Positions 1 through 64,000 of a stretch of 64,000 nucleotides of DNA are shown here, one piece after another. Location: contig JBBHKE010002644.1 in assembly GCA_037447655.1 (NCBI GenBank), forward strand, positions 188,001 to 252,000. The letters run 5' to 3'. The translations under genes were made by a program, and so were the position numbers. The number at the start of each line of letters is the position of its first letter. Within the stretch, counting starts at the first letter, position 1. The notes below the pieces were generated by a model, which did no database searches, had not been told where the DNA came from, and saw nothing but the letters and a program-made list of their open reading frames with translations. Source of the DNA: Zygnema cylindricum. Lineage: Eukaryota > Streptophyta > Zygnematophyceae > Zygnematales > Zygnemataceae.

Positions 1-77
1 TCTCCCAAATTAAAATATTGTAGGGAAAAATGTGGGTTGAAAGAAAAATTAAAAACTAGACTAGATTTTAAGGGGAG
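1..77 (+). pseudogene. 3' tail of copia pol and polypurine tract (element A)
   Basis: The first 77 bases resemble the last RNase H codons and 3' leader of the copia elements seen complete later in the window. The words KCGLK and the run AAGGGGAG directly before an LTR match the ends of elements D and E. AAGGGGAG is the presumed polypurine tract that primes plus-strand DNA. The rest of this element lies left of the window. The call rests on this short similarity and on the LTR that follows. Confidence 0.6.
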
Positions 78-292
78 TGTTGAAAATAACTAAAAAGGAT
101 TTAATGTAAGTATTTTTTAAGTCTAAATAGATGAATAGAAAAGAGAGCGAAAACAGTTAGCCTCCACCTATCTCTCTTCTTCCCCTATACTTATTGTAGT
201 TAGTGAAGGAGAGAGAGAGAGAGAGAGTAGTGGAGCCATGGTTGCCTCAACTCCACCTCTGCAGTACAAGAGTGACCTAAGTCACTCTCAAC

Positions 293-372
293 AAAAGGTT
301 GAGTCCGGAAGGACTCGAACCTCCGACTTGTAGAGCATGGCGTAGCCTTTCGCTCTAACCAGTATGTCATAG
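293..372 (-). other. Antisense tRNA-like Pol III unit in LTR A
   Basis: On the minus strand there is an A-box-like stretch (351-369, read TGACATACTGGTTAGAGCG) followed about 30 bases later by a perfect B box, GGTTCGAGTCC (311-321), inside a T-arm-like stem-loop. A TTTT run (293-296) follows as a possible Pol III terminator. No 7-bp acceptor stem is visible, so this is a tRNA-derived block and not a working tRNA. Families C, D and E carry the same kind of block at about the same LTR offset and in the same antisense orientation. Confidence 0.65.
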
Positions 373-959
373 AAGTTCGCTAGGGTATATAGGGTTTGAT
401 AAATATTTAAACAGTGTTACGGTAGCTATTCTGATTAACGGAAATACAAACATAGATACATAGAACGAGTTAAATACAGTACGGATATGATTCCGCACAA
501 AACAAATGAATCAGACATTTGTTTCCACGGTTGAGATCAAATACTAAATTCTATACAGCAGCGAATATCATCGCCGAGATCCCGAAATGGTCACTTTGAC
601 ATTTTGTGACGTGGCATGACCTAGCGCCACGTAGAAAGATAACATTCCGTCGCGGGAATTTCGAGGAACGTATAGACGAGTGAAAAGTGGACACGCGTCC
701 GCTTAATGGCCTTGTCGTCCAAAGGCCGTACAAAAAGTACATCGGCAGTAGTACTTTCTTGTACTGTACACTGTTCTGATTGGTTTACTATTCTGATTGG
801 TTTGTACAGTCAGTAGATAGGCGTTGTGAGAGGGAGCTAGGACTTAGAAAAAATCTGGTAGATGGTCTTCTCTCTCTTTAAGAGTTTGTATAAATTGGCA
901 TCTTTGCCACGCTATAACTAATCACCTGGTTGGGCCTTTTCAAAGATTCTTTTTCGTAC

Positions 960-993
960 GGACTCAAGAGAGTCCAGGCTGCACAGGGGTGCA
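960..993 (+). other. Paired stem-loops in the 3' part of LTR A
   Basis: GGACTC-AAGA-GAGTCC (960-975) and TGCAC-AGGG-GTGCA (980-993) are two perfect small hairpins, five bases apart. Equivalent hairpins with compensating base changes occupy the same place in the LTRs of C, D and E. They probably form in the R/U5 leader RNA. Confidence 0.6.
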
Positions 994-1539
994 ATCACAT
1001 TGCTTATTTGCTTGGGCAGCAGTGGTTGCCATTGAAAGTAGGTTAGTTAAAAACTATCTAGAGGCTTTCTAACAAATATTTACACCAACAATCAGATCAC
1101 GATAATAGAGAAAAGTAATTGTGATCTAGTCACCCCTCGTTAAGAGTTGTCGGCGGCAGCTGTCAGCCGTCCTATCACCAAATTTGGCACAATGGATGTG
1201 CTGTCAAGAACCATGTGGTCCTTACGGAATGTATGTATGTCCACGGAGGACATACTCAAACATTCCTCGCAGCAGACGACGCGTGTCCCTAGTGTGACTG
1301 AACCGTGAACTCCCAATTTCACTGTCACACTAATTTTAGCAATTATTGAACCGGACTTACTCAAAAATAAACTAGAACTTGAACAGCTCTCTCCCTCACA
1401 ACCTAGAAATAGAGAGGACTAAAGCTTTCCAAAAACAACAAGTGGAAGTGTACTTGCACTTGGTGACTTTTGAATTCATATTAAAAATCCAAAAGTAGGC
1501 ACGGTCTGGATTGAGCTACCTACTTATCGTTTTTATGGC

Positions 1540-1803
1540 ATGGAACGCTTGATTGAAGCTCGTCTAGTGAATATTTTATACATTCCAGACGAATCGGTAA
1601 ATCTCCTAAGCGTACCTCAAATTCAGCGAGCAGGTGGAAGTGTACCCGCACTTGGTGACTCTTCAATTCAAATTAAAAATTCGAAAAGAGTTATCATTGG
1701 AGAAGGAGAGGTGACAAAAAATCTGCATAGTCGGCTAATTTGGCGCCGACCGAAATCAAAAATTGGTCAAATTTCAAAACTTAAGGGTGACTTAACTCTT
1801 TGA
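1540..1803 (+). pseudogene. Copia H protease C-terminal region
   Basis: The translation has the copia protease tail pattern: an L-x-x-x-LYIP-x-x-x-x-NLLS-V core followed by a G-x-x-V stretch, where the flap leads into the gag-pre-integrase region. The catalytic DSGA motif should lie upstream and is not recognisable. The reading frame closes at 1801, so the fragment cannot make a working protease. It resembles the equivalent region of elements D (minus strand) and I. Confidence 0.55.
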
Positions 1804-2040
1804 CACCATCGGATATGTCACACATCTGAGGAAAGTTTGAGGCGGGTGATTAAAGTGGGATGTGCGAGAGGTTTGGATTTAACATCGAGAGGAAAAGTAA
1901 ATGGATGCGAAAGGTGAAGCTGAGGGAGGCAAATTCGGAAGCCTCACCCGGCTAAAGATACAAAATTCAGATCCAAAAAACCCCTCGGTTAGGTCTATGT
2001 CCATTTATGTGGACACATTTAACTGAAGAGTATTGGGGGA

Positions 2041-2660
2041 AATTGATATTTAATGGTGATTGTAGATGATTACTCACGATTTTCTTGGGTTATCCTCTGG
2101 AGTTCAAAATCTGAAGCGATTGAGAGATTTAAAGAGTGGCATGTCATGGTGGAGAGACAATGCGAAAGAAAATTGAAATCAATTCGAACCGAATACGCTG
2201 GTAATTCATCGCATTTGATGGATGTTGTCAAGAATGGGGAATTAAGCATCAGTTAACAACTTCTTACACCCCGGAATCCAATGGAGTTGCTGAACGAAAA
2301 AATCGGACATTACAAGAAATTGTCCGCTCCATGGTGCACGTATATGGTCTCTCAATGTTGTTTTGGAGAGATGCGATTTTGACCGCCAATTATATTTGTA
2401 ATCGGCTGCTTACTTCAATTTCACGTGATAAGACCCCTCACGAGTTAAGGTACGGCAGAAAAATGACTCTTCATCATCTTCGGATTTGGGGATGCCAAGC
2501 GATCGTCTATGTGGAATCCCAAAAGAGAAAATGAAAATTTGCGACAAAGAGTTGGACTGGAATTTTCGTCGGCTATAGTTCAAAAGGAAATCTATACCGA
2601 ATCTATGGTCCGATTTATGGTACAATTATTGAATCCCGGAATGTAGATTTCCATGAAGAC
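2041..2660 (+). pseudogene. Copia H integrase core, frameshifted
   Basis: The stretch encodes VDDYSRFSWV followed by an IRTE-type motif, then in another frame TPESNGVAERKNRTLQ, the D and E parts of the D,D-35-E integrase core. A later HHLRIWGCQAIVYV block matches the copia integrase C-terminal region. The second Asp reads as Glu in IRTEYAG. Stops near 2254 and 2532 and frame changes break the gene. Its role in an intact element is to insert the cDNA in the nucleus. Confidence 0.75.
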
Positions 2661-3159
2661 TTAAAATCGGCAATGGAAGAATCGGCAAAATTTCACAAAA
2701 ATCTTGATTTTTTCGAAGAAGATAAAATTGCTCAATTTCCGAACATTGAAGGATCGGATTCGGAAAATGAACCTGATACAGGGTCTAATGATAAGAGGGG
2801 GAAAAGAAAACTAGACATTGAGAATGACATTGGGGACATTGACATTAAATCTCAAAGTGTCAATTCCTGAATGTCCTCCAAATCACGAAATTCTCAAAAT
2901 TCTAAATCTAGTTTGCCGAGTGTGATTGAAACGGGGCCGAATGTTGACGAAGATGTTCCATTACGGATAATTAGAAGAGATACAAAAGGAAGAAAACCGA
3001 CACGCTTGTCATATGATAAAAAAAGGGGGAAATGCCGAAAATACTCACTATTTTATTTCGGCGGCGAGAGAGGAGGATTTCCTCCTCTAGCAATCACTTT
3101 GTGAAAATTCCGCCGGTGACCCTCAATCTTATTCCGAATCAAGAAATTCAGAAGATTGG

Positions 3160-3866
3160 GAGTTAAAATGGCAACCAACTTGGGAAAATGAATTCAAGTC
3201 TATTGTTGAAAATCTCACATTTGAGGAAGTAGATTTACCGGAGGGGAAGAAGGCGATTGACGCGAAGTGGATCTTCAAGACCAAAAGTGGTGCTTCTAGA
3301 GAGGTGATTAAATATAAGGATAGGTTAGTTTGCAAAGGATTTCAACAACGGGAAGGAGTAGATTACACGGAGAAATATGCGCTTGTAGTGAAATTCGACT
3401 CATTAAGGATGATTGTGCAATTGCGGCAGCCGGTAAAAAACACATACATCAAATGGATGTAGAGACGACGATTTTAAATGGCGAACTTGAAGAAGAAGTA
3501 TACATGAAGGTTCTGAAAGGAGTTGTGTCAAAAGGAAGGTATTGCGGCGGCGAAAGTCTCTCTACCGCTTCAAGCAGGCGCCTCGTACTTGGTACTTACG
3601 CCTACATTCCGTACTTACCGAATTTGGATTTGTCCAAACTACCTCAGATTCGGGAGTTTATATTAAGGGGGAAGGAGAAGATCAAATTATCTTCTCAGTT
3701 TGTTGACGATTTTCTGATGACTTCTGACAGTCTGCAAAAAATCAATGAATTGAAGGCTTATTTACACCTTCACTCCAACGTGACGAATTTTGGAGAAGTT
3801 CGTTACATATTGGGGATTGAGGTGATTCGCCACCAAAATGGTGACATTAAATCAAGTCAGGCTTAA
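3160..3866 (+). pseudogene. Copia H reverse transcriptase, degenerate
   Basis: Fragments in three frames spell the copia RT core: AIDAKWIFKTK, a YKDRLVCKGFQQREGVDYTE block, HQMDVETTILNGELEEEVYM (motif A region), and FVDDFLMTS, the F/YVDD active site, near 3700. A LGIEVIRHQNGDI block follows. The aspartates of the active site remain, but stop codons and frameshifts, mainly at 3300-3340 and near 3530, make the copy inactive. Confidence 0.75.
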
Positions 3867-3896
3867 TATTGCAGGGAAGTTCTGACACGGTTTGGC

Positions 3897-4612
3897 ATGT
3901 TGAATGCAAAACCGATTTCTACTCCTTTAGATCCGAAAATGCAGATTCATAAATTTGAGGAAACGGATGTTGAAGTACCGTATCGGGAAGCGATCAAAAT
4001 TTTGGTGTACCTCAGCGTAGGTACATGGCCTAACAGTCGAAATTGTCATACGCCGAAGAAGGCACACAAGGAAGCTGTGAAGCGTATATTTCGATACTTG
4101 GCCGGTACGATCGACATCGGCCTATTATATAAATCCAAAGGAAGTTTGGAGTGTATCGGATACTGTGACGCAGATTGGGGAGGCGATTTAGACTTCGGAA
4201 AGTCAACTTCCGGATACGCTTTTGTTTTGAGTGGAGCCGCAGTTTCGTGGAGTTCGCAACTCCAACCGACCGTCGCATTAAGTTCTACTGAAGCTGAGTA
4301 TATGGCGGCTCGCCATGCCGCAAAATCTTCAGTTTGGTTAAAAGAAATGTTATTTGAATTAAAGGTTCCTATTGGATGTTTGAAGATTCTTACAGATAAC
4401 ATGAGTTCTATGGCATTAGTTAAAAAATCATGTTTTTCATAAACGTGACGAAGCATATCCGCATTCAATGGCATTTCGTGCGTGGACCTTGTCCCACAGA
4501 AAGAAATTGTATTTCAATATATTTCTACTTTGGAGGGAAGCCGCAAATATGTTGACAAAGGCGCAACTACAGTTGTACTTTTAAGAGGGAGACCAAAATT
4601 AGGGTTAATGTA
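3897..4612 (+). pseudogene. Copia H RNase H
   Basis: The frame 3897-4442 is open and encodes the usual copia RNase H: RIFRYLAGT, CDADWGGD, KSTSGYAFVL, SSTEAEYMA and LTDNMSSM. The D, E and D metal ligands are visible. The last part (4443-4612) is out of frame and ends in a LLRGRPKLG-like tail, almost the same as the tail of minus-strand fragment G. A stop and frameshift separate the two parts. RNase H would degrade the RNA strand during reverse transcription. Confidence 0.8.
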
Positions 4613-4652
4613 ACCTTTTAGTGATTCACACATTGAATAGGGGGATTATTGG

Positions 4653-4886
4653 ATATCAATGTGTAAAAGTGCGTCCAGTTACGTCCTGGCGCAGTTATTG
4701 TTTAAGTAACGCTGTATGTTTAGTTTACGTTCGGTTCAGTTTGAGTTTGCGGTTATGTCACCTGGTATTGTACGATTGGTAAGATATTTAGTTCGTAGGA
4801 CCGTGGTACGGTTCTAAAGTCCAGCTCACGTAGAAGTTCGGCGCACTAATGTTTTATTAGGCGCCTACGTCTGATTCAGCGCCTAA
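4653..4886 (+). repeat. Start of the 3' LTR of copia H
   Basis: A purine run (GAATAGGGGGATTAT, near 4638) sits just before a sequence starting TGGATATC. By position after RNase H this should be the polypurine tract and the LTR start. The Harbinger-like MITE starting at 4887 interrupts it, and the LTR may resume after 5680. I found no clear far end, so the boundary is an estimate. Confidence 0.4.
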
Positions 4887-5677
4887 GGGTATGTCCCCAT
4901 GTACTTGTAACTTAGCGAACTTACTTTGTATTTTAGCGCGGGGATTCGACGGACCCGCTTTTCAAAGGTCCCTATGTGTAAGAACGTAATCGTAACTTAC
5001 GTTTGTGACAATTGTATACGTCGACAATATCTGTGACGGTTGTCAACGTCTACAATCTGTGTTGTCGGACGCTATCTTTTCGAAATGCTTGTGTGACGTC
5101 GAATGTCTTACCATGACATTGTAGACGTACTGCCTTCCAGCCTATACTGTTTCACGGTTGAAGAAGTTGCGCTTTGCCTTTGCGTCTCCTGTCCATTCAA
5201 CGTGAAATAGCATTGGAATTTCAAGACCCTTGCAAAAAAAAAACTGTACTGGACGAACACGGGACCAAAACCCAAACAAATTGTGTAATTTTCTTTGTCG
5301 TATTAAATGCAAACGGACAAAACATGGCGACTTCCATACTTTCCTTTGTCTTTGAAAATCGTGTGAAATACTTCAAAAATTACGGCACGTGCGGAATATG
5401 TGTTCCTATTTGTTTACATAAAATCCCTAGTTTTAAAACACATCACGCATGTGTTTTAAAAGATAAGGTTGAAGAATGACGCTTTTTGTCGTCGAAGTGG
5501 GTCCGAAAAACACAAGACGACAATTTTTCGTACATCCTAAGTTCGAGGGTGACGCAAATTGTACTCTACAAATTTGCGATTTCTTCGTACGGTTGTAACT
5601 TAGGCAGTACGTCGCTATGTTTTACAGGAAAACGACAGAAAAAAAAAACCCTTACTTATGCACATGGGGACACACCC
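4887..5677. mobile_element. Harbinger-like MITE, copy 1
   Basis: The ends are inverted copies: GGGTATGTCCCCATGTAC on the left and the complement of GGGTGTGTCCCCATGTGC on the right. They are flanked by TAA on both sides (4884-4886 and 5678-5680). A 3-bp TAA duplication and GGG-starting termini are typical of PIF/Harbinger (Tourist-like) elements. Left and right subterminal sequences resemble the copy at 18336-25488. No transposase is seen, so the element is non-autonomous. Confidence 0.75.
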
Positions 5678-5680
5678 TAA

Positions 5681-8600
5681 GTGACAAATTCGCGTAAGTG
5701 GAGTCTGAGTGGAATTAGTGACAGAAGAAGTATAGTTTTGTCTTCTGCTGGTGTTGGGAGAGAGTATTTTAAGAGTGTAGTATTGTTTTATATATCATAA
5801 AAAGAAATGAAGTTGAGGAGAAAAAGATGTAAAAATTACAATTGAATATATTTTCTATTTGGTTGAGTTCCTTTGTTATCTGTGATTCTCAAGTTGTCTG
5901 TGAATTTGGATGTCTGGAAATTTTTGAATGCTTCCGCTGAATATGTATGAATAGAATGTTTCTTTTTATAACATTTTGCACACTTGAACTATGTCGCACT
6001 CTCAACCTTTCAACCTTTCAAAAATAGAACCGTTTTATTTCTATCACCCAAATTTTTTGGAGACCTTGTATAACCTCTGGAGACATGATTTAGTACGAGG
6101 CCGCTTCAAAATGGACACATTCGGAAAAATAGGAAATGTATGTCCTGTGTATGTGCGTTATGTATGTTTATTTATTAGCAACTGCAGTTTTACTTTTTAC
6201 ATTCATATTCGTTCAGATTTTGCTTGATAGTGTCGCATATCGAACTAGAGTTGACAAATTTCGATTTTCAAATTGAGGTGGGCAACGATCTTTGTCATTA
6301 TGGCGGTGTGATCTTGATAGTAAACCTAGTTTTTTCCTACACATTTCAAACCGCGTGACATTGCGTCTGACTTTAACTCTTGGTTTCCCAAATGACTGTT
6401 TTAACATTAAAGCTTTTAGGAGTAAAGCTAGAGAGCACCAAAAAAACTTTATAACCCTTGAAGATGAAATTATGGGTCAACCATTCAAGCCGTCGGAAGA
6501 GGACTTACGTAACCGCACACAAATGGACCACACTTAGAGTTAAGACAATTCAAGTAAACACAATAGAAGCCTTCAAACAAATCAAGAAGATAGCGATAAT
6601 GGAAGATGATAGGCAAATAGTTGTCCACATTTAGACTGAATAGGCACGTTTTTTGACATTGTGGTCATGTTACAATCAAACGATGTTATACAAGGGTGTT
6701 ATACACATGTTATAGTAATCCTCTACATGGAAGCTACAATAAAATATCAAACACTTGTAACTCATGTCAACTATGAAAAAGTGGTTTTTTTTAATTTGAC
6801 GTAAAACACAACTTGTCAACGTATCATGTGTGAGTTTTGAAAGTTACATTTCTTTGTGTGTAACTTGCACATCTTACTTCGTGGAGCATTTCGCTTGAGA
6901 ATATGTACATTACGGAATGTTCATCCAAATATTGCAAGTTTAGTGATGAGAATTGTGCCTATGCAACTACTGAGCAACAGCTCAATTGTAACTCTTGTCT
7001 ACGTGTCATAACATATCCGGTTGTGAATCGGTCAATCTGACGGTGAATCAATAATCGCTGGTAAATCGCCTAGCGATTTGAAGAGATTGTCGAGTCCCAT
7101 CGCCATAAACCGTACAACGCGGCAGGTATCCAGTAATGTCGTGTATTGCCCCGGGTCCTACATCGCGGTGATATGGGGTATCGGATGAAATCACACTTTC
7201 CAAAATAGAATCCATAAAATCTTCCAGCAAAACCAAAAATATACAAAACACCTTATAAGACCCCAGGAGAAAAAAGTTAGGGACAAACTTAATTGATTAG
7301 AGGCACGATTTTTTGGAGGACGCATGTAAAAAAAAAACTTCCAATGCTGGTGCAATTTTTAGCTACTTCAAATAACGAGAGCGAAAATTGGCAATATCGC
7401 GATACAAAAACGTGCTTAAACAAATACCTATAGTTGAGTATTGGATGGATAACGAACTTTGTAGAATCTGTTGAAAACGAGTCTGCTATGCAACTCAAGT
7501 AACACCTGGATCAAAAGAATGTATGGCTTATTTCAAAAGGGCATAATCTCATACTTTACTAGTTTGCAAACGATATTTATAAATAAAGGTACGGAAATTT
7601 GAGACTTCTATGAAACACTTACATTATTATACCGTTGGAGTAGAGGCATTTTTCTTCATTGTGTTATCCATACCATACCTTCAGGAGTTTTGCTTAAACA
7701 TCAGAATTAAAAACCAATTTTTGAAAGAGAGTTAAAACGGATTTTTTTGGAATATCATATAGAAATTGAGCGCTTTAATTTTTATTGTAATCTGGTCATT
7801 GTTGTTTCCCGAATTGGGGAAAGGTGGTACTATATCTATGGGCAAAAATAAGCCTTTTGCGATGAGTTGAGCGTTTTAGATTTTAAATCTACATCTTATA
7901 AATAGTACGCACTAAATGATTCTTACGAAATCCTTATAGTATTTTGTACGTGTACATTCTTTTGTTTATGCACTTTTGTCCCTTTCACTTAATTTTAAGT
8001 TAGTATGCTCTGTTAGTTTGGTGCGATGAGGGCAATTTATTAGATTATCCGTCCCCAAAAAATTTGTCAGTTCTCCATTTTTAAACTTGACATCCGCTCA
8101 ACCGTATTAGTCCGTAATATATTATGAACTTTTCCTTGATAAAAAACATCAATTTGACTACCGGAACAATACCCTCTCCTTTTTGTCTTGTTCCCTTGTG
8201 TGTTTTTTTGTTTTTTTGTCCCTTCTTTAAGTACGGCATCTACTTCTACACCTTACATCCTCCTCTACCCCTTTTATTGCTTACGGGTACCAATCACATA
8301 GGTCTAGCGATGGAGACCGCTTATGCGAGTTGATGAGGAAATTAAAATACTTGGGAGTAACGCAAAATTTGTAGTTTTTATTTTCTTGTTGATAATTTTA
8401 TAATAATATCTATATGGGTTTCCTAATAGAGGCTAAATCTAAGTTACAAACTACTACCATTGTCTATGGACAAAATCAAAAATTATGTTGTTGTTGCTAG
8501 AAATCATTCATTCGATTATTTATAGAGGACGAAGAAATTTAATAACAATCTCAAATCACATACCTACAGATGTAGTTTACTTTCAAGTCGGAAAATAACT

Positions 8601-8975
8601 TGGCACAACATCAATGTCTTCCGAATATTTTTATTCAACAGGATCACAAATATTTGCTGCTAAGCATGAGATTGAAGAAACAAGCATGAGATTGAAGAAA
8701 CAAAAGCTGGAAACAAAAAATGCATATGATTGTTATAAATCGAATTTTGTATTCATTGTCCTTTTTTATAGTAACATACAAAATTTCAAATCTACACCCT
8801 TCCAGACGTTCTACTTTCATCTTTCCAGTTGACACTTGTCAGTATTTGAGCTGTTTTCACAAACCTATTCGTCTAATAGGGAGACTTAAAAAACCCTTGT
8901 TGTACCGACAACAACCATTTCCGCTTCTGCAAAACGTTTTTGGAAAAGAAACACTAACAACATCTAATACTCCGT
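5681..8975. other. AT-rich region without recognisable genes
   Basis: No open frame here has recognisable motifs or convincing coding character; all are short. The left part (5681 to about 5990) may still belong to the LTR of copia H. A 20-base unit starting AGCATGAGATTGAAG is tandemly doubled at about 8660-8703. Nothing else stands out. Confidence 0.5.
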
Positions 8976-10644
8976 CTAAAAAGCCACACACCGTCGTGAT
9001 TCTGGAAAAACATTCTCCATATCTGGAGGAACATTGTAAGCCTCAGAACTCCCATATTCCACAATGAAACTGTTTACGGAAAGTACGATACAACGATTTA
9101 AAAAAAAGCTGGCATTTCGATCTGTCTGGTACTGCCTCGCCTTCAGTTTCGCGTCCTCTCCCGTGAAATAAAACTGATTTTGAGGAGAGTCATAAGTGGG
9201 AGGACATTCACGGAATTCTCCCTCTCCTGATTGGTCCACCTCTACCACTACCTCTTTTCCGGTTTTTGAAGTTCGCAGACCTGGACTGAGATCCTCGGAT
9301 TCATCCTTTGTCTTATTCTGGACCAGATGGAAACTTGGGATTTGTTCGGAGTATCCTTCGAAGTAAAAATCGCAAACTTCCAGGGGGGAGGAAGGACATG
9401 TGGAGAAGCACAAGGACGGAGGAGGGGGAGAGGGAGGTGGTGAACGAGGTGGAGAGGGAGACAGGGAAGGTGGAGGAGATGGACGGGGAGAGGAAGGTGG
9501 GGACGGAGGTGGAGAGGGAGACGGGGAAGGTGGAGGAGATGGACGGGGAGAGGGAGGTGGGGACCGAGGTGGAGAGGGAGGTGGGGACCGAGGTGGAGAG
9601 GGAGGTGGGGACCGAGGTGGAGAGGGAGGTGGGGACCGAGGTGGAGAGGGAGATGGGGAAGGTGGAGGAGATGGACGGGGAGAGGGAGAAGGGGGCGGAT
9701 GCGAAGAGGGAGGTGGAGAAGACGGAGGAGGGGAGGGATTGGAAATTTTCTTCTCAAGTAGCTTGCAAATGGGAAGACCCAGAAGAGGAATCTTGAGAGT
9801 CAAACAAAGCTGGTCCTCCGGGTAGGTCGTACCTCCCTCCCCTCCCTTCAATTTCTCGATGTTGAGGGGAAGCGCCTCACATTTCTCCTCGAAAGGGAAC
9901 TCCGGAGAAAAGGTCTGCAAGAGGAGAGATGGCGGTAAAGGATAGATTTTTGGCACAGGTGGTAATACGATTGGAGGACAGAAGGTGGGTCATACGTAGA
10001 CATCTAATTTGGGAGTTGTTTTAATAGCTATTTTTGGAGAATGGATTTTTGGTGATGAATGGGAAATAGGGTGGAAAGCTTTTGAGGATTGTGCTTGCAG
10101 GAAAAGGAGGATGTCAGTGTAAGCTTTTTGGTAGTGTTAATGGTGTCATTGGAAAACTGTTTATTTTGTTGTACATTTTTTTCCAGGTATTCCGATATCA
10201 TGAGGGATTAATTTTGATATCGGGATTGTATAAACATGTTACTTCCTTTCACACTCCTTGATCTCCTAAAGGGAAGCCCGATTATCATGCTTTTACAACG
10301 ACGTTTTTAATTACATTACGCATTCAATTGTAGACTAAAGAGCCCACATTTCCCAATTTTTTTGTATTCGGAATCGCCGTCGTTTCCTTTACCAGTTTTT
10401 TGCAGAAGTCGCTGATGACGTCAGCAATGTCCAGCTCAGCAAATCCCCCGCTGACGTCATCCTTGACTGTGACACCATCCCACGTGGCAGCGTCGGGCAC
10501 CTCAAAGGCGCATTTTTCCACACAGCCTCCCTCAGATAGCACCCGAGCACTGCCAGCTGGACCGGGCCACGCGGCCGCCACTGCCAGCGTCACCACTGTC
10601 ACACACACGTGCCGCAGCTTGCCCAGCCACGTGGAGCCAGCCAT
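8976..10644 (-). CDS. Hydroxyproline-rich (pherophorin/extensin-like) secreted glycoprotein, copy 1
   Basis: This is a two-exon gene. Exon 1 is 10644-10393 (84 codons) and exon 2 is 9914-8976 (312 codons plus a TAG stop). The phase-0 intron (10392-9915) has GTAAAG and TTGCAG ends. Exon 1 has a signal peptide (basic start, then VTVVTLAVAAAWPGPAGSA) and a Cys-containing segment starting VLSEGGC. Exon 2 adds a globular part with FPFEEKC and LPIC, then a rod of roughly 110 residues of SPPP, SPSPPP and PPR repeats, then a C-terminal domain with CDFYFEGYS and a late Cys pair. The Pro-rich rod implies an extracellular-matrix or wall protein carrying hydroxyproline-linked sugars. It matches the plus-strand copy at 32610 exon for exon. 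Here a TAG ends the protein three residues before the stop shared with that copy. The Cys-globular, rod, Cys-globular order resembles pherophorins, but membership in that family is inference. Confidence 0.8.
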
Positions 10645-10694
10645 GGGAGGTCGGAAAAAATGGTTATGGAGTTTTGATTCAGTACCGGTGCTCC

Positions 10695-13573
<2,879 letters not shown>

Positions 13574-15139
13574 TCATTTCCCCCCTTTCCTTACAACATT
13601 GTTCCTACTCCATGTTTCATAGTGTTCTTGTTTGATGAATGATAAAGTTGGACTTTTGCCATTTCCCCGGAAACAATCTCTAGTTTGTTCGTCTCCCAAA
13701 CTTCTCGCTCTCCCAAGAGGTCCTCTCTTCTCCCAATTTTGTCCATTATTACTGCCATAACTCCCTCCCTCTTCATACCTAAACCTCTCACCTATGGCTA
13801 CCACACCCATTCTCTCTCTTCCTCCCTCTTCCTTCTTCACCCTCTCATATTCATGGTTACCGCCCCTCCCGCTATCCCTCGTCAATCCTCCGTAAGCTCG
13901 ACCCGGAGTACTCGACCTTGACTTTGGGATTTCTCTCATGTACCCATTTATACCCTTTTCTTCTTCTTTAGCTCGCATCGCGTCCCTATTATTGGTCCAC
14001 TCCGGATAGGCTCCTACAAGGTGTAAAATTGAATCCGACGAAGTTCGCGACAAAGGAATGGCCAAAGGTATGGCCGACCCAAAATTCTGTTCATAGAAAG
14101 ACCTGTTTCCGTTCTTGCCGTTTAACGGAATTTTGTCGTCTCTGTAACCATTATCGTTGCCGATTCTTTTGGGGTTTACCGGAGGTCGCCTCGACTCGTT
14201 CCCGGAAATTGACTTTGGGTCAACTTGCCAGCTGGCTTGCTCAGATTGCGAAATCAGATATTTTTGACCCGCGTTCACACTCGAAGACAAAACCGGTTTT
14301 GACTGAAATCCGTTCGCAGCTTTTGCACTAGAAGACAAAACTGGTTCGGACTGAAATTGGTTGACCACGTGGCGTGAGTCACCCGCCATGGGAATGCTAC
14401 GTGGATGCTTGGAACTTGTTGCATTTATTGTTGTTGGCTCCATTAAATGGGAGTTTTCAGTTTCGTCCTGTTGTGGGGTTTCTCTTCCGTATATTCTGTC
14501 TTTTTCCGAAACTCCAAAAGGGACCCCATTTCTACCCACATTTGAAGAAAATACTCCATTTTTTTTTCCATCGTCAACCGTACGGATTTCCGGCCATGGC
14601 GGCGATTCTTCCCCTTTAGACACTTGGTTATGATTACCCATTTTTCCCACTTCTTGGTTTCCCCTTTTTTCTTTTCGAGTCCCTTTTTTATTATGATGCT
14701 TCACAAAAGCTAGCTTTTGTCGGAAATGGGACAAGTCAAACAAATCATGTCCTTGCCCTTTGTCTTTTTCTTCCCGGACGTCCGTACTTTTGTCGCCACC
14801 ACGTGTCGTTTCCTGGCTGACTTCCTGAATTTCGTACGGATTTTCACAATTAGTGGGACCCACAGCTGTACCCTTTAGAAAATTCCAAAAATGGCGTTTT
14901 TCTCGAGGACCAATGTCGGTCGTCTCTCCTCCTCCTCCTCCGCTCCAATGCCGCCTTGGTGTTAGTTTGTCGTTTTCTGCAAAATTTGTCGTATCTGAAG
15001 AACTCAAAATTGGAGAAGGAGCGGAAGGAATAGAAAATCGCCGCCCTTCAGAGGTAGGCGCCATTTCCGGGAATTTTCCGGGGAAATTGAGGATTTCTAA
15101 GTTTCTGCCAGCTGTCCTTCCGGTGCTAAAGATATTCAC
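13574..15139 (-). CDS. Hypothetical disordered protein, 521 aa
   Basis: An ATG-initiated frame of 521 codons is open without interruption, the longest single frame in the window outside the elements. The protein is hydrophilic, rich in Ser, Gly, Lys, Arg, Asn and Glu, and has no membrane segment or catalytic motif that I recognise. Near residue 20-35 it has a RRFSIPSAPSPI stretch and near residue 80 an RHFWNFLKG stretch, spaced by a Gly run. Around residues 255-290 a short unit, QSEPVLSSS / QSKPVLSSS, is repeated. Low complexity suggests an intrinsically disordered regulatory or scaffold protein, or the first exon of a longer gene; the TGA at 13574 closes this frame. Base use is richer in G+C than the flanks, which favours real coding. 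Function is unknown. Confidence 0.5.
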   Translation of the reverse strand: MNIFSTGRTAGRNLEILNFPGKFPEMAPTSEGRRFSIPSAPSPILSSSDTTNFAENDKLTPRRHWSGGGGGETTDIGPREKRHFWNFLKGTAVGPTNCENPYEIQEVSQETTRGGDKSTDVREEKDKGQGHDLFDLSHFRQKLAFVKHHNKKGTRKEKRGNQEVGKMGNHNQVSKGEESPPWPEIRTVDDGKKNGVFSSNVGRNGVPFGVSEKDRIYGRETPQQDETENSHLMEPTTINATSSKHPRSIPMAGDSRHVVNQFQSEPVLSSSAKAANGFQSKPVLSSSVNAGQKYLISQSEQASWQVDPKSISGNESRRPPVNPKRIGNDNGYRDDKIPLNGKNGNRSFYEQNFGSAIPLAIPLSRTSSDSILHLVGAYPEWTNNRDAMRAKEEEKGINGYMREIPKSRSSTPGRAYGGLTRDSGRGGNHEYERVKKEEGGRERMGVVAIGERFRYEEGGSYGSNNGQNWEKRGPLGRARSLGDEQTRDCFRGNGKSPTLSFIKQEHYETWSRNNVVRKGGK

Positions 15140-15437
15140 TCGATTAGTCCACGTGGCAGAGTATTACGCTACGAAGAAAAAATTCGTACGCGTGAATTCG
15201 TGAGAGATGCCAACAAAACGGGACGAAAAAAACCAGTTTTCCCGCCTTTTCCCTTCTTGCTTACAAATTTGAAATTTTCTTTTTGGAAAGAAATAGATTT
15301 TATTTTTTTCCTTTTTGTAATAGCAATTAGGTGAAGGATTTTTTTTTTTTTAATGGTTAAGGGAACAATGCGAATGATGAGAGAGAGAGAGAGACGACTG
15401 TAAAAACTAAAAAGCGAGAGCTGCAAGAAAGATTTGG

Positions 15438-15644
15438 ATGTATTGCGCTTTGCTATTATTGGTCTGTGTCAGACCTACGGAAAGTACAAAAAAAATCAAG
15501 AGCGTAGGCCTAACTGGAGGCGGCCAGGTGGAAGGAGGCGGTATCATTGTCGGTGCTGGACTACCTGGCGAAGTGGACGTCGCAAAAATGAGGAGGGAAT
15601 TTCCCGCGGAATATCCGGAGATTGGAAGGAGTAGGCGAAATTAG
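15438..15644 (+). CDS. Possible secreted small protein or first exon
   Basis: The 68-codon frame starts with a classical hydrophobic leader (MYCALLLLVCV, then polar residues), followed by a Gly-rich stretch and a basic end. It faces the 521-codon gene head to head, with about 300 bases between the start codons. In the next frame the sequence continues open through a repeat encoding (ELD)n to 15810, which would fit either a frameshift or an exon junction near 15625. No family is recognised, and the open frame could be chance. Confidence 0.25.
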   Translation: MYCALLLLVCVRPTESTKKIKSVGLTGGGQVEGGGIIVGAGLPGEVDVAKMRREFPAEYPEIGRSRRN

Positions 15645-15669
15645 GGTTAATGTTTCTGAGAAATTTTTT

Positions 15670-15714
15670 GAATTGGACGAATTGGACGAATTGGACGAAT
15701 TGGACAAATTGGAC
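15670..15714. repeat. 9-bp minisatellite, five units
   Basis: The unit GAATTGGAC repeats four times, followed by AAATTGGAC. In one plus-strand frame it encodes an (E)LD repeat, but coding status is uncertain. Confidence 0.9.
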
Positions 15715-15791
15715 GCAACCAATGAGGTACTGTTTCCGTTTGACCGAACGTCGAATTTTAATTTGGTTTTAGGTATTTTGTTCGTAGGGTA

Positions 15792-16009
15792 CACCGCCCA
15801 TTGTTGTTAACATTAAACATTTTTTGGGCAGTCAAAAGCGGTTAGCTCTGCGATGGACCGTCGGATTCTTTTTTTGAGGCAAGAAAATCGAAAGATGACG
15901 GTCGTACCTTTCGATCGTGATGTCATGATTGAAAATCCAAAAAATATGCGACGAGAAAAAGAACTTTGACTACCCGGAAAATGTTTAACGCTAATAGCGA
16001 TGGGCGGTG
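15792..16009. mobile_element. Small TA-flanked MITE (mariner-like)
   Basis: The left end CACCGCCCATTGTTGTTA pairs as an inverted copy with the right end TAGCGATGGGCGGTG. Similarity runs inward for about 50 bases, including a TTAAACATTTT core and GTAGTCAAA/GCAGTCAAA. TA lies on both flanks (15790-15791 and 16010-16011). The 218-bp length, inverted termini and TA duplication fit a Tc1/mariner-type MITE. Nothing in it is coding. Confidence 0.65.
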
Positions 16010-16192
16010 TAGTTCGCCATTGAAACGGAGAGCCCTTCATTTTCATTTTGTCATTTTGTGAAAAGCTGAACGGACACGCAAGCCCTTTTCCTACAAAACA
16101 AAATTTTAACCAATTAAGTTTTGTTTTCTGCTACCATTATTACATATGACACGAAGCGAAGACCTCTCCGTTTCAATGGCGAAATGCCCTTA

Positions 16193-16578
16193 GGCCTCTA
16201 CTCCATTAGAGGAAAAGTGGGGTTGTTTACTGGAAGCCGTACGATTTCGTACAAACTCGTACCAATTTTTTTTTTTTGTCAGATGAAACATTTTAACAAG
16301 ATGATTCCAATAAAAAAGGCGTAAGATTCGACCGTTGGATGTAAGCAATCGCGCACATCGTCCAGTGTGATTTGTTCACACTGGACGATGTGCTCGATTG
16401 CTTCGCGAATCTAAAAAAGTGAGACATCCAACGGTCGATACTTACGCCTATGATATTGGAGCCATCCTGAAAACATGCTTCATGTTTCGTCTGACAAAAA
16501 AAAAAAAGGTACGAATTTGTACGAAATCGTACGACTTCCAGTAAACAACCCCACTTTTCTTCTAATGGAAGTTCACCC
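16193..16578. mobile_element. Near-perfect hairpin MITE, TTA-flanked
   Basis: The whole 386-bp element is an inverted repeat of two arms of about 180-190 bases. The centre is CACATCGTCCAGTGTGA, TTTGT, then its exact complement (16354-16392). The arm tips share CCATTAGANGAAAAGTGGGG, and TTA flanks both ends (16190-16192 and 16579-16581). The termini match the GGGTGAAGTTCCATTAG MITEs at 16688, 37161 and 37994. A transcript would fold into one long double-stranded RNA. Confidence 0.8.
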
Positions 16579-16687
16579 TTAGCCCCTTACGATAAGGGGG
16601 AAAGAATATCCTGAAAACTTAGAATACCGTACACAAAGTATACAAAACTATAGTTTGGCTTTTGTTTGTTCCTTTTTGTACGCTTAA

Positions 16688-17423
16688 GGGTAACATTCCA
16701 TTAGGCGTTCCCACTAAATGTACGGAAAAGTCTACTGACAGCGTTTACTGGAAGTCCACTCCATTATGTCAAGCAAGTAACAAGCATTCCTCAATTATGA
16801 TTGACGCCACATAGGTTACAGTCCAGATTCTAAAAATCTTAAAAAAATCTACAAACGGGATATCTGTACGGAGTATCTGTACGACCGGAGGTAGTTAATG
16901 ATTTGTACATAAAGTTTTCGGCCAGATTTTGATTTTGAAAATAGAAATCAAAATTTCGAAACAGAATGGCAAAGAGACGAGGCAAACTTTGAAGGTCGCG
17001 GCAAAACCTTGAATGTCGGTGGATGTCGACGGAGCGTGCAAGGATATCTTCAACCTGACATGCATTCAGGTGGATGGCGGCACATGGCCTGTACGACGTG
17101 CACGCCTGTGATCGCTTGTTCAAAGTAGATATGTATTTGATTTTTGACGTGTACCAATGGCAATCATCTCGTGGGCCGCAACTCTCCTCGCGAGGAGAGT
17201 TGGGGCCCACTACATGATGTGCCCGATTGCTTCGCGTATCTAAAATAGTGAAACATCCAACGGTCAGGAATCACGCCTGTATCATTGGAGCTTCCCGACA
17301 ACTTTCCAGTAACGAAGTTTCGTCTGACCAAAAAAAATGGATGGTACGGCTATGTACGGTACTGTACGAATACGTACGACGTCTAGTAACAAACCCCACT
17401 TTTCGTCTAATGGAATGTTACCC
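16688..17423. mobile_element. Harbinger-like MITE, TAA-flanked
   Basis: The termini are inverted copies, GGGTAACATTCCATTAG on both strands, flanked by TAA (16685-16687 and 17424-17426). The interior resembles the element at 37161-37889. It has no coding capacity. Confidence 0.8.
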
Positions 17424-18735
17424 TAAGAAAAAGTTCAGACGCCATAAAACTTACGACCTTGTTTTCAACAAACTTTTTCCTTGAAGACAAAAAAAAATAG
17501 GTGAGACTGTCGCAAGATCCATGCTATGGTTCAAATTCACTTTACGGTCGAGACATTTTTTGTCTTCTTATCCCATCCACTGGTTTTCTAGCGGTCCCCG
17601 ACTTTGACAGCTGGGAGTACCACTGGGCTTCTACGTTTTAAGAAATTTCAATTTCAGCTCACGTCCTCTCCACCGCACATCAAAATATAAAATCTACAAT
17701 CTGATTAAAGTTGTCAAGACCCAAGTACTCCTGCTGCACATTATTAGAGCGTGATCATCATATCTGGTTACCAAATAAAACAGACAGATACTAACCGTGT
17801 TATATTTAAACGCTATTTCGTACTGTATAGTATATTTGACCATACCGTACTTATTGTCGTTGAGCAATACTCTGGGTTTTATTATAGGAATTGCTAATCG
17901 CAGAGATGATTTTTGCTGCGCGTAGGTAGTTGTCAAAAATTGTACATTTGAAGTACAGTTTCGTACAGGCTACGTACCTATAATCTCGGATCTGACGGTC
18001 AATCTGTCGAACAACTTTGACTGGCGGAATATTATACCGGCGGTTAAAAAAGTGTCGGGCTTGCAAACGTCGACCGTCATAAAAAAAAAAAAAAAATTCA
18101 CACGGCTGGCGCAGGTTTACTGTAACCCAACTACGGCAGCCACATATAAGTAAAATGGTTGCGCACAGGTAGTTTACTGCAAAAATTAAATCTTGCTCGC
18201 GAACCGTTACATTGAACTAGGACACATTTTAAAGGACGACGTACAGCATGTGTAAACTCGCACGAAACTAAATAAACTTTGTACAAAATAAAAATGCGTA
18301 CCCGACTACCCCCGTATAAATATCGATGAAACTAAGGGTGTGTCTCCATGTACTCATAACTTAGAGAAAAAACTTTGTCTTATAGCGCAGATTCGGCGCA
18401 CCCGGGTTTCAAGTGTCCCAATGTGTAAAAACGGAATTAAAACTTAAGGGGGTTACGGGTTGTATACGTTGACATGCGCGTGACCGTTGCCAACGTCTAA
18501 AGTTTGTGATTCTCCAAATTGTTCGTGAGAGGCGGCGAGTCCGAGTTGATGTGGCGCCCTCAAAGATTTTTCACGTTTTCGTGAAATGGCATCGAAATCT
18601 TCAGATCCCCTGAAATGAAAAAAATCCGTACAGAACACAACCTGACAAAACGAAACAAATTATGTACTTGATGGACGCAAACGGACAAAACGTACTGAAT
18701 GAAAATTGACAAAACGAAACAAATTATGTACTTTT

Positions 18736-19782
18736 TGAAACTCTGAGACCTCCATAAGTCCTCAAAATGGACAGCTTCCAAGAAGCCTCTAGGATAACCC
18801 TGACCCCTTTGTGTTTCAGCAAGAACAATTGCCACCCTAGCAGACAATAACTCTAACCACCTTCACCTCTGTAAAGGCAAAACTCCCTTGAGTCGATAGC
18901 AAAAAGAATCTCTGAATTTGCTCCCCTGAGCAGTAAGTTATGGAGGGTCAAAGTTGACCTTTTGTACAGAATCTCTCTGGGAGAGAGGGTCCTATCTTCT
19001 AATTACCGACTCTATCTACTGATGTACTGAACCAATCAGAATACAATTCCGTACGCAAAAGTACAGTTGCCAGTGTACTTTATGTACGGACATTGTACGA
19101 CATGGCCTAAATGTCCACAGGTGGAATATCCGGATTCGCTCCCTTAATCCTCGGAGATGCCGCTATCCAATGTCATTCCGCCACGTGTCATCTGATGTGG
19201 CGATGACCAAAAACTGCCGAAATCCTCTTCCGCGATCTCGGCGTTAATTCCGGTCATCCGATTAAAATCACATTTAATCATAGCCGTAATAAATACATGC
19301 GCGGTATTCGTTTCGCTAAAGAAATAAATGCGCGGTATTTATTTCTTATCCGTACCGTAATCCGTACTTTTACATTACTGGATCTATGTCTCTCGTAAAC
19401 TGTTTCAGTTAAATGAGTTATCCTACGTATTAATGTTTAATTTAATATCAAACCCTACAGTACGTAACACTAGGTCTAAACTTAACGGATAAGGCTACAA
19501 GCTACCGGCTGCTTACCGTCTGGCAGGTACCAGGATCAAATCCTACGGGCATCACATTTTCTTTTAGTAAATAAACCCCTAACGGTAAATAAACTAATAT
19601 ATATATTTCTCGTAACCTCTGGATAGCCTAGGTAGCCATGGCTCTAGCTTCCTTTCCAATTTCTCAATGACTGCGACAAGTTTGAGAGTTGGAGAGAGAA
19701 GTTAGCGGTAGACTGCCTCGGCTTCTTTCTATATTTCTATTTAGACGAAGAAAATACTTTAAACAGATTATTAATTTCTACA
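18736..19782 (-). repeat. 3' LTR of copia D
   Basis: It reads TGTAGAAATTAAT at its minus-strand start and ends GAGTTTCA. It matches the 5' LTR at 24110-25135, with scattered substitutions and small indels. Minus-strand hairpins in the 3' part are GACTC-AAGG-GAGT(T) (18881-18894) and CCTTTAC-AGAG-GTGAAGG (18860-18877), equivalents of those in LTRs A, C and E. Confidence 0.9.
19472..19566 (+). other. tRNA-like Pol III unit in the 3' LTR of D (antisense to D)
   Basis: The A-box-like TAAACTTAACGGATAAGGC (about 19477-19495) is followed by the B-box-like GGATCAAATCC (19533-19543) and a TTTT run (19557-19560). The A-to-B spacing of about 40 bases and the plus orientation, antisense to D, match the blocks in A, C and E. 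No acceptor stem is visible. Confidence 0.6.
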
Positions 19783-19795
19783 CTCCCCTTATTTT
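19783..19795 (-). other. Polypurine tract of copia D
   Basis: Read on the minus strand it is AAAATAAGGGGAG, directly before the 3' LTR. The same string precedes the 3' LTR of E, and a shorter form precedes that of C. Confidence 0.8.
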
Positions 19796-19984
19796 CTAGT
19801 CAATCTTGAATTTCAGACCACACTTCTCCTTGCAAAAAATTAGCTTAGGGGAAGGCACAGGTTTGGTCATTATATCTTCTACCATCTCACTATCTGGTTT
19901 GTACTCTAAATTGATTATTTTGTTTTCTACTTTCTCTCTAACAAAGCTGAGTCTAATATCCATGTGTTTGGCTTTAAAATGATG

Positions 19985-20449
19985 TTTAGGATTGGCAGAA
20001 ATAGCGATTGTTGTTTAATTATCACAAAATATTTTCTGCACACCAAGGAAAGACTTGACCCACATCAATTCTTTTACAGCAGAGCAAGAGGCCATATACT
20101 CAGCCTCCATGATGGACTGAGCAATAATTTTTTGTTGTTTGCTACTCCAAGAGCAAGCCCCATCACCCACATATAATACATATCCAGAAGTGCATCTCCT
20201 CATCGGAGTATCACCATAACTAGCATCACTCCAAGTAGTGATGTCAGTATTCTCCCCACCCAAATGCAACCATAGATCCCTAGTTCCTATAAAATATCTA
20301 AGGACTCTCTTAGCTGCCTCCCAATTCCTCTTAGTGGGAGCATTTAGACTTCTACTCAGCACTCCTACAGCTGCAGCTAAATCCGGCCGGTTACAATTAA
20401 TAAAATAGATTAGACTTCCCACTACTTGCCTGTAAGGAATAGTCTCCAC
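19985..20449 (-). pseudogene. Copia D RNase H
   Basis: The minus-strand frame encodes IPYRQVVGSLIYF, the KRVLRYFIGT helix, TTWSDASYGD (first Asp), RCTSGYVLYVGDGACSWSS, QSIMEAEYMA (Glu) and IFCDN (last Asp). An in-frame stop follows FCDN, after which ISANPKHHFKAKHMDIR continues. A TAG also breaks the linker near 20455. It is otherwise a normal copia RNase H. Confidence 0.85.
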
Positions 20450-20518
20450 AAACTTCTATTTTTCAGGAGATAATTCCTCGTCTAAGACTATGACTCCTTC
20501 TTCCTCACTCCCCTCACT

Positions 20519-21568
20519 TCAATTCTTCAACTTCATTGGAGTTGTAGAACTGTTAGTTTTATCCATCTGAAATTTTTCAAGCATGTTCCCTATTGCTTCC
20601 TTTTGAGTCAATCTTATAATCTTTCTTTTTCGGTCTCTTTCTACTTGAATTCCCAAAATATATTTTGCTTCCCCCATATCCTTCATTTTAAATCTCCCCT
20701 TAAGATCGGTTTTCAGTTTATTAATTTTTTCCATTGATTTACTTAAAACAAGCAAATCATCAACATAAATTACAATAAATACAACACCTTCCTCATCTTC
20801 GAAAACATAGATTGAGTGATCTGGGCTGATCCGGATATATCCTAGACCGGTAAGAAACTCATCAAGCTTCTTATTCCACTATCGAGGCGTCAGTTTCAAA
20901 CCATAAAGAGATTTAATTAGCCGGCATACCTTGCTCTCCTCTCCTTCCTCCACAAATCCTTCGAGTTGTCGCATGAAGATCTCCTCTTCCAATTCTCCAT
21001 GCAAAAAGGTTGTCTTGATGTCCATCTGGTGCAACTTCATGTCTTCCGCTGCTGCCAGACTGAAAACTATGCGGACAGAGGGAAATATGACGACCAAGGC
21101 AAAGGTTTCCTCGTAGTCAATTCCCTCCTTTTGGGTAAATCCCTTTGCCACTAATCGAGCCTTGTAGCGCTCGATTGTGTTATCTGGGTTCAGTCTTAAT
21201 TTGTAAACCCACTTACAACCGATTGGTTTTCGGTTAGGTGGACAATCCACCAGCTCCCAAGTATCGGCTGCCATAATTGAGGCCATCTCCTCATTGATGG
21301 CTGTCTTCCACCGGTTTCTTTCTGGACAAGTCATTACCTCTCCATAAGTCTGAGGTTCATCTTGATGAGATAGTTTTGTTTCCTTCTTATTAACCTGTTT
21401 TTCTTGCAATCTTTTGCTATTTCTCCTTCCCCCCTCAAAATCTGAGGTCGGAATAGATGGTTCTCTTGGATTCTTTCGAACAATCTCGTCTTCTCTCGTA
21501 TCCCTTGATTTTGAATCAGTTTCCACCACGTCTTCCGCTTCGGGTAGAGTTGTCACTGGAGTTTCCAC
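20519..21568 (-). pseudogene. Copia D reverse transcriptase
   Basis: The open stretch 21568-20879 encodes the acidic integrase-RT linker, then ELVDCPPNRKPIGCKWVYK, YKARLVAKGFTQKEGIDY, HQMDIKTTFLHGELEEEIFM and SLYGLK, the front half of the copia RT fold. After a stop at 20879, IYVDDLLVLSKSMEK (YVDD active site near 20760) and DMGEAKYILGIQVERD follow in a separate open stretch. Both catalytic Asp residues are retained, but the stop at the LKLTPR junction breaks the enzyme. Confidence 0.85.
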
Positions 21569-21750
21569 AGCCTAGTCCTTTTCGGTCTAATTTGTACCTG
21601 CAAGAATGCCATCTTCTCTTAAACCTAGATAGTTAGGAAGCTCAAAGTCATCGGAATTTTCTGACTCAAATCTGATTTTTACTGACTTTGTATACTTGAA
21701 GGGATCCACAGACTTTCCATTATCCATAACTACTAGATGCTTTACTAAGA

Positions 21751-22317
21751 TTATAGATCATAAACTCTATATCCTTTAATATCCTCATCATATCCTAATA
21801 AGTATCCCGGTTTTCCTTTAGGATCTAGCTTCCAATTAGACCGATCTGTATCTAGACTGAATACTAGACTGCCGAAAACCTTTAAGTGAGATATGTTTGG
21901 TTTCCGGCCTTTCCATCTCTCATAAGGTGTTTGATCTTTTATAGCTGAAGTAAGTGCTCTAATTTTGAGGTAATTAGCAAAGTTCATTGTTTCCGCCCAA
22001 AACCTTTTTCCTATCTTTTTATCTGACAACATACTTCTAGCACTATCACTTAGTGTTCTATTTAACCTTTCAGCTACCCCATTATGTTCCGGGTTTTCTG
22101 GAAATGTCTTTTGGTGTTGGACTCCATCTTCCCTCAGAAAATCCTCAAACTGGTTAGATGTATACTCCCCACCATTGTCACTCCTTACTCTCTTGATTGG
22201 AGTTTCATGGAGTTTTTCACTCCATGCTTTATATTGTCTAAAACAATCCTGAGCTTCTGACTTGTTTTTCAAAAAATACACCCGGGAATACCGAGACCAA
22301 TCATCAGTGATAGTCAT
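21751..22317 (-). pseudogene. Copia D integrase core
   Basis: The frame has TITDDWSRYSRVYF (first Asp), RVRSDNGGEYTSNQFEDF (second Asp) and NPEHNGVAERLNRTL (catalytic Glu), the D,D-35-E triad. HLKVFGSLVFSLD and a GKPGYLLGYDED block follow. A small deletion at about 22316-22330 disconnects it from the zinc-finger part upstream (CSDC and QGK remnants near 22440). Confidence 0.85.
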
Positions 22318-22682
22318 CTAAATCTCTTCCCCCCCGGTGAGGGCACTTTAGCCGGTCCCCAAATATCTGTGTGTACTAGATCTAGAATTTTTTCTCCCTT
22401 ATAGGAGGTTGTTTTAGGAAAGGGTAATCTCTGTGTTTTGCCTTGAGCACATCCACTTCAATCACTTATATTATCACTCTCACTGAACTGAATCCCTTCC
22501 ACCACTCCCATCTTTTTCATCTCTCTTAACTTATCTAGATTCACATGCCCAAGCCTCTTATGCCACATCATAATATCATGAACACCAACATAATAAAGTT
22601 TCTTCGTTTCATTACTTAAAACGAGCCTAAACATCCCATGGCTACCTTTCTCAGCAATGAAATAAACATCCTCCTCAAAACT

Positions 22683-22985
22683 AGCAGTAAAGACTCATTC
22701 CCTAGTGCTAGTAAATAAACCCTTATCATCTAATACAGATGTAGAGATGAGGTTTTTGTTCAGCTCCGGAATAAACAATACATCGGAGAATGTTACGATG
22801 GATGTCTTTCCTTCTACTAACACTTTCAGATCTACCGATACAACAAGAGTAGTGGTGACTATCCTCCCATCCCCGTACTCTATCTCTACAGTGGGAATCT
22901 TTTTTATCGTAGTGAACATGTGCCTATCCTTACACATGTGAATGGAGGCACCTGAATCTACAATCCAACCTGCTTCACCTTTGAA
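22683..22985 (-). pseudogene. Copia D protease
   Basis: Just upstream of the open stretch 22937-22695 the sequence encodes GWIVDSGASIHMC, the retroviral-type aspartic protease D-S-G active site. It is followed by KIPTVEIEYGDGRI and DVLFIPELNKNLISTS. A TGA near 22694 closes the frame. In an intact element it would cut the gag-pol polyprotein inside the virus-like particle. Confidence 0.8.
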
Positions 22986-23106
22986 TCAACGTAAACACAT
23001 TTCTGCCTTCGTGGAATTTCGACCTCGTTTTTCGCCTCCAACTCCTCATCTAAAAGGAGCTCATCGTCCTCGTCCTTGTCCTCGGATTCCGCCTCATGTT
23101 CTTGTG

Positions 23107-24129
23107 TCATAAGGGCTTTTTTCTTTCCTCTCGAGTACCACCGGTCTGCCCCTCTTTTAACCGAAGCTCGGTAAGCTTAGTGCACTCTGCCATATAGTGT
23201 CCCGGTTTCTTACAAAAATGACATAAACCTTTGGGAGCCCTTGGTTTGAACTCGTCGGTCTGATTTTTCTGCTCCCTCCCCCCATAGTTTCCGACTGGTT
23301 TTCGGGAATCCTTGTTCCTCCAATCGGTCGCAGTTGCGAAGGCTTGGCCACTCTTTCCTCCCCTTTGGATCTCAATCGTATTCTCCCGAACGTGAATCAT
23401 CCCTACCACTGAGTTCCATATCCACCTTGATTCCGGCAAGTCCGGCAAGTCCTGCACACGGTTGACTATGTTCTCAAACTCATCGGGTAACTTCATAAGT
23501 AAACAGTGAACCTTTTCTTTTTCACTAAATTCTTTTCCTGCACTCTCTAGCTCCATGAATAGTGTAGCAAGCTCATTGCAAAAATCTAACATCTTCCCCC
23601 TTTTGTATACATACTCCTTAACTTTCTGATCAGCCAACTGTTGTTGCAAAATCGTACCACTTTAGTACATCTCTATGAGAGCCATCCAATGATCGGATGC
23701 CCTTTCTACCTGCAAATGAGGACATGCAAGTCCTTGAGTGAGATGGCGTAGGATGAAGTGCTTTGCCGCCATATTGTTGAAGTCCCAAGTTTCAATATCA
23801 TTCTCTTTGTTCCTCGGAATAGGTGACATGAATGCCGAACCAGTTGCTATTGGTGTGGTCGTTTCCTTCTCCTTTCCTTTGTCCACCACCTCTCCTTCCT
23901 TTGTTTCCTCCGTTGAAGATGGATCCTCTTTCCTGGTGAATCTGCTTCCTCCAAACCCTGAAGGGATTCCAAGACTTGATGGACGCCCCAACCGTCCACT
24001 CACTATCCCCCAAAATATTTTTTCGCATAGAGCTCCTATCATCATACTTTCCCAATATATGAAGCCTGTTCCATTAAAAATTGGTACCCCAGAGGGTGGG
24101 CCCATAACCTGAAACTCTGAGACCTCCAT
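23107..24129 (-). pseudogene. Copia D gag (nucleocapsid)
   Basis: The start codon at 24129 lies inside the 5' LTR, and the primer-binding site is translated as part of residues 7-12. PIFNGTGFIYWES and WGIVSGRLGRP form the copia Gag N terminus. A stop at about 23660 splits the gene. The second part carries a zinc knuckle, CHFCKKPGHYMAEC (CX2CX4HX4C). Residue content and order match E almost throughout. Gag would form the particle shell and bind RNA. Confidence 0.85.
24095..24109 (-). other. Primer-binding site of copia D (half-tRNA type)
   Basis: The minus strand reads GGTTATGGGCCCACC directly after the LTR. This is the exact complement of the anticodon arm of plant initiator tRNA-Met (GGTGGGCCCATAACC, recalled from memory). 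It does not match the tRNA 3' end, which would read TGGTATCAGAG. Drosophila copia is the known example of such internal (half-tRNA) priming. Confidence 0.8.
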
Positions 24130-25135
24130 AAGTCCTCAGAATAGACAGCTTCTAAGAAGCCTCTAGGAAAACCCTGGCCCCTTTGTGTTTCAGCAAGAAC
24201 AACTTCCACCCTGGCAGACAACAACTCTAACCACCTTCACCCATGTAAAGGCAAGACTCCCTTGAGTCGATAGCAAAAAGAATCTCTGAATTTGCTCCCC
24301 TGAGCAGTAAGTTATGGAGGGTTAAGCTCTTTGGGAGAGAGGGTCCAATCTCCTAATTTTTCTAAGTCCTATCTCTCTCACATACTCTATCTACTGATGT
24401 ACGGAGCCAATCAGATTACCTTCCGTACACAAAAGTACAGTTTCCGGTGTACTTTTTGTACGGACACTGTACGACAAAGCGTAAATGTCGACACGTGGTA
24501 TATCCGGATTCGCTCATTTAATCCTCGGAGATGCCGCTATCCAATGTCATTCCGCCACGTGTCATCCGATGTGGTGATGACCAAAAACCGCTGAAATCCT
24601 CTTCCGCGATCTCGGCGTTAATTCCGGTCGTCCGATTAAATTCACATTGCGCGGTATTCGTTTCGCTAAAGAAATAAATGCGCGGTGTTCGTTTCTTATC
24701 CATACCGTAATCCGTACTTTTACATTACTGGATCTATGTCTCTCGTAAACTGTTTCAGTTAAATGAGTTATACTACGTATTAATATTTAATTTAATATCA
24801 AACCCTACAGTACGTAACACTAGGTCTAAACTTAACGGATAAGGCTACAAGCTACCGGCTGCTTACCGTCTGGCAGGTACCAAGATCAAATCCTGCGGGC
24901 ATCACATATTCTTTTAGTAAATAAACCCCTAACGGTAAATAAACTTATATATATATATTTCCCGTAAACCTCTGGATAGCCTAGGTAGCCATGGCTCTAG
25001 CTTCCTCTCCAATATCTTAGTGACTGCGACAAGTTTGAGAGTTGGAGAGAGAAGATAGAGGTAGACTGCCTCGGCTTCTTTCTATATTTCTATTTAGACC
25101 TAGAAAATACTTTAAACGGACCATTAATTTCTACA
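24110..25135 (-). repeat. 5' LTR of copia D
   Basis: It matches the 3' LTR at 18736-19782 over its full length and has the same TGTAG start and TTTCA end on the minus strand. A deletion of about 20 bases relative to the 3' copy lies near 24648. Hairpins GACTC-AAGG-GAGTC and CCTTTAC-ATGG-GTGAAGG are present on the minus strand near 24250-24275. Confidence 0.9.
24822..24915 (+). other. tRNA-like Pol III unit in the 5' LTR of D (antisense)
   Basis: This is the same block as at 19472-19566: an A-box-like TAAACTTAACGGATAAGGC, a B-box-like AGATCAAATCC (24883-24893) and a TTTT run near 24912. One base of the B box differs from the 3' LTR copy. Confidence 0.55.
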
Positions 25136-25899
25136 CTTTCATGGACGCAAAATGACAAAACATACCGAATTGTGTCTTTTTTGTCGTCGCTTGAAAAATT
25201 ACTACACGTGTGTATACGTGTTATTATTTGTTTAGCATAAATACTTTGTTTTAAAAAACATCGTCCCTGTTTTTTGAAGAAAAGTTTGAAGATGACGTTT
25301 TTTGGCGTGGCCGTGGGTCGATGAGCACAAGACGATAACATGTAGTACATTTTTAATTCGATGATGACGCAAAATGTACTTCTCTTTTTTTCTATATTTT
25401 GTACGGTTGACACTTACGCGGTACGGCGCTAATTTTTAGAGGAAAACGACAGAAAAAAGCCCTTACTTAGTCACATGGAGACGCACCCTAAAATGACACG
25501 TCGTCACGTCCACGATGGACGCGACAACGAGTTTATTTCATTTTTGCGGCTAACGTGAAGTATTTTTTTTATGACGGTCGACGTTTGCAAGCGCGACACT
25601 TTTTCAACCGCCGGTACAATAATCCGCCAGTCAAAGTTGTTCTACGGATTGACCGTCAGATCTGAAATTATAGGTACGTAGCTTGTACGAAATTGTACTT
25701 CAAATGTACAATTTCTGTTAACTATCTGCGCGCAGCAAAAATCGTCTCTACGATTAGCAATTCCCTTTATTATATACTAGAAAATCACGTCCGTTACATG
25801 GGCATGGACTGTGTCCTATTTTTCATGCCCTTTACACGAATTTGGACAGTGTTCCGTTTATCATGCCAGTTTTTCATGCCTGTTACACTTGGGACCGTG

Positions 25900-26640
25900 T
25901 CCTGTTTATCAAAACGTCAAAGTACTATTGTACTGTTTTAAACTTCCGTACGGACTTTTGTAGACGCGAACCAAAACCATAGTTGTCCCGTGCGTATAAT
26001 ACGCACGAAACGAACGCGCGAATACTACGCACGATACGCATTTAACGATGAAAAAAATGTTATTAAATGCGTACCTGACTATGTACTCGTACATTTTCGT
26101 ATTTTTGCGTACTATTTGCGTACATTTCAGTACTTTTAGGGGGTTTGATGAATTTTAGGGTACATTCTCGTGCGTTCTCAAATATTTTTGTTAAACAGCC
26201 AACTATTATTCGTACATTTACGTACAGTGTCCCTATTTTTTCGTACTTTTGACGGTTGTTATTTTGAGATTTTTAGGGTACATTTTCGTACTTTCCGTAT
26301 ATTTCAGTTATACGGACTTACATTTTTCGTACATCTACGTACGACGTCCGTATATTTCAATACTTTTAGCGTTAGTGATGGGGGGATTTTAAGGTGTTTA
26401 GCGTACTTCCCGTGCATTTCGTACATTCCGATAAATTACAGTACAGTTGCCTTACATTATCCGTACTCATAGGTTTTTTAGGGTACACATGTCGTCCAAC
26501 GACGTACATTTCTGTATGTCTTCCGTACGTTTTTAGGATGTTTTAAGGATTTTTTAGGGTTAAGGGGACGGTTTCCGTACGTTTTCGTACATCGTACAGC
26601 GAAAACTAACGAACGGTATGAAAGTAACGAATACTACGTA
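25900..26640. repeat. GTAC/CGTAC-rich region
   Basis: The tetramer GTAC, mostly as CGTAC or GTACG, recurs every few dozen bases together with TTTTAGGGT and TTCGTAC words. Short similar phrases are repeated loosely, not as one fixed unit, so this is probably a decayed repeat. No coding frame is convincing. Confidence 0.5.
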
Positions 26641-26703
26641 GTTTTCGTAAAAAAGTTGAAATCCGTAAGAATAAGACAACTATGCCCAAAACAAAACGAT
26701 TGA

Positions 26704-27480
26704 CAATAGTACTGTTTTAAACTTCCGTACGGAAATTTTGTAGACGCGACCCGAAACAAAACGATTGACGCAAACCGGTTGGTAGGATCGAGCAACCAAG
26801 ATCGAACGGGGACAGTGTCCCGTTTATCATGCCGCATGGACCGCGTCCAGTTTATCAAAACGTCCAAAGTACTTTTTGTACTATTCAAGGCGGCCGTACG
26901 TACATTTGTAGATGCAACCCAAAACTACACAACGATTGACTGAAATTTGCGATTTGTCCCGCGTCCAGTTTATCAAAACGTCCAAAGTACTTTTTGTACT
27001 ATCCAAAGCGTCCGTACGTACATTTGTAGACGCGACCCAAAACTACACAACGATTGACGGAAATTTGCGATTTGCTGGACAGAGTTACCCGTTTGCTAAC
27101 GTCGGCCGAGGGACACGCCGTTTAGGGTGCAGACTAACATAAAATGGGCCTATTTAAAGGTTTCCAAAGCGACGACCAACGGTCTAAAAAATATATGTAT
27201 ACTACACGCGTCAGAAAATTAAAGGTCGTCCGGATTTTTCGTGTCTTTCCCAATCATTCAGCTTCAGGAGGTCGAGGCCGAAGGGAGTGGACAACAATCT
27301 CCACATCTCTCCGTCGATTGACGAAAATTTGCGATTTGCGAGACAGAGTTACCCATTTGCTGACGTCGGCCGAGGGACACGCCGTTTAGGGGTGCAGACT
27401 AATAGAAAGTGGGCCTATTTAAAGGTTTCCAAAGCGATGACCAATGGTCTATAATGTTTATGTATGTTACGACCTCGACC
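26704..27480. repeat. Diverged direct repeats
   Basis: A unit running from AGTACT(T/A)TTGTACT through CCGTACG, TTTGTAGACGCGACCC and ACAACGATTGACG recurs near 25918, 26704, 26868 and 26986. A longer block (GCGATTTGC to CCAACGGTCT, with GGCCTATTTAAAGG inside) occurs at about 27066-27184 and again at about 27330-27452. The units look like a decayed satellite or transposon subterminal repeats. Confidence 0.55.
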
Positions 27481-27708
27481 GAACTATTACCGTAACACAG
27501 TATCAGAGGATCTCGTTTTTCACGTGATCCTTTGTTTATACAAAGTCAGCAAGACGATAAGTCGTGTCTCTAGTCATCTTCGCTTTCCATAATTTAGTAC
27601 GGAGAGACGTGGCAGATTGTTGTCCACTCCCTTCGGGCTCGACCTCTCGAAGCTCAATGATTGGGAAAGACACGGAAAATCCGGACGGCCTTTCATTTTC
27701 TGACGCGT
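27206..27708. repeat. Fold-back repeat with arms of about 105 bp
   Basis: The left arm (27206-27310, starting ACGCGTCAGAAAATT) is the inverted copy of the right arm (27601-27708, ending AATTTTCTGACGCGT-like). The arms differ by scattered substitutions. The spacer of about 290 bases contains one copy of the neighbouring direct repeat. No flanking duplication was identified. Confidence 0.7.
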
Positions 27709-27825
27709 ATAATCTACGGGCAAAAATAGAAAATAAGAAAAGCAAAAGCTGCCAATGAAAATTTTGAGAAACGCTTTCGCAAAAAGGATAACGATTAGCC
27801 CAATTCGCGAGCTGATCCTAAACAT

Positions 27826-28718
27826 TAGTGTTGTGTATCGGTAAAAAACTTATCGCGATAACAGCAATACCGATAGTTATCGGTTATCGCACGGTCAGAG
27901 GTTCCGATATATCGGTATGAGACCAACAAATTCCATATCGGCGATAACTTAAAAAAGATATAGTATGCATACAATAGTACTTTATAGTATACTGTATTAT
28001 TTATTGACTTTATATAGCGTGACATGCCACGTATAAAAAATTGTTTCGTTCCCGTTTAACTGCTATTTGTTACGGACAGCGCAGCACATAAACGTTGGTC
28101 GGTTAATTGAACATAAATTTTACGGCAATGTGCGGAATTTTACAAAAAAATTGGTGAACCTGGAACTAGAAAAGGACGGCTGACACAAAGTACAACGGAC
28201 GCAAAATAACATTCTGCGCGCCGCCGGAATCGAACGGACGACTTGGAATGAAAAAACACGAGCGGACGAGCCAGCGTGAGCGCCGGCATCCCGGAATGGC
28301 TCTTTTGGCAGCTTATGCCAAAAAAGCCAACAGATTCACACGTGGCAGGTCTCGAGTGGATCTCAAGGAATAAAGGGACCAAGCCATGGCGTCGGATGTG
28401 AAAGGTACATTGTTTTTATTGGATCCATATCAAAACCGTACAGATCTCACAACGGCTACTGTGCTTTCTGTGCTTGTACATGTCCGGGGAATAAGACGTA
28501 CACTTGAGTGTACTAGTCGTACATTTATCTGTACGGTCCGTATAGTTACCGCCGATAGTTATCGTTATCGGCATTATCACCGATAAGTACCCGATATTAT
28601 CGGCTACTTATCGGCGATAAGATCGATGTCGATATATCGTACCAATATATTGATTATCAGATACCGAAAAAAATGCCCATATCGGTTTTCGACAGATCTT
28701 TACCGATACACAACACTA
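27826..28718. mobile_element. hAT-like MITE, copy 1 (893 bp)
   Basis: The termini are TAGTGTTGTGTATCGGTAAA and its inverted copy. It matches copy 2 (35204-36097) along its length. The flanking octamers CTAAACAT and CCAAAAAA agree at only 5 of 8 bases. Both copies carry a related stretch of about 80 codons (GMALLAA, ASDVKGT, LLDPY), with a stop in this one. Confidence 0.75.
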
Positions 28719-29332
28719 CCAAAAAATAAAAACCTGAAAGGCTTAAAATAAAGTTTTTTCAAATACATTACTGTATTTTTTCCCTATATCTATTTTCATG
28801 TTGTTTGTACTTTCAAAAGAGGTCAATTCTGTATGGCAAAAAATGATATCCACCAGTCATTTGATCGGAGAATCGTGCAAATGAGCTCCTTTGGGGGCCC
28901 AAGCTCGTCCTATAGTGGCTAATTTCACCCTCGATTTTTGAAGCTCGACGATCAAGCGGAAATAGGAGTATAGGACAAAGGGAAGGTCAATGATTGGCGT
29001 AGCCATGGGAGCCAATTATTTTCTAAGGTGTGTGGATTATGGGCAAAAATGAAGTACATAAAAGACTAAGTATGCTTGTGAAAATATTGTAAACGTCTTT
29101 TAGCCTCACAAAAATTATATTGATTCGCCCAATTCGGGAGTTTATCCCAAAGTGAAATTCGAGAAGCTTAAAGCAGTCGTATAGAAAAGGTGTTTCAATT
29201 ATTTTTGTTCTTCTCGTGTATATTTTTCGATTTGATTGTACTTGCCACGCGACTGAATCTTTGTGGCCGAAAGGATGACCCAGTAAAGTGGTTATAGCAC
29301 AAATTAGAGCGTGAAATGGGCCATCACTATTA
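28719..29332. other. Non-coding spacer
   Basis: I see no coding frame, RNA gene or repeat boundary between the hAT-like MITE and the next Harbinger-like element. Confidence 0.4.
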
Positions 29333-30276
29333 GGGTACGCCCCTATGTATTAAAGTATCTACTTTTCTCTGTCTTTTTGCCCTAAAATTCAAGGAACGTT
29401 GACAAAAACTTTAGCCGTACGAGAAAATCATTTTTACCAAAGTAGAGTGAACGTCAATTCGTACTTTGGATGTACGGCGTGTTTGTCGTCATGTGAACGC
29501 ATTTTGGCGTTTTCCCCTTTTTGACCCTCGGGCAAGAGAATCCAGCCCAAAAAAAAACTTCATCCAAAATCACCTCGAGGGGGTGATTTTAGTTCAAGTA
29601 CCGCCCAAACAGTGAATGAAAAACGACCCACGCACGCGCCATAAGAGTGGGAAAATTTTTGGACGAGGGAAAGTCCTTGCTATATTTCTCCGTGCTCGTC
29701 ACGCGCATGTACGGGAAAAAATTTGCAAGGGGTCTCGGACCTCCACTTTCATTCATGGGGTCCTTTGCATTTTTTTGCGCCATCGTCACCTCTCCCCTCT
29801 CCCTCTCAGGGCATCGCTTTTATCTCACACTTTTTAGAATGAGAAACGACATTATTGGTATAAAATGAAAGATCTTTTAAAAAAATTATTTTTGAAAATT
29901 TTTAGGTTTTTTTTAACGGCAAGTCGAGTGAGAAAAGGAGGAAAATTTGAAATCGGGAAACCATGGCGGAAAGTTATTGAATTAGTGACATCGTCGTTGT
30001 CACAAGTGAGCATGACTTCACAATGTCACGAAACCCTAAACATCTACAATTTCACAAAAATTTAGACGTCTACCACTGTCGTTGTTTTTGTTGGCGTCAC
30101 TAATCGTGGGAAGTTTCGTAGTCGTCTTCAATCGTCACAAGTTTTACCTACGTCTACAACTGTCACATTTCAAAGTTCCGATTTCATTTTCGCACATAGG
30201 GACGCTCTTCAAAGTAATACGGGGAATCTTTACTACAGTCCAAAATACTTAGTGCTGATTACATGGGGATGTGCCC
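29333..30276. mobile_element. Harbinger-like MITE, copy 3, TTA-flanked
   Basis: The left end GGGTACGCCCCTATGTA pairs with the right end (complement of GGGCACATCCCCATGTAA). TTA flanks both sides (29330-29332 and 30277-30279). The termini are diverged relatives of those at 4887 and 18336. No coding region is recognised. Confidence 0.65.
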
Positions 30277-30279
30277 TTA

Positions 30280-31227
30280 GAGTTAAAAAAAAAATAGAGT
30301 AAAGAAATAGTTATTGTTATTAACTATTTTTTGGGTTCAAGGGACTAACGCCAACAACAGTTAACACTAATGTATACATCTATCACTAATTTGGATGCAC
30401 ATTTCCATATTATAACCACAACAGTATGTGTTCACATATTCAACGCTTGAACATGTGAGAACAGTTTTCCCTATTGTCCCTCGTCTTTATGACCAAGAAT
30501 TAAATTTGAGTACGCTTTTCCATGACGACGCACTCAATTTCTCGTGTCGACGCCTTTATCTGACACTTATATGTACGACTTTAGGAATAATGAGCAGTTT
30601 AGTACATATTAACACATTTGGTACATTACACTATTAAGAAATAGTCTTAATTAGAGTAATTAACTCTAATTCAATATTACCTAAGTCAACTTAAAAAAAA
30701 ATAGAGTTATGAATTATATTTTTAGGTTCGAGGTTCAAAATTTGGTGTCGCCGAACTAGCGTTATTAATTCTAATAGCGAGTCACGGTGTACTAGTATGA
30801 CATGAAAAGAGTTTTTTTTTTTTTTAACTGCCTTTGGGCGTAGTTCGGTGACAAATTGATTGAGAAAAGCAAAAAAAACAAACATTGGGAAGCCGTGGCA
30901 GAAAGATTTGGAATCAGTGACATCGACGTTGACACAAGCGGGCATGACATCACAATGTACGCAAACATCCACAATGTCACAAAATAACTAAAAGTTTTCA
31001 ACGTCACAACAAAAAAACGGCTTACGATGTTGAATCGTCATAAATTATATAGCGTTTAGTCGTTTACAACCTTCACAAGATTAACTATTTCGTTTTCAAA
31101 CATTGGAACATCTTGAGAAATGGTACGACAAATCTTCAATAAACACAAAGTTATTTCGCTAAGTTTCGCCTACATGAGAACAAACCCTAAAATTCAAAAA
31201 TCTTGGCGACAGAAAGAATCATATAGT
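30280..31227. other. Degenerate relative of the preceding MITE
   Basis: The block around 30890-31060 (GTGACATC, GTTGACACAAG, CATGACATCACAATGT) resembles 29985-30130 inside the preceding MITE. A CATGAGAACAAACCC end (to 31187) is followed by TAA. A matching left end was not found, so this may be a broken or overlapping copy. It has no coding content. Confidence 0.35.
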
Positions 31228-31597
31228 TAGTGTTGTGTATCGAAGGCTCCTTGCCGATATTTGACATGTGCCTAATTTTGGGTATCCGATAATCGATAAA
31301 TTGTTACGATATATTGAGAAGGTCAATATCGCGATATTAAGCCGATATATCGGCCAATAACTTGATATAATTTTACCGCGATGTATATATATTACCCCCC
31401 CCCCCCCCCCCCCCCGGTGGGGGCCCCCCCGGGGGGGGGGGGGGGAGAGATTTTCTGTACCATATCTGTACGGAATTCAACTTCCTACCAAATATATTGC
31501 GATATTTTTTGTTGTATCGAGCCCTCTGACTGTTCGATATCCTATATATCGAATATTGATTTTATCGCGATAAATTTTTACCCAATACACAACACTA
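31228..31597. mobile_element. hAT-like MITE, short diverged copy
   Basis: It starts TAGTGTTGTGTATCG and ends with the complement (TACACAACACTA-like). It is rich in ATATCG and GCGATA words like the 893-bp copies but only 370 bp long. The flanking octamers CATATAGT and CCTGTAAT match at 5 of 8 bases. A poly-C/poly-G tract lies inside. Confidence 0.6.
31395..31445. repeat. Poly-C / poly-G hairpin tract
   Basis: A run of more than 20 C, GGTGGGGG, a second C run and a long G run follow each other. The halves can pair, and the G-run strand could form quadruplexes. Such tracts are error-prone in sequencing, so lengths may be unreliable. Confidence 0.8.
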
Positions 31598-32409
31598 CCT
31601 GTAATTTTGGTCCTATGGAGTGCTACTTAATTGTACTAAGGGTGTGTACCAATAGCACGTGACTTAAAGAGGCATAATCACGAAGAAGCGAACATGCGTC
31701 AATAATTCATGATGGTCTTCCCATGTATCATTTCACCATCATTCGGTACAATTCTCGTCTGTCTGTCTGAGGGCGCGTCTCGCCGCAGCTTTTCACATTC
31801 TTCATGCTTATGCCAAACTTCAGCAAAACGTCAGCGAAACGTAGAATACAGCGTGCCATAGCTTCACACGTCGCTTGAAAGGATGTACAAAATCGACGTG
31901 AGAACATGCTTAGGGTGGAAACATATGCACCCGAAAATTACCTTTCACACCTGCGAGCCTTCGCACGCGTAAAGTAAACTATGATCGTACAAGCGACAGC
32001 GACGTGACAGCGAGGCGGACTGCGAGCCGAAAACATTTGATTTGAAAACATTAAAACATTTGATCGAAAACATTACACTCCGTCGAAATCTACGAGCATT
32101 GACGAACATTGGAAAACGAACTTTTAAAACGGAAACGCCACGTGTGTTTGCGAATACGAAGCTCATCACGAAAAACCGACACTGTGCATAGCATCGAAAC
32201 CGGAGATTTTCCAACACAAAAAACTGCTCTTGGAAGTCGGTGGAAGCTAAACCACCGACATTTTCTCCATTGAAATTTGAAAACGTCGGTAGCGCGTCGC
32301 CACCTGAATGGCGCGCTCATTCACAAACTGCCAAAATTGGTCGTAGAATGTACGGATATATTTTCCTACGTGGCGTGACTTTTGATGTCGATGCGGGAGG
32401 TGTCGGCGA
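31598..32409. other. Upstream region of glycoprotein copy 2
   Basis: There is no gene. The last 150 bases resemble the region 34990-35125 upstream of copy 3 (AACTGCCAAAA, GTACGGAT, CTACGTG, TGACTTTTGATGTCG), so they probably hold the promoter. The start (31637 on) has a TAA-GGGTGTGTACCAATAG MITE-like end without a partner. Confidence 0.4.
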
Positions 32410-32410
32410 A

Positions 32411-32417
32411 ATATAAA
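32411..32417 (+). promoter_or_regulatory. TATA-like box of glycoprotein copy 2
   Basis: ATATAAA lies about 190 bases before the start codon, downstream of a conserved CTACGTGGCGTGACTTTTGA block. The CT-rich leader starts about 60 bases after it. In copy 3 the same region reads ATTATACTA and is less TATA-like. Confidence 0.45.
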
Positions 32418-32609
32418 CGGCGACCAATTCGACCATCGTAAGGAATGACTTCTTCGCCGTCTCTATTTCCCCTCAATTTCCCCTTTCCCGTCTTTCAATC
32501 TCTCTCTCACTCTCTCTCTGTCTCTGTCTCGCTCTATCTCTCTCTCGTATTTTTCCTCCGCCACACTAAAACTGAATTAATCTTCCGTATTTTTATCTTC
32601 CGGCCTCAT

Positions 32610-34451
32610 ATGGCTCGCTCCCTCTGGTCGGTTCGGCTTCGGCACGTGTGTGTGACAGTGGTGACGCTGGCAGTGGCGGCCGCGTGGCCCGGTCCAGCTG
32701 GCAGTGCTCGGGTGCTATCTGAGGGAGGCTGTGTGGAAAAATGCGCCTTTGAGGTGCCCGACGCTGCCACGTGGGATGGTGTCACAGTCAAGGATGACGT
32801 CGGCGGAGGTTTTGCTGAGCTGGACATTACTGACGTCATCATCGACTTCTGCACCAAACTGGTAAGGAAACGACGGCGATTCCAACGCAAAATTTGGGAA
32901 AAAAGGACTAATTTTTCCGCAATTAAAGCGTCGATTTGATTGAAATGTCGATTGAAAAAGAAACTTGAGCTGTATTTTATGTGGTTTAAGGAGTGTAAAA
33001 GGATGTAGTAAAATGCTTATACGATCTCGAATTGAAAAAAAAATCCTTTAAGGTAAAGAAGGCTTGAAAGCAAACGTAAAAAAAAAAATTAAGAAAAAAT
33101 ATCATATTTTTATGATACATACGCCTAAAAAGCTCACACCGTCAATCCTTTTACTCCGACAAAGACACAATCCTAACAAGATATTCACTCTATTCCCCAT
33201 TCACCACCAAAATATATTCTCCAAAAAAGTGTATAAAAACCATTCCTAAAATTTGACTTTTATACTTTCATCTACACTTCCCAAAAAACTGAAACCTACC
33301 CTTTACCCCCATTTCCCCCCTCTCCTCTCCTGCAGAGCTTCCCACCCAAATTCCCTTTCCAGGAGAAGTGCGAGGTAATTCCTCTCAGCGCCGCCAAAGT
33401 GAAGGGAGGGGAGGGAGGGAAGGGAGGAGGAGGAGGTAAGACCTACCCGAAGGACCAGCTCTGTTTGAAGTTAAAAATTCCTCCACTGGGACTCCCCATT
33501 TGCGATCTCATTATGAAGAAGTTTCCCAAGCCTTCTCCTCCCCCCCCTTCTCCACCTCCCTCTCCACCTCCCTCTCCTCCACCCTCCCCGCCTCCTTCCC
33601 CGCCTCTATCCCCACTACCCTCTCCTCCTCCACCCCCCCCTCCTTCTCCACCTCCATCCCCACCTCCCTCTCCACCTCCTTCACCGCCTCCCTCTCCCCC
33701 TCCTTCTCCACCTCCCTCTCCACCTCCATCTCCACCACCCTCTCCGCCTCCTTCACCGCCTCCCTCCCCACCACCCTCTCCTCCTCCATCCCCTCCTCCT
33801 CCATCCCCTCCTCCTTCTCCACCTCCCTCTCCACCACCCTCTGCACCTCCTTCACCGCCTCCCTCTCCACCACCCTCTCCTCCTCCCTCTCCCCCTCCAT
33901 CTCCACCTCCCTCCCCACCACCCTCTCTCTCGCCCTCTCCTCCTCCCTCTCCCCCGCCCTCTCCTCCTCCTTCTCCACCTCCCTCTCCCCCTCCCCCTTC
34001 CCCATGCCCCTCTACATGTCCCTCCCTCTCCCTCGAAATTTGCGATTTTTACTTCGAAGGATACTCCGAACAAATCCCAAGTTTCCATCTGGTCCAGAAT
34101 AAGACAAAGGGCGAATCCGAGGATCTCAGTCCGGGTCTGCGAACATCAAAAACCGGAAAAAAGGTAGTGGTAGAGGTGGACCAATCAGGAGAGGGAAAAT
34201 TCCTTGAATGTCCTCCCACTTCTGACTCTCCTCAAAGTCAGTTTTATCTCACGGGAGAGGATTCAAAACTGAAGGCGAGGCAGTACCAGACAGAACGAAA
34301 TGTCAATTTTTTTATAAATCGGTGTATCGTACTTTCCGTAAATAGTTTCACTTTGGAGTATGGGAGTACTAAGGCTTACAATGTTCCTCCAGATACGGAG
34401 AATTTCTTTGTCGAAGCGCGACGATGTGTGGTTTTTAAGACGGAGTACTAG
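32610..34451 (+). CDS. Hydroxyproline-rich (pherophorin/extensin-like) secreted glycoprotein, copy 2
   Basis: This is a two-exon gene. Exon 1 is 32610-32861 (84 codons) and exon 2 is 33336-34451 (371 codons plus a TAG stop). The phase-0 intron of 474 bases starts GTAAGG and ends CCTGCAG. The start at 32610 is chosen because copies 1 and 3 begin at the same place, though the frame is open further upstream. The protein has a signal peptide (VTVVTLAVAAAWPGPAGSA), a segment with GGCVEKC, then exon-2 parts FPFQEKC and LPIC, a rod of about 160 residues of SPPP repeats, and a C-terminal domain with CDFYFEGYS and NRCIVLSVNS. Ser-Pro3-5 rods are sites of hydroxylation and glycosylation in algal and plant wall proteins. 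The rod is longer and more regular than in copy 1. A polyadenylation-like AATAAATAAA lies near 34530. Confidence 0.82.
33533..34005 (+). repeat. Coding minisatellite of glycoprotein copy 2 (SPPP rod)
   Basis: A pyrimidine-rich run of TCTCCACCTCCC-like units encodes the (S)PPP rod. Other frames across it stay open and look like genes but are by-products of the repeat. Confidence 0.9.
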
Positions 34452-34974
34452 AAGTTGTTGGCGTTTTTTTTTCATTAAGTTTTTGGCGAAGGGGAATAAG
34501 ATTTTCTTGTAGAATACTTAAATACTTAATAAATAAACTGGGATAATTTTTTAGGGCAATAGGTTTGTGAAAAGAGAATACAAAGAGCGATTGTCGTCTG
34601 GAAAGATGAATAGCGACAAGTGAAAATAGAATGTCTAGAAGAGTGTGGATTTGGAAATTTTCTTTTATTTTAAACAAAAGACCGTTCTTGAAAGAGTCAT
34701 GTTTTTTCATGTTTCATGCTTTTATTTTTTCAATACAATGCTTAGCGACAAATATTTGTGAAAATGTTGAACAATCGTGTTTGAGAATCATAACATGTTT
34801 GAACCAGTTGTTTTTTCAGCTTGAATGTATGTTATGCCTTTAATATTGTGCTAATGTCTGTATGATCATAATTAATTACGTACGATTAAAGATACAATAT
34901 TGTGCTAATGTATGTATGATGATAATTTATTACGTACGATTAAAGATAATATATACTTTGTTGGCGGGCCATAC

Positions 34975-36463
34975 GACCGGCATTTTTGCACTTGGAAAAC
35001 GTCAACTTCGAGTTCCGTCGGAGTGACATTTTTTTTAGTGGCGCGCTTCGTCGAAAACTGCCAAAAATGCTCTCGCAGAAATGTACGGATGTTTCTCTAC
35101 GTGACCTGACTTTTGATGTCGGTGCAGGAGGCGTATTATACTATCGAATTAAAAAGAGCAACGAATTCGACCTGGGAAAAACGTTCTCGCTAGACCTATT
35201 TCCTAGTGTTGTGTATCGGTAAAAAACTTATCGCGATAACACCGATACCGATAGTTATCGGTTATCGAACGGTCAGAGGTTCCGATATATCGGTCTGGGA
35301 CCAACAAATTCCATATCGGCGATAACTTAAAAAAAATATAGTATGCATACAATAGTACTTTATAACATACTGTATTATTTTATTGACTTTATATAGCGTG
35401 GCATTCCAAGTATAGAAATCTGTTCCGTTACAGTTAACTGCAATTTATTACGGTAAACGCGACACATAAACGTTGGCCGGTTAACTGAACAAAAAATTTA
35501 CGGCGACGTACGGAAATTTACTAAAAAACTGGTGAACATGGAACCGGAAAAGGACGGCGGACACAAAAGTACAACGGACGCAAAATAACATTCTGCGGGC
35601 CGCCGGAATCGAACGGACGATTTGGAATGAGAAAACACGAACAGACGAGCCTGCGTGAGCGCCGGCATCCCGGAATGGCTCTTTTGGCAGCTTGTGCCAA
35701 AAAAGCCGACAGATTGACACGTGGCAGGTCCCTAGTGGATCTCAAGGAATTAAGGGACAAAGCCATGGCTTCGGATGTGAAAGGTACATCGTTTTTACTG
35801 GATCCGTATCATAATCGTACAGATTTCATGGCGGCTACGGTACTTTCTATGCTTGAACACGTCCGGAGAATATGACGTACAGTTGAGTGTACAGACCGTA
35901 CATTTATCTGTACGGTCCGTACAGTTATCGCCAATAATTATCGTTATCGGCATTATCGCCGATAAGTACCCGATATTATTGGCTACTTATTGGCGATAAG
36001 ACCGATGTCGATATATCGTACCAATATATCGATTATCGGATACCCGAAAAAAGGCCCATATCGGTTATCGGCAAATCCTTACCGATACACAACACTACTA
36101 TTTCCCCTTCCACCTTTCGGTCTTTCAACTCTCCCACTGTCACTTCTCTCTCTCCTCCGCCACACTAAAAACAGAATAACGCCTCCATTTTTGTCTTTTT
36201 CCGACCTCCCATGGCTGGCTCCACGTGGCTGGGCAAGCTGCGGCACGTGTGTGTGACAGTGGTGACGCTGGCAGTGGCGGCCGCGTGGCCCGGTCCAGCT
36301 GGCAGTGCTCGGGTGCTATCTGAGGGAGGCTGTGTGGAAAAACGCGCCTTTGAGGTGCCCGACGCTGCCACGTGGGATGGTGTCACAGTCAAGGATGACG
36401 TCAGCGGGGGATTTGCTGAGCTGGACATTGCTGACGTCATCAGCGACTTCTGCGCCAAAACTG
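34975..36463 (+). pseudogene. Glycoprotein copy 3: promoter plus exon 1 only
   Basis: The region 34980-35203 resembles the promoter of copy 2. The leader continues after a hAT-like insertion (35204-36097), and exon 1 runs 36211-36463. The exon keeps the signal peptide and the VLSEGGC segment. One extra A in the CCAAAACTG end shifts the frame relative to copies 1 and 2, and a Cys is replaced by Arg (EKRAF for EKCAF). After the splice-donor-like GTAAAG the similarity stops, and exon 2 with its Pro-rich rod is absent. This is a truncated duplicate, at best making a short secreted peptide. Confidence 0.75.
35204..36097. mobile_element. hAT-like MITE, copy 2, inserted in the leader of glycoprotein copy 3
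   Basis: The ends are TAGTGTTGTGTATCGGTAAA and its inverted copy, flanked by a perfect 8-bp duplication, CTATTTCC (35196-35203 and 36098-36105). An 8-bp duplication is the hAT hallmark. Removing the element restores a CTATTTCCCCTT leader like that of copy 2. The stretch 35627-35875 stays open and resembles copy 1, but is too short for a transposase. Confidence 0.88.
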
Positions 36464-36537
36464 GTAAAGGAACCGGAGTACGGGGATGCACTTGTGAAAG
36501 CTATTTGTCGGTTTACATAAACAAATATTAATTGTTA

Positions 36538-37157
36538 AAAAAACCCTAAAAAACCCTAAAGAGCACTAAAATTGGTAAAACTTTCAGCTCCAGGAATTCT
36601 ATTTCCGGTCCGAATGACATGGACGATTTTGTACCGCAAAAAGAATCAGCTTTAAAGACTAAAACAATGTAGTATTAATAACGTTTTTTTTGTTTTGAGA
36701 AGGCAAATTTATAACGCTAATAACGGGCTAAGGTGTAGTTATTACATAAGCAAAAAAATATTTTTTTTACAAGGATGCAGTGATCCACTTTGGAAACCAG
36801 AAAAAATGAAGGGGGCATTAAAAGAAAAAGGTTAAACTACAGAAAATGGGTTTTAAATTGAAAGCTATTTAAAATTTACTTGAAATGATTTGAGATCGTT
36901 TGGAATTATTTACGACAAAGAGACAAATAAGCTCATCGCACCAAACCCTAAACGTGGAGCCAGACGATTATTGAATGAGAGGCCATGAAAGGCCGAAAAG
37001 ACTAATATGACAAAATGTCAAAGATAAGCCGAAAGAGTAGAAAATGCAAAAACAAAGAAGACAAGAAAGGAGCAACAACAAACAAATAAACAAGTGAGAG
37101 GTTTGTCGTTTGAGTGTCTTCTTGATTAAGTAAATTACATAGGCACACAAGAGAGTC
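36538..37157. other. Non-coding spacer after glycoprotein copy 3
   Basis: There is no gene. Short CCCTAAAAAACCCTAAA words (about 36543) recall a plant-type telomere repeat, but only two units are seen. The phrase TAACGCTAATAACGGGC (36713) resembles the end of the small MITE at 15792. Confidence 0.35.
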
Positions 37158-37160
37158 TTA

Positions 37161-37889
37161 GGGTGAAGTTCCATTAGGCGGTCCCAGTAAATGTACGGAC
37201 AAGTCTACTGGCAACGTTTACTGGAAGTACGCTCCATTGTGTCGGGCCAGTTGCAAACCTTCCTCAATTATGATTGGCGCCATGTAGGTTAGAGTCCAGA
37301 TTCTAAAATCTTGAAAAAAAACTACAAACGGAATATCTGTACGAAATTTGTGTACCACCGGAGGTAACTAATGATTAGTACATAAAGTTTTCGGTTTGAT
37401 TTTGATTTTGAAAATGGAAATCAGAATTTCGAAACAGAATGGCAAAAAGACTCGACATACTTTGAAGGTCGCGGCAAACTTTGAATGTCGGTGGATGTTA
37501 GACGGAGCGTGCGAGGATATTATCACCTGGTCTGCATTGAACGTGGCAAACGTGGCGGGAGGCACATGGCATGTACGACGTGCATGCTTGTGATCGCTTG
37601 TACAACGTAAATATTTTTTTCCTTTTCACGTGTACCAATGGTAATGAATGGCAATCATCGAGGAGAGTTGGGGCCCACTGGATGATGTGCTCGATTGCTT
37701 CGCGGATCTCAAAAAGTGAAACAACCAACGGTCAGGAATTACGCTTACATCATTGGAGCTTCCCGACAGCTTTCTAGTAACGATGTTTCGTCCGAAAAAA
37801 AAAAATCTGGTACGGCTATGTACGGCGCTTTACGAAAACATACGACGTCCAGTAACGAACCCCACTTTTCGTCTAATGGAACTTCACCC
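37161..37889. mobile_element. Harbinger-like MITE, TTA-flanked
   Basis: The ends are GGGTGAAGTTCCATTAG and its exact inverted copy, flanked by TTA (37158-37160 and 37890-37892). The interior is close to the element at 16688-17423, sharing TCCAGATTCTAAAATCTT and TTCGAAACAGAATGGC. Confidence 0.85.
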
Positions 37890-37993
37890 TTATAGTATGA
37901 CGAAGTAAGAGGTAGCCGAAAAAACTCTAAAAGGTACATGTAATCTAGAGCGTAACTTAGAAAGGTACAACTAGTTACGGTAAAGGAATCTAA

Positions 37994-38726
37994 GGGTGAA
38001 GTTCCATTAAAGGAAAAGTGGCGTTTTTACAGAAATTCGGACTCCGTACCAAATCGTACTCCGCCTATTTTGTTTTATACGAAAAACAACATTACACAAA
38101 ATCTTGCCTATACTCTCCGAAGGTCTTGGAGGTAATAATGGCCGTCGGATGTTCATCTGCGAGGAGTTCACTTCAATTTTCTCTGTTACACAACCCACCT
38201 AGAGGAGGTGGGTTGGCATATACAGAAAAAATAAATTTGTGACACGTTGGACAATTAAGCTACGTGTCATGATGGAAAACCAAAGAAAAATCTTAAGATT
38301 CACACATGACACGCGGTTTCCAAAATACAACCGAAAATAAAAACGAGATTTCGTAACATTCCCTCGGCACGCTATTTTCGGTAACTTTTGTTCGTCACAC
38401 TATTTCTCTCAAAGGACTTTCGTTATGTTCGAAAATTGAAACCCTGAAAAATGAGCTGGCGTACAGACTGGCGTCTGCAAAATGTATAAAAGTTTTGTCG
38501 TACGATTACTTCGTACGCAAGTACATGGTACGCAAGTCAAGATTTGAAGTTACGTTTGTTGGTGCTAAAAATTTGAAAGATATTCAATATTGGATCGTAG
38601 CTTGCGTGGCGCCAGTCAATTTAGAACAAGTGGCTTATAGACTCTACGTGATGGAACTTCGACTCAATCGACCTGGTTTGTAGAGTTTGCCATACAATTA
38701 CAGAAACGTATGATGGAACTTCACCC
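37994..38726. mobile_element. Harbinger-like MITE, TAA-flanked, different interior
   Basis: The ends are GGGTGAAGTTCCATTA and the complement of GGGTGAAGTTCCATCATA, flanked by TAA (37991-37993 and 38727-38729). The interior differs from the other copies and includes a small hairpin, CCCACCTAGAGGAGGTGGG, near 38195. Confidence 0.8.
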
Positions 38727-39021
38727 TAAGTTTAAAAGGATTCCTACGCAAGAATCATCAATTGTAATAAAGGTATGTACATTCCACTAAAAAAAGTACA
38801 TAACGCTAAACCAAAGTACTAGACTTATAACGTAGCAAATAGGACTCTAAAAGTAGTGTAGAGAACAAAAGTAGTGTAGAATGCTCTAAGTGTATTTCAA
38901 CAACGATGTCGTTGCCAATTAGAAAAATTAGAAAAAAATAGTTTTCATTCACAAAAAAGCCAAGAAAGGAAAAAGAAAACAAAAATTTATCCTTTTTTCT
39001 TTCTTCCTCAAAAAAGAAAAA

Positions 39022-41240
39022 ATCTAAACTCAATTGTTGCGTGGTCCACGGGATTCGGGCTTTGTTGGATGTACATCCAAATCGGTTGGTACTTCAGGTC
39101 GATGTTTCCAATGCATTCAATATGGTGGATCGGAACATGATTTTTTCATAGCTTATGGCAGCTCCGTCTCCAATTGTCCAATTATTCCCTTTTGTGAGGG
39201 CTTTTTATTCTTCGACAAGCAACCTTTCCTTTTCGACCGACGGTGATCTCATTCCACTCTCCTCTGCGACTGGCACTCGCCAAGGCGACCCTCTGGGCGG
39301 ACCTTTGTTCGCCCTTGCCCATTATCGGGCCCTTCGTGCTTCCGCAACCGCTTTCCCTTCTTGCCTTTTCCCTTCGGTTGCAGATGATACGCATATTATT
39401 GGGCCTAGAGAACAAGTCGTGTTGGCATACGATTTTTTCAAGGAACGTTTAGCCGAACTCAACCTTTCAATCCAACCTTCAAAGTGTGTTATTTGGTCTC
39501 CTCAGGATATTCCACCTTCCTTTACCCCCCCTCTTGGTTTTCAAACCCCTTCTCCTTCCGATGGCATTCGTGTGCTAGGTTGCCCCCTTGGTTCGGATAC
39601 TTTCGTGACCCAATTCCTTGATGATGCTTTACAGACAGATTTGGCCCAGGTGGACGACCTTCCTCACCTTCACGATCCCCAAGTGGCTTTTGCTATGTTA
39701 ACCAGGTGTTTTCCCCATCGCCCTTCTTACCTCACTCGTACTTCCCCTCCCACCTCGACGTTCGTCTCCTCTCTTTCGGCATTTGACGATCGCCTCATGG
39801 ACGTCCTCCACACTCTGTTAGGTCGTGGGGCATTCGATCGCGAGTCCGGGCCCTCAGCCCGCATTCAGGCTTCCCTCCCTGTATCTGTCGGGGGGTTGGG
39901 TCTATTATCGACTGCTCGTGTTGCTCCCGCTGCCTATTTGGGAAGTTGGTGTCTTATTGCCTCTACCCTTGTTTCCCGTTTTTTGGCTGGGGACACCCCT
40001 GTTCTAGCTACTGTGGTCCCTCGCGTTTCAGACGGTGTGTTAGCGTTCTAGCGGACTCTATTGGACGCGTCACGTTCTCTTCCTCCCCATGCCCTAGTGG
40101 ATGTGCCGATTTTCTCCACCTTGGCTACCACATCCGCTGAGCGTGTCCAGGAATCAATTTCCGATCAGGTTGTCGCCGCCATTAAATCTGACCTTCTTAA
40201 GGCGCTTCCCTCTGATTCTTCGCGTGCATGTCCTCTCTCTTGGGGTGGACCAGGTTCTGGATCTTGGCTTTTGGCTACACCTATTTTGTCCACTCTCCGA
40301 TTCTCACCTGCTCAATTCACCACCGCCCTTCGATTTCGCCTTGGCCTCCCCCATCCTCCTTTACTTGGCTCTCTTGTTTGTGCATGTGGTCGTGTTTTGG
40401 CGCGCGATGGTGTCCATCTGCTTCGTTGCGCCCATGGGGGAGATTTGATTCAGGCGCACGACACTATTCGCGACGTTGTTGCGACTATCGCTTCGGAGGG
40501 GGGCTTTTCTGTGTGTCGGGAGGTTTCTCACATTATTCCATCACGTCGGATCGATGTTGTTTTGCTTGATGGTGCCCGTCGCATTTTTGGGGAATATTGT
40601 TTTGGCAAACCCTTCTTCGGCTATGGTTGTTGGTTGGGCGGCTCGAAATGTTGGGGTGGCGGCTCGTGATGCCGCTAAGGCGAAGGAGCGTGATTATGCT
40701 CACAGGGACCCTATGGACAACTTCATTCCGATGGCGGTCGAGATCTTTGGTTGTGTGGGTGTTGCAATGGACGAGTTTCTCCGTACTTGCGCTCGACGTG
40801 CTTTCGAGCGCCGAGGACCTGGGAGCCCTCCTCCTTCGGTCCTTACATCTTTTTATCGTCAACGCTTATCTGTGGCTTTATAGCGAGTGCAGGCTTCTAT
40901 TCTCCTCCGATTGACTATCTCGGTTCTGGATCGTCGCTGTGTTCCGGACCTCCCTCAATGTGCTCCCCCGGGTTGGGGGGACTTACGGGGTTGCTTTTAG
41001 ATAGATAATTGAGTTGGTGTAAGAGTTGAGGTTTTGGATTTGGGTGTTGCTAGGCTTTTCATTTTGGGTTTGGGTGCTTTTATTTGCCTTGTTGTTGTTC
41101 CCGTTGCTCTCTTTAGATTTATTGCCCTGGTAGTTTTTATGTGTTGGCCATACCACCCTTTTTGTACCCCCGGACTTAGATGGTTTACCATCGTGCTTTT
41201 TAATTTATCCTACCTCAGTCTTACTATATTACCTTAGCAA
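39022..41240 (+). mobile_element. Non-LTR retroelement, 5' truncated, with RT and C-terminal endonuclease-like domain
   Basis: Coding similarity starts abruptly near 39022 and ends in a T-rich non-coding tail near 41200, as in 5'-truncated non-LTR elements. RT motif A is VLQVDVSNAFNMVDR (near 39090), then GTRQGDPLGGPLFALAH, then VADDTHIIG (catalytic Asp pair near 39385). The second frame (40061-40590) has CACGRVLARDGVHLLRC with a following H, a CCHC-like knuckle, then RRIDVVLLDG. The third (40590-40883) has GNIVLANPSS and AAKAKERDYAH. This order fits a restriction-like (PD-D/ExK-type) nuclease fused after the RT. A stop in the first part, a stop near 40050 and a frameshift near 40590 inactivate it. 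Confidence 0.75.
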
Positions 41241-41372
41241 CATACATAAAATCCCACTACTTTGATTGCCACCAAATTGTGCACAAAATGTCTTTTAATC
41301 TGAATGTGTTTCATGCGCTTTTAGAAGACCGAATTCATCACAAGTGTTGTCCAAATCATTGTGTCTAATTAA
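41241..41372 (-). pseudogene. Fragment of a copia RNase H end
   Basis: On the minus strand the words KRMKHIQIKRHFVHN and KVVGFYV line up with the HKRTKHIRIQWHFVHD segment of G, with stops between. It is a short decayed tail of a related copia copy. Confidence 0.45.
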
Positions 41373-41462
41373 ATTTTTAAACACATAATCAAAATTCCAA
41401 ATTTGGCTAAGCCTTCCTTTGATCTATACAAAAGCCTTAAATGTTGTTTTTGAAAGCCTTAG

Positions 41463-41913
41463 TGTAAGGATCGAAACACATAGAGATAGAAGAAAGATAG
41501 AATATGGTGCGGAAGCAAAAGACACCAAGAAGAAGACGCTCGAGCAAAAGACAAATATATTTCACCAGAAGTTTTCCCCTTTCAAAAGATTACCTCTTCC
41601 CCAAACGACTAAGTCCTAAATACCTTCTCACGAAACTAACAAGTACAGGACAATAGCACGTCGTGCAAAAGTACACGCGCGAACCAATCAAAACAAACAA
41701 ATACCGAAACTACATAAAGTACGCGGTACCGTACGAAACAAACATACCGCCGTACAATACTAAGGTACCAACGCACTACGCACGCAACACCAAAACCAAG
41801 CATATAAAACTAAACTAATCACGCCACGCCAAACAAAGCCTCACGTAAACTATATATAAAATAAAATACGACGCTCAACAAAACTGAGACGTCACTTCAC
41901 AAAGAAACTAACA
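41463..41913 (-). repeat. LTR of copia fragment G
   Basis: Read on the minus strand it starts TGTTAGTTTCTTTGTG directly after the polypurine run AGAGGGGGAT (about 41914-41925), and ends near CCTTACA. A TATATA box lies near 41850. Only one end is secure; the TGTAAGG end (41463) is a guess. Confidence 0.5.
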
Positions 41914-41940
41914 ATCCCCCTCTCTTTGTGAAACCCCTTT

Positions 41941-42228
41941 TTAAACTGAAAACAATCCTAGTTTAGGTCGTCCACGTAGAAGTACGTCATAAACCGCCGC
42001 CTTAGTCAACATGCCTGCGGCCTCCTCCAAAGTCGACACGTACGTAAACTCAATCTCCTTCGCAACAACCAAATCGTGTACGAAATGCCACTGGATACGA
42101 ATATGTTTTGTTCGCTTGTGAAAGACCGGATTTTTCACAATCGCCATCGAACTCATGCTGGCAGTAAAGATCTGCAAGCAACCAATTAAAACGCCCAACT
42201 CTGTCGAGCGTGCCAGAAAACACCATAG
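41941..42228 (-). pseudogene. Copia G RNase H C-terminal part
   Basis: The minus-strand frame reads GCLQIFTASMSSMAIVKNPVF, then HKRTKHIRIQWHFVHD and a LLRGRPKLG tail. It matches the end of element H, but the last catalytic Asp is replaced (TASMSS for TDNMSS). Upstream the similarity stops near 42228, exactly where gypsy gag coding begins on the other strand, so both elements are cut at one junction. Confidence 0.7.
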
Positions 42229-43104
42229 GAGGGCCCAGAAAACATGAATTACTATAGAAGCTGGCGGAGCTTGAACAGGAAACCGCAGCGGGCGAAGACG
42301 ATGACGAGGTGATGGGGTGGGACATAGAACCTCCTAAAGCCCATCCTGCACAGACCTTCCTTTCTGGAGCCTGGAATGTCGGTGTGGGGGACAATCGTAG
42401 GCAGCTCCGCAACTCAACCTTGGCGCAGCGAAAGGACCAACAAAAGCTCGCTCCACGAGACCACAACAGAAACGCTACTGGACCTCAGTCCTTCACCCCC
42501 AGGGCCGTCATCCTGAACGACAACATGGGTCTCGATAAAATCTACAAACCCACCTCCACCAGCCGCAAAGAAACTGCCTCCTGGATTCGAAAATTACAAG
42601 ACAACTAAAACAAGGAAGATGGAGGAACCAGCAAAGGAGGAAGAGACGCGTGACAACCAAGACTATTTCTTAAAATATTTGGCGGAACGCTCGGAGGATA
42701 ACACGCCACAAACGCCGCCAGCGCCACAATCCGACCAAAAAAGTGAGGAAGCAGGGAAGGGGGAGAAGGAAAATCAACAGGTGGAACCAGCAGATTCCCC
42801 CATTTCGTCGCCAAAAATTCAACCTCCTTCCTCCAAACCAGCAGTGATGTTAGTAAGGCATCTAATGCCCTACGCTCTCACTCACGTGAAAACACTGGCC
42901 TCTTCTCATAACTTGCCGGAAGAAGTTCTCATCCAGGCCCTCGGAGAGGAAATCCATTCAGGAGGGGAAAAACACCGGGCCGATCAGGCCAGATCCGTTT
43001 TTTGGTCAGCAGACCCAAAGACCCCTATAATGGATAGAGACTACAAAACGTTATTTGTGGCACCAATTCTCAACCAAACGGGGAATTTCAAACTCAACGG
43101 ATAA
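42229..43104 (+). pseudogene. Gypsy F gag-like region, 5' truncated
   Basis: One frame is open from about 42258 to 42608 with an acidic stretch (GEDDDEVMGWD). After a stop and frame change, another runs 42619-43104 (KEEETRDNQDYF, then LVRHLMPYALTHVKTLA). No zinc knuckle is seen. Position directly before the protease and RT of the same strand supports a gag or gag-pol linker assignment, but no gag motif proves it. There is no 5' LTR or primer site upstream; the element is cut at the junction with copia G. Confidence 0.5.
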
Positions 43105-43409
43105 GCGGGTATCAAGACGGAGTTGTCGAAATAGGAGCACTCACAAATCTAATCACCACATCGGCTCTGCAGCAAATGCTTGAAGAACTTCGACCGGAAA
43201 TCTTCCCCAGTGACATCTACCTAAGTACTATTAGCAATGGGAGCCAACCGGTACACGGAATAATCAAAGCTATGTTAATCGAGTTTGTTGACGACACAGG
43301 TCAAAAGTTCCGAATTCAGCTTCCCTTCTTGGTGGTGGAAGGTAAGCAGTTTGAGATTTAATTGGGAATGGCCACCTGGACAAGGGTGAATATGAGATTA
43401 AGTGTGTGG

Positions 43410-44476
43410 TGTAGAAATTAATGGTCTTTTTTAAGTATTTTCTAAGTTTGAATAGAAATATAGAAAGAAGTCGAGGCATTCTACCTCTAACTTCTCTCTC
43501 CAACTCTCAAACTTGTCGCAGTCACTGAGAAATTGGAGAGGAAGCTAGAGCCATGGCTACCTAGACTATCCAGAGGTTTACGAGATATAAATATTAGTTT
43601 ATTTATAATTAAGGATATATTTACTAAAATATATATACCTCCTCTAGGATTTGAACCTGCAACCTGCCGGTCGGAAACCAGCCGGTAGCCGGTAGCTTTA
43701 AACCATTAACTCTAAAGATAGTGTTACGTACTATAGGGTTTGATATTTAATTAAACATTTATACGTAGGATAGTTCAATTAAATAAAATAGTTTTACGGG
43801 GACATTGATCCAGTAATGTAAAAGTACGGATTACGGTACGGATAAGAAACCAATACCGCGCATTTATTTCTTTACCAAAACAAATAACGCGCATGTATTT
43901 ATTACAGCTACGATTTAATCTTTAATTTAATCGGACGGCCGGAGTTAACGACGAGATCGCGGAGGAGGATTTCGGCGGTTTGTGGTCATCGCCACATCGG
44001 ATGACACATGGCGAAATTACATTGGATCGTGGTATCTCCGGAGATTACGGCACCAAATCCAGATATGACATGTGTCGACATTTAGGCAATGTCGTACAAT
44101 GTCCGTACAAAAAATACACCGGCAACTATACTTTTGTGTACGGAGGAGTAATCTGATTGGCTCCGTACATCAGTAGATAGAGTCTGTGAGAGAGATAGGA
44201 CTTAGAAAAATTAGGAGATAGGACCCTTTCTCCCAGAGAGCTTCTGACAAAAGGTCAACTTTGACCCTCCATAACTTACTGCTCAGAGGAGCAAATTCAG
44301 AGATTCTTTTTGCTATCGACTCAGGGGAGTCTTGCTTTCAAAATGGTGAAGTTGGTCAGAATTTTTGTCTGCCAGGGTGGCAGTTGTTCTTGCTAAAACA
44401 CAAAGGGGTCACGGTTATCCTAGAGGCTTCTTAGAAGCTGTCCACTCTGAGGACTTATGGAGGTCTCAGGGTTTCA
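43410..44476 (+). repeat. 5' LTR of copia E
   Basis: It starts TGTAGAAATT and ends GGTTTCA; the partner is 48825-49892. Landmarks are a GCCATGG block at about 43550, the antisense tRNA-like block, an SBP-like TCCGTACAA (44102-44110), and hairpins GACTC-AGGG-GAGTC (44318-44331) and CTGCCA-GGG-TGGCAG (44369-44383). The gag start codon (44457) lies inside it. Confidence 0.92.
43625..43716 (-). other. tRNA-like Pol III unit in the 5' LTR of E (antisense)
   Basis: On the minus strand an A-box-like TAGAGTTAATGGTTTAAAG (43696-43714) precedes a perfect B box, GGTTCAAATCC (43647-43657). A TTTT run (complement of 43626-43629) follows. The CCGGCTACCGGCTGG stretch between the boxes takes the place of an anticodon arm. 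No acceptor stem is present. Confidence 0.65.
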
Positions 44477-45560
44477 GGTTATGGGCCCACCCTTTAGGGT
44501 ACCAATCTTTAATGGAACTGGCTTCATATACTGGGAAAGTATGATGATAGGAGCTTTATGCGAAAAAAGGTTTTGGGGGATAGTGAGTGGACGATTGGGG
44601 CGTCCATCAAGTCTTGTAATTCCTCTATGGTCTGAAAGAAGCAGATTCACAAAGAAAGCAAGTCCATCTTCAACGGAGGAGACAAAGGAAGGAGAGGTGG
44701 TGGACAAAGGAGTGGAGAAGGAGTCAACCACACCAATAGCAACTGGTTCAGCATTCATGTCACATATTCCAAGGAACGAGGAGAATGATACTAAAACATG
44801 GGATTTCAAAAATATGGCGGCAAAGCACTTCATCCTACACTATCTTACTCAAGGACTTGCATGTCCTCATTTGCAGGTAGAAAGGGCATCCGATCTATGG
44901 ATGGCTCTCATAAAGATGTACCGAAGTGGTACGATTCAGCAACAACAGTTGGCTGATTAGAAAGTTAAGGAATACGTATACAAAGGGGGGAAAATGTTGG
45001 ATTTTTGCAATGAGCTTGCTACACTCTTCATGGAGCTAGAGAGTGCGGGAAAAGATTTTAGTGAAAAGAAAAGGTTAACTGTTTACTGATGAAGTTACCC
45101 GATGAGTTCGAGAACATAGTCAACCGTGAGCAAGACTTGCCGGACTCAAGGTGGATATGGAACTCAGTGGTAGGGATGATTCTCGTTCAAGAGAATACAA
45201 TTGGGATTCGAAGGGGAGGAAAGAGTGGCCAAGCCTTAGCAACAGCGACTGATTGGAGGAACAGGGATTCTCGAAAACCGGTCGGAAATTATGGGGGAAG
45301 GGAGCAGAAAAATCAGGCCGACGAGTTCGGGCCAAGGGCTCCCAAAGGTTTATGTCATTTTTGCAAGAAACTGGGGCACTATATGGCAGAGTGCACTAAG
45401 CTAACCAAGCTTCGGTTAAAGGGGGGGCAGACCGGTGGTACCTCAAGAGGAAAGAAAAAGGCCCTTGTGACACAGGTACATGAGGCGGAATCTGAGGACG
45501 AGGACGATGAGCTCTTTTTGGATGAGGAGTTGGAGGCGAAAAACGAGGTCAAAATTCCAC
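44457..45560 (+). pseudogene. Copia E gag
   Basis: The frame starts at an ATG seven codons before the LTR end, runs through the primer-binding site, and has VPIFNGTGFIYWES and WGIVSGRLGRP at the N terminus. A TAG replaces the CAG of D at 44958 (LAD*KVKEYV). A frameshift lies near 45075. A zinc knuckle, CHFCKKLGHYMAEC (CX2CX4HX4C), lies at about 45355-45395. An acidic linker (EDEDDELFLDEELEAK) leads to protease. Confidence 0.85.
44477..44491 (+). other. Primer-binding site of copia E (half-tRNA type)
   Basis: GGTTATGGGCCCACC follows the LTR directly and is the complement of the initiator tRNA-Met anticodon arm. It is identical to the D site, and in both elements it is part of the gag reading frame. 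Confidence 0.8.
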
Positions 45561-45595
45561 GAAAGCAGAAATGTGCTTACGGTGGATTGAAAGGT

Positions 45596-46020
45596 GAAGC
45601 AGGCTGGATTATTGATTCAGGTGCCTCCATGCACATGAGAAAGGATAGGCACCTGTTCACTAAGATAAGAAAGATTCCCACCGTAGAGATAGAGTACAGG
45701 GATTGGGAGGATAGTCACCACTACTTTTGAAGGATCAGTAGATCTGAAAGTGTTACTAGAAGGAAAGACATCGATAGTCTCATTCTCCGATGTATTGTTT
45801 ATTCCGGAGCTGAACAAAAACCTCATCTCTACATCCGTATAAGATGATAAGGGTTTTTTTACTAGCACTAGGGAAGGAGTCTTTACTGCTAGTTTTGAGG
45901 AGGATGTATATTTCATTGCTGAGAAAGGTAGCCATGGGATGTTTAGGCTGATTTTAAGTAATGAAACGAAGAAACTTTATTATTCTGGTGTCCATGATAT
46001 TATGATGTGGCATAAGAGGC
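45596..46020 (+). pseudogene. Copia E protease
   Basis: The sequence encodes GWIIDSGASMHMRKDRHLF, with the D-S-G active site, then KIPTVEIEYRD. A small insertion near 45707 shifts the frame to a stop at 45728. The rest, including the VLFIPELNKNLIST-like segment, continues in another frame to about 45900. Confidence 0.8.
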
Positions 46021-46900
46021 TTGGGCATGTAAATCTAGATATGTAAAGAGAGATGAAAAAGATGGGAGTGGTGGAAGGGATTCAGTTCAGTGAGAGTGAT
46101 AATATAAGTGATTGTAGTGGATGTGCTCAAGGTAAAGCACACAGATTACACTTTCCTAAAACAGCCACCTATAAGGGAGAAAAAATTCTAGATCTAGTAC
46201 ACACGAATATTTGGGGACCGGCTAAAGTGCCCTCACCGGGGGGGAAGAGATTTATGATGACTATCACTGATGATTGGTCTCGGTATTCCAGGGTGTATTT
46301 TTTGAAAAACAAGTCCGAAGCTCAGGATTGTTTTAGACAATATAAAGCATGGAGCGAAAAACTCCATGAAACTCCAATCAACAAAATAAGGCGTGACAAT
46401 GGTGGAGAGTATACTTCTAACCAGTTGAGGATTTCGGAGGGAAGATGGGGTCCAACACCAAAAGACAGTTCCAGGAAACGCGAAACAGAATGGGGTAGCT
46501 GAAAGGTTAAATAGAACACTAAGTGATAGTGCTAGAAGTATGTTGTCAGATAAGAAGATAGGAAAAAGGTTTTGGGCAGAAGCAATGAACTGTGCTAATT
46601 ACCTCAAAAATAGAGTTCTTACTTCAGCTATAAAAGATCAAACACCTTATGAGAGATGGACAGGCCAGAAACCAGACATATCTCATTTAAAGGTTTTCGG
46701 CAGTCAAGTATTCAGTCTAGATACAGATCGGTCTAATTGGAAGCTAGATCCTAAAGGAAAACCGGGATACGTATTAGGATATAATGAGGATGTTAAACGA
46801 TATAGAGTTTATGATCTAAAAAGGGAAGATATAATCTTAGTAAAGCATCTAGTAGTTATAGATGAAGGAATGTCTGTGTATCCCTTCAAAAATACAAAGT
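46021..46900 (+). pseudogene. Copia E integrase
   Basis: The zinc-binding part (a WHKRLGHVNLD-like start, then CSGCAQGKAHRL) precedes TITDDWSRYSRVYF (first Asp), RRDNGGEYTSNQ (second Asp) and, in another frame after 46440, NGVAERLNRTL (Glu). A stop in LDM*REM (near 46044) and frame changes at 46430-46510 break it. DISHLKVFGSQVFSLD and GKPGYVLGYNED follow in the open frame from 46540. Confidence 0.85.
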
Positions 46901-48140
46901 CAGTAAAGATCAGATTTGAGTCAGAAAATTCTGATGACTTTGAGCTTCCTAACTATCCAAGTTTTAGAGAAGTTGACATTCTTGCAGGTACAAATCAGAC
47001 CGAAAAAAACTCGGCTGTGGAAACTCCAGTGAGAACTCTACCCGAAGCGGAAGACGTGGTGGAAATTGATTCGGAATCAAGGGAAAAGGGAGAAGCCGAG
47101 ATTGTTCGAAGAATCCACGAGAACCATCTATTCGAGCCTCAGATTTTGAGGGGAGGGGGGAGAAGTAGCAAAAGATTGCAAGAAAAAAAGGTTAATACCA
47201 AGGTAACAAAACTATCTCATCAAGATGAACCTCAGACTTATGGAGAGGTGATGACGTGTCCAGAAAGAAACCGGTGGAAGACAGTCATCAATGAGGAGAT
47301 GGCCTCAATTATGGCAGCTGTTACTTGGGAGCTGGTGGATTGTCCACCTAACCGAAAACCAATCGGTTGTAAGTGGGTTTTCAAATTAAAACTAAACCCA
47401 GATAATACAATTGAGCGCTAGAAGGCCAGATTAGTGGCAAAGGGATTTACACAAAAGGAGGGAATTGACTACAAGGAAACCTTTGCCCTGGTCGTCAGAT
47501 TTCCCTCCGTCCGCATACTTCTCAGTCTAGCAGCAGCGGAAGGTATAGAAATGCACCAGATGGACATCAAGACAACCTTTTTGCATGGAGAATTGGAAGA
47601 GGAGATCTTCATGCGACAACCCGAAGGGTTTGTGGAGGAAGGAGAGGAGAGTAAGATATGCCGGTTGATTAAATCTCTTTATGGTTTGAAACAGGCGCCT
47701 CGACAGTGGAATAACAAGCTTGATGAGTTTCTTACCGGTCTAGGATATATCCGGATCATCTCAGATCACTCAATCTATGTTTTCGAAGATGAAGAAGGTT
47801 TTATATTTATTGCAATTTATGTTGATGATTTGTAGGTTTTAAGTAAAACAATGGAAAAAATTAATAAACTGAAAACCGATCTTAAGGGGAGATTTGAAAT
47901 GAAGGATATGGGGGAAACAAAATATATTTTGGGAATACAAGTAGAAAAAGACCGAAAAAGAAAGATTATAAGATTGACTGAAAAGGAAGCAATAGGGAAC
48001 ATGCTTAAAAAATTTCAGATGGATAAAGCTAATAGTTGTACAACTCCAATAGAGTTGAAGAAACGAAGTGAGGGGAGTGAGAAAGAAGGAGTCATAGTCT
48101 TAGACGAGGAATTATCTCCTGATGAACAGAAGTTCATGTA
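46901..48140 (+). pseudogene. Copia E reverse transcriptase
   Basis: After an acidic linker, the sequence shows ELVDCPPNRKPIGCKWVFK, then a stop in IER*KARLV (47419), then AKGFTQKEGIDYKETF, HQMDIKTTFLHGELEEEIFM, SLYGLKQAPRQWN and FIAIYVDDL (YVDD at about 47816-47827). A TAG after the active site (47833) and another after KFM (48139) are nonsense changes in a frame otherwise well kept. Confidence 0.88.
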
Positions 48141-48149
48141 GACTATTCC

Positions 48150-48715
48150 TTACAGGCAAGTAGTGGGAAGTCTAATCTATTTTATGAATTGTACCTGGCC
48201 GGATTTAGCTGCAGCTATAGGAGTGCTGAGTAGAAGTCTAAATGCTCCCACTAAGAGTGATTGGGAGGCAGCTAAAAGAGTCCTTAGATATTTGATAGAA
48301 CTAGGGCTCTATGGTTGCATTTGGGTGGGGAGAATGCTAACATCACTACTTGGAGTGATGCCAGTTATGGTGATGCTCCGATGCGGAGATGCACTTCTGG
48401 ATATGTATTATATGTGGGTGATGGGGCTTGCTGTTGGAGTAGCAAGCAGCAAAAAATTATTGCTCAGTCCACCATGGAGGCTGAGTATATGGCCTCTTGC
48501 TCTGCTGTAAAAGAATTGAAGTGGGTCAAGTCTTTGCTTGGTGAGCTTGGTCACCTTAAGAGTGGTGTGCAGAAAATATTTTGTGATAATCAAGCAGCAA
48601 TCGCTATTTCTGCCAATCTTAAACATCATTTTAAAGCCAAACACATGGACATTAGACTCAGCTTTGTTAGAGAGAAAGTAGAAAATAAAATAATCAGTTT
48701 AGAGTCCGACTAGAT
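48150..48715 (+). pseudogene. Copia E RNase H
   Basis: The sequence has PYRQVVGSLIYFMN, RVLRYLI, then in the next frame TTWSDASYGDAPMRRC, VGDGACCWSSKQQ, QSTMEAEYMA, KIFCDNQAAIAIS and KHHFKAKHMDIRLSF. The D, E, D residues are all present. One frameshift near 48295 separates the two halves. Confidence 0.88.
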
Positions 48716-48811
48716 AGTGAGATGGTAGCAGATATGATGACCAAACCTGTGCCTTCCCCTAAGCTAATTTTCTACAAGGAGAAGTGTGGTCTGAAATTAA
48801 AGATTGACTAG

Positions 48812-48824
48812 AAAATAAGGGGAG
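48812..48824 (+). other. Polypurine tract of copia E
   Basis: AAAATAAGGGGAG lies directly before the 3' LTR and is identical to the tract of D. Confidence 0.85.
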
Positions 48825-49892
48825 TGTAGAAATTAATGGTCTTTTTTAAGTATTTTCTAGGACTAAATAGAAATAGAGAAAGAAGTCGAGGCAGTCTACC
48901 TCTAACTTCTCTCTCCAACTCTCAAACTTGTCGCAGTCACTGAGAAATTGGAGAGGAAGCTAGAGCCATGGCTACCTAGACTATCCAGAAGTTTACGGGA
49001 TATAAATATTAGTTTATTTATAATTAAGGATATATTTACTAAAATATATATACCTCCTCTAGGATTTGAACCTGCAACCTGCCGGCCGGAAACCAGCCGG
49101 TAGCCGGTAGCTTTAAACCATGAACTCTAGAGATAGTGTTACGTACTATAGGGTTTGATATTTAATTAAACATTCATACGTAGGATAGTTCAATTAACTG
49201 AAATAGTTTTACGGGGACATAGATCCAGTAATGTAAAAGTACGGATTACGGTACGGATAAGAAACCAATACCGCGCATTTATTTCTTTACCAAAACGAAT
49301 AACGCGCATGTATTTATTACGGCTAGGATTAAATGTTTAATTTAATCGGACGGTCGGAGTTAACGACGAGATCGCGAAGGAGGATTTCGGCGGTTTATGG
49401 TCATCGCCACATCGGATGACACATGGCAAAATTACATTCGATCGTGGTATCTCCGGAGATTACGGCACCAAATCCAAATATGACATGTGTCGACATTAAG
49501 GCAATGTCGTACAATGTCCGTACAAAAAATACACCGGCAGCTATACTTTTGTGTACGGAGGAGTAATATGATTGGCTTCGTACATCAGTAGATAGAGTCT
49601 GTGAGAGAGATAGGACTTCCAAAAATCAGGAGATAAGACCCTCTCTCCCAGAGAGCTTCTGTACAAAAGGTCAACTTTGACCCTCCATAACTTACTGCTC
49701 AGGGGAGCAAATTCAGAGATTATTTTTGTTATCGACTCAGGGGAGTCTTGCCTTCACAAGGGTGAAGTTGGTCAAAGTTTTTGTCTGCCAGGGTGGCAGT
49801 TGTTCTTGCTGAAAAACAAAGGGGTCAAGGTTATCCTAGAGGCTTCTTGGAAGCTGTCCACTCTGAGGACTTATGGAGGTCTCAGAGTTTCA
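48825..49892 (+). repeat. 3' LTR of copia E
   Basis: It matches 43410-44476 with scattered differences. Hairpins are GACTC-AGGG-GAGTC (49734-49747), CTTCAC-AAGG-GTGAAG (49752-49767) and CTGCCA-GGG-TGGCAG (49785-49799). The middle hairpin is broken in the 5' LTR but perfect here. Confidence 0.92.
49045..49135 (-). other. tRNA-like Pol III unit in the 3' LTR of E (antisense)
   Basis: It matches the block at 43625-43716. The B box GGTTCAAATCC is kept at 49062-49072, followed on the minus strand by a TTTT run near 49041. The A box has one change (TTCATGG for TTAATGG). Confidence 0.6.
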
Positions 49893-49969
49893 TGTGGAAG
49901 GAGCAGTTTACTGTTCGAGATGTTGAGGATCCAGAAGGGGTCAAGGTGGTGGTTCCCTTGGATCTATAG

Positions 49970-51736
49970 AATAGGGGGAAAAATAATGCTCGCGTCGTCG
50001 GATGTTATCCCGTCTATGCCACCCACACACCCACAGAACTGCTCGCCAGCGCCACCGATATTGCAGACATAATATAACAATTCCCAATTTCCAAGCGGTG
50101 GGAAGAGGGATACCATAACAGATTATCACAAATAACAAAACTGCGGTCGAAAGTGGACAAATCCTTAACATATGTTTTTGTAAATGAAAAAGAACCTCGG
50201 TTGGAATCTTCGGAAGTTCCGCCCGAAAATCAAAAATTCAATCGACAAGTGGTGTCATTATCTATCCCGGATTTTGGACTCGGGATATTATTCCTATTTT
50301 TTGGAATTAGCTCGGACCTCGAAGCTGTCTTAAAAGCTGGGCATAAAGTGGAGTCATATGGGGCCGTGGAAATTTAACCGGATGCTCACGCCGTCAGTTA
50401 ATACCAACTACAACAACTCCACCAATTGTATCCCCAACAACTTCCAGTATCCGCCATCTGCAGATCTCACCAAAGTGTCCCGCAAAATATAGACAATATC
50501 CTGAAGCCACATCTCGCTATTCAGGAGCGAGTAGATTTAGTGATTGCAGGATGGCCATGTCAAGGATACTTTTTAGCAGGGAAAGGCGAGGGACATCAGG
50601 ACAGCAGAAGTCGATCCTTCTTCCAGATGATCAAATTACTTTCCTGGCTGCAGCAGTCCCAAGACTAACCAGTGGAGTACGTTTTGGAGAATGTCCACCC
50701 GGGAGATGATAAGAGAAAACAAGTCGCAAATAGCTGGAATTAAGTCAAGCAGATTCTACGAGCTCCACTTCTTTTCGATGCAGCGCAACTGGGATCCATG
50801 GCTCACAGAGTTCGGGCGTACTGGACCAATTTGATACCTCTGTCAGTCCTGAACAAGCTCTTACAGAACCACAAAATAGATTCCCAAATTACCCAACAAC
50901 AAATTTTAGGGCCAGGGTGGATGGCCACTCCAGTAACTAAGGCTGATCGTCCTCCGTTCTTCCAGTGCAACCAACCAGGAGCACCACGGCGAGCAGTGCC
51001 AACATTGGTTTCCTTCCCCAACATCCATGCGTATCGAAAGGGAGCGGCCGGAATGATATTTGACAGCAAAAGTGGAGTTTGGACAACGCCAACGGTGAAA
51101 GAACGAGAACAAGCCATGGGATTCCAACCTGCCAATACGGCGGCACCAGGTATTTCAGACCTCCAGCGCTGCAGCCTACTCGGACAGAGCATGGATCATA
51201 ATGCAATAACATGGGTGATAAAACATTCTCTGGCCTTCTCTAGCCTAGAGTCTCTGCAATCGAAGGATAGCTACCTTCAAGCTCCAAAGTTGTTAGCGGT
51301 GCAAGCCCATTTGCAGCTTGAGGGGGGGAGGGAAGCAAGAAAACAGTTTTTATCATCAAAATTTTCCTGTCCTAGCATAATACCAACAGTAAGAGATTCC
51401 TCAGTGGGGGGGAGCGGAGGCTCGGAAAGGGACAACTTAGCGGAAGTTGTTAGCAGCAACATTCTAACAGGAGGAGAAGAGGTAGACCCGCAGATAGGAA
51501 AGGAATTCGATATCTCCCGTTGGGGTAGACCCTTCGAGGCCAGGGCAGCGGTTAAACCTAAAAAGATGGATAGGACCTTAGGGGAGCAGTTGGACCCTCA
51601 CCAAAAGGCCCAGCTCTCCGACCTGTTGGAGAAGAACAAACAGGTGTTCTCCTGGTCAGATACCGACGTAGGCATCTACAAATATACCCCTTTCCGAATG
51701 GATTTAATAGACGAGACTTCTACTGTTTGGCAGAAG
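49970..51736 (+). pseudogene. Cytosine-5 DNA methyltransferase domain in the pol polyprotein of gypsy F
   Basis: The protease frame continues, without a frameshift, into a C5-methyltransferase. Motif I is GILFLFFGISSDLEAVLKAG (near 50281). Motif IV is AGWPCQGYFLAGKG, with the catalytic Cys codon at 50558-50560. Then come DSRSRSFF, motif VI VLENVHPG (ENV at 50687-50695) and motif VIII LGSMAHRVRAYWTNL (near 50790-50827). Later TPTVKEREQAMGF and LLGQSMDHNAITWVI correspond to the C-terminal motifs IX-X. After about 51230 a linker leads to the RT N terminus (LDPHQKAQLSDLLE). Stops at 50075, 50375, 50399, 50666 and 50741 (all TAA) break it, but catalytic motifs are intact. In a working element it could methylate new element DNA or host DNA. 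It is probably an ancestral host gene captured by the element. Confidence 0.85.
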
Positions 51737-52179
51737 TAATACCCTTTCAGTTTCAAGGGAAAGGAGTTCATCACGGCAAAGTACAAACTCTGGTAGAAGC
51801 AGGATAGGTGCAGGTGAGTACCGGACTCCATGGATTTGCGTCTCCAACCGTTCTCCCACCCTAGAAAGACTCTTCTGGGAAAACAGTAGACTTTCGGATG
51901 TGTGGAGATTAGCGGATGCTTAACACAGCAACTGTACCAGACTGATACCCAATGCCTACCCCGGAAGAGATTTTTGACTTGTTGGCCAGGGCCACCATTT
52001 ACTCCACACTAGACATGAATAATGGGTTCCACCAGATCGCAATGGAGCCAAAGCACCGGGAAAAGACAGCTTTTTGGACAGGGTCCAGGTTGTATGAATG
52101 GCTCTTCATGCCATTCGGGCTGAAGAATGCGCCAGCCAAATTCCAACGTGCCATGGACGAGGCGCTCCGGGGGATTGAC
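51737..52179 (+). pseudogene. Gypsy F reverse transcriptase, N-terminal part
   Basis: After frame changes near 51775 and stops, the gypsy RT words appear: KTVDFRMCGD*RMLN, then PTPEEIFDLLARATIYSTLDMNNGFHQIAMEP (motif A, TLDMNNGFHQI) and KTAFWTGSRLYEWLFMPFGLKNAPAKFQRAMDEAL (motif B, FGLKNAP). It stops at GIDC, where the solo LTR is inserted before the active-site strand. Confidence 0.85.
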
Positions 52180-53520
52180 TGTTGTTTTTGAAAAGTTAGT
52201 TTCGTGCGAACACATCGTTTCGTGCGTACGCGATGTTTCGTGCGTACGCATTTACGCGATATATTGTGGAGGTTCGAAAGGATTTATGGATTGGGGAATT
52301 AAATGTACACATAAAATTAATGGAGTAATTGAGTGGCGCGAAATGTGAGAAGAAATGGACAGCGGATCGCGAAGCAATCCGACGTGAGATAATTGACGAA
52401 GATAAAATGGTACGTTGCACGTAAAGTTCATAATGCGACACGTGGGATATATAAAAAGGACTCCGCCGGTACATAGAATCTTTTTGGGGACAGGTGTACT
52501 TATTTTTGGCAAGCGCATTCATGACGAGGAACAAAATTGCTGTACGGACAATTTCGGATGGTTTGACGAGGTTTCGACAAGTGGATTTTTTTTTACCACG
52601 CGGCGCGACATCAAGGGTGCCGATTAAGAGCGACGGACGGCGGATATAGGCCGCCGATATTTTCAAGGGATCTCATTATCTTTAATGACGTATTATTAGG
52701 TGGACCGTACATATGCGATGTCGGTTCACTACGTGGAATTATCTACGAGTGACTAAGAGAGTTGTCGCTTATGACGCGTATTTTGCGGACGCGTCGGTAT
52801 AAATATTTGATACAACATTATTTTTTCTTATGTGTATTATTAATTTAGTATTGATTATGACATTTTTATTTAAGTGATCAATTAGGGTTTTCGATAGTTT
52901 AATTTGTGTGTGTACGATGTCGTACTTGTAGACAAGTGTACGCTTACGATTGCTTGACTTTCAGGTGTACGCTTACGATTAATGTTTCTTAGTAATTGGC
53001 TATTATGGTTAAATATTACTTAATGACAGTTACGTAATTTACGTTGGTTATTTTGACACTTAGTGATTCATTGACAGCTCACAAGTGTATATATAGGAAT
53101 GAGCTTTGTTAGGAATTAATAATCAATGCTGGTTAGTAAAGTGGGGACCAAAGATGTAGTATTTTAGGGTTGTCGATTAGGTCATGCACTTTTGAATGAT
53201 ATAATGATTATACCTTGATTATACTCTTGTTTATGTGTGATGCATTTGTTTTTATTATTTATGTTATTTTATATATGTTTTGCATTGTTAATGCATTTGT
53301 CCTAGGGTTTGTTTATGTCGATTATTCCATCAAACCTTAGATGATGTCATAGGGTTTATTTATGTTGATTATTCCATGAAACCCTAAATGTTGTTTGTTG
53401 CGTCTGTGTACGCATATGGAGGATGCATTTCATATGATTGTTCGTCGACCTATTTTTGCTTAGCTTTTTGCATGATAGTTTGGGTGGCTTCTGCGGTCTA
53501 TTTTAGACCAAAGAACAACA
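52180..53520. mobile_element. Putative solo LTR (1341 bp) in the RT of gypsy F
   Basis: The block starts TGTTGTTTTTGAAAAG and ends CCAAAGAACAACA, so it has TG...CA ends with a TGTTGTT inverted terminus. The 5-bp repeat TTGAC flanks it (52175-52179 and 53521-53525). Removing it with one TTGAC copy reconnects the RT at the active site. It has no coding region. A GTGTATATATAG TATA-like site is near 53086. Near its right end a TTTATGT(C/T)GATTATTCCAT phrase occurs twice. Strand is not assigned. Confidence 0.6.
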
Positions 53521-53525
53521 TTGAC

Positions 53526-53890
53526 TGTGCATGATGCTATATCGAGGATGTTATTATTTTCTCGAAGACCTTCGAGGAACACTTGGAGCACATACAGATT
53601 GTACTCCGAGCTCTCCTAGCAGCTGGCTTGAAATGTCACTCCTGTAAGGGAGTTTTTAGGGTTCAGAAAATCATTTACCTGGGACACGAAGTTACACCCG
53701 GGACAGAGGGTCCCCATATGGTCAAAGTTGCAGCCCTTGATGCCGTTTCCCCTCCTCAAGACGTCTCTGCACTCCGCACCTTTTTAGGCCTGGCTAACTA
53801 TTATCGGAGATTGATCCCTGATCTTAGCAGCCACGCTCTTTATCGGAGATTGATCCCTGATCTTAGCAGCCACGCTCAGCCTCTGAACTA
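53526..53890 (+). pseudogene. Gypsy F reverse transcriptase, C-terminal part
   Basis: The sequence resumes with CYIEDVIIFSKTFEEHLEH: the YxDD active site reads YIED, a change of the first Asp to Glu. LLAAGLKCHSCKGVF, YLGHEVTPG, then ALRTFLGLANYYRRLIPDLSSHA follow. The 13-residue unit starting YRRLIPDLSSHA is duplicated in tandem (about 53803-53877), a recent in-frame 39-base duplication. Confidence 0.85.
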
Positions 53891-54400
53891 GTTGCTGCAG
53901 AAAGACCAGGAGTGGCAGTGGACGGAGGAGCAACAGATTGCCTTCCAGTTCCTCAAGGATTCCCTAAAGCAACACCCAGTGCTCCGAATGCCTGATCACC
54001 AAAGACCCTTTCTCCTTTACACTGGAGCCGGTTTGGATTGGGAGCTGTTTTAGCCCAACTGGATGATGCTGGGGCCGAATATGTGGTAGCTTACGCCAGT
54101 AGGAGTAATAACCGAGCGGAGGGGAATTACAACAGCTATCACGGGGAATTGCTGGTGGCGGTATGGGCCATCCAACACTTCAGACCATACCTATACAGAG
54201 TCCATTTCACTCTGATCATGGATCACCAACCTCTAAAGTGGATTATGGAGAACAGCAAGCTCACTCGCAAACTCGCCAGGTGGGTGTTAATACTACAAGA
54301 ATATGACTTGACATAATCCACCGGGTCGAAGAGATTCGTGGGAATGCTGACGGACTTAGGAGAAATCCAGACCCTTCCATAGAGAGATTCCACCGGGGCG
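53891..54400 (+). pseudogene. Gypsy F RNase H
   Basis: QKDQEWQWTEEQQIAFQFLKD and PVLRMPDHQRPFLLYTGA lead, after a frameshift near 54035, into GAVLAQLDDAGAEYVVAYASRS, NYNSYHGELLVAVWAIQHFRPYLY (the catalytic Glu region) and TLIMDHQPLKWI (Asp). This is the usual gypsy tether and RNase H order. The first Asp region is damaged by the frameshift. Confidence 0.82.
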
Positions 54401-54601
54401 CGCCATGATGAGGATCCTGAAATCAGTTTGGGACTCATTCAAGCTTCCTCTGCCTTTATTTGGCTTCCTCAATCTAGGGGGGAAATGTCAACTTTCTTTG
54501 CAGACGTGGAGGGGCAGGCGCCAATACGGGCCGGATGAAAAGACATTTGGAATGACCCTGATGCACTTCAATCTATCCAATATGGTTCCCCTCTTCCCCA
54601 T

Positions 54602-55840
54602 TTGTCTGGAGTGCAGTTATCACGGGTTTTGACTCAAATGATGGCCTATGAATGGGAAAGGGGTATTTTAATCCGCAAGTGGGCGGACGGGACGAGGAAA
54701 GTGGTTCCTCCCCGAGCTGACCGGGAAACTCTGATTCTTCGTCTTCACCGGCAATGTGGTCATTTTGGGCAGAAACGGACTACCTCCCTGGTCACCAGAT
54801 CGTACTGGTGGCACAGGTTGCGGACCGAAGTCAACCGGATTGTGCAGACGTGTTCCTCTTGTGACCGAGTCAAAGCGGCCTTCGACAAAAAAAGAGGTGC
54901 CCAACTTCATTCACTTCCAATCGGGGGAATGTTTTATCGGTGGTATTTGGATATGTTGGGCCCTCTCCCCACTACTACCCGAGGGAACCACTTTGTCCTA
55001 GTAATGATAGAGCATTTTTCCAAAAGGATCAAATTGGTGGTCTTACCCTAGAAGGAGTCTAAGGCAATTGCGGACGCATTCTTGCAAAGAGTGTTGTCCC
55101 AATTTGGGGCCCCTGCAGAAGTGTTGACCAACCAGGGCTCCGAATTTGCAGGAGAGTTCTCCAACTTGTTGGAATTATGTCTCATCGACCACCGGCTGAC
55201 CAGCCGAGACCACCCTCAGGCCGACGGTTTGGCCGAAAGGTGCGTACAGACAGTGAAGCGATCATTGTGCAAATATGCTGTGGAAGAGGATTTGGGAGAA
55301 TCGGATAGAAAGGTACCTTGGATTGCCATGGGTTACCGGTTCATCCGGCCAGCATCCCTCCACTCCTACAGTCCCTACTTCATTTTGTTCGGACGACACC
55401 CAATCCTACCCGGCACAGCCTCCGCCCAAGCGGTGGTCCTTCCGGAAATGGACAATAAGGGAACGGTCGAGAAACTGATTGCCGACAGGGCCAAGGTGTT
55501 TCACCGGGAAATGCCTCTGGCCATGGGGAATTTACAAGCAGCCCAGCACCGAGATCAACTCTGGTATTCGCAACGCCGTAGCGAGAAAATTGTCCCACGG
55601 CAACGACGATTTCTTCCCGGGGATTTCGTGTACCGCATGCAACAGAAAAGGGACACTCTAGACATTTCAGCGGGAAGGGTGATTTGGAAAGAAGTGGAAG
55701 TCTCGAATAAGGGGGTTTTGACGCTTGAAGGGAAGGATGGGCAGAGGATCAAGGAAAATCAGATTAATGTGGCTCCTTGTCACCTCCAGGGATTGGAAGA
55801 CGAACCTACTTTTCACCTTAACTATTTTGCTGATCCCCTT
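54602..55840 (+). pseudogene. Gypsy F integrase
   Basis: The zinc-binding domain has LHRQCGHFGQKRT and CSSCDRVK (HHCC). The core has YRWYLDMLGPLP (first Asp), LTNQGSEFAGEF where the second catalytic Asp is Asn, and HPQADGLAERCVQTVKRSL (Glu). A TAG at about 55050 interrupts it. The C-terminal part has a PGDFVYRMQ segment typical of the gypsy integrase GPY/F-like module. It leads directly into a zinc finger. Confidence 0.85.
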
Positions 55841-55843
55841 TTG

Positions 55844-55994
55844 TGTTCCTCCGAATGCCTGTCATCTTCTTCCCATAATTCTGTACTGGTCTGTGATCGA
55901 TGCGACCAATGTCGGCATCAGTCTTGTCTCCCCTCCTCTCGGGACCCTCGTCCTAAACCCCTTTGCTCTTTGGATCTGCAAGAACTGCGAATAG
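55844..55994 (+). pseudogene. PHD-type zinc finger at the integrase C terminus of gypsy F
   Basis: A Cys pair, CSSEC, is followed after 11 residues by CDRCDQCRHQSC, which fits CX2CX4HX2C. After a one-base frameshift come WICKNC and a stop codon (55992-55994). The C-C-C-C-H-C-C-C order, the spacings and the W before the last pair are those of a PHD finger. PHD fingers read histone H3 tails. At this position it would parallel the chromodomain of chromoviruses and could guide insertion. Confidence 0.7.
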
Positions 55995-56031
55995 GGGGGG
56001 TAATCATTCAAAAGTCTTAGTCACAGTGGAC

Positions 56032-56719
56032 TAAGAGGGGGGGGAATCAAGGACCCGGCTCCACCACTAAGGATTCCCTCCTTTCCCCTGGCCAGAGGGG
56101 GGAAAGAGAGGGGGGAGGGGATATGTTTTCGCCCTGCTAAAGCACTCATCCCCACCTTTGCATGCATGCTCACAGAAAAACAAGGCGGGCACCATTGGGC
56201 ATAGGCATTATAGTGGAGAGAATTCGCATTCTCGGGAAGGTTGATTGCGGAACTCCAATGGCGATTACCCGGGCAGTGGGCCCTCCTCTGGTATTTTCCA
56301 GCACGCTCGACAACTATCAAGCTCGAGTGCTTCCTAGTAACCCCTTTTTTTTTACCGAGTATTTCCGGCCCTTCTTCATCTGTGCGGCCCTTCAAGTACC
56401 GATAAAGGAGCGCACCTAGCCAAACCAGACTCTTCCATTTTCTTAACGGAGAAGAACGAACTTTATTTCGCGCCTAATGGAGGCCGAACAACAAAGTTAT
56501 TCCGTTCCAAATATTATCATCTTATTACATGCAACCAGTTTTCCCCTGTCCCTTTGGGGCCTACATTGTGGAACACCACGTAACTTTTGGGATAGACTAT
56601 TAGATTTTGCTGTTGGCTATTAGTAGGAAGTTACTTCAGGTCCACCAGCCGAATAGAGCATTTATTAATGAGAGTCAAAATTAGGCGTTTCACGATAATT
56701 TAGAACTTTGGTGCTCAGG
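56032..56719 (+). repeat. Polypurine tract and 3' LTR region of gypsy F
   Basis: AAGAGGGGGGGG (56032-56044) is a strong polypurine tract. It is followed by AATCAAGGACCCGGCTCC, a likely LTR start (about 56045-56050). The LTR end is not determined, and copia C is inserted at 56720. No 5' LTR copy exists in the window for comparison. Confidence 0.5.
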
Positions 56720-57816
56720 TGTTGAAATTTATGTATTTTCTAGGTCTGTATTGGAAAAATTCATAGTGTGTTGAAAAAAGGTAATTTATAGTTCACTTCT
56801 ATATTTTAGTTAGAATGTAAAGAGAGAGAAAGAGAGGACCAAAGGCAGGCCATGGCTGCTGCGTCATTTAGAAGGAGGCAGAATGAATTAGGAGGTATTT
56901 TACTAGTTTTAGCAAAATACTGTATCTGGCCGGATTTGAACCGGGGTCTGCAGAATACGATGTAGACCCACGCCTTATCCATTAAGGCACTAACGAAACG
57001 ATATACGTGACATTTTTTACACATATATATCTATTGATCTAAAAGACTAATTCGCAGCAGACTAACGAAAACGCGCATTAATCAATTCATGCATGGAAGC
57101 CAATCGAAGCCGTATAAATACAACTGATCGGACAGCCAACATTACAGCCGCCACCAACAATAATCTTTCGGATGCCTTTGAGGGTAGCGTCATGCGGTGC
57201 CACGTGGCGCCACATTATTTGATACCGGAGAAGATAGGAGGAGGAACCATGGCTCCCGATTTGGCAAATGTCACCTTGTAGACCATGTCGTACAATGGCC
57301 GTACAATAAGTACATCGCCTATCGTACCTTCTTGTACTATATAGTGTTCCTATTGGACTAGGGTTTAGTAGTAGGTAGTCGTGAGTAGGCAGATCAAGAC
57401 TTAGTGATATATAGGTACCTCTCTCTAAGAGAGCTTGTAACTATAAAGGTCATGTTTGACCAACCATAACTTAATGCTCGGGTGAGCAAATTCAGTGATT
57501 CTTTTTGCTGCGGACTCAGGGGAGTCCAAGCTACACAGAGGTGTAGTCGGTCAGAGTCTTTGCGCGCTAGGGTGTCACTTATTCAGTGGGAAAGTCAAAG
57601 TGGGGAATATTGTCCAAAACACATATTCAAGCTTTGCATTCTGTGGTGGAACTGAGCATACAGAAGGTCTTCTCTTCACAACGGTGAAGGTGTATTGGGG
57701 TTCTGATTGTCAAGGGATCATTCATTTGGGTTTATATCAACTTGGAGTCGGCATCACCTCGATTAGCTTCTTTTGGATCTGCGAATTCTGTGGGCAATGG
57801 AGCCCATAGAATTTCA
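56720..57816 (+). repeat. 5' LTR of copia C
   Basis: It starts TGTTGAAATT and ends GAATTTCA, and is nearly identical to 59773-60868. Hairpins GGACTC-AGGG-GAGTCC (57512-57527) and CTACAC-AGAG-GTGTAG (57531-57546) correspond to those in LTRs A, D and E. A GCCGTACAATAAGTAC block (about 57298) is the GTAC motif. Confidence 0.92.
56910..56996 (-). other. tRNA-like Pol III unit in the 5' LTR of C (antisense)
   Basis: On the minus strand the A box with D-arm reads GCCT-TAATGGATA-AGGC (about 56972-56988). It is followed by a GGGTCT/AGACCC arm and a perfect B box, GGTTCAAATCC (56932-56942), in a CCGG-closed T arm. A TTTT run (56914-56917, complement) follows. The D arm is like tRNA-Arg. The acceptor stem is lost. 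Confidence 0.7.
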
Positions 57817-58716
57817 GTACCCATATTTAATGGAATAGGCTTCATATATTGGGAAAGTATAATGACAGGGGCTCCATGTGAAAATAGGTTATGGGGGATA
57901 GTAAGTGGACGAGTGAGGCGTCCATCCAAATCAACCGTTCCTCCAGGGTTTGGGGGAAGCAAGTTTGCTAGAAAAACAAATCCTGCTCCACAGGAGAATT
58001 TGGAGAATGGGGAGAGCATTGTGATAGACAAACGGAAAGATAAGAAAACAGTTACAGTGATTGAACACCTATCGCAACCGGTTTAGCGTTCATGTCACAT
58101 ATTCGAAGGAATGAGGAGAATGATTTTGATACTTGGGACTACAACAATATAGCGGCAAAACACTTCATTCTCCGCCATCTTACTCAAGGACTTGCATCTC
58201 CTCATTAGTAGGTGGAAAAGGCATCCCATCTATGGATTGCCCTCATAGAGATGTACCAGAGTGGTAGTATTCAGCAGCTACAATTGACTAATTAAAAAAT
58301 AGATGCATATGCATACAAAGGGGGGGAAATGCTGGACTTTTGTAATGAACTTGCAACCCTTTTCATGGAACTAGAGAGTGCTGGTCAGGAAAAAAACAAA
58401 AAAGATGAAGGTGAACTACATGCTCATGAATTAACCCGATGACTATGGAAACATTGTCAACCGTTTGCAAGATTTGCCGGATTCCTGGTGGATCTAGAAT
58501 TTTGTAGTAGGGATGATTCTCGTTCGAGAGAATCGAATTGAGATCCGAAGGGGAGGGAAGAGTGGACAAGCTTTGGCAACAGGAACTGATTGGAGGTGCA
58601 AGAATCCCAGAAAAATCAGTAGGAAACTATGGAGGAGGACAGAAAACTTAGTTGATGAATCATGACCGAGGGTCTCAAAGGGGTTGTATCTTTTTTGAAA
58701 GAAAGCAAGACACTAT
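57742..58716 (+). pseudogene. Copia C gag N-terminal region
   Basis: The frame 57742-58086 runs from the LTR into VPIFNGIGFIYWES and WGIVSGRVRRP, matching the Gag start of D and E. Later blocks match Gag of E in mixed frames: SHIRRNEEND, YNNIAAKHFILRHLTQGLA, and CNELATLFMELES near 58341-58377. Stops and indels break it. No primer site precedes it. Confidence 0.75.
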
Positions 58717-59733
58717 ATGGTAGAGTGTACTAAGCTAAACGAGCTTTGGTTAAAAGAGGGGCAAACCGGTGGACCCCCAAGAGGAAAGAAAAAGGCCATT
58801 GTGACAAAGGTACATGAGGCAAAATTCGAGGACGAGGACGACGAGCCCTTATTGGATAAGGAGTTGGAGGCGAAAAACGAGGATAAAGTAATCTTAGAGC
58901 TTCTCCACATCGGTAGAATGGAGAGGAGAGAAAAGTACACAGAAATTCCACGAAAGCAACAGTGTGCTTTTAGAGGTATAAGGGAAGTAAAGGGAAGGGA
59001 GGTACTTAAAGGAGTTAGATATGATGTGGATGTCAACGAGTATAAAAAGTCAGATCTAGAATCTCTAATTGAAAAAGGGAAAGATAAATATAATGAGGAT
59101 AATTTCATAGATATTTTGGAAACAAAAAACTGGTTGAAAAGGGAGACTTCAACGAATTCTGAGGAAAGGGGAGAAGTAAATCTAGTGGGGGTTTTAAAAG
59201 ATACGAGAGTAAAGGAATATTTCATGAAAGGTTTAGGGGAGGAGAAATATTTATTGGGGATAAAAATAGAAAGTGACAGCGGAAAGAATTTCAGGGGAGA
59301 GAGTGAGGAAAGTTCAGAAAACGGGGTGAGTATCATGGATAAAAATATGAGTACGGAAGACGTAGATCTTATGAGTGATTTAGTGGGGACACTTGATTTT
59401 TGGGAAAATTTGGGGGGTAATGTATTTGACATCACTAATGGGAGTGATGGCATTTATGAAGGTGGGTTAGCATCTAGGTGTGTGTTGCAGATTGGAGATG
59501 GGGCTCGCTGTTTGAATTGCAAGAGGGAAATTGGATTTGGTGTAGATAGAGAAGAGATGAGGTGGATAAAATTTTGTCTTGAATTTATGAAAAATGGCAT
59601 GCAAAATAAAATGTGTGATGTAATTATTATTTCAGCTCATCTAATACACTTCTTTAAATACGAGGGTATTCACTTAAAATTTTATGAGGAGAAAAGAAAG
59701 AAGAAAAGAAAAAAGAAAAAAAAGGGTGTTTAG
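58717..59733 (+). CDS. Fused gag-tail / RT-RNase H remnant ORF of copia C (338 codons)
   Basis: This frame is open for 338 codons. It starts with the gag tail (VECTKLNEL, then KEGQTGGPPRGKKKA and an acidic linker) and then jumps to pieces matching the RT end (GLGEEKYLLGIKIE) and RNase H (TNGSDGIYEGG, VLQIGDGARC, MCDVIIIS, HFFKYEGIHLKFYEEK). Protease, integrase and the YVDD region are missing, and the RNase H Glu motif is absent. It ends in a Lys/Arg run. The product could bind nucleic acid but would have no enzyme activity. The long open frame in an element that is otherwise broken is odd. Annotated start could be later, for example the Met near 58918. Confidence 0.55.
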   Translation: MVECTKLNELWLKEGQTGGPPRGKKKAIVTKVHEAKFEDEDDEPLLDKELEAKNEDKVILELLHIGRMERREKYTEIPRKQQCAFRGIREVKGREVLKGVRYDVDVNEYKKSDLESLIEKGKDKYNEDNFIDILETKNWLKRETSTNSEERGEVNLVGVLKDTRVKEYFMKGLGEEKYLLGIKIESDSGKNFRGESEESSENGVSIMDKNMSTEDVDLMSDLVGTLDFWENLGGNVFDITNGSDGIYEGGLASRCVLQIGDGARCLNCKREIGFGVDREEMRWIKFCLEFMKNGMQNKMCDVIIISAHLIHFFKYEGIHLKFYEEKRKKKRKKKKKGV

Positions 59734-59772
59734 TGCGAGTTGAAAAGAAAGTAGACTAGAAAATAAGGGGAG

Positions 59773-60868
59773 TGTTGAAATTTATGTATTTTCTAGGTCT
59801 GTATTGGAAAAATTCATAGTGTGTTGAAAAAAGGTAATTTATAGTTCACTTCTATATTTTAGTTAGAATGTAAAGAGAGAGAAAGAGAGGACCAAAGGCA
59901 GGCTATGGCTGCTGCGTCATTTAGAAGGAGGCAGAATGAATTAAGAGGTATTTTACTAGTTTTAGCAAAATACTGTATCTGGCCGGATTTGAACCGGGGT
60001 CTGCAGAATACGATGTAGACCCACGCCTTATCCATTAAGGCACTAACGAAACGATATACGTGACATTTTTTACACATATATATCTATTGATCTAAAAGAC
60101 TAATTCGCAGCAGACTAACGAAAACGCGCATTAATCAATTCATGCATGGAAGCCAATCGAAGCCGTATAAATACAACTGATCGGACAGCCAACATTACAG
60201 CCGCCACCAACAATAAGCTTTCGGAGGCCTTTGAGGGTAGCGTCATGCGGTGCCACGTGGCGCCACATTATTTGATACCGGAGAAGATAGGAGGAGGAAC
60301 CATGGCTCCCGATTTGGCAAATGTCACCTTGTAGACCATGTCGTACAATGGCCGTACAATAAGTACATCGCCTATCGTACCTTCTTGTACTATATAGTGT
60401 TCCTATTGGACTAGGGTTTAGTAGTAGGTAGTCGTGAGTAGGCAGACCAAGACTTAGTGATATTTAGGTACCTCTCTCTAAGAGAGCTTGTAACTATAAA
60501 GGTCAACTTTGACCAGCCATAACTTAATGCTCGGGTGAGCAAATTCAGTGATTCTTTTTGCTGCAGACTCAAGGGAGTCTAAGCTACACAAGGTTGTAGC
60601 CGGTCAGAGTCTTTGCGTGCCATGGTGGCACTTATTTAGTGGGAAAGTCAAAGTGGGGAATATTGTCCAAAACACATATTCAAGCTTTGCATTCTGTGGT
60701 GGAACTGAGCACACAAAAGGTCTTCTCTTCACTAGGGTGAAGGTGTATTGGGGTTTTGATTGTCAAGGATCATTCATTTGGGTTTATATCAACTTGGAGT
60801 CGACACTATCTACATTAGCTTCTTTTGGATCTGTGAATTCTGTGGGCAATGGAGCCCATAGAATTTCA
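59773..60868 (+). repeat. 3' LTR of copia C
   Basis: It follows AAAATAAGGGGAG (59760-59772), the polypurine tract shared with D and E. Hairpins are AGACTC-AAGG-GAGTCT (60565-60580), GCTACA-CAAGGT-TGTAGC (60583-60600) and GTGCCA-TGG-TGGCAC (60617-60631). The first differs from the 5' LTR by a paired G-C to A-T change. Confidence 0.92.
59963..60049 (-). other. tRNA-like Pol III unit in the 3' LTR of C (antisense)
   Basis: It matches the block at 56910-56996, with the B box GGTTCAAATCC at 59985-59995, the same D-arm hairpin and the same downstream T run. Confidence 0.7.
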
Positions 60869-60873
60869 TTAGG

Positions 60874-61708
60874 ATTGTATGATAGAAAGACACGTGGCTT
60901 CTAATCTAGCCGGAGCTAGTCGCCTGACTTTTCGCCCTAAGTGTAATACAACCTGTTTTGGTCTTATGTCCGGATGATAACAATTCCCGACCGTTGATTG
61001 GCTTTTCGTATTGTTTTGACTTTGGCACTGTCGGTAGGACAAACTATGTTTGTATAAGGCACTTGGGGCCGAAGAAGACAGGTTGTTGTTTCAGTTCTGT
61101 CTCCTGAGAAAACCCTAGAAATTCCAGCAAACTTTCTTGTAGAGAAATTTTGTTTTGTATGTGATTGTGACCCTATTGCCATCTTGGTTTGCATCCTTCC
61201 TTTGTAGAAATCGTAGTCCGGTTGGGTGGTTGGCACTACTTGTCCTGTTTTGGGCGATTTGGGGACTGGTGTTTGCTGGAAAACAAGAAGGGTCTTGCTG
61301 GTTCCGGGTCGCGGAAACCGAGGAGTTAAAGAGGCCTTACCTGTTCTGGGGTTTTCAAGGGAGAATTTCGTCTCCTTTTGTTGTCCGCGTTACGTTTTGG
61401 GGGTAGGTTGAGCTCGCTTGCTATTATTCCACATTCTAACTTTATTCACTATTTTTCTAAAGGCAAATTGATAATGTTAATTCAGAGACAACAGTTTTAT
61501 ATTTGTATCGTTTCATTTTTCTGAGTGGAAGCATCTTGGTTCTCTCTTTGGGTAGTCCTTTTTGGGGCTCTGGTTGGGTTTCTTCCGGGGTCGATTACCA
61601 GAATCTTTTGTACCAGAATAGTGGATTTTGAGAGGATTTTTGTTAGGCTTTCAACAGACCGTCACATTACTAAAAGAGGTACTATTACTCAGACAAATTA
61701 TAAAGGTA
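60874..61708. other. Unassigned sequence between copia C and copia I
   Basis: No coding frame is supported. It may be the continuation of whatever copia C inserted into, possibly the LTR or flank of gypsy F. At 61652-61665 CAACAGACCGTCAC forms an exact inverted pair with 61716-61729, which lies in the end of copia I. Confidence 0.4.
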
Positions 61709-63136
61709 TTATTTCGTGACGGTCTGTTGAGGCGAAGTAACCTCCAAAGGACGTGGAAATAAATTTGTCAATCGAAGGACCGAAGCATCATCGGTGACAG
61801 GTCGAACAAGAAAATATGTCGTGTCCAGGACCGTCGCGTCACCAGCGACAGGTCGTACATGAGTAAAATTTGTCGCGTCCAAGTTCATAGCCTCACCAGT
61901 GACAGGTCGTACAGCAGTGAAATTTGTCGCGTCCAGGACCGTCGCGTCACCAGCGACATGTCGTACAGCAGTAGGATAATTTGTCGCGTCCAGGTGTGTC
62001 GCGTCATCAGCGACAGATTGTACAGTACCAGAAATCGTGGAGCGCACTTGGGAAAATTTATTGCCGGAATTGGAGGAAGAGACAAAATCTGTGGAAAGAG
62101 TAAGATCTGTAGAAATAGGGGAAATGTGAGGGTGTAAAGGGGGCGTATTTTGCGATGGGATTAAAGGGGGTGTGAGCAAGGTGGTATTAGAATTAGAGAT
62201 GTCAGTTTCATAAGGAAGGAATAAACTGGGTAGAGGAGTGATGGGGAAATCGGGTACAAATGTACGTATAAGAGGAGTCTCATGAAAAATAACGTCACGA
62301 GTGGTGATAATGCGGTGAGAAGTCGGACACCAAATACAATATATTTTGGAATTCGGGGAGTATCCCACAAAAATTACTCGCATAGCTCGAGGACCTAATT
62401 TACCATTGGAATGGGGAAGGATTTTGAAGTATGCTTTGCACCCAAAAATGCGAAAATGGGAGACATCGGGTTTAGTTCCATGCCATGCTTCAAAAGGAGT
62501 TTTGTTAGAGAGAGAAGAGGTACGAGAGCGATTACGAATATAAGAGGAATTTAGCAAGGCTTCCGCCCAAAAGTGGAAAGGTAAAGAGGCAAAATGGAGA
62601 AGAGAGCGAGACATGTCAATGAGAGTGCGATTGAGACGTTCGGCATCACCATTTTGTTGAGGAGAATGAGGAGAAGTTTTGTGATGAATAATACCATGTG
62701 TGAGTAAAAACTCGGAAAACTCATTGGAAACAAATTCTCCCCCATTATCCGTGCGAATTGTTTTGATGCGATACAACAAGTGATTTTCGACAAGCGCCTT
62801 AAAATGTTGGAAATGGGTAAAAACCTCAGATTTATGATGCATAAAATAAACATGTGTAAAGCGAGAGAAATCATCAATAAAAGTAAGAAAATAAGATGCG
62901 CCACTAAGGCTTGGAATGGGAATAGGACCGCATACATCACTATGAATGAGATCAAGGGGAGCCAAAGAGCGAGAAGTAGAAGAAGAAAATGGTAAGCGAG
63001 GCATTTTTCCAAGAATACAACCATGACAAAAGTCAATCTTGTTTTCATTAAAAATATCCATGCCATTTACAAGCCCTTTTCCAAGGGAAGCTAGACTAGC
63101 ACCATTAAGATGACCGTATTGAAGATGCCATGTCAA
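61709..63136 (-). pseudogene. Copia I integrase, long open frame
   Basis: A 475-codon stretch starts TWHLQYGHLNGASLASL (the gag-pre-integrase His residues), then CHGCILGKM (Cys pair). The core follows: TFIDDFSRFTHVYF, IRTDNGGEFVSNEF and HSPQQNGDAERLNRTL, so the D, D, E residues are intact, then HFRIFGCKAYF. After residue 340 an 18-residue repeat (VAGDATVLDATNFT-type) occurs about five times and the frame stops at 61709 without any RT. Upstream the same frame reaches the protease with one TAG (63182-63184) between. This lineage differs from A, C, D and E. The missing RT and the repeated tail mark it as truncated. Confidence 0.85.
61795..62040 (-). repeat. Coding minisatellite in copia I
   Basis: Units of about 54 bases built on GTCGCGTCCAGGACCGTC and ACCAGCGACAGGTCGTAC words repeat about five times. 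They encode the VRPVAGDATVLDATNF-type repeat in frame. Confidence 0.8.
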
Positions 63137-63181
63137 AAAAGAGGAAGAAGAAAGAGAATGAGCTACAAAAGCATGAACAAT

Positions 63182-63968
63182 CTAATTAAAAAAATTTAAA
63201 AGATATAAGTTGCCCATTCTAGTCCCACTACCAATGAGATCTTTTGAGGAGGAAAATAATTGAACGTGGGATTCAGTGATGACACCAAAATTCCCATGGC
63301 GCAAGGCCGAACTAGCCGAAAAAAGATTTTTTTTGAGGTCAGGTACGAAATAAACTTTGTCCAATATGATTGGATAAGAGGCGTGCAAACCGGATTTAAT
63401 ATGCACCTGTCCAAAAAGAGTGGTGGTTAGAATCATATTATTACCCAAATAAATACGTAGAGGAATGGAAAGGGGAACCATATTAAGCATTATATCAAGC
63501 TGACAACACATGTGATGAGAAGCGCCTGAGTCAATTAGCCAATCAGAAGGATTACCTGATTGCGAAAATGCGTACCCATAGTCCACGGAGGGAAGTGGGG
63601 GAGGTATATTTGGGACAGGTACAATTGCAGGTGACGCAGACCCAATATTTTGGGTGGACGTGGGAAAAACATCCGGTGAAACCGACGGATCTGAAAGGGG
63701 AATAGTAAAAAGGAGGAGTCGTATACCACGGTGGCGGTGGGCCGTACGGCAAATTGAAGTCGATCGCCGCGTGCGCCGCATGACCAGGTGGCGGTGGATA
63801 GGCGTGGGGATACGACATGGACTTTGGATTTGGATTTGGTGTAGAAAGTCCTCGTGGTCCCCCAGTCGTACGGTCTTTTTCGCGTTTCCTAGCCAATGCA
63901 GGGCACGCGTTGATGACGTGGTCACGCTCTTTGCAGTACTTGCAAAAAAATTGAGATCCTGCAATCAT
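63182..63968 (-). pseudogene. Copia I gag end and protease
   Basis: Near the window edge a zinc knuckle, CKYCKERDHVINAC (CX2CX4HX4C), is followed by a Pro/Tyr-rich stretch in one frame. After a one-base shift near 63710 the sequence goes on with WLIDSGASHHMC (protease active site D-S-G), LGNNMILTT and KVYFVPDLKKNLFSASS. A single TAG (63182-63184) separates it from the integrase. The rest of gag lies right of the window. Confidence 0.82.
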
Positions 63969-64000
63969 CGGAGGTTTCTTGGGAGAAGAGACAAAAAGCG

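Follow-up and report, generated by a model that had tools for sequence, protein, structure and literature searches.

The window, meaning the whole stretch of 64,000 nucleotides that was analyzed, contains the coding remains of a Ty3/gypsy LTR retrotransposon on its forward strand. These remains are cut by two insertions, and a methyltransferase domain lies upstream of RT. The features are listed in Table 1.

Table 1. Parts of the gypsy element and of the insertions within it (window coordinates).
Feature	Position	Strand	Basis
gag-like coding remains (inferred)	42258..43104	+	Two open frames, 42258-42608 and 42517-43104, preceding the protease-like part
Protease-like remains, cut by the copia insertion	about 43116..43409	+	Read from sequence; frame continues in 49893-51739
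copia element inserted in the gypsy	43410..49892	+	LTRs about 43410-44476 and 48824-49892, 95.4% alike; duplication TGTGG at 43405-43409 and 49893-49897
Protease tail and linker	49893..50257	+	Same frame as the methyltransferase
Putative Dnmt3-like C5-cytosine methyltransferase domain	50258..51250	+	PF00145, TIGR00675, PDB DNMT3 rows, pairwise comparison; four in-frame TAA stops
Motif IV, PCQG with the catalytic Cys	50555..50566	+	Sequence motif
Motif VI, LENV	50684..50695	+	Sequence motif
Motif VIII, RVRAYW	50807..50824	+	Sequence motif
C-terminal block KEREQAMGF	51098..51124	+	Sequence motif; aligns with the DNMT3A equivalent
Linker and first RT part	51251..52179	+	RVT_1 53.7 bits on 51946-52188, above cut-off; frame change between 51739 and 51946
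1341-bp insertion in RT, solo-LTR-like	52180..53520	.	TG...CA ends, duplication TTGAC
Second RT part	53526..53891	+	RVT_1 24.3 bits, below cut-off 29.6
RNase H	53996..54316	+	RT_RNaseH 105.4 bits, above cut-off
Integrase, H2C2 zinc finger and core	54539..55840	+	Integrase_H2C2 59 bits, above cut-off; rve_3 13.3 bits, below cut-off 26.5; core otherwise read from sequence
Possible PHD-like zinc finger, Pol C-terminus (weak)	55841..56017	+	PF00628 18.1 bits, E 0.0028, below cut-off 24; PDB best E 0.011

The Ty3/gypsy order of protease, RT, RNase H, and integrase is present, with the protease and the integrase core recognized by sequence reading only. The protease pieces matched no Pfam family, and no Pfam family scored above the cut-off for the gag-like frames. 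The copia insertion and its duplication together amount to 6488 bp, and by this length the protease-like stretch falls in the frame of the methyltransferase. The sequence-only reading had placed the methyltransferase between protease and RT, continuous with the protease. The single frame was borne out; the protease-like part itself was found at about 43116-43409, split off by the copia element, and position 49970, from which that reading started, belongs only to what follows it. For 52180-53520, a DNA transposon had also been considered, but the TG...CA ends and the 5-bp duplication favored a solo LTR. The LTRs of the gypsy itself were not found: self-comparison of the window gave no match, and no 13-mer was common to 56000-56718 and 36000-43409. 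Because other elements cut both ends, the absent LTR pair does not count against gypsy membership of the intact element. Scans of the viral contigs and genome contigs collections confirmed no relatives of the element.

Other repeats were observed in the window. A second copia copy lies inverted at 18736-25137 and is about 89% like the copy at 43410-49892. Just downstream of the gypsy, at 56719-60868, another copia-like element has a short internal region between long LTRs that are about 97% alike. An open frame containing long SPPP repeats occurs twice, at 8976-9989 and 33237-34451, in inverted copies that are about 83.5% alike and end similarly; no Pfam family was found for it. The RVT_1 match of open frames at 39152-40669 (29.3 bits) narrowly misses the cut-off of 29.6; these frames are perhaps a non-LTR RT remnant. 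Eight open frames elsewhere in the window had no Pfam match with an E of 1 or below, and the window contained no tRNA gene and no Rfam match.

A C5-cytosine methyltransferase at this locus had been proposed from the letters alone, and the Pfam profile search agreed, with and without read-through of the stops. The stop-free piece 50402-50665 matched PF00145 (DNA_methylase) with 29.1 bits (E 8.6e-7; cut-off 22). The domain at 50258-51250, with X at the four stops, matched with 31.6 bits (E 1.6e-7; cut-off 22). A profile search across the 50250-51215 region had been named beforehand as a possible refutation, and a significant DNA_methylase match was obtained; the match spans about motifs III-VI only. 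TIGR00675 (dcm) gave E 1.4e-10 and 41.4 bits, which does not reach its curated cut-off of 100.65. Among the PHROGs families matched by the domain, four are DNA methyltransferases (best E 2.9e-9) and another is of unknown function. The predicted structure of the read-through domain alone had a mean pLDDT of 37.6 and was of no use.

Of the motifs claimed earlier, IV (PCQ), VI (ENV), VIII (RVRAYW), and the C-terminal KERE...GF block are present and in order. Motif I, at 50297, is retained only in a worn form, FFGISSD, in which the second Gly of FxGxG is lost. DRM enzymes carry their motifs in a rearranged order. The order in the domain (I, IV, VI, VIII, C-terminal block) is canonical, without the DRM-type rearrangement, which is named for the DRM class by de Mendoza et al. 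(2018; PMC5890265). The C-terminal half alone matched no Pfam family and gave no significant PDB match; its top row was a nuclear receptor (E 0.2), followed by eight DNMT3A rows (E 1 to 1.9). A second PDB search of this half returned four rows, with no methyltransferase among them. The C-terminal half was accepted as methyltransferase because of its pairwise comparison with DNMT3A, described below.

A PDB sequence search (E up to 10) returned 46 rows. Twenty-nine were DNMT3A/3B/3C (best E 6.8e-8), and all of them stood above every HhaI row. The remainder consisted of 11 M.HhaI, three DNMT2, one HaeIII, one other cytosine methyltransferase, and one unrelated receptor. DNMT1, CMT, and DRM, which were compared through this search only, were absent from the 46 rows. 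Pairwise tests were performed with 1000 shuffles, using manually entered DNMT3A and M.HhaI sequences. The phage enzymes used for comparison came from 11 loci, drawn from 27 distinct records in the 29 rows listed, among 111 matching records; the genes L008 and L011 are incomplete at the locus end. On pairwise evidence, the domain appears to be Dnmt3-like, a class named more sharply than in the sequence-only reading. The 14-row tree leaves the domain unplaced, on a branch of 4.28, and one of its 11 inner branches was starred (HhaI, Javan240, and SpP; 100/100).

Two other identities were weighed against this assignment. A domain of the HhaI/Dcm class, not Dnmt3-like, is very unlikely. Up to motif VI, the domain resembles both enzymes, with a slightly better score for M.HhaI (92, z 15.7) than for DNMT3A (82, z 13.0). 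PCQ in motif IV is common to the domain and M.HhaI, and the tree held with the HhaI group has a p-AU of 0.52, compared with 0.38 for the tree held with DNMT3A. However, for the part after motif VI, 446 of 1000 shuffles equaled the score against M.HhaI (28), whereas none of 1000 equaled that against DNMT3A (63, z 8.2), and the PDB ranking likewise stands against this class. It is doubtful, with rather more in its favor, that the enzyme was acquired from a Dnmt3-like enzyme of phage-like or bacterial origin instead of from the DNMT3 of the host. All 11 phage enzymes have PCQ in motif IV (PCQG in about nine, PCQS in FPSVS27, PCQA in Javan240 and SpP), whereas DNMT3A has PCND. Whole-domain scores ranged from 107 to 194 against the phage enzymes, the highest being Perkons (194, z 37.5) and BU2 (173, z 31.0), against 121 (z 19.7) for DNMT3A and 105 for M.HhaI. 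Trees holding the domain with Perkons or BU2 (p-AU 0.71 and 0.68) exceeded the free tree in likelihood, by 6.46 and 5.23, but none of the constrained trees gave a significant test. In a rerun of the part after motif VI with the phage set, DNMT3A fitted best (z 8.3) and the best phage enzyme reached z 5.4; seven phage enzymes had z of at least 2.9, and the others were Vib1021 (2.1), SpP (2.0), Javan240 (1.3), and Vib1049 (-0.3). The sole eukaryotic DNMT3 in the tree and the pairwise set was mammalian DNMT3A, with no plant or algal DNMT3, which also weakens the case for a phage source. In addition, the KnitGypsy enzymes were assigned to the Dnmt3 class (de Mendoza et al., 2018; PMC5890265).

The link between the methyltransferase and the gypsy rests on the reading frame. 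Over 49893-51742, the frame of the methyltransferase contains seven stops (49967, 50075, 50375, 50399, 50666, 50741, and 51737), versus 34 and 23 in the other two forward frames. In 2000 first-order Markov resamples, the stop count never came down to seven (mean 27.7, minimum 11). The stretch 50744-51736 is open for 331 codons and covers the C-terminal part of the methyltransferase, the linker, and the start of RT; another 2000 resamples contained no open stretch of this length (maximum 259). Since this stretch spans all three parts, the enzyme belonged to the same polyprotein. A methyltransferase gene and gypsy pieces might also have met at this locus by chance, through nested insertion or recombination, in a family that never carried the domain. 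Nested insertions are common in the window and a single copy was seen, yet such a meeting is highly improbable. Starting in the protease-like part, a single frame extends across the methyltransferase and into RT, the 331-codon stretch crosses the methyltransferase-RT border, and the layout is already known in Klebsormidium nitens (PMC5890265). A C5-cytosine methyltransferase domain fused in frame with gypsy RT is supported. Its place in the Pol frame is as in DNMT-carrying gypsy elements such as KnitGypsy-Dnmt3.

The copy is a pseudogene, with four in-frame stops within the domain, a frame change in RT, and the two insertions. As the sequence-only reading had it, the copy is dead through stop codons and keeps the catalytic Cys and ENV (PCQG and LENV). 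A genetic code with stops as sense was considered and set aside. At 47419, the copia copy carries a stop, whereas its opposite-strand sister copy has Tyr, and for this reason the stops look like decay; the argument is weak, as it concerns a single site. Taken together, these remains represent a Ty3/gypsy LTR retrotransposon that is dead and was interrupted twice, and its Pol carried an apparently Dnmt3-like methyltransferase between the protease, named by reading, and RT. We put the probability of this identity and architecture at about 0.82.

At the other end of Pol, the last 59 residues contain C-x2-C-x4-H-x2-C at 55892-55927, the sole match in the six frames of the window. The C4HC3 ligand set is incomplete, with C-x3-C spacing in the first Cys pair and no final Cys. 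Among 27 PDB rows, the best were Bromodomain-containing protein 1 (E 0.011), the ATXR5 PHD domain (0.065), and KDM5A (0.081). The Bromodomain-containing protein 1 and KDM5A rows presumably match through their PHD fingers. The module would at best be a PHD-like finger in decay. In the literature listings, the one paper on a PHD finger with gypsy integrases concerned endogenous retroviruses, and the term PHD does not occur in the main text of PMC5890265, a count that leaves its figures aside.

For intact relatives, the use that we favor, tentatively, is that the enzyme would be with RT in the particle and would methylate new cDNA before or at integration. As a result, new copies would enter the genome CG-methylated and host-like. 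The PHD-like finger might perhaps read histone tails and aim integration. Methylation of cDNA was proposed for SymbioDIRS, and two SymbioDIRS enzymes methylate CG in yeast; the KnitGypsy enzyme gave no methylation in yeast, a result called inconclusive by its authors (PMC5890265).

It is unlikely, though worth weighing against cDNA marking, that the enzyme instead restrains the spread of its own element or of rivals, which would make the element a benign parasite, or that it targets RNA or serves as a binding protein. Slower transposition to the benefit of the host was named for DNMT retrotransposons generally, and RNA methylation for the LINE type (PMC5890265). The gypsy and copia parts are CpG-poor, as for elements ending up methylated, with observed/expected ratios of 0.67 in the methyltransferase part, 0.65 in later Pol, and 0.51 in copia. 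However, the copia element, which has no enzyme, is at least as CpG-poor as the gypsy; therefore, host methylation explains the CpG scarcity without the enzyme. Across the sixteen 4-kb blocks of the window, the ratio ranged from 0.56 to 1.5 and was near or above 1 in many non-transposon blocks. The scarcity in the transposon parts fits general host methylation and decay of the elements, and says nothing about the enzyme. A wider and quite speculative reading can be formulated. A gypsy lineage beyond the one alga described may join a methylation writer (Dnmt3-like, with a phage-like PCQG, perhaps not from host DNMT3) and a chromatin reader (PHD-like) in one Pol, which could allow new copies to be aimed as well as marked.

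Cytosine methyltransferases borne by retroelements are known from few hosts, and PMC5890265 is the one primary report recognized in the literature searched, as far as its texts were available. The paper had been named in the sequence-only reading for retroelement-borne methyltransferases, and it says what was claimed. In K. nitens, gypsy elements carry Dnmt3 domains in the Pol frame, with Ka/Ks under 0.2 (PMC5890265). DNMT3 members in streptophyte and dinoflagellate retrotransposons are also mentioned in PMC12344493, which writes 'LTR Copia and DIRS' where PMC5890265 has Gypsy. DNMT3 is present in moss and was lost during angiosperm evolution (PMC6453930), and transposons with DNA methylases are stated to be absent from land plants (PMC6338049). 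Were the host of the present element a land plant, the element would conflict with this last statement. A DNA transposon of a brown alga with ParB and N4/N6 methyltransferase domains is of another kind (PMC12477816). The available text of PMC9033089 contained nothing on element-borne methyltransferases. Another case, if backed by an intact family, would show how widely the strategy occurs, and would make testable the shaping of the host methylome, which is left open in the available text of PMC5890265.

Among known systems, the Dnmt3-like phage methyltransferases, for example those of Psychrobacillus phage Perkons and Bacteroides phage BU2-2 (tblastn 63 and 58 bits), likewise have a PCQG motif IV and a similar size. 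In contrast to the domain described here, the phage enzymes are stand-alone genes, with identities of 25.5-41.1% over 17-70% of the query among the matches listed. SymbioDIRS-Dnmt3 and SymbioLINE-Dnmt of Symbiodinium are likewise retrotransposons with a cytosine methyltransferase, and SymbioDIRS has the enzyme in Pol with RT (PMC5890265). They belong to the DIRS and LINE classes, whereas the element here is LTR/gypsy with an integrase. The closest known system is KnitGypsy-Dnmt3, in which a Dnmt3-related domain, not rearranged, likewise lies in the gypsy Pol frame (PMC5890265). This likeness is one of layout as described, not of sequence comparison; the copy here is dead, and its PHD-like finger has no counterpart in the main text of that paper. 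The element is a further case of the arrangement known from K. nitens, unless its host or the PHD-like finger makes it a variant.
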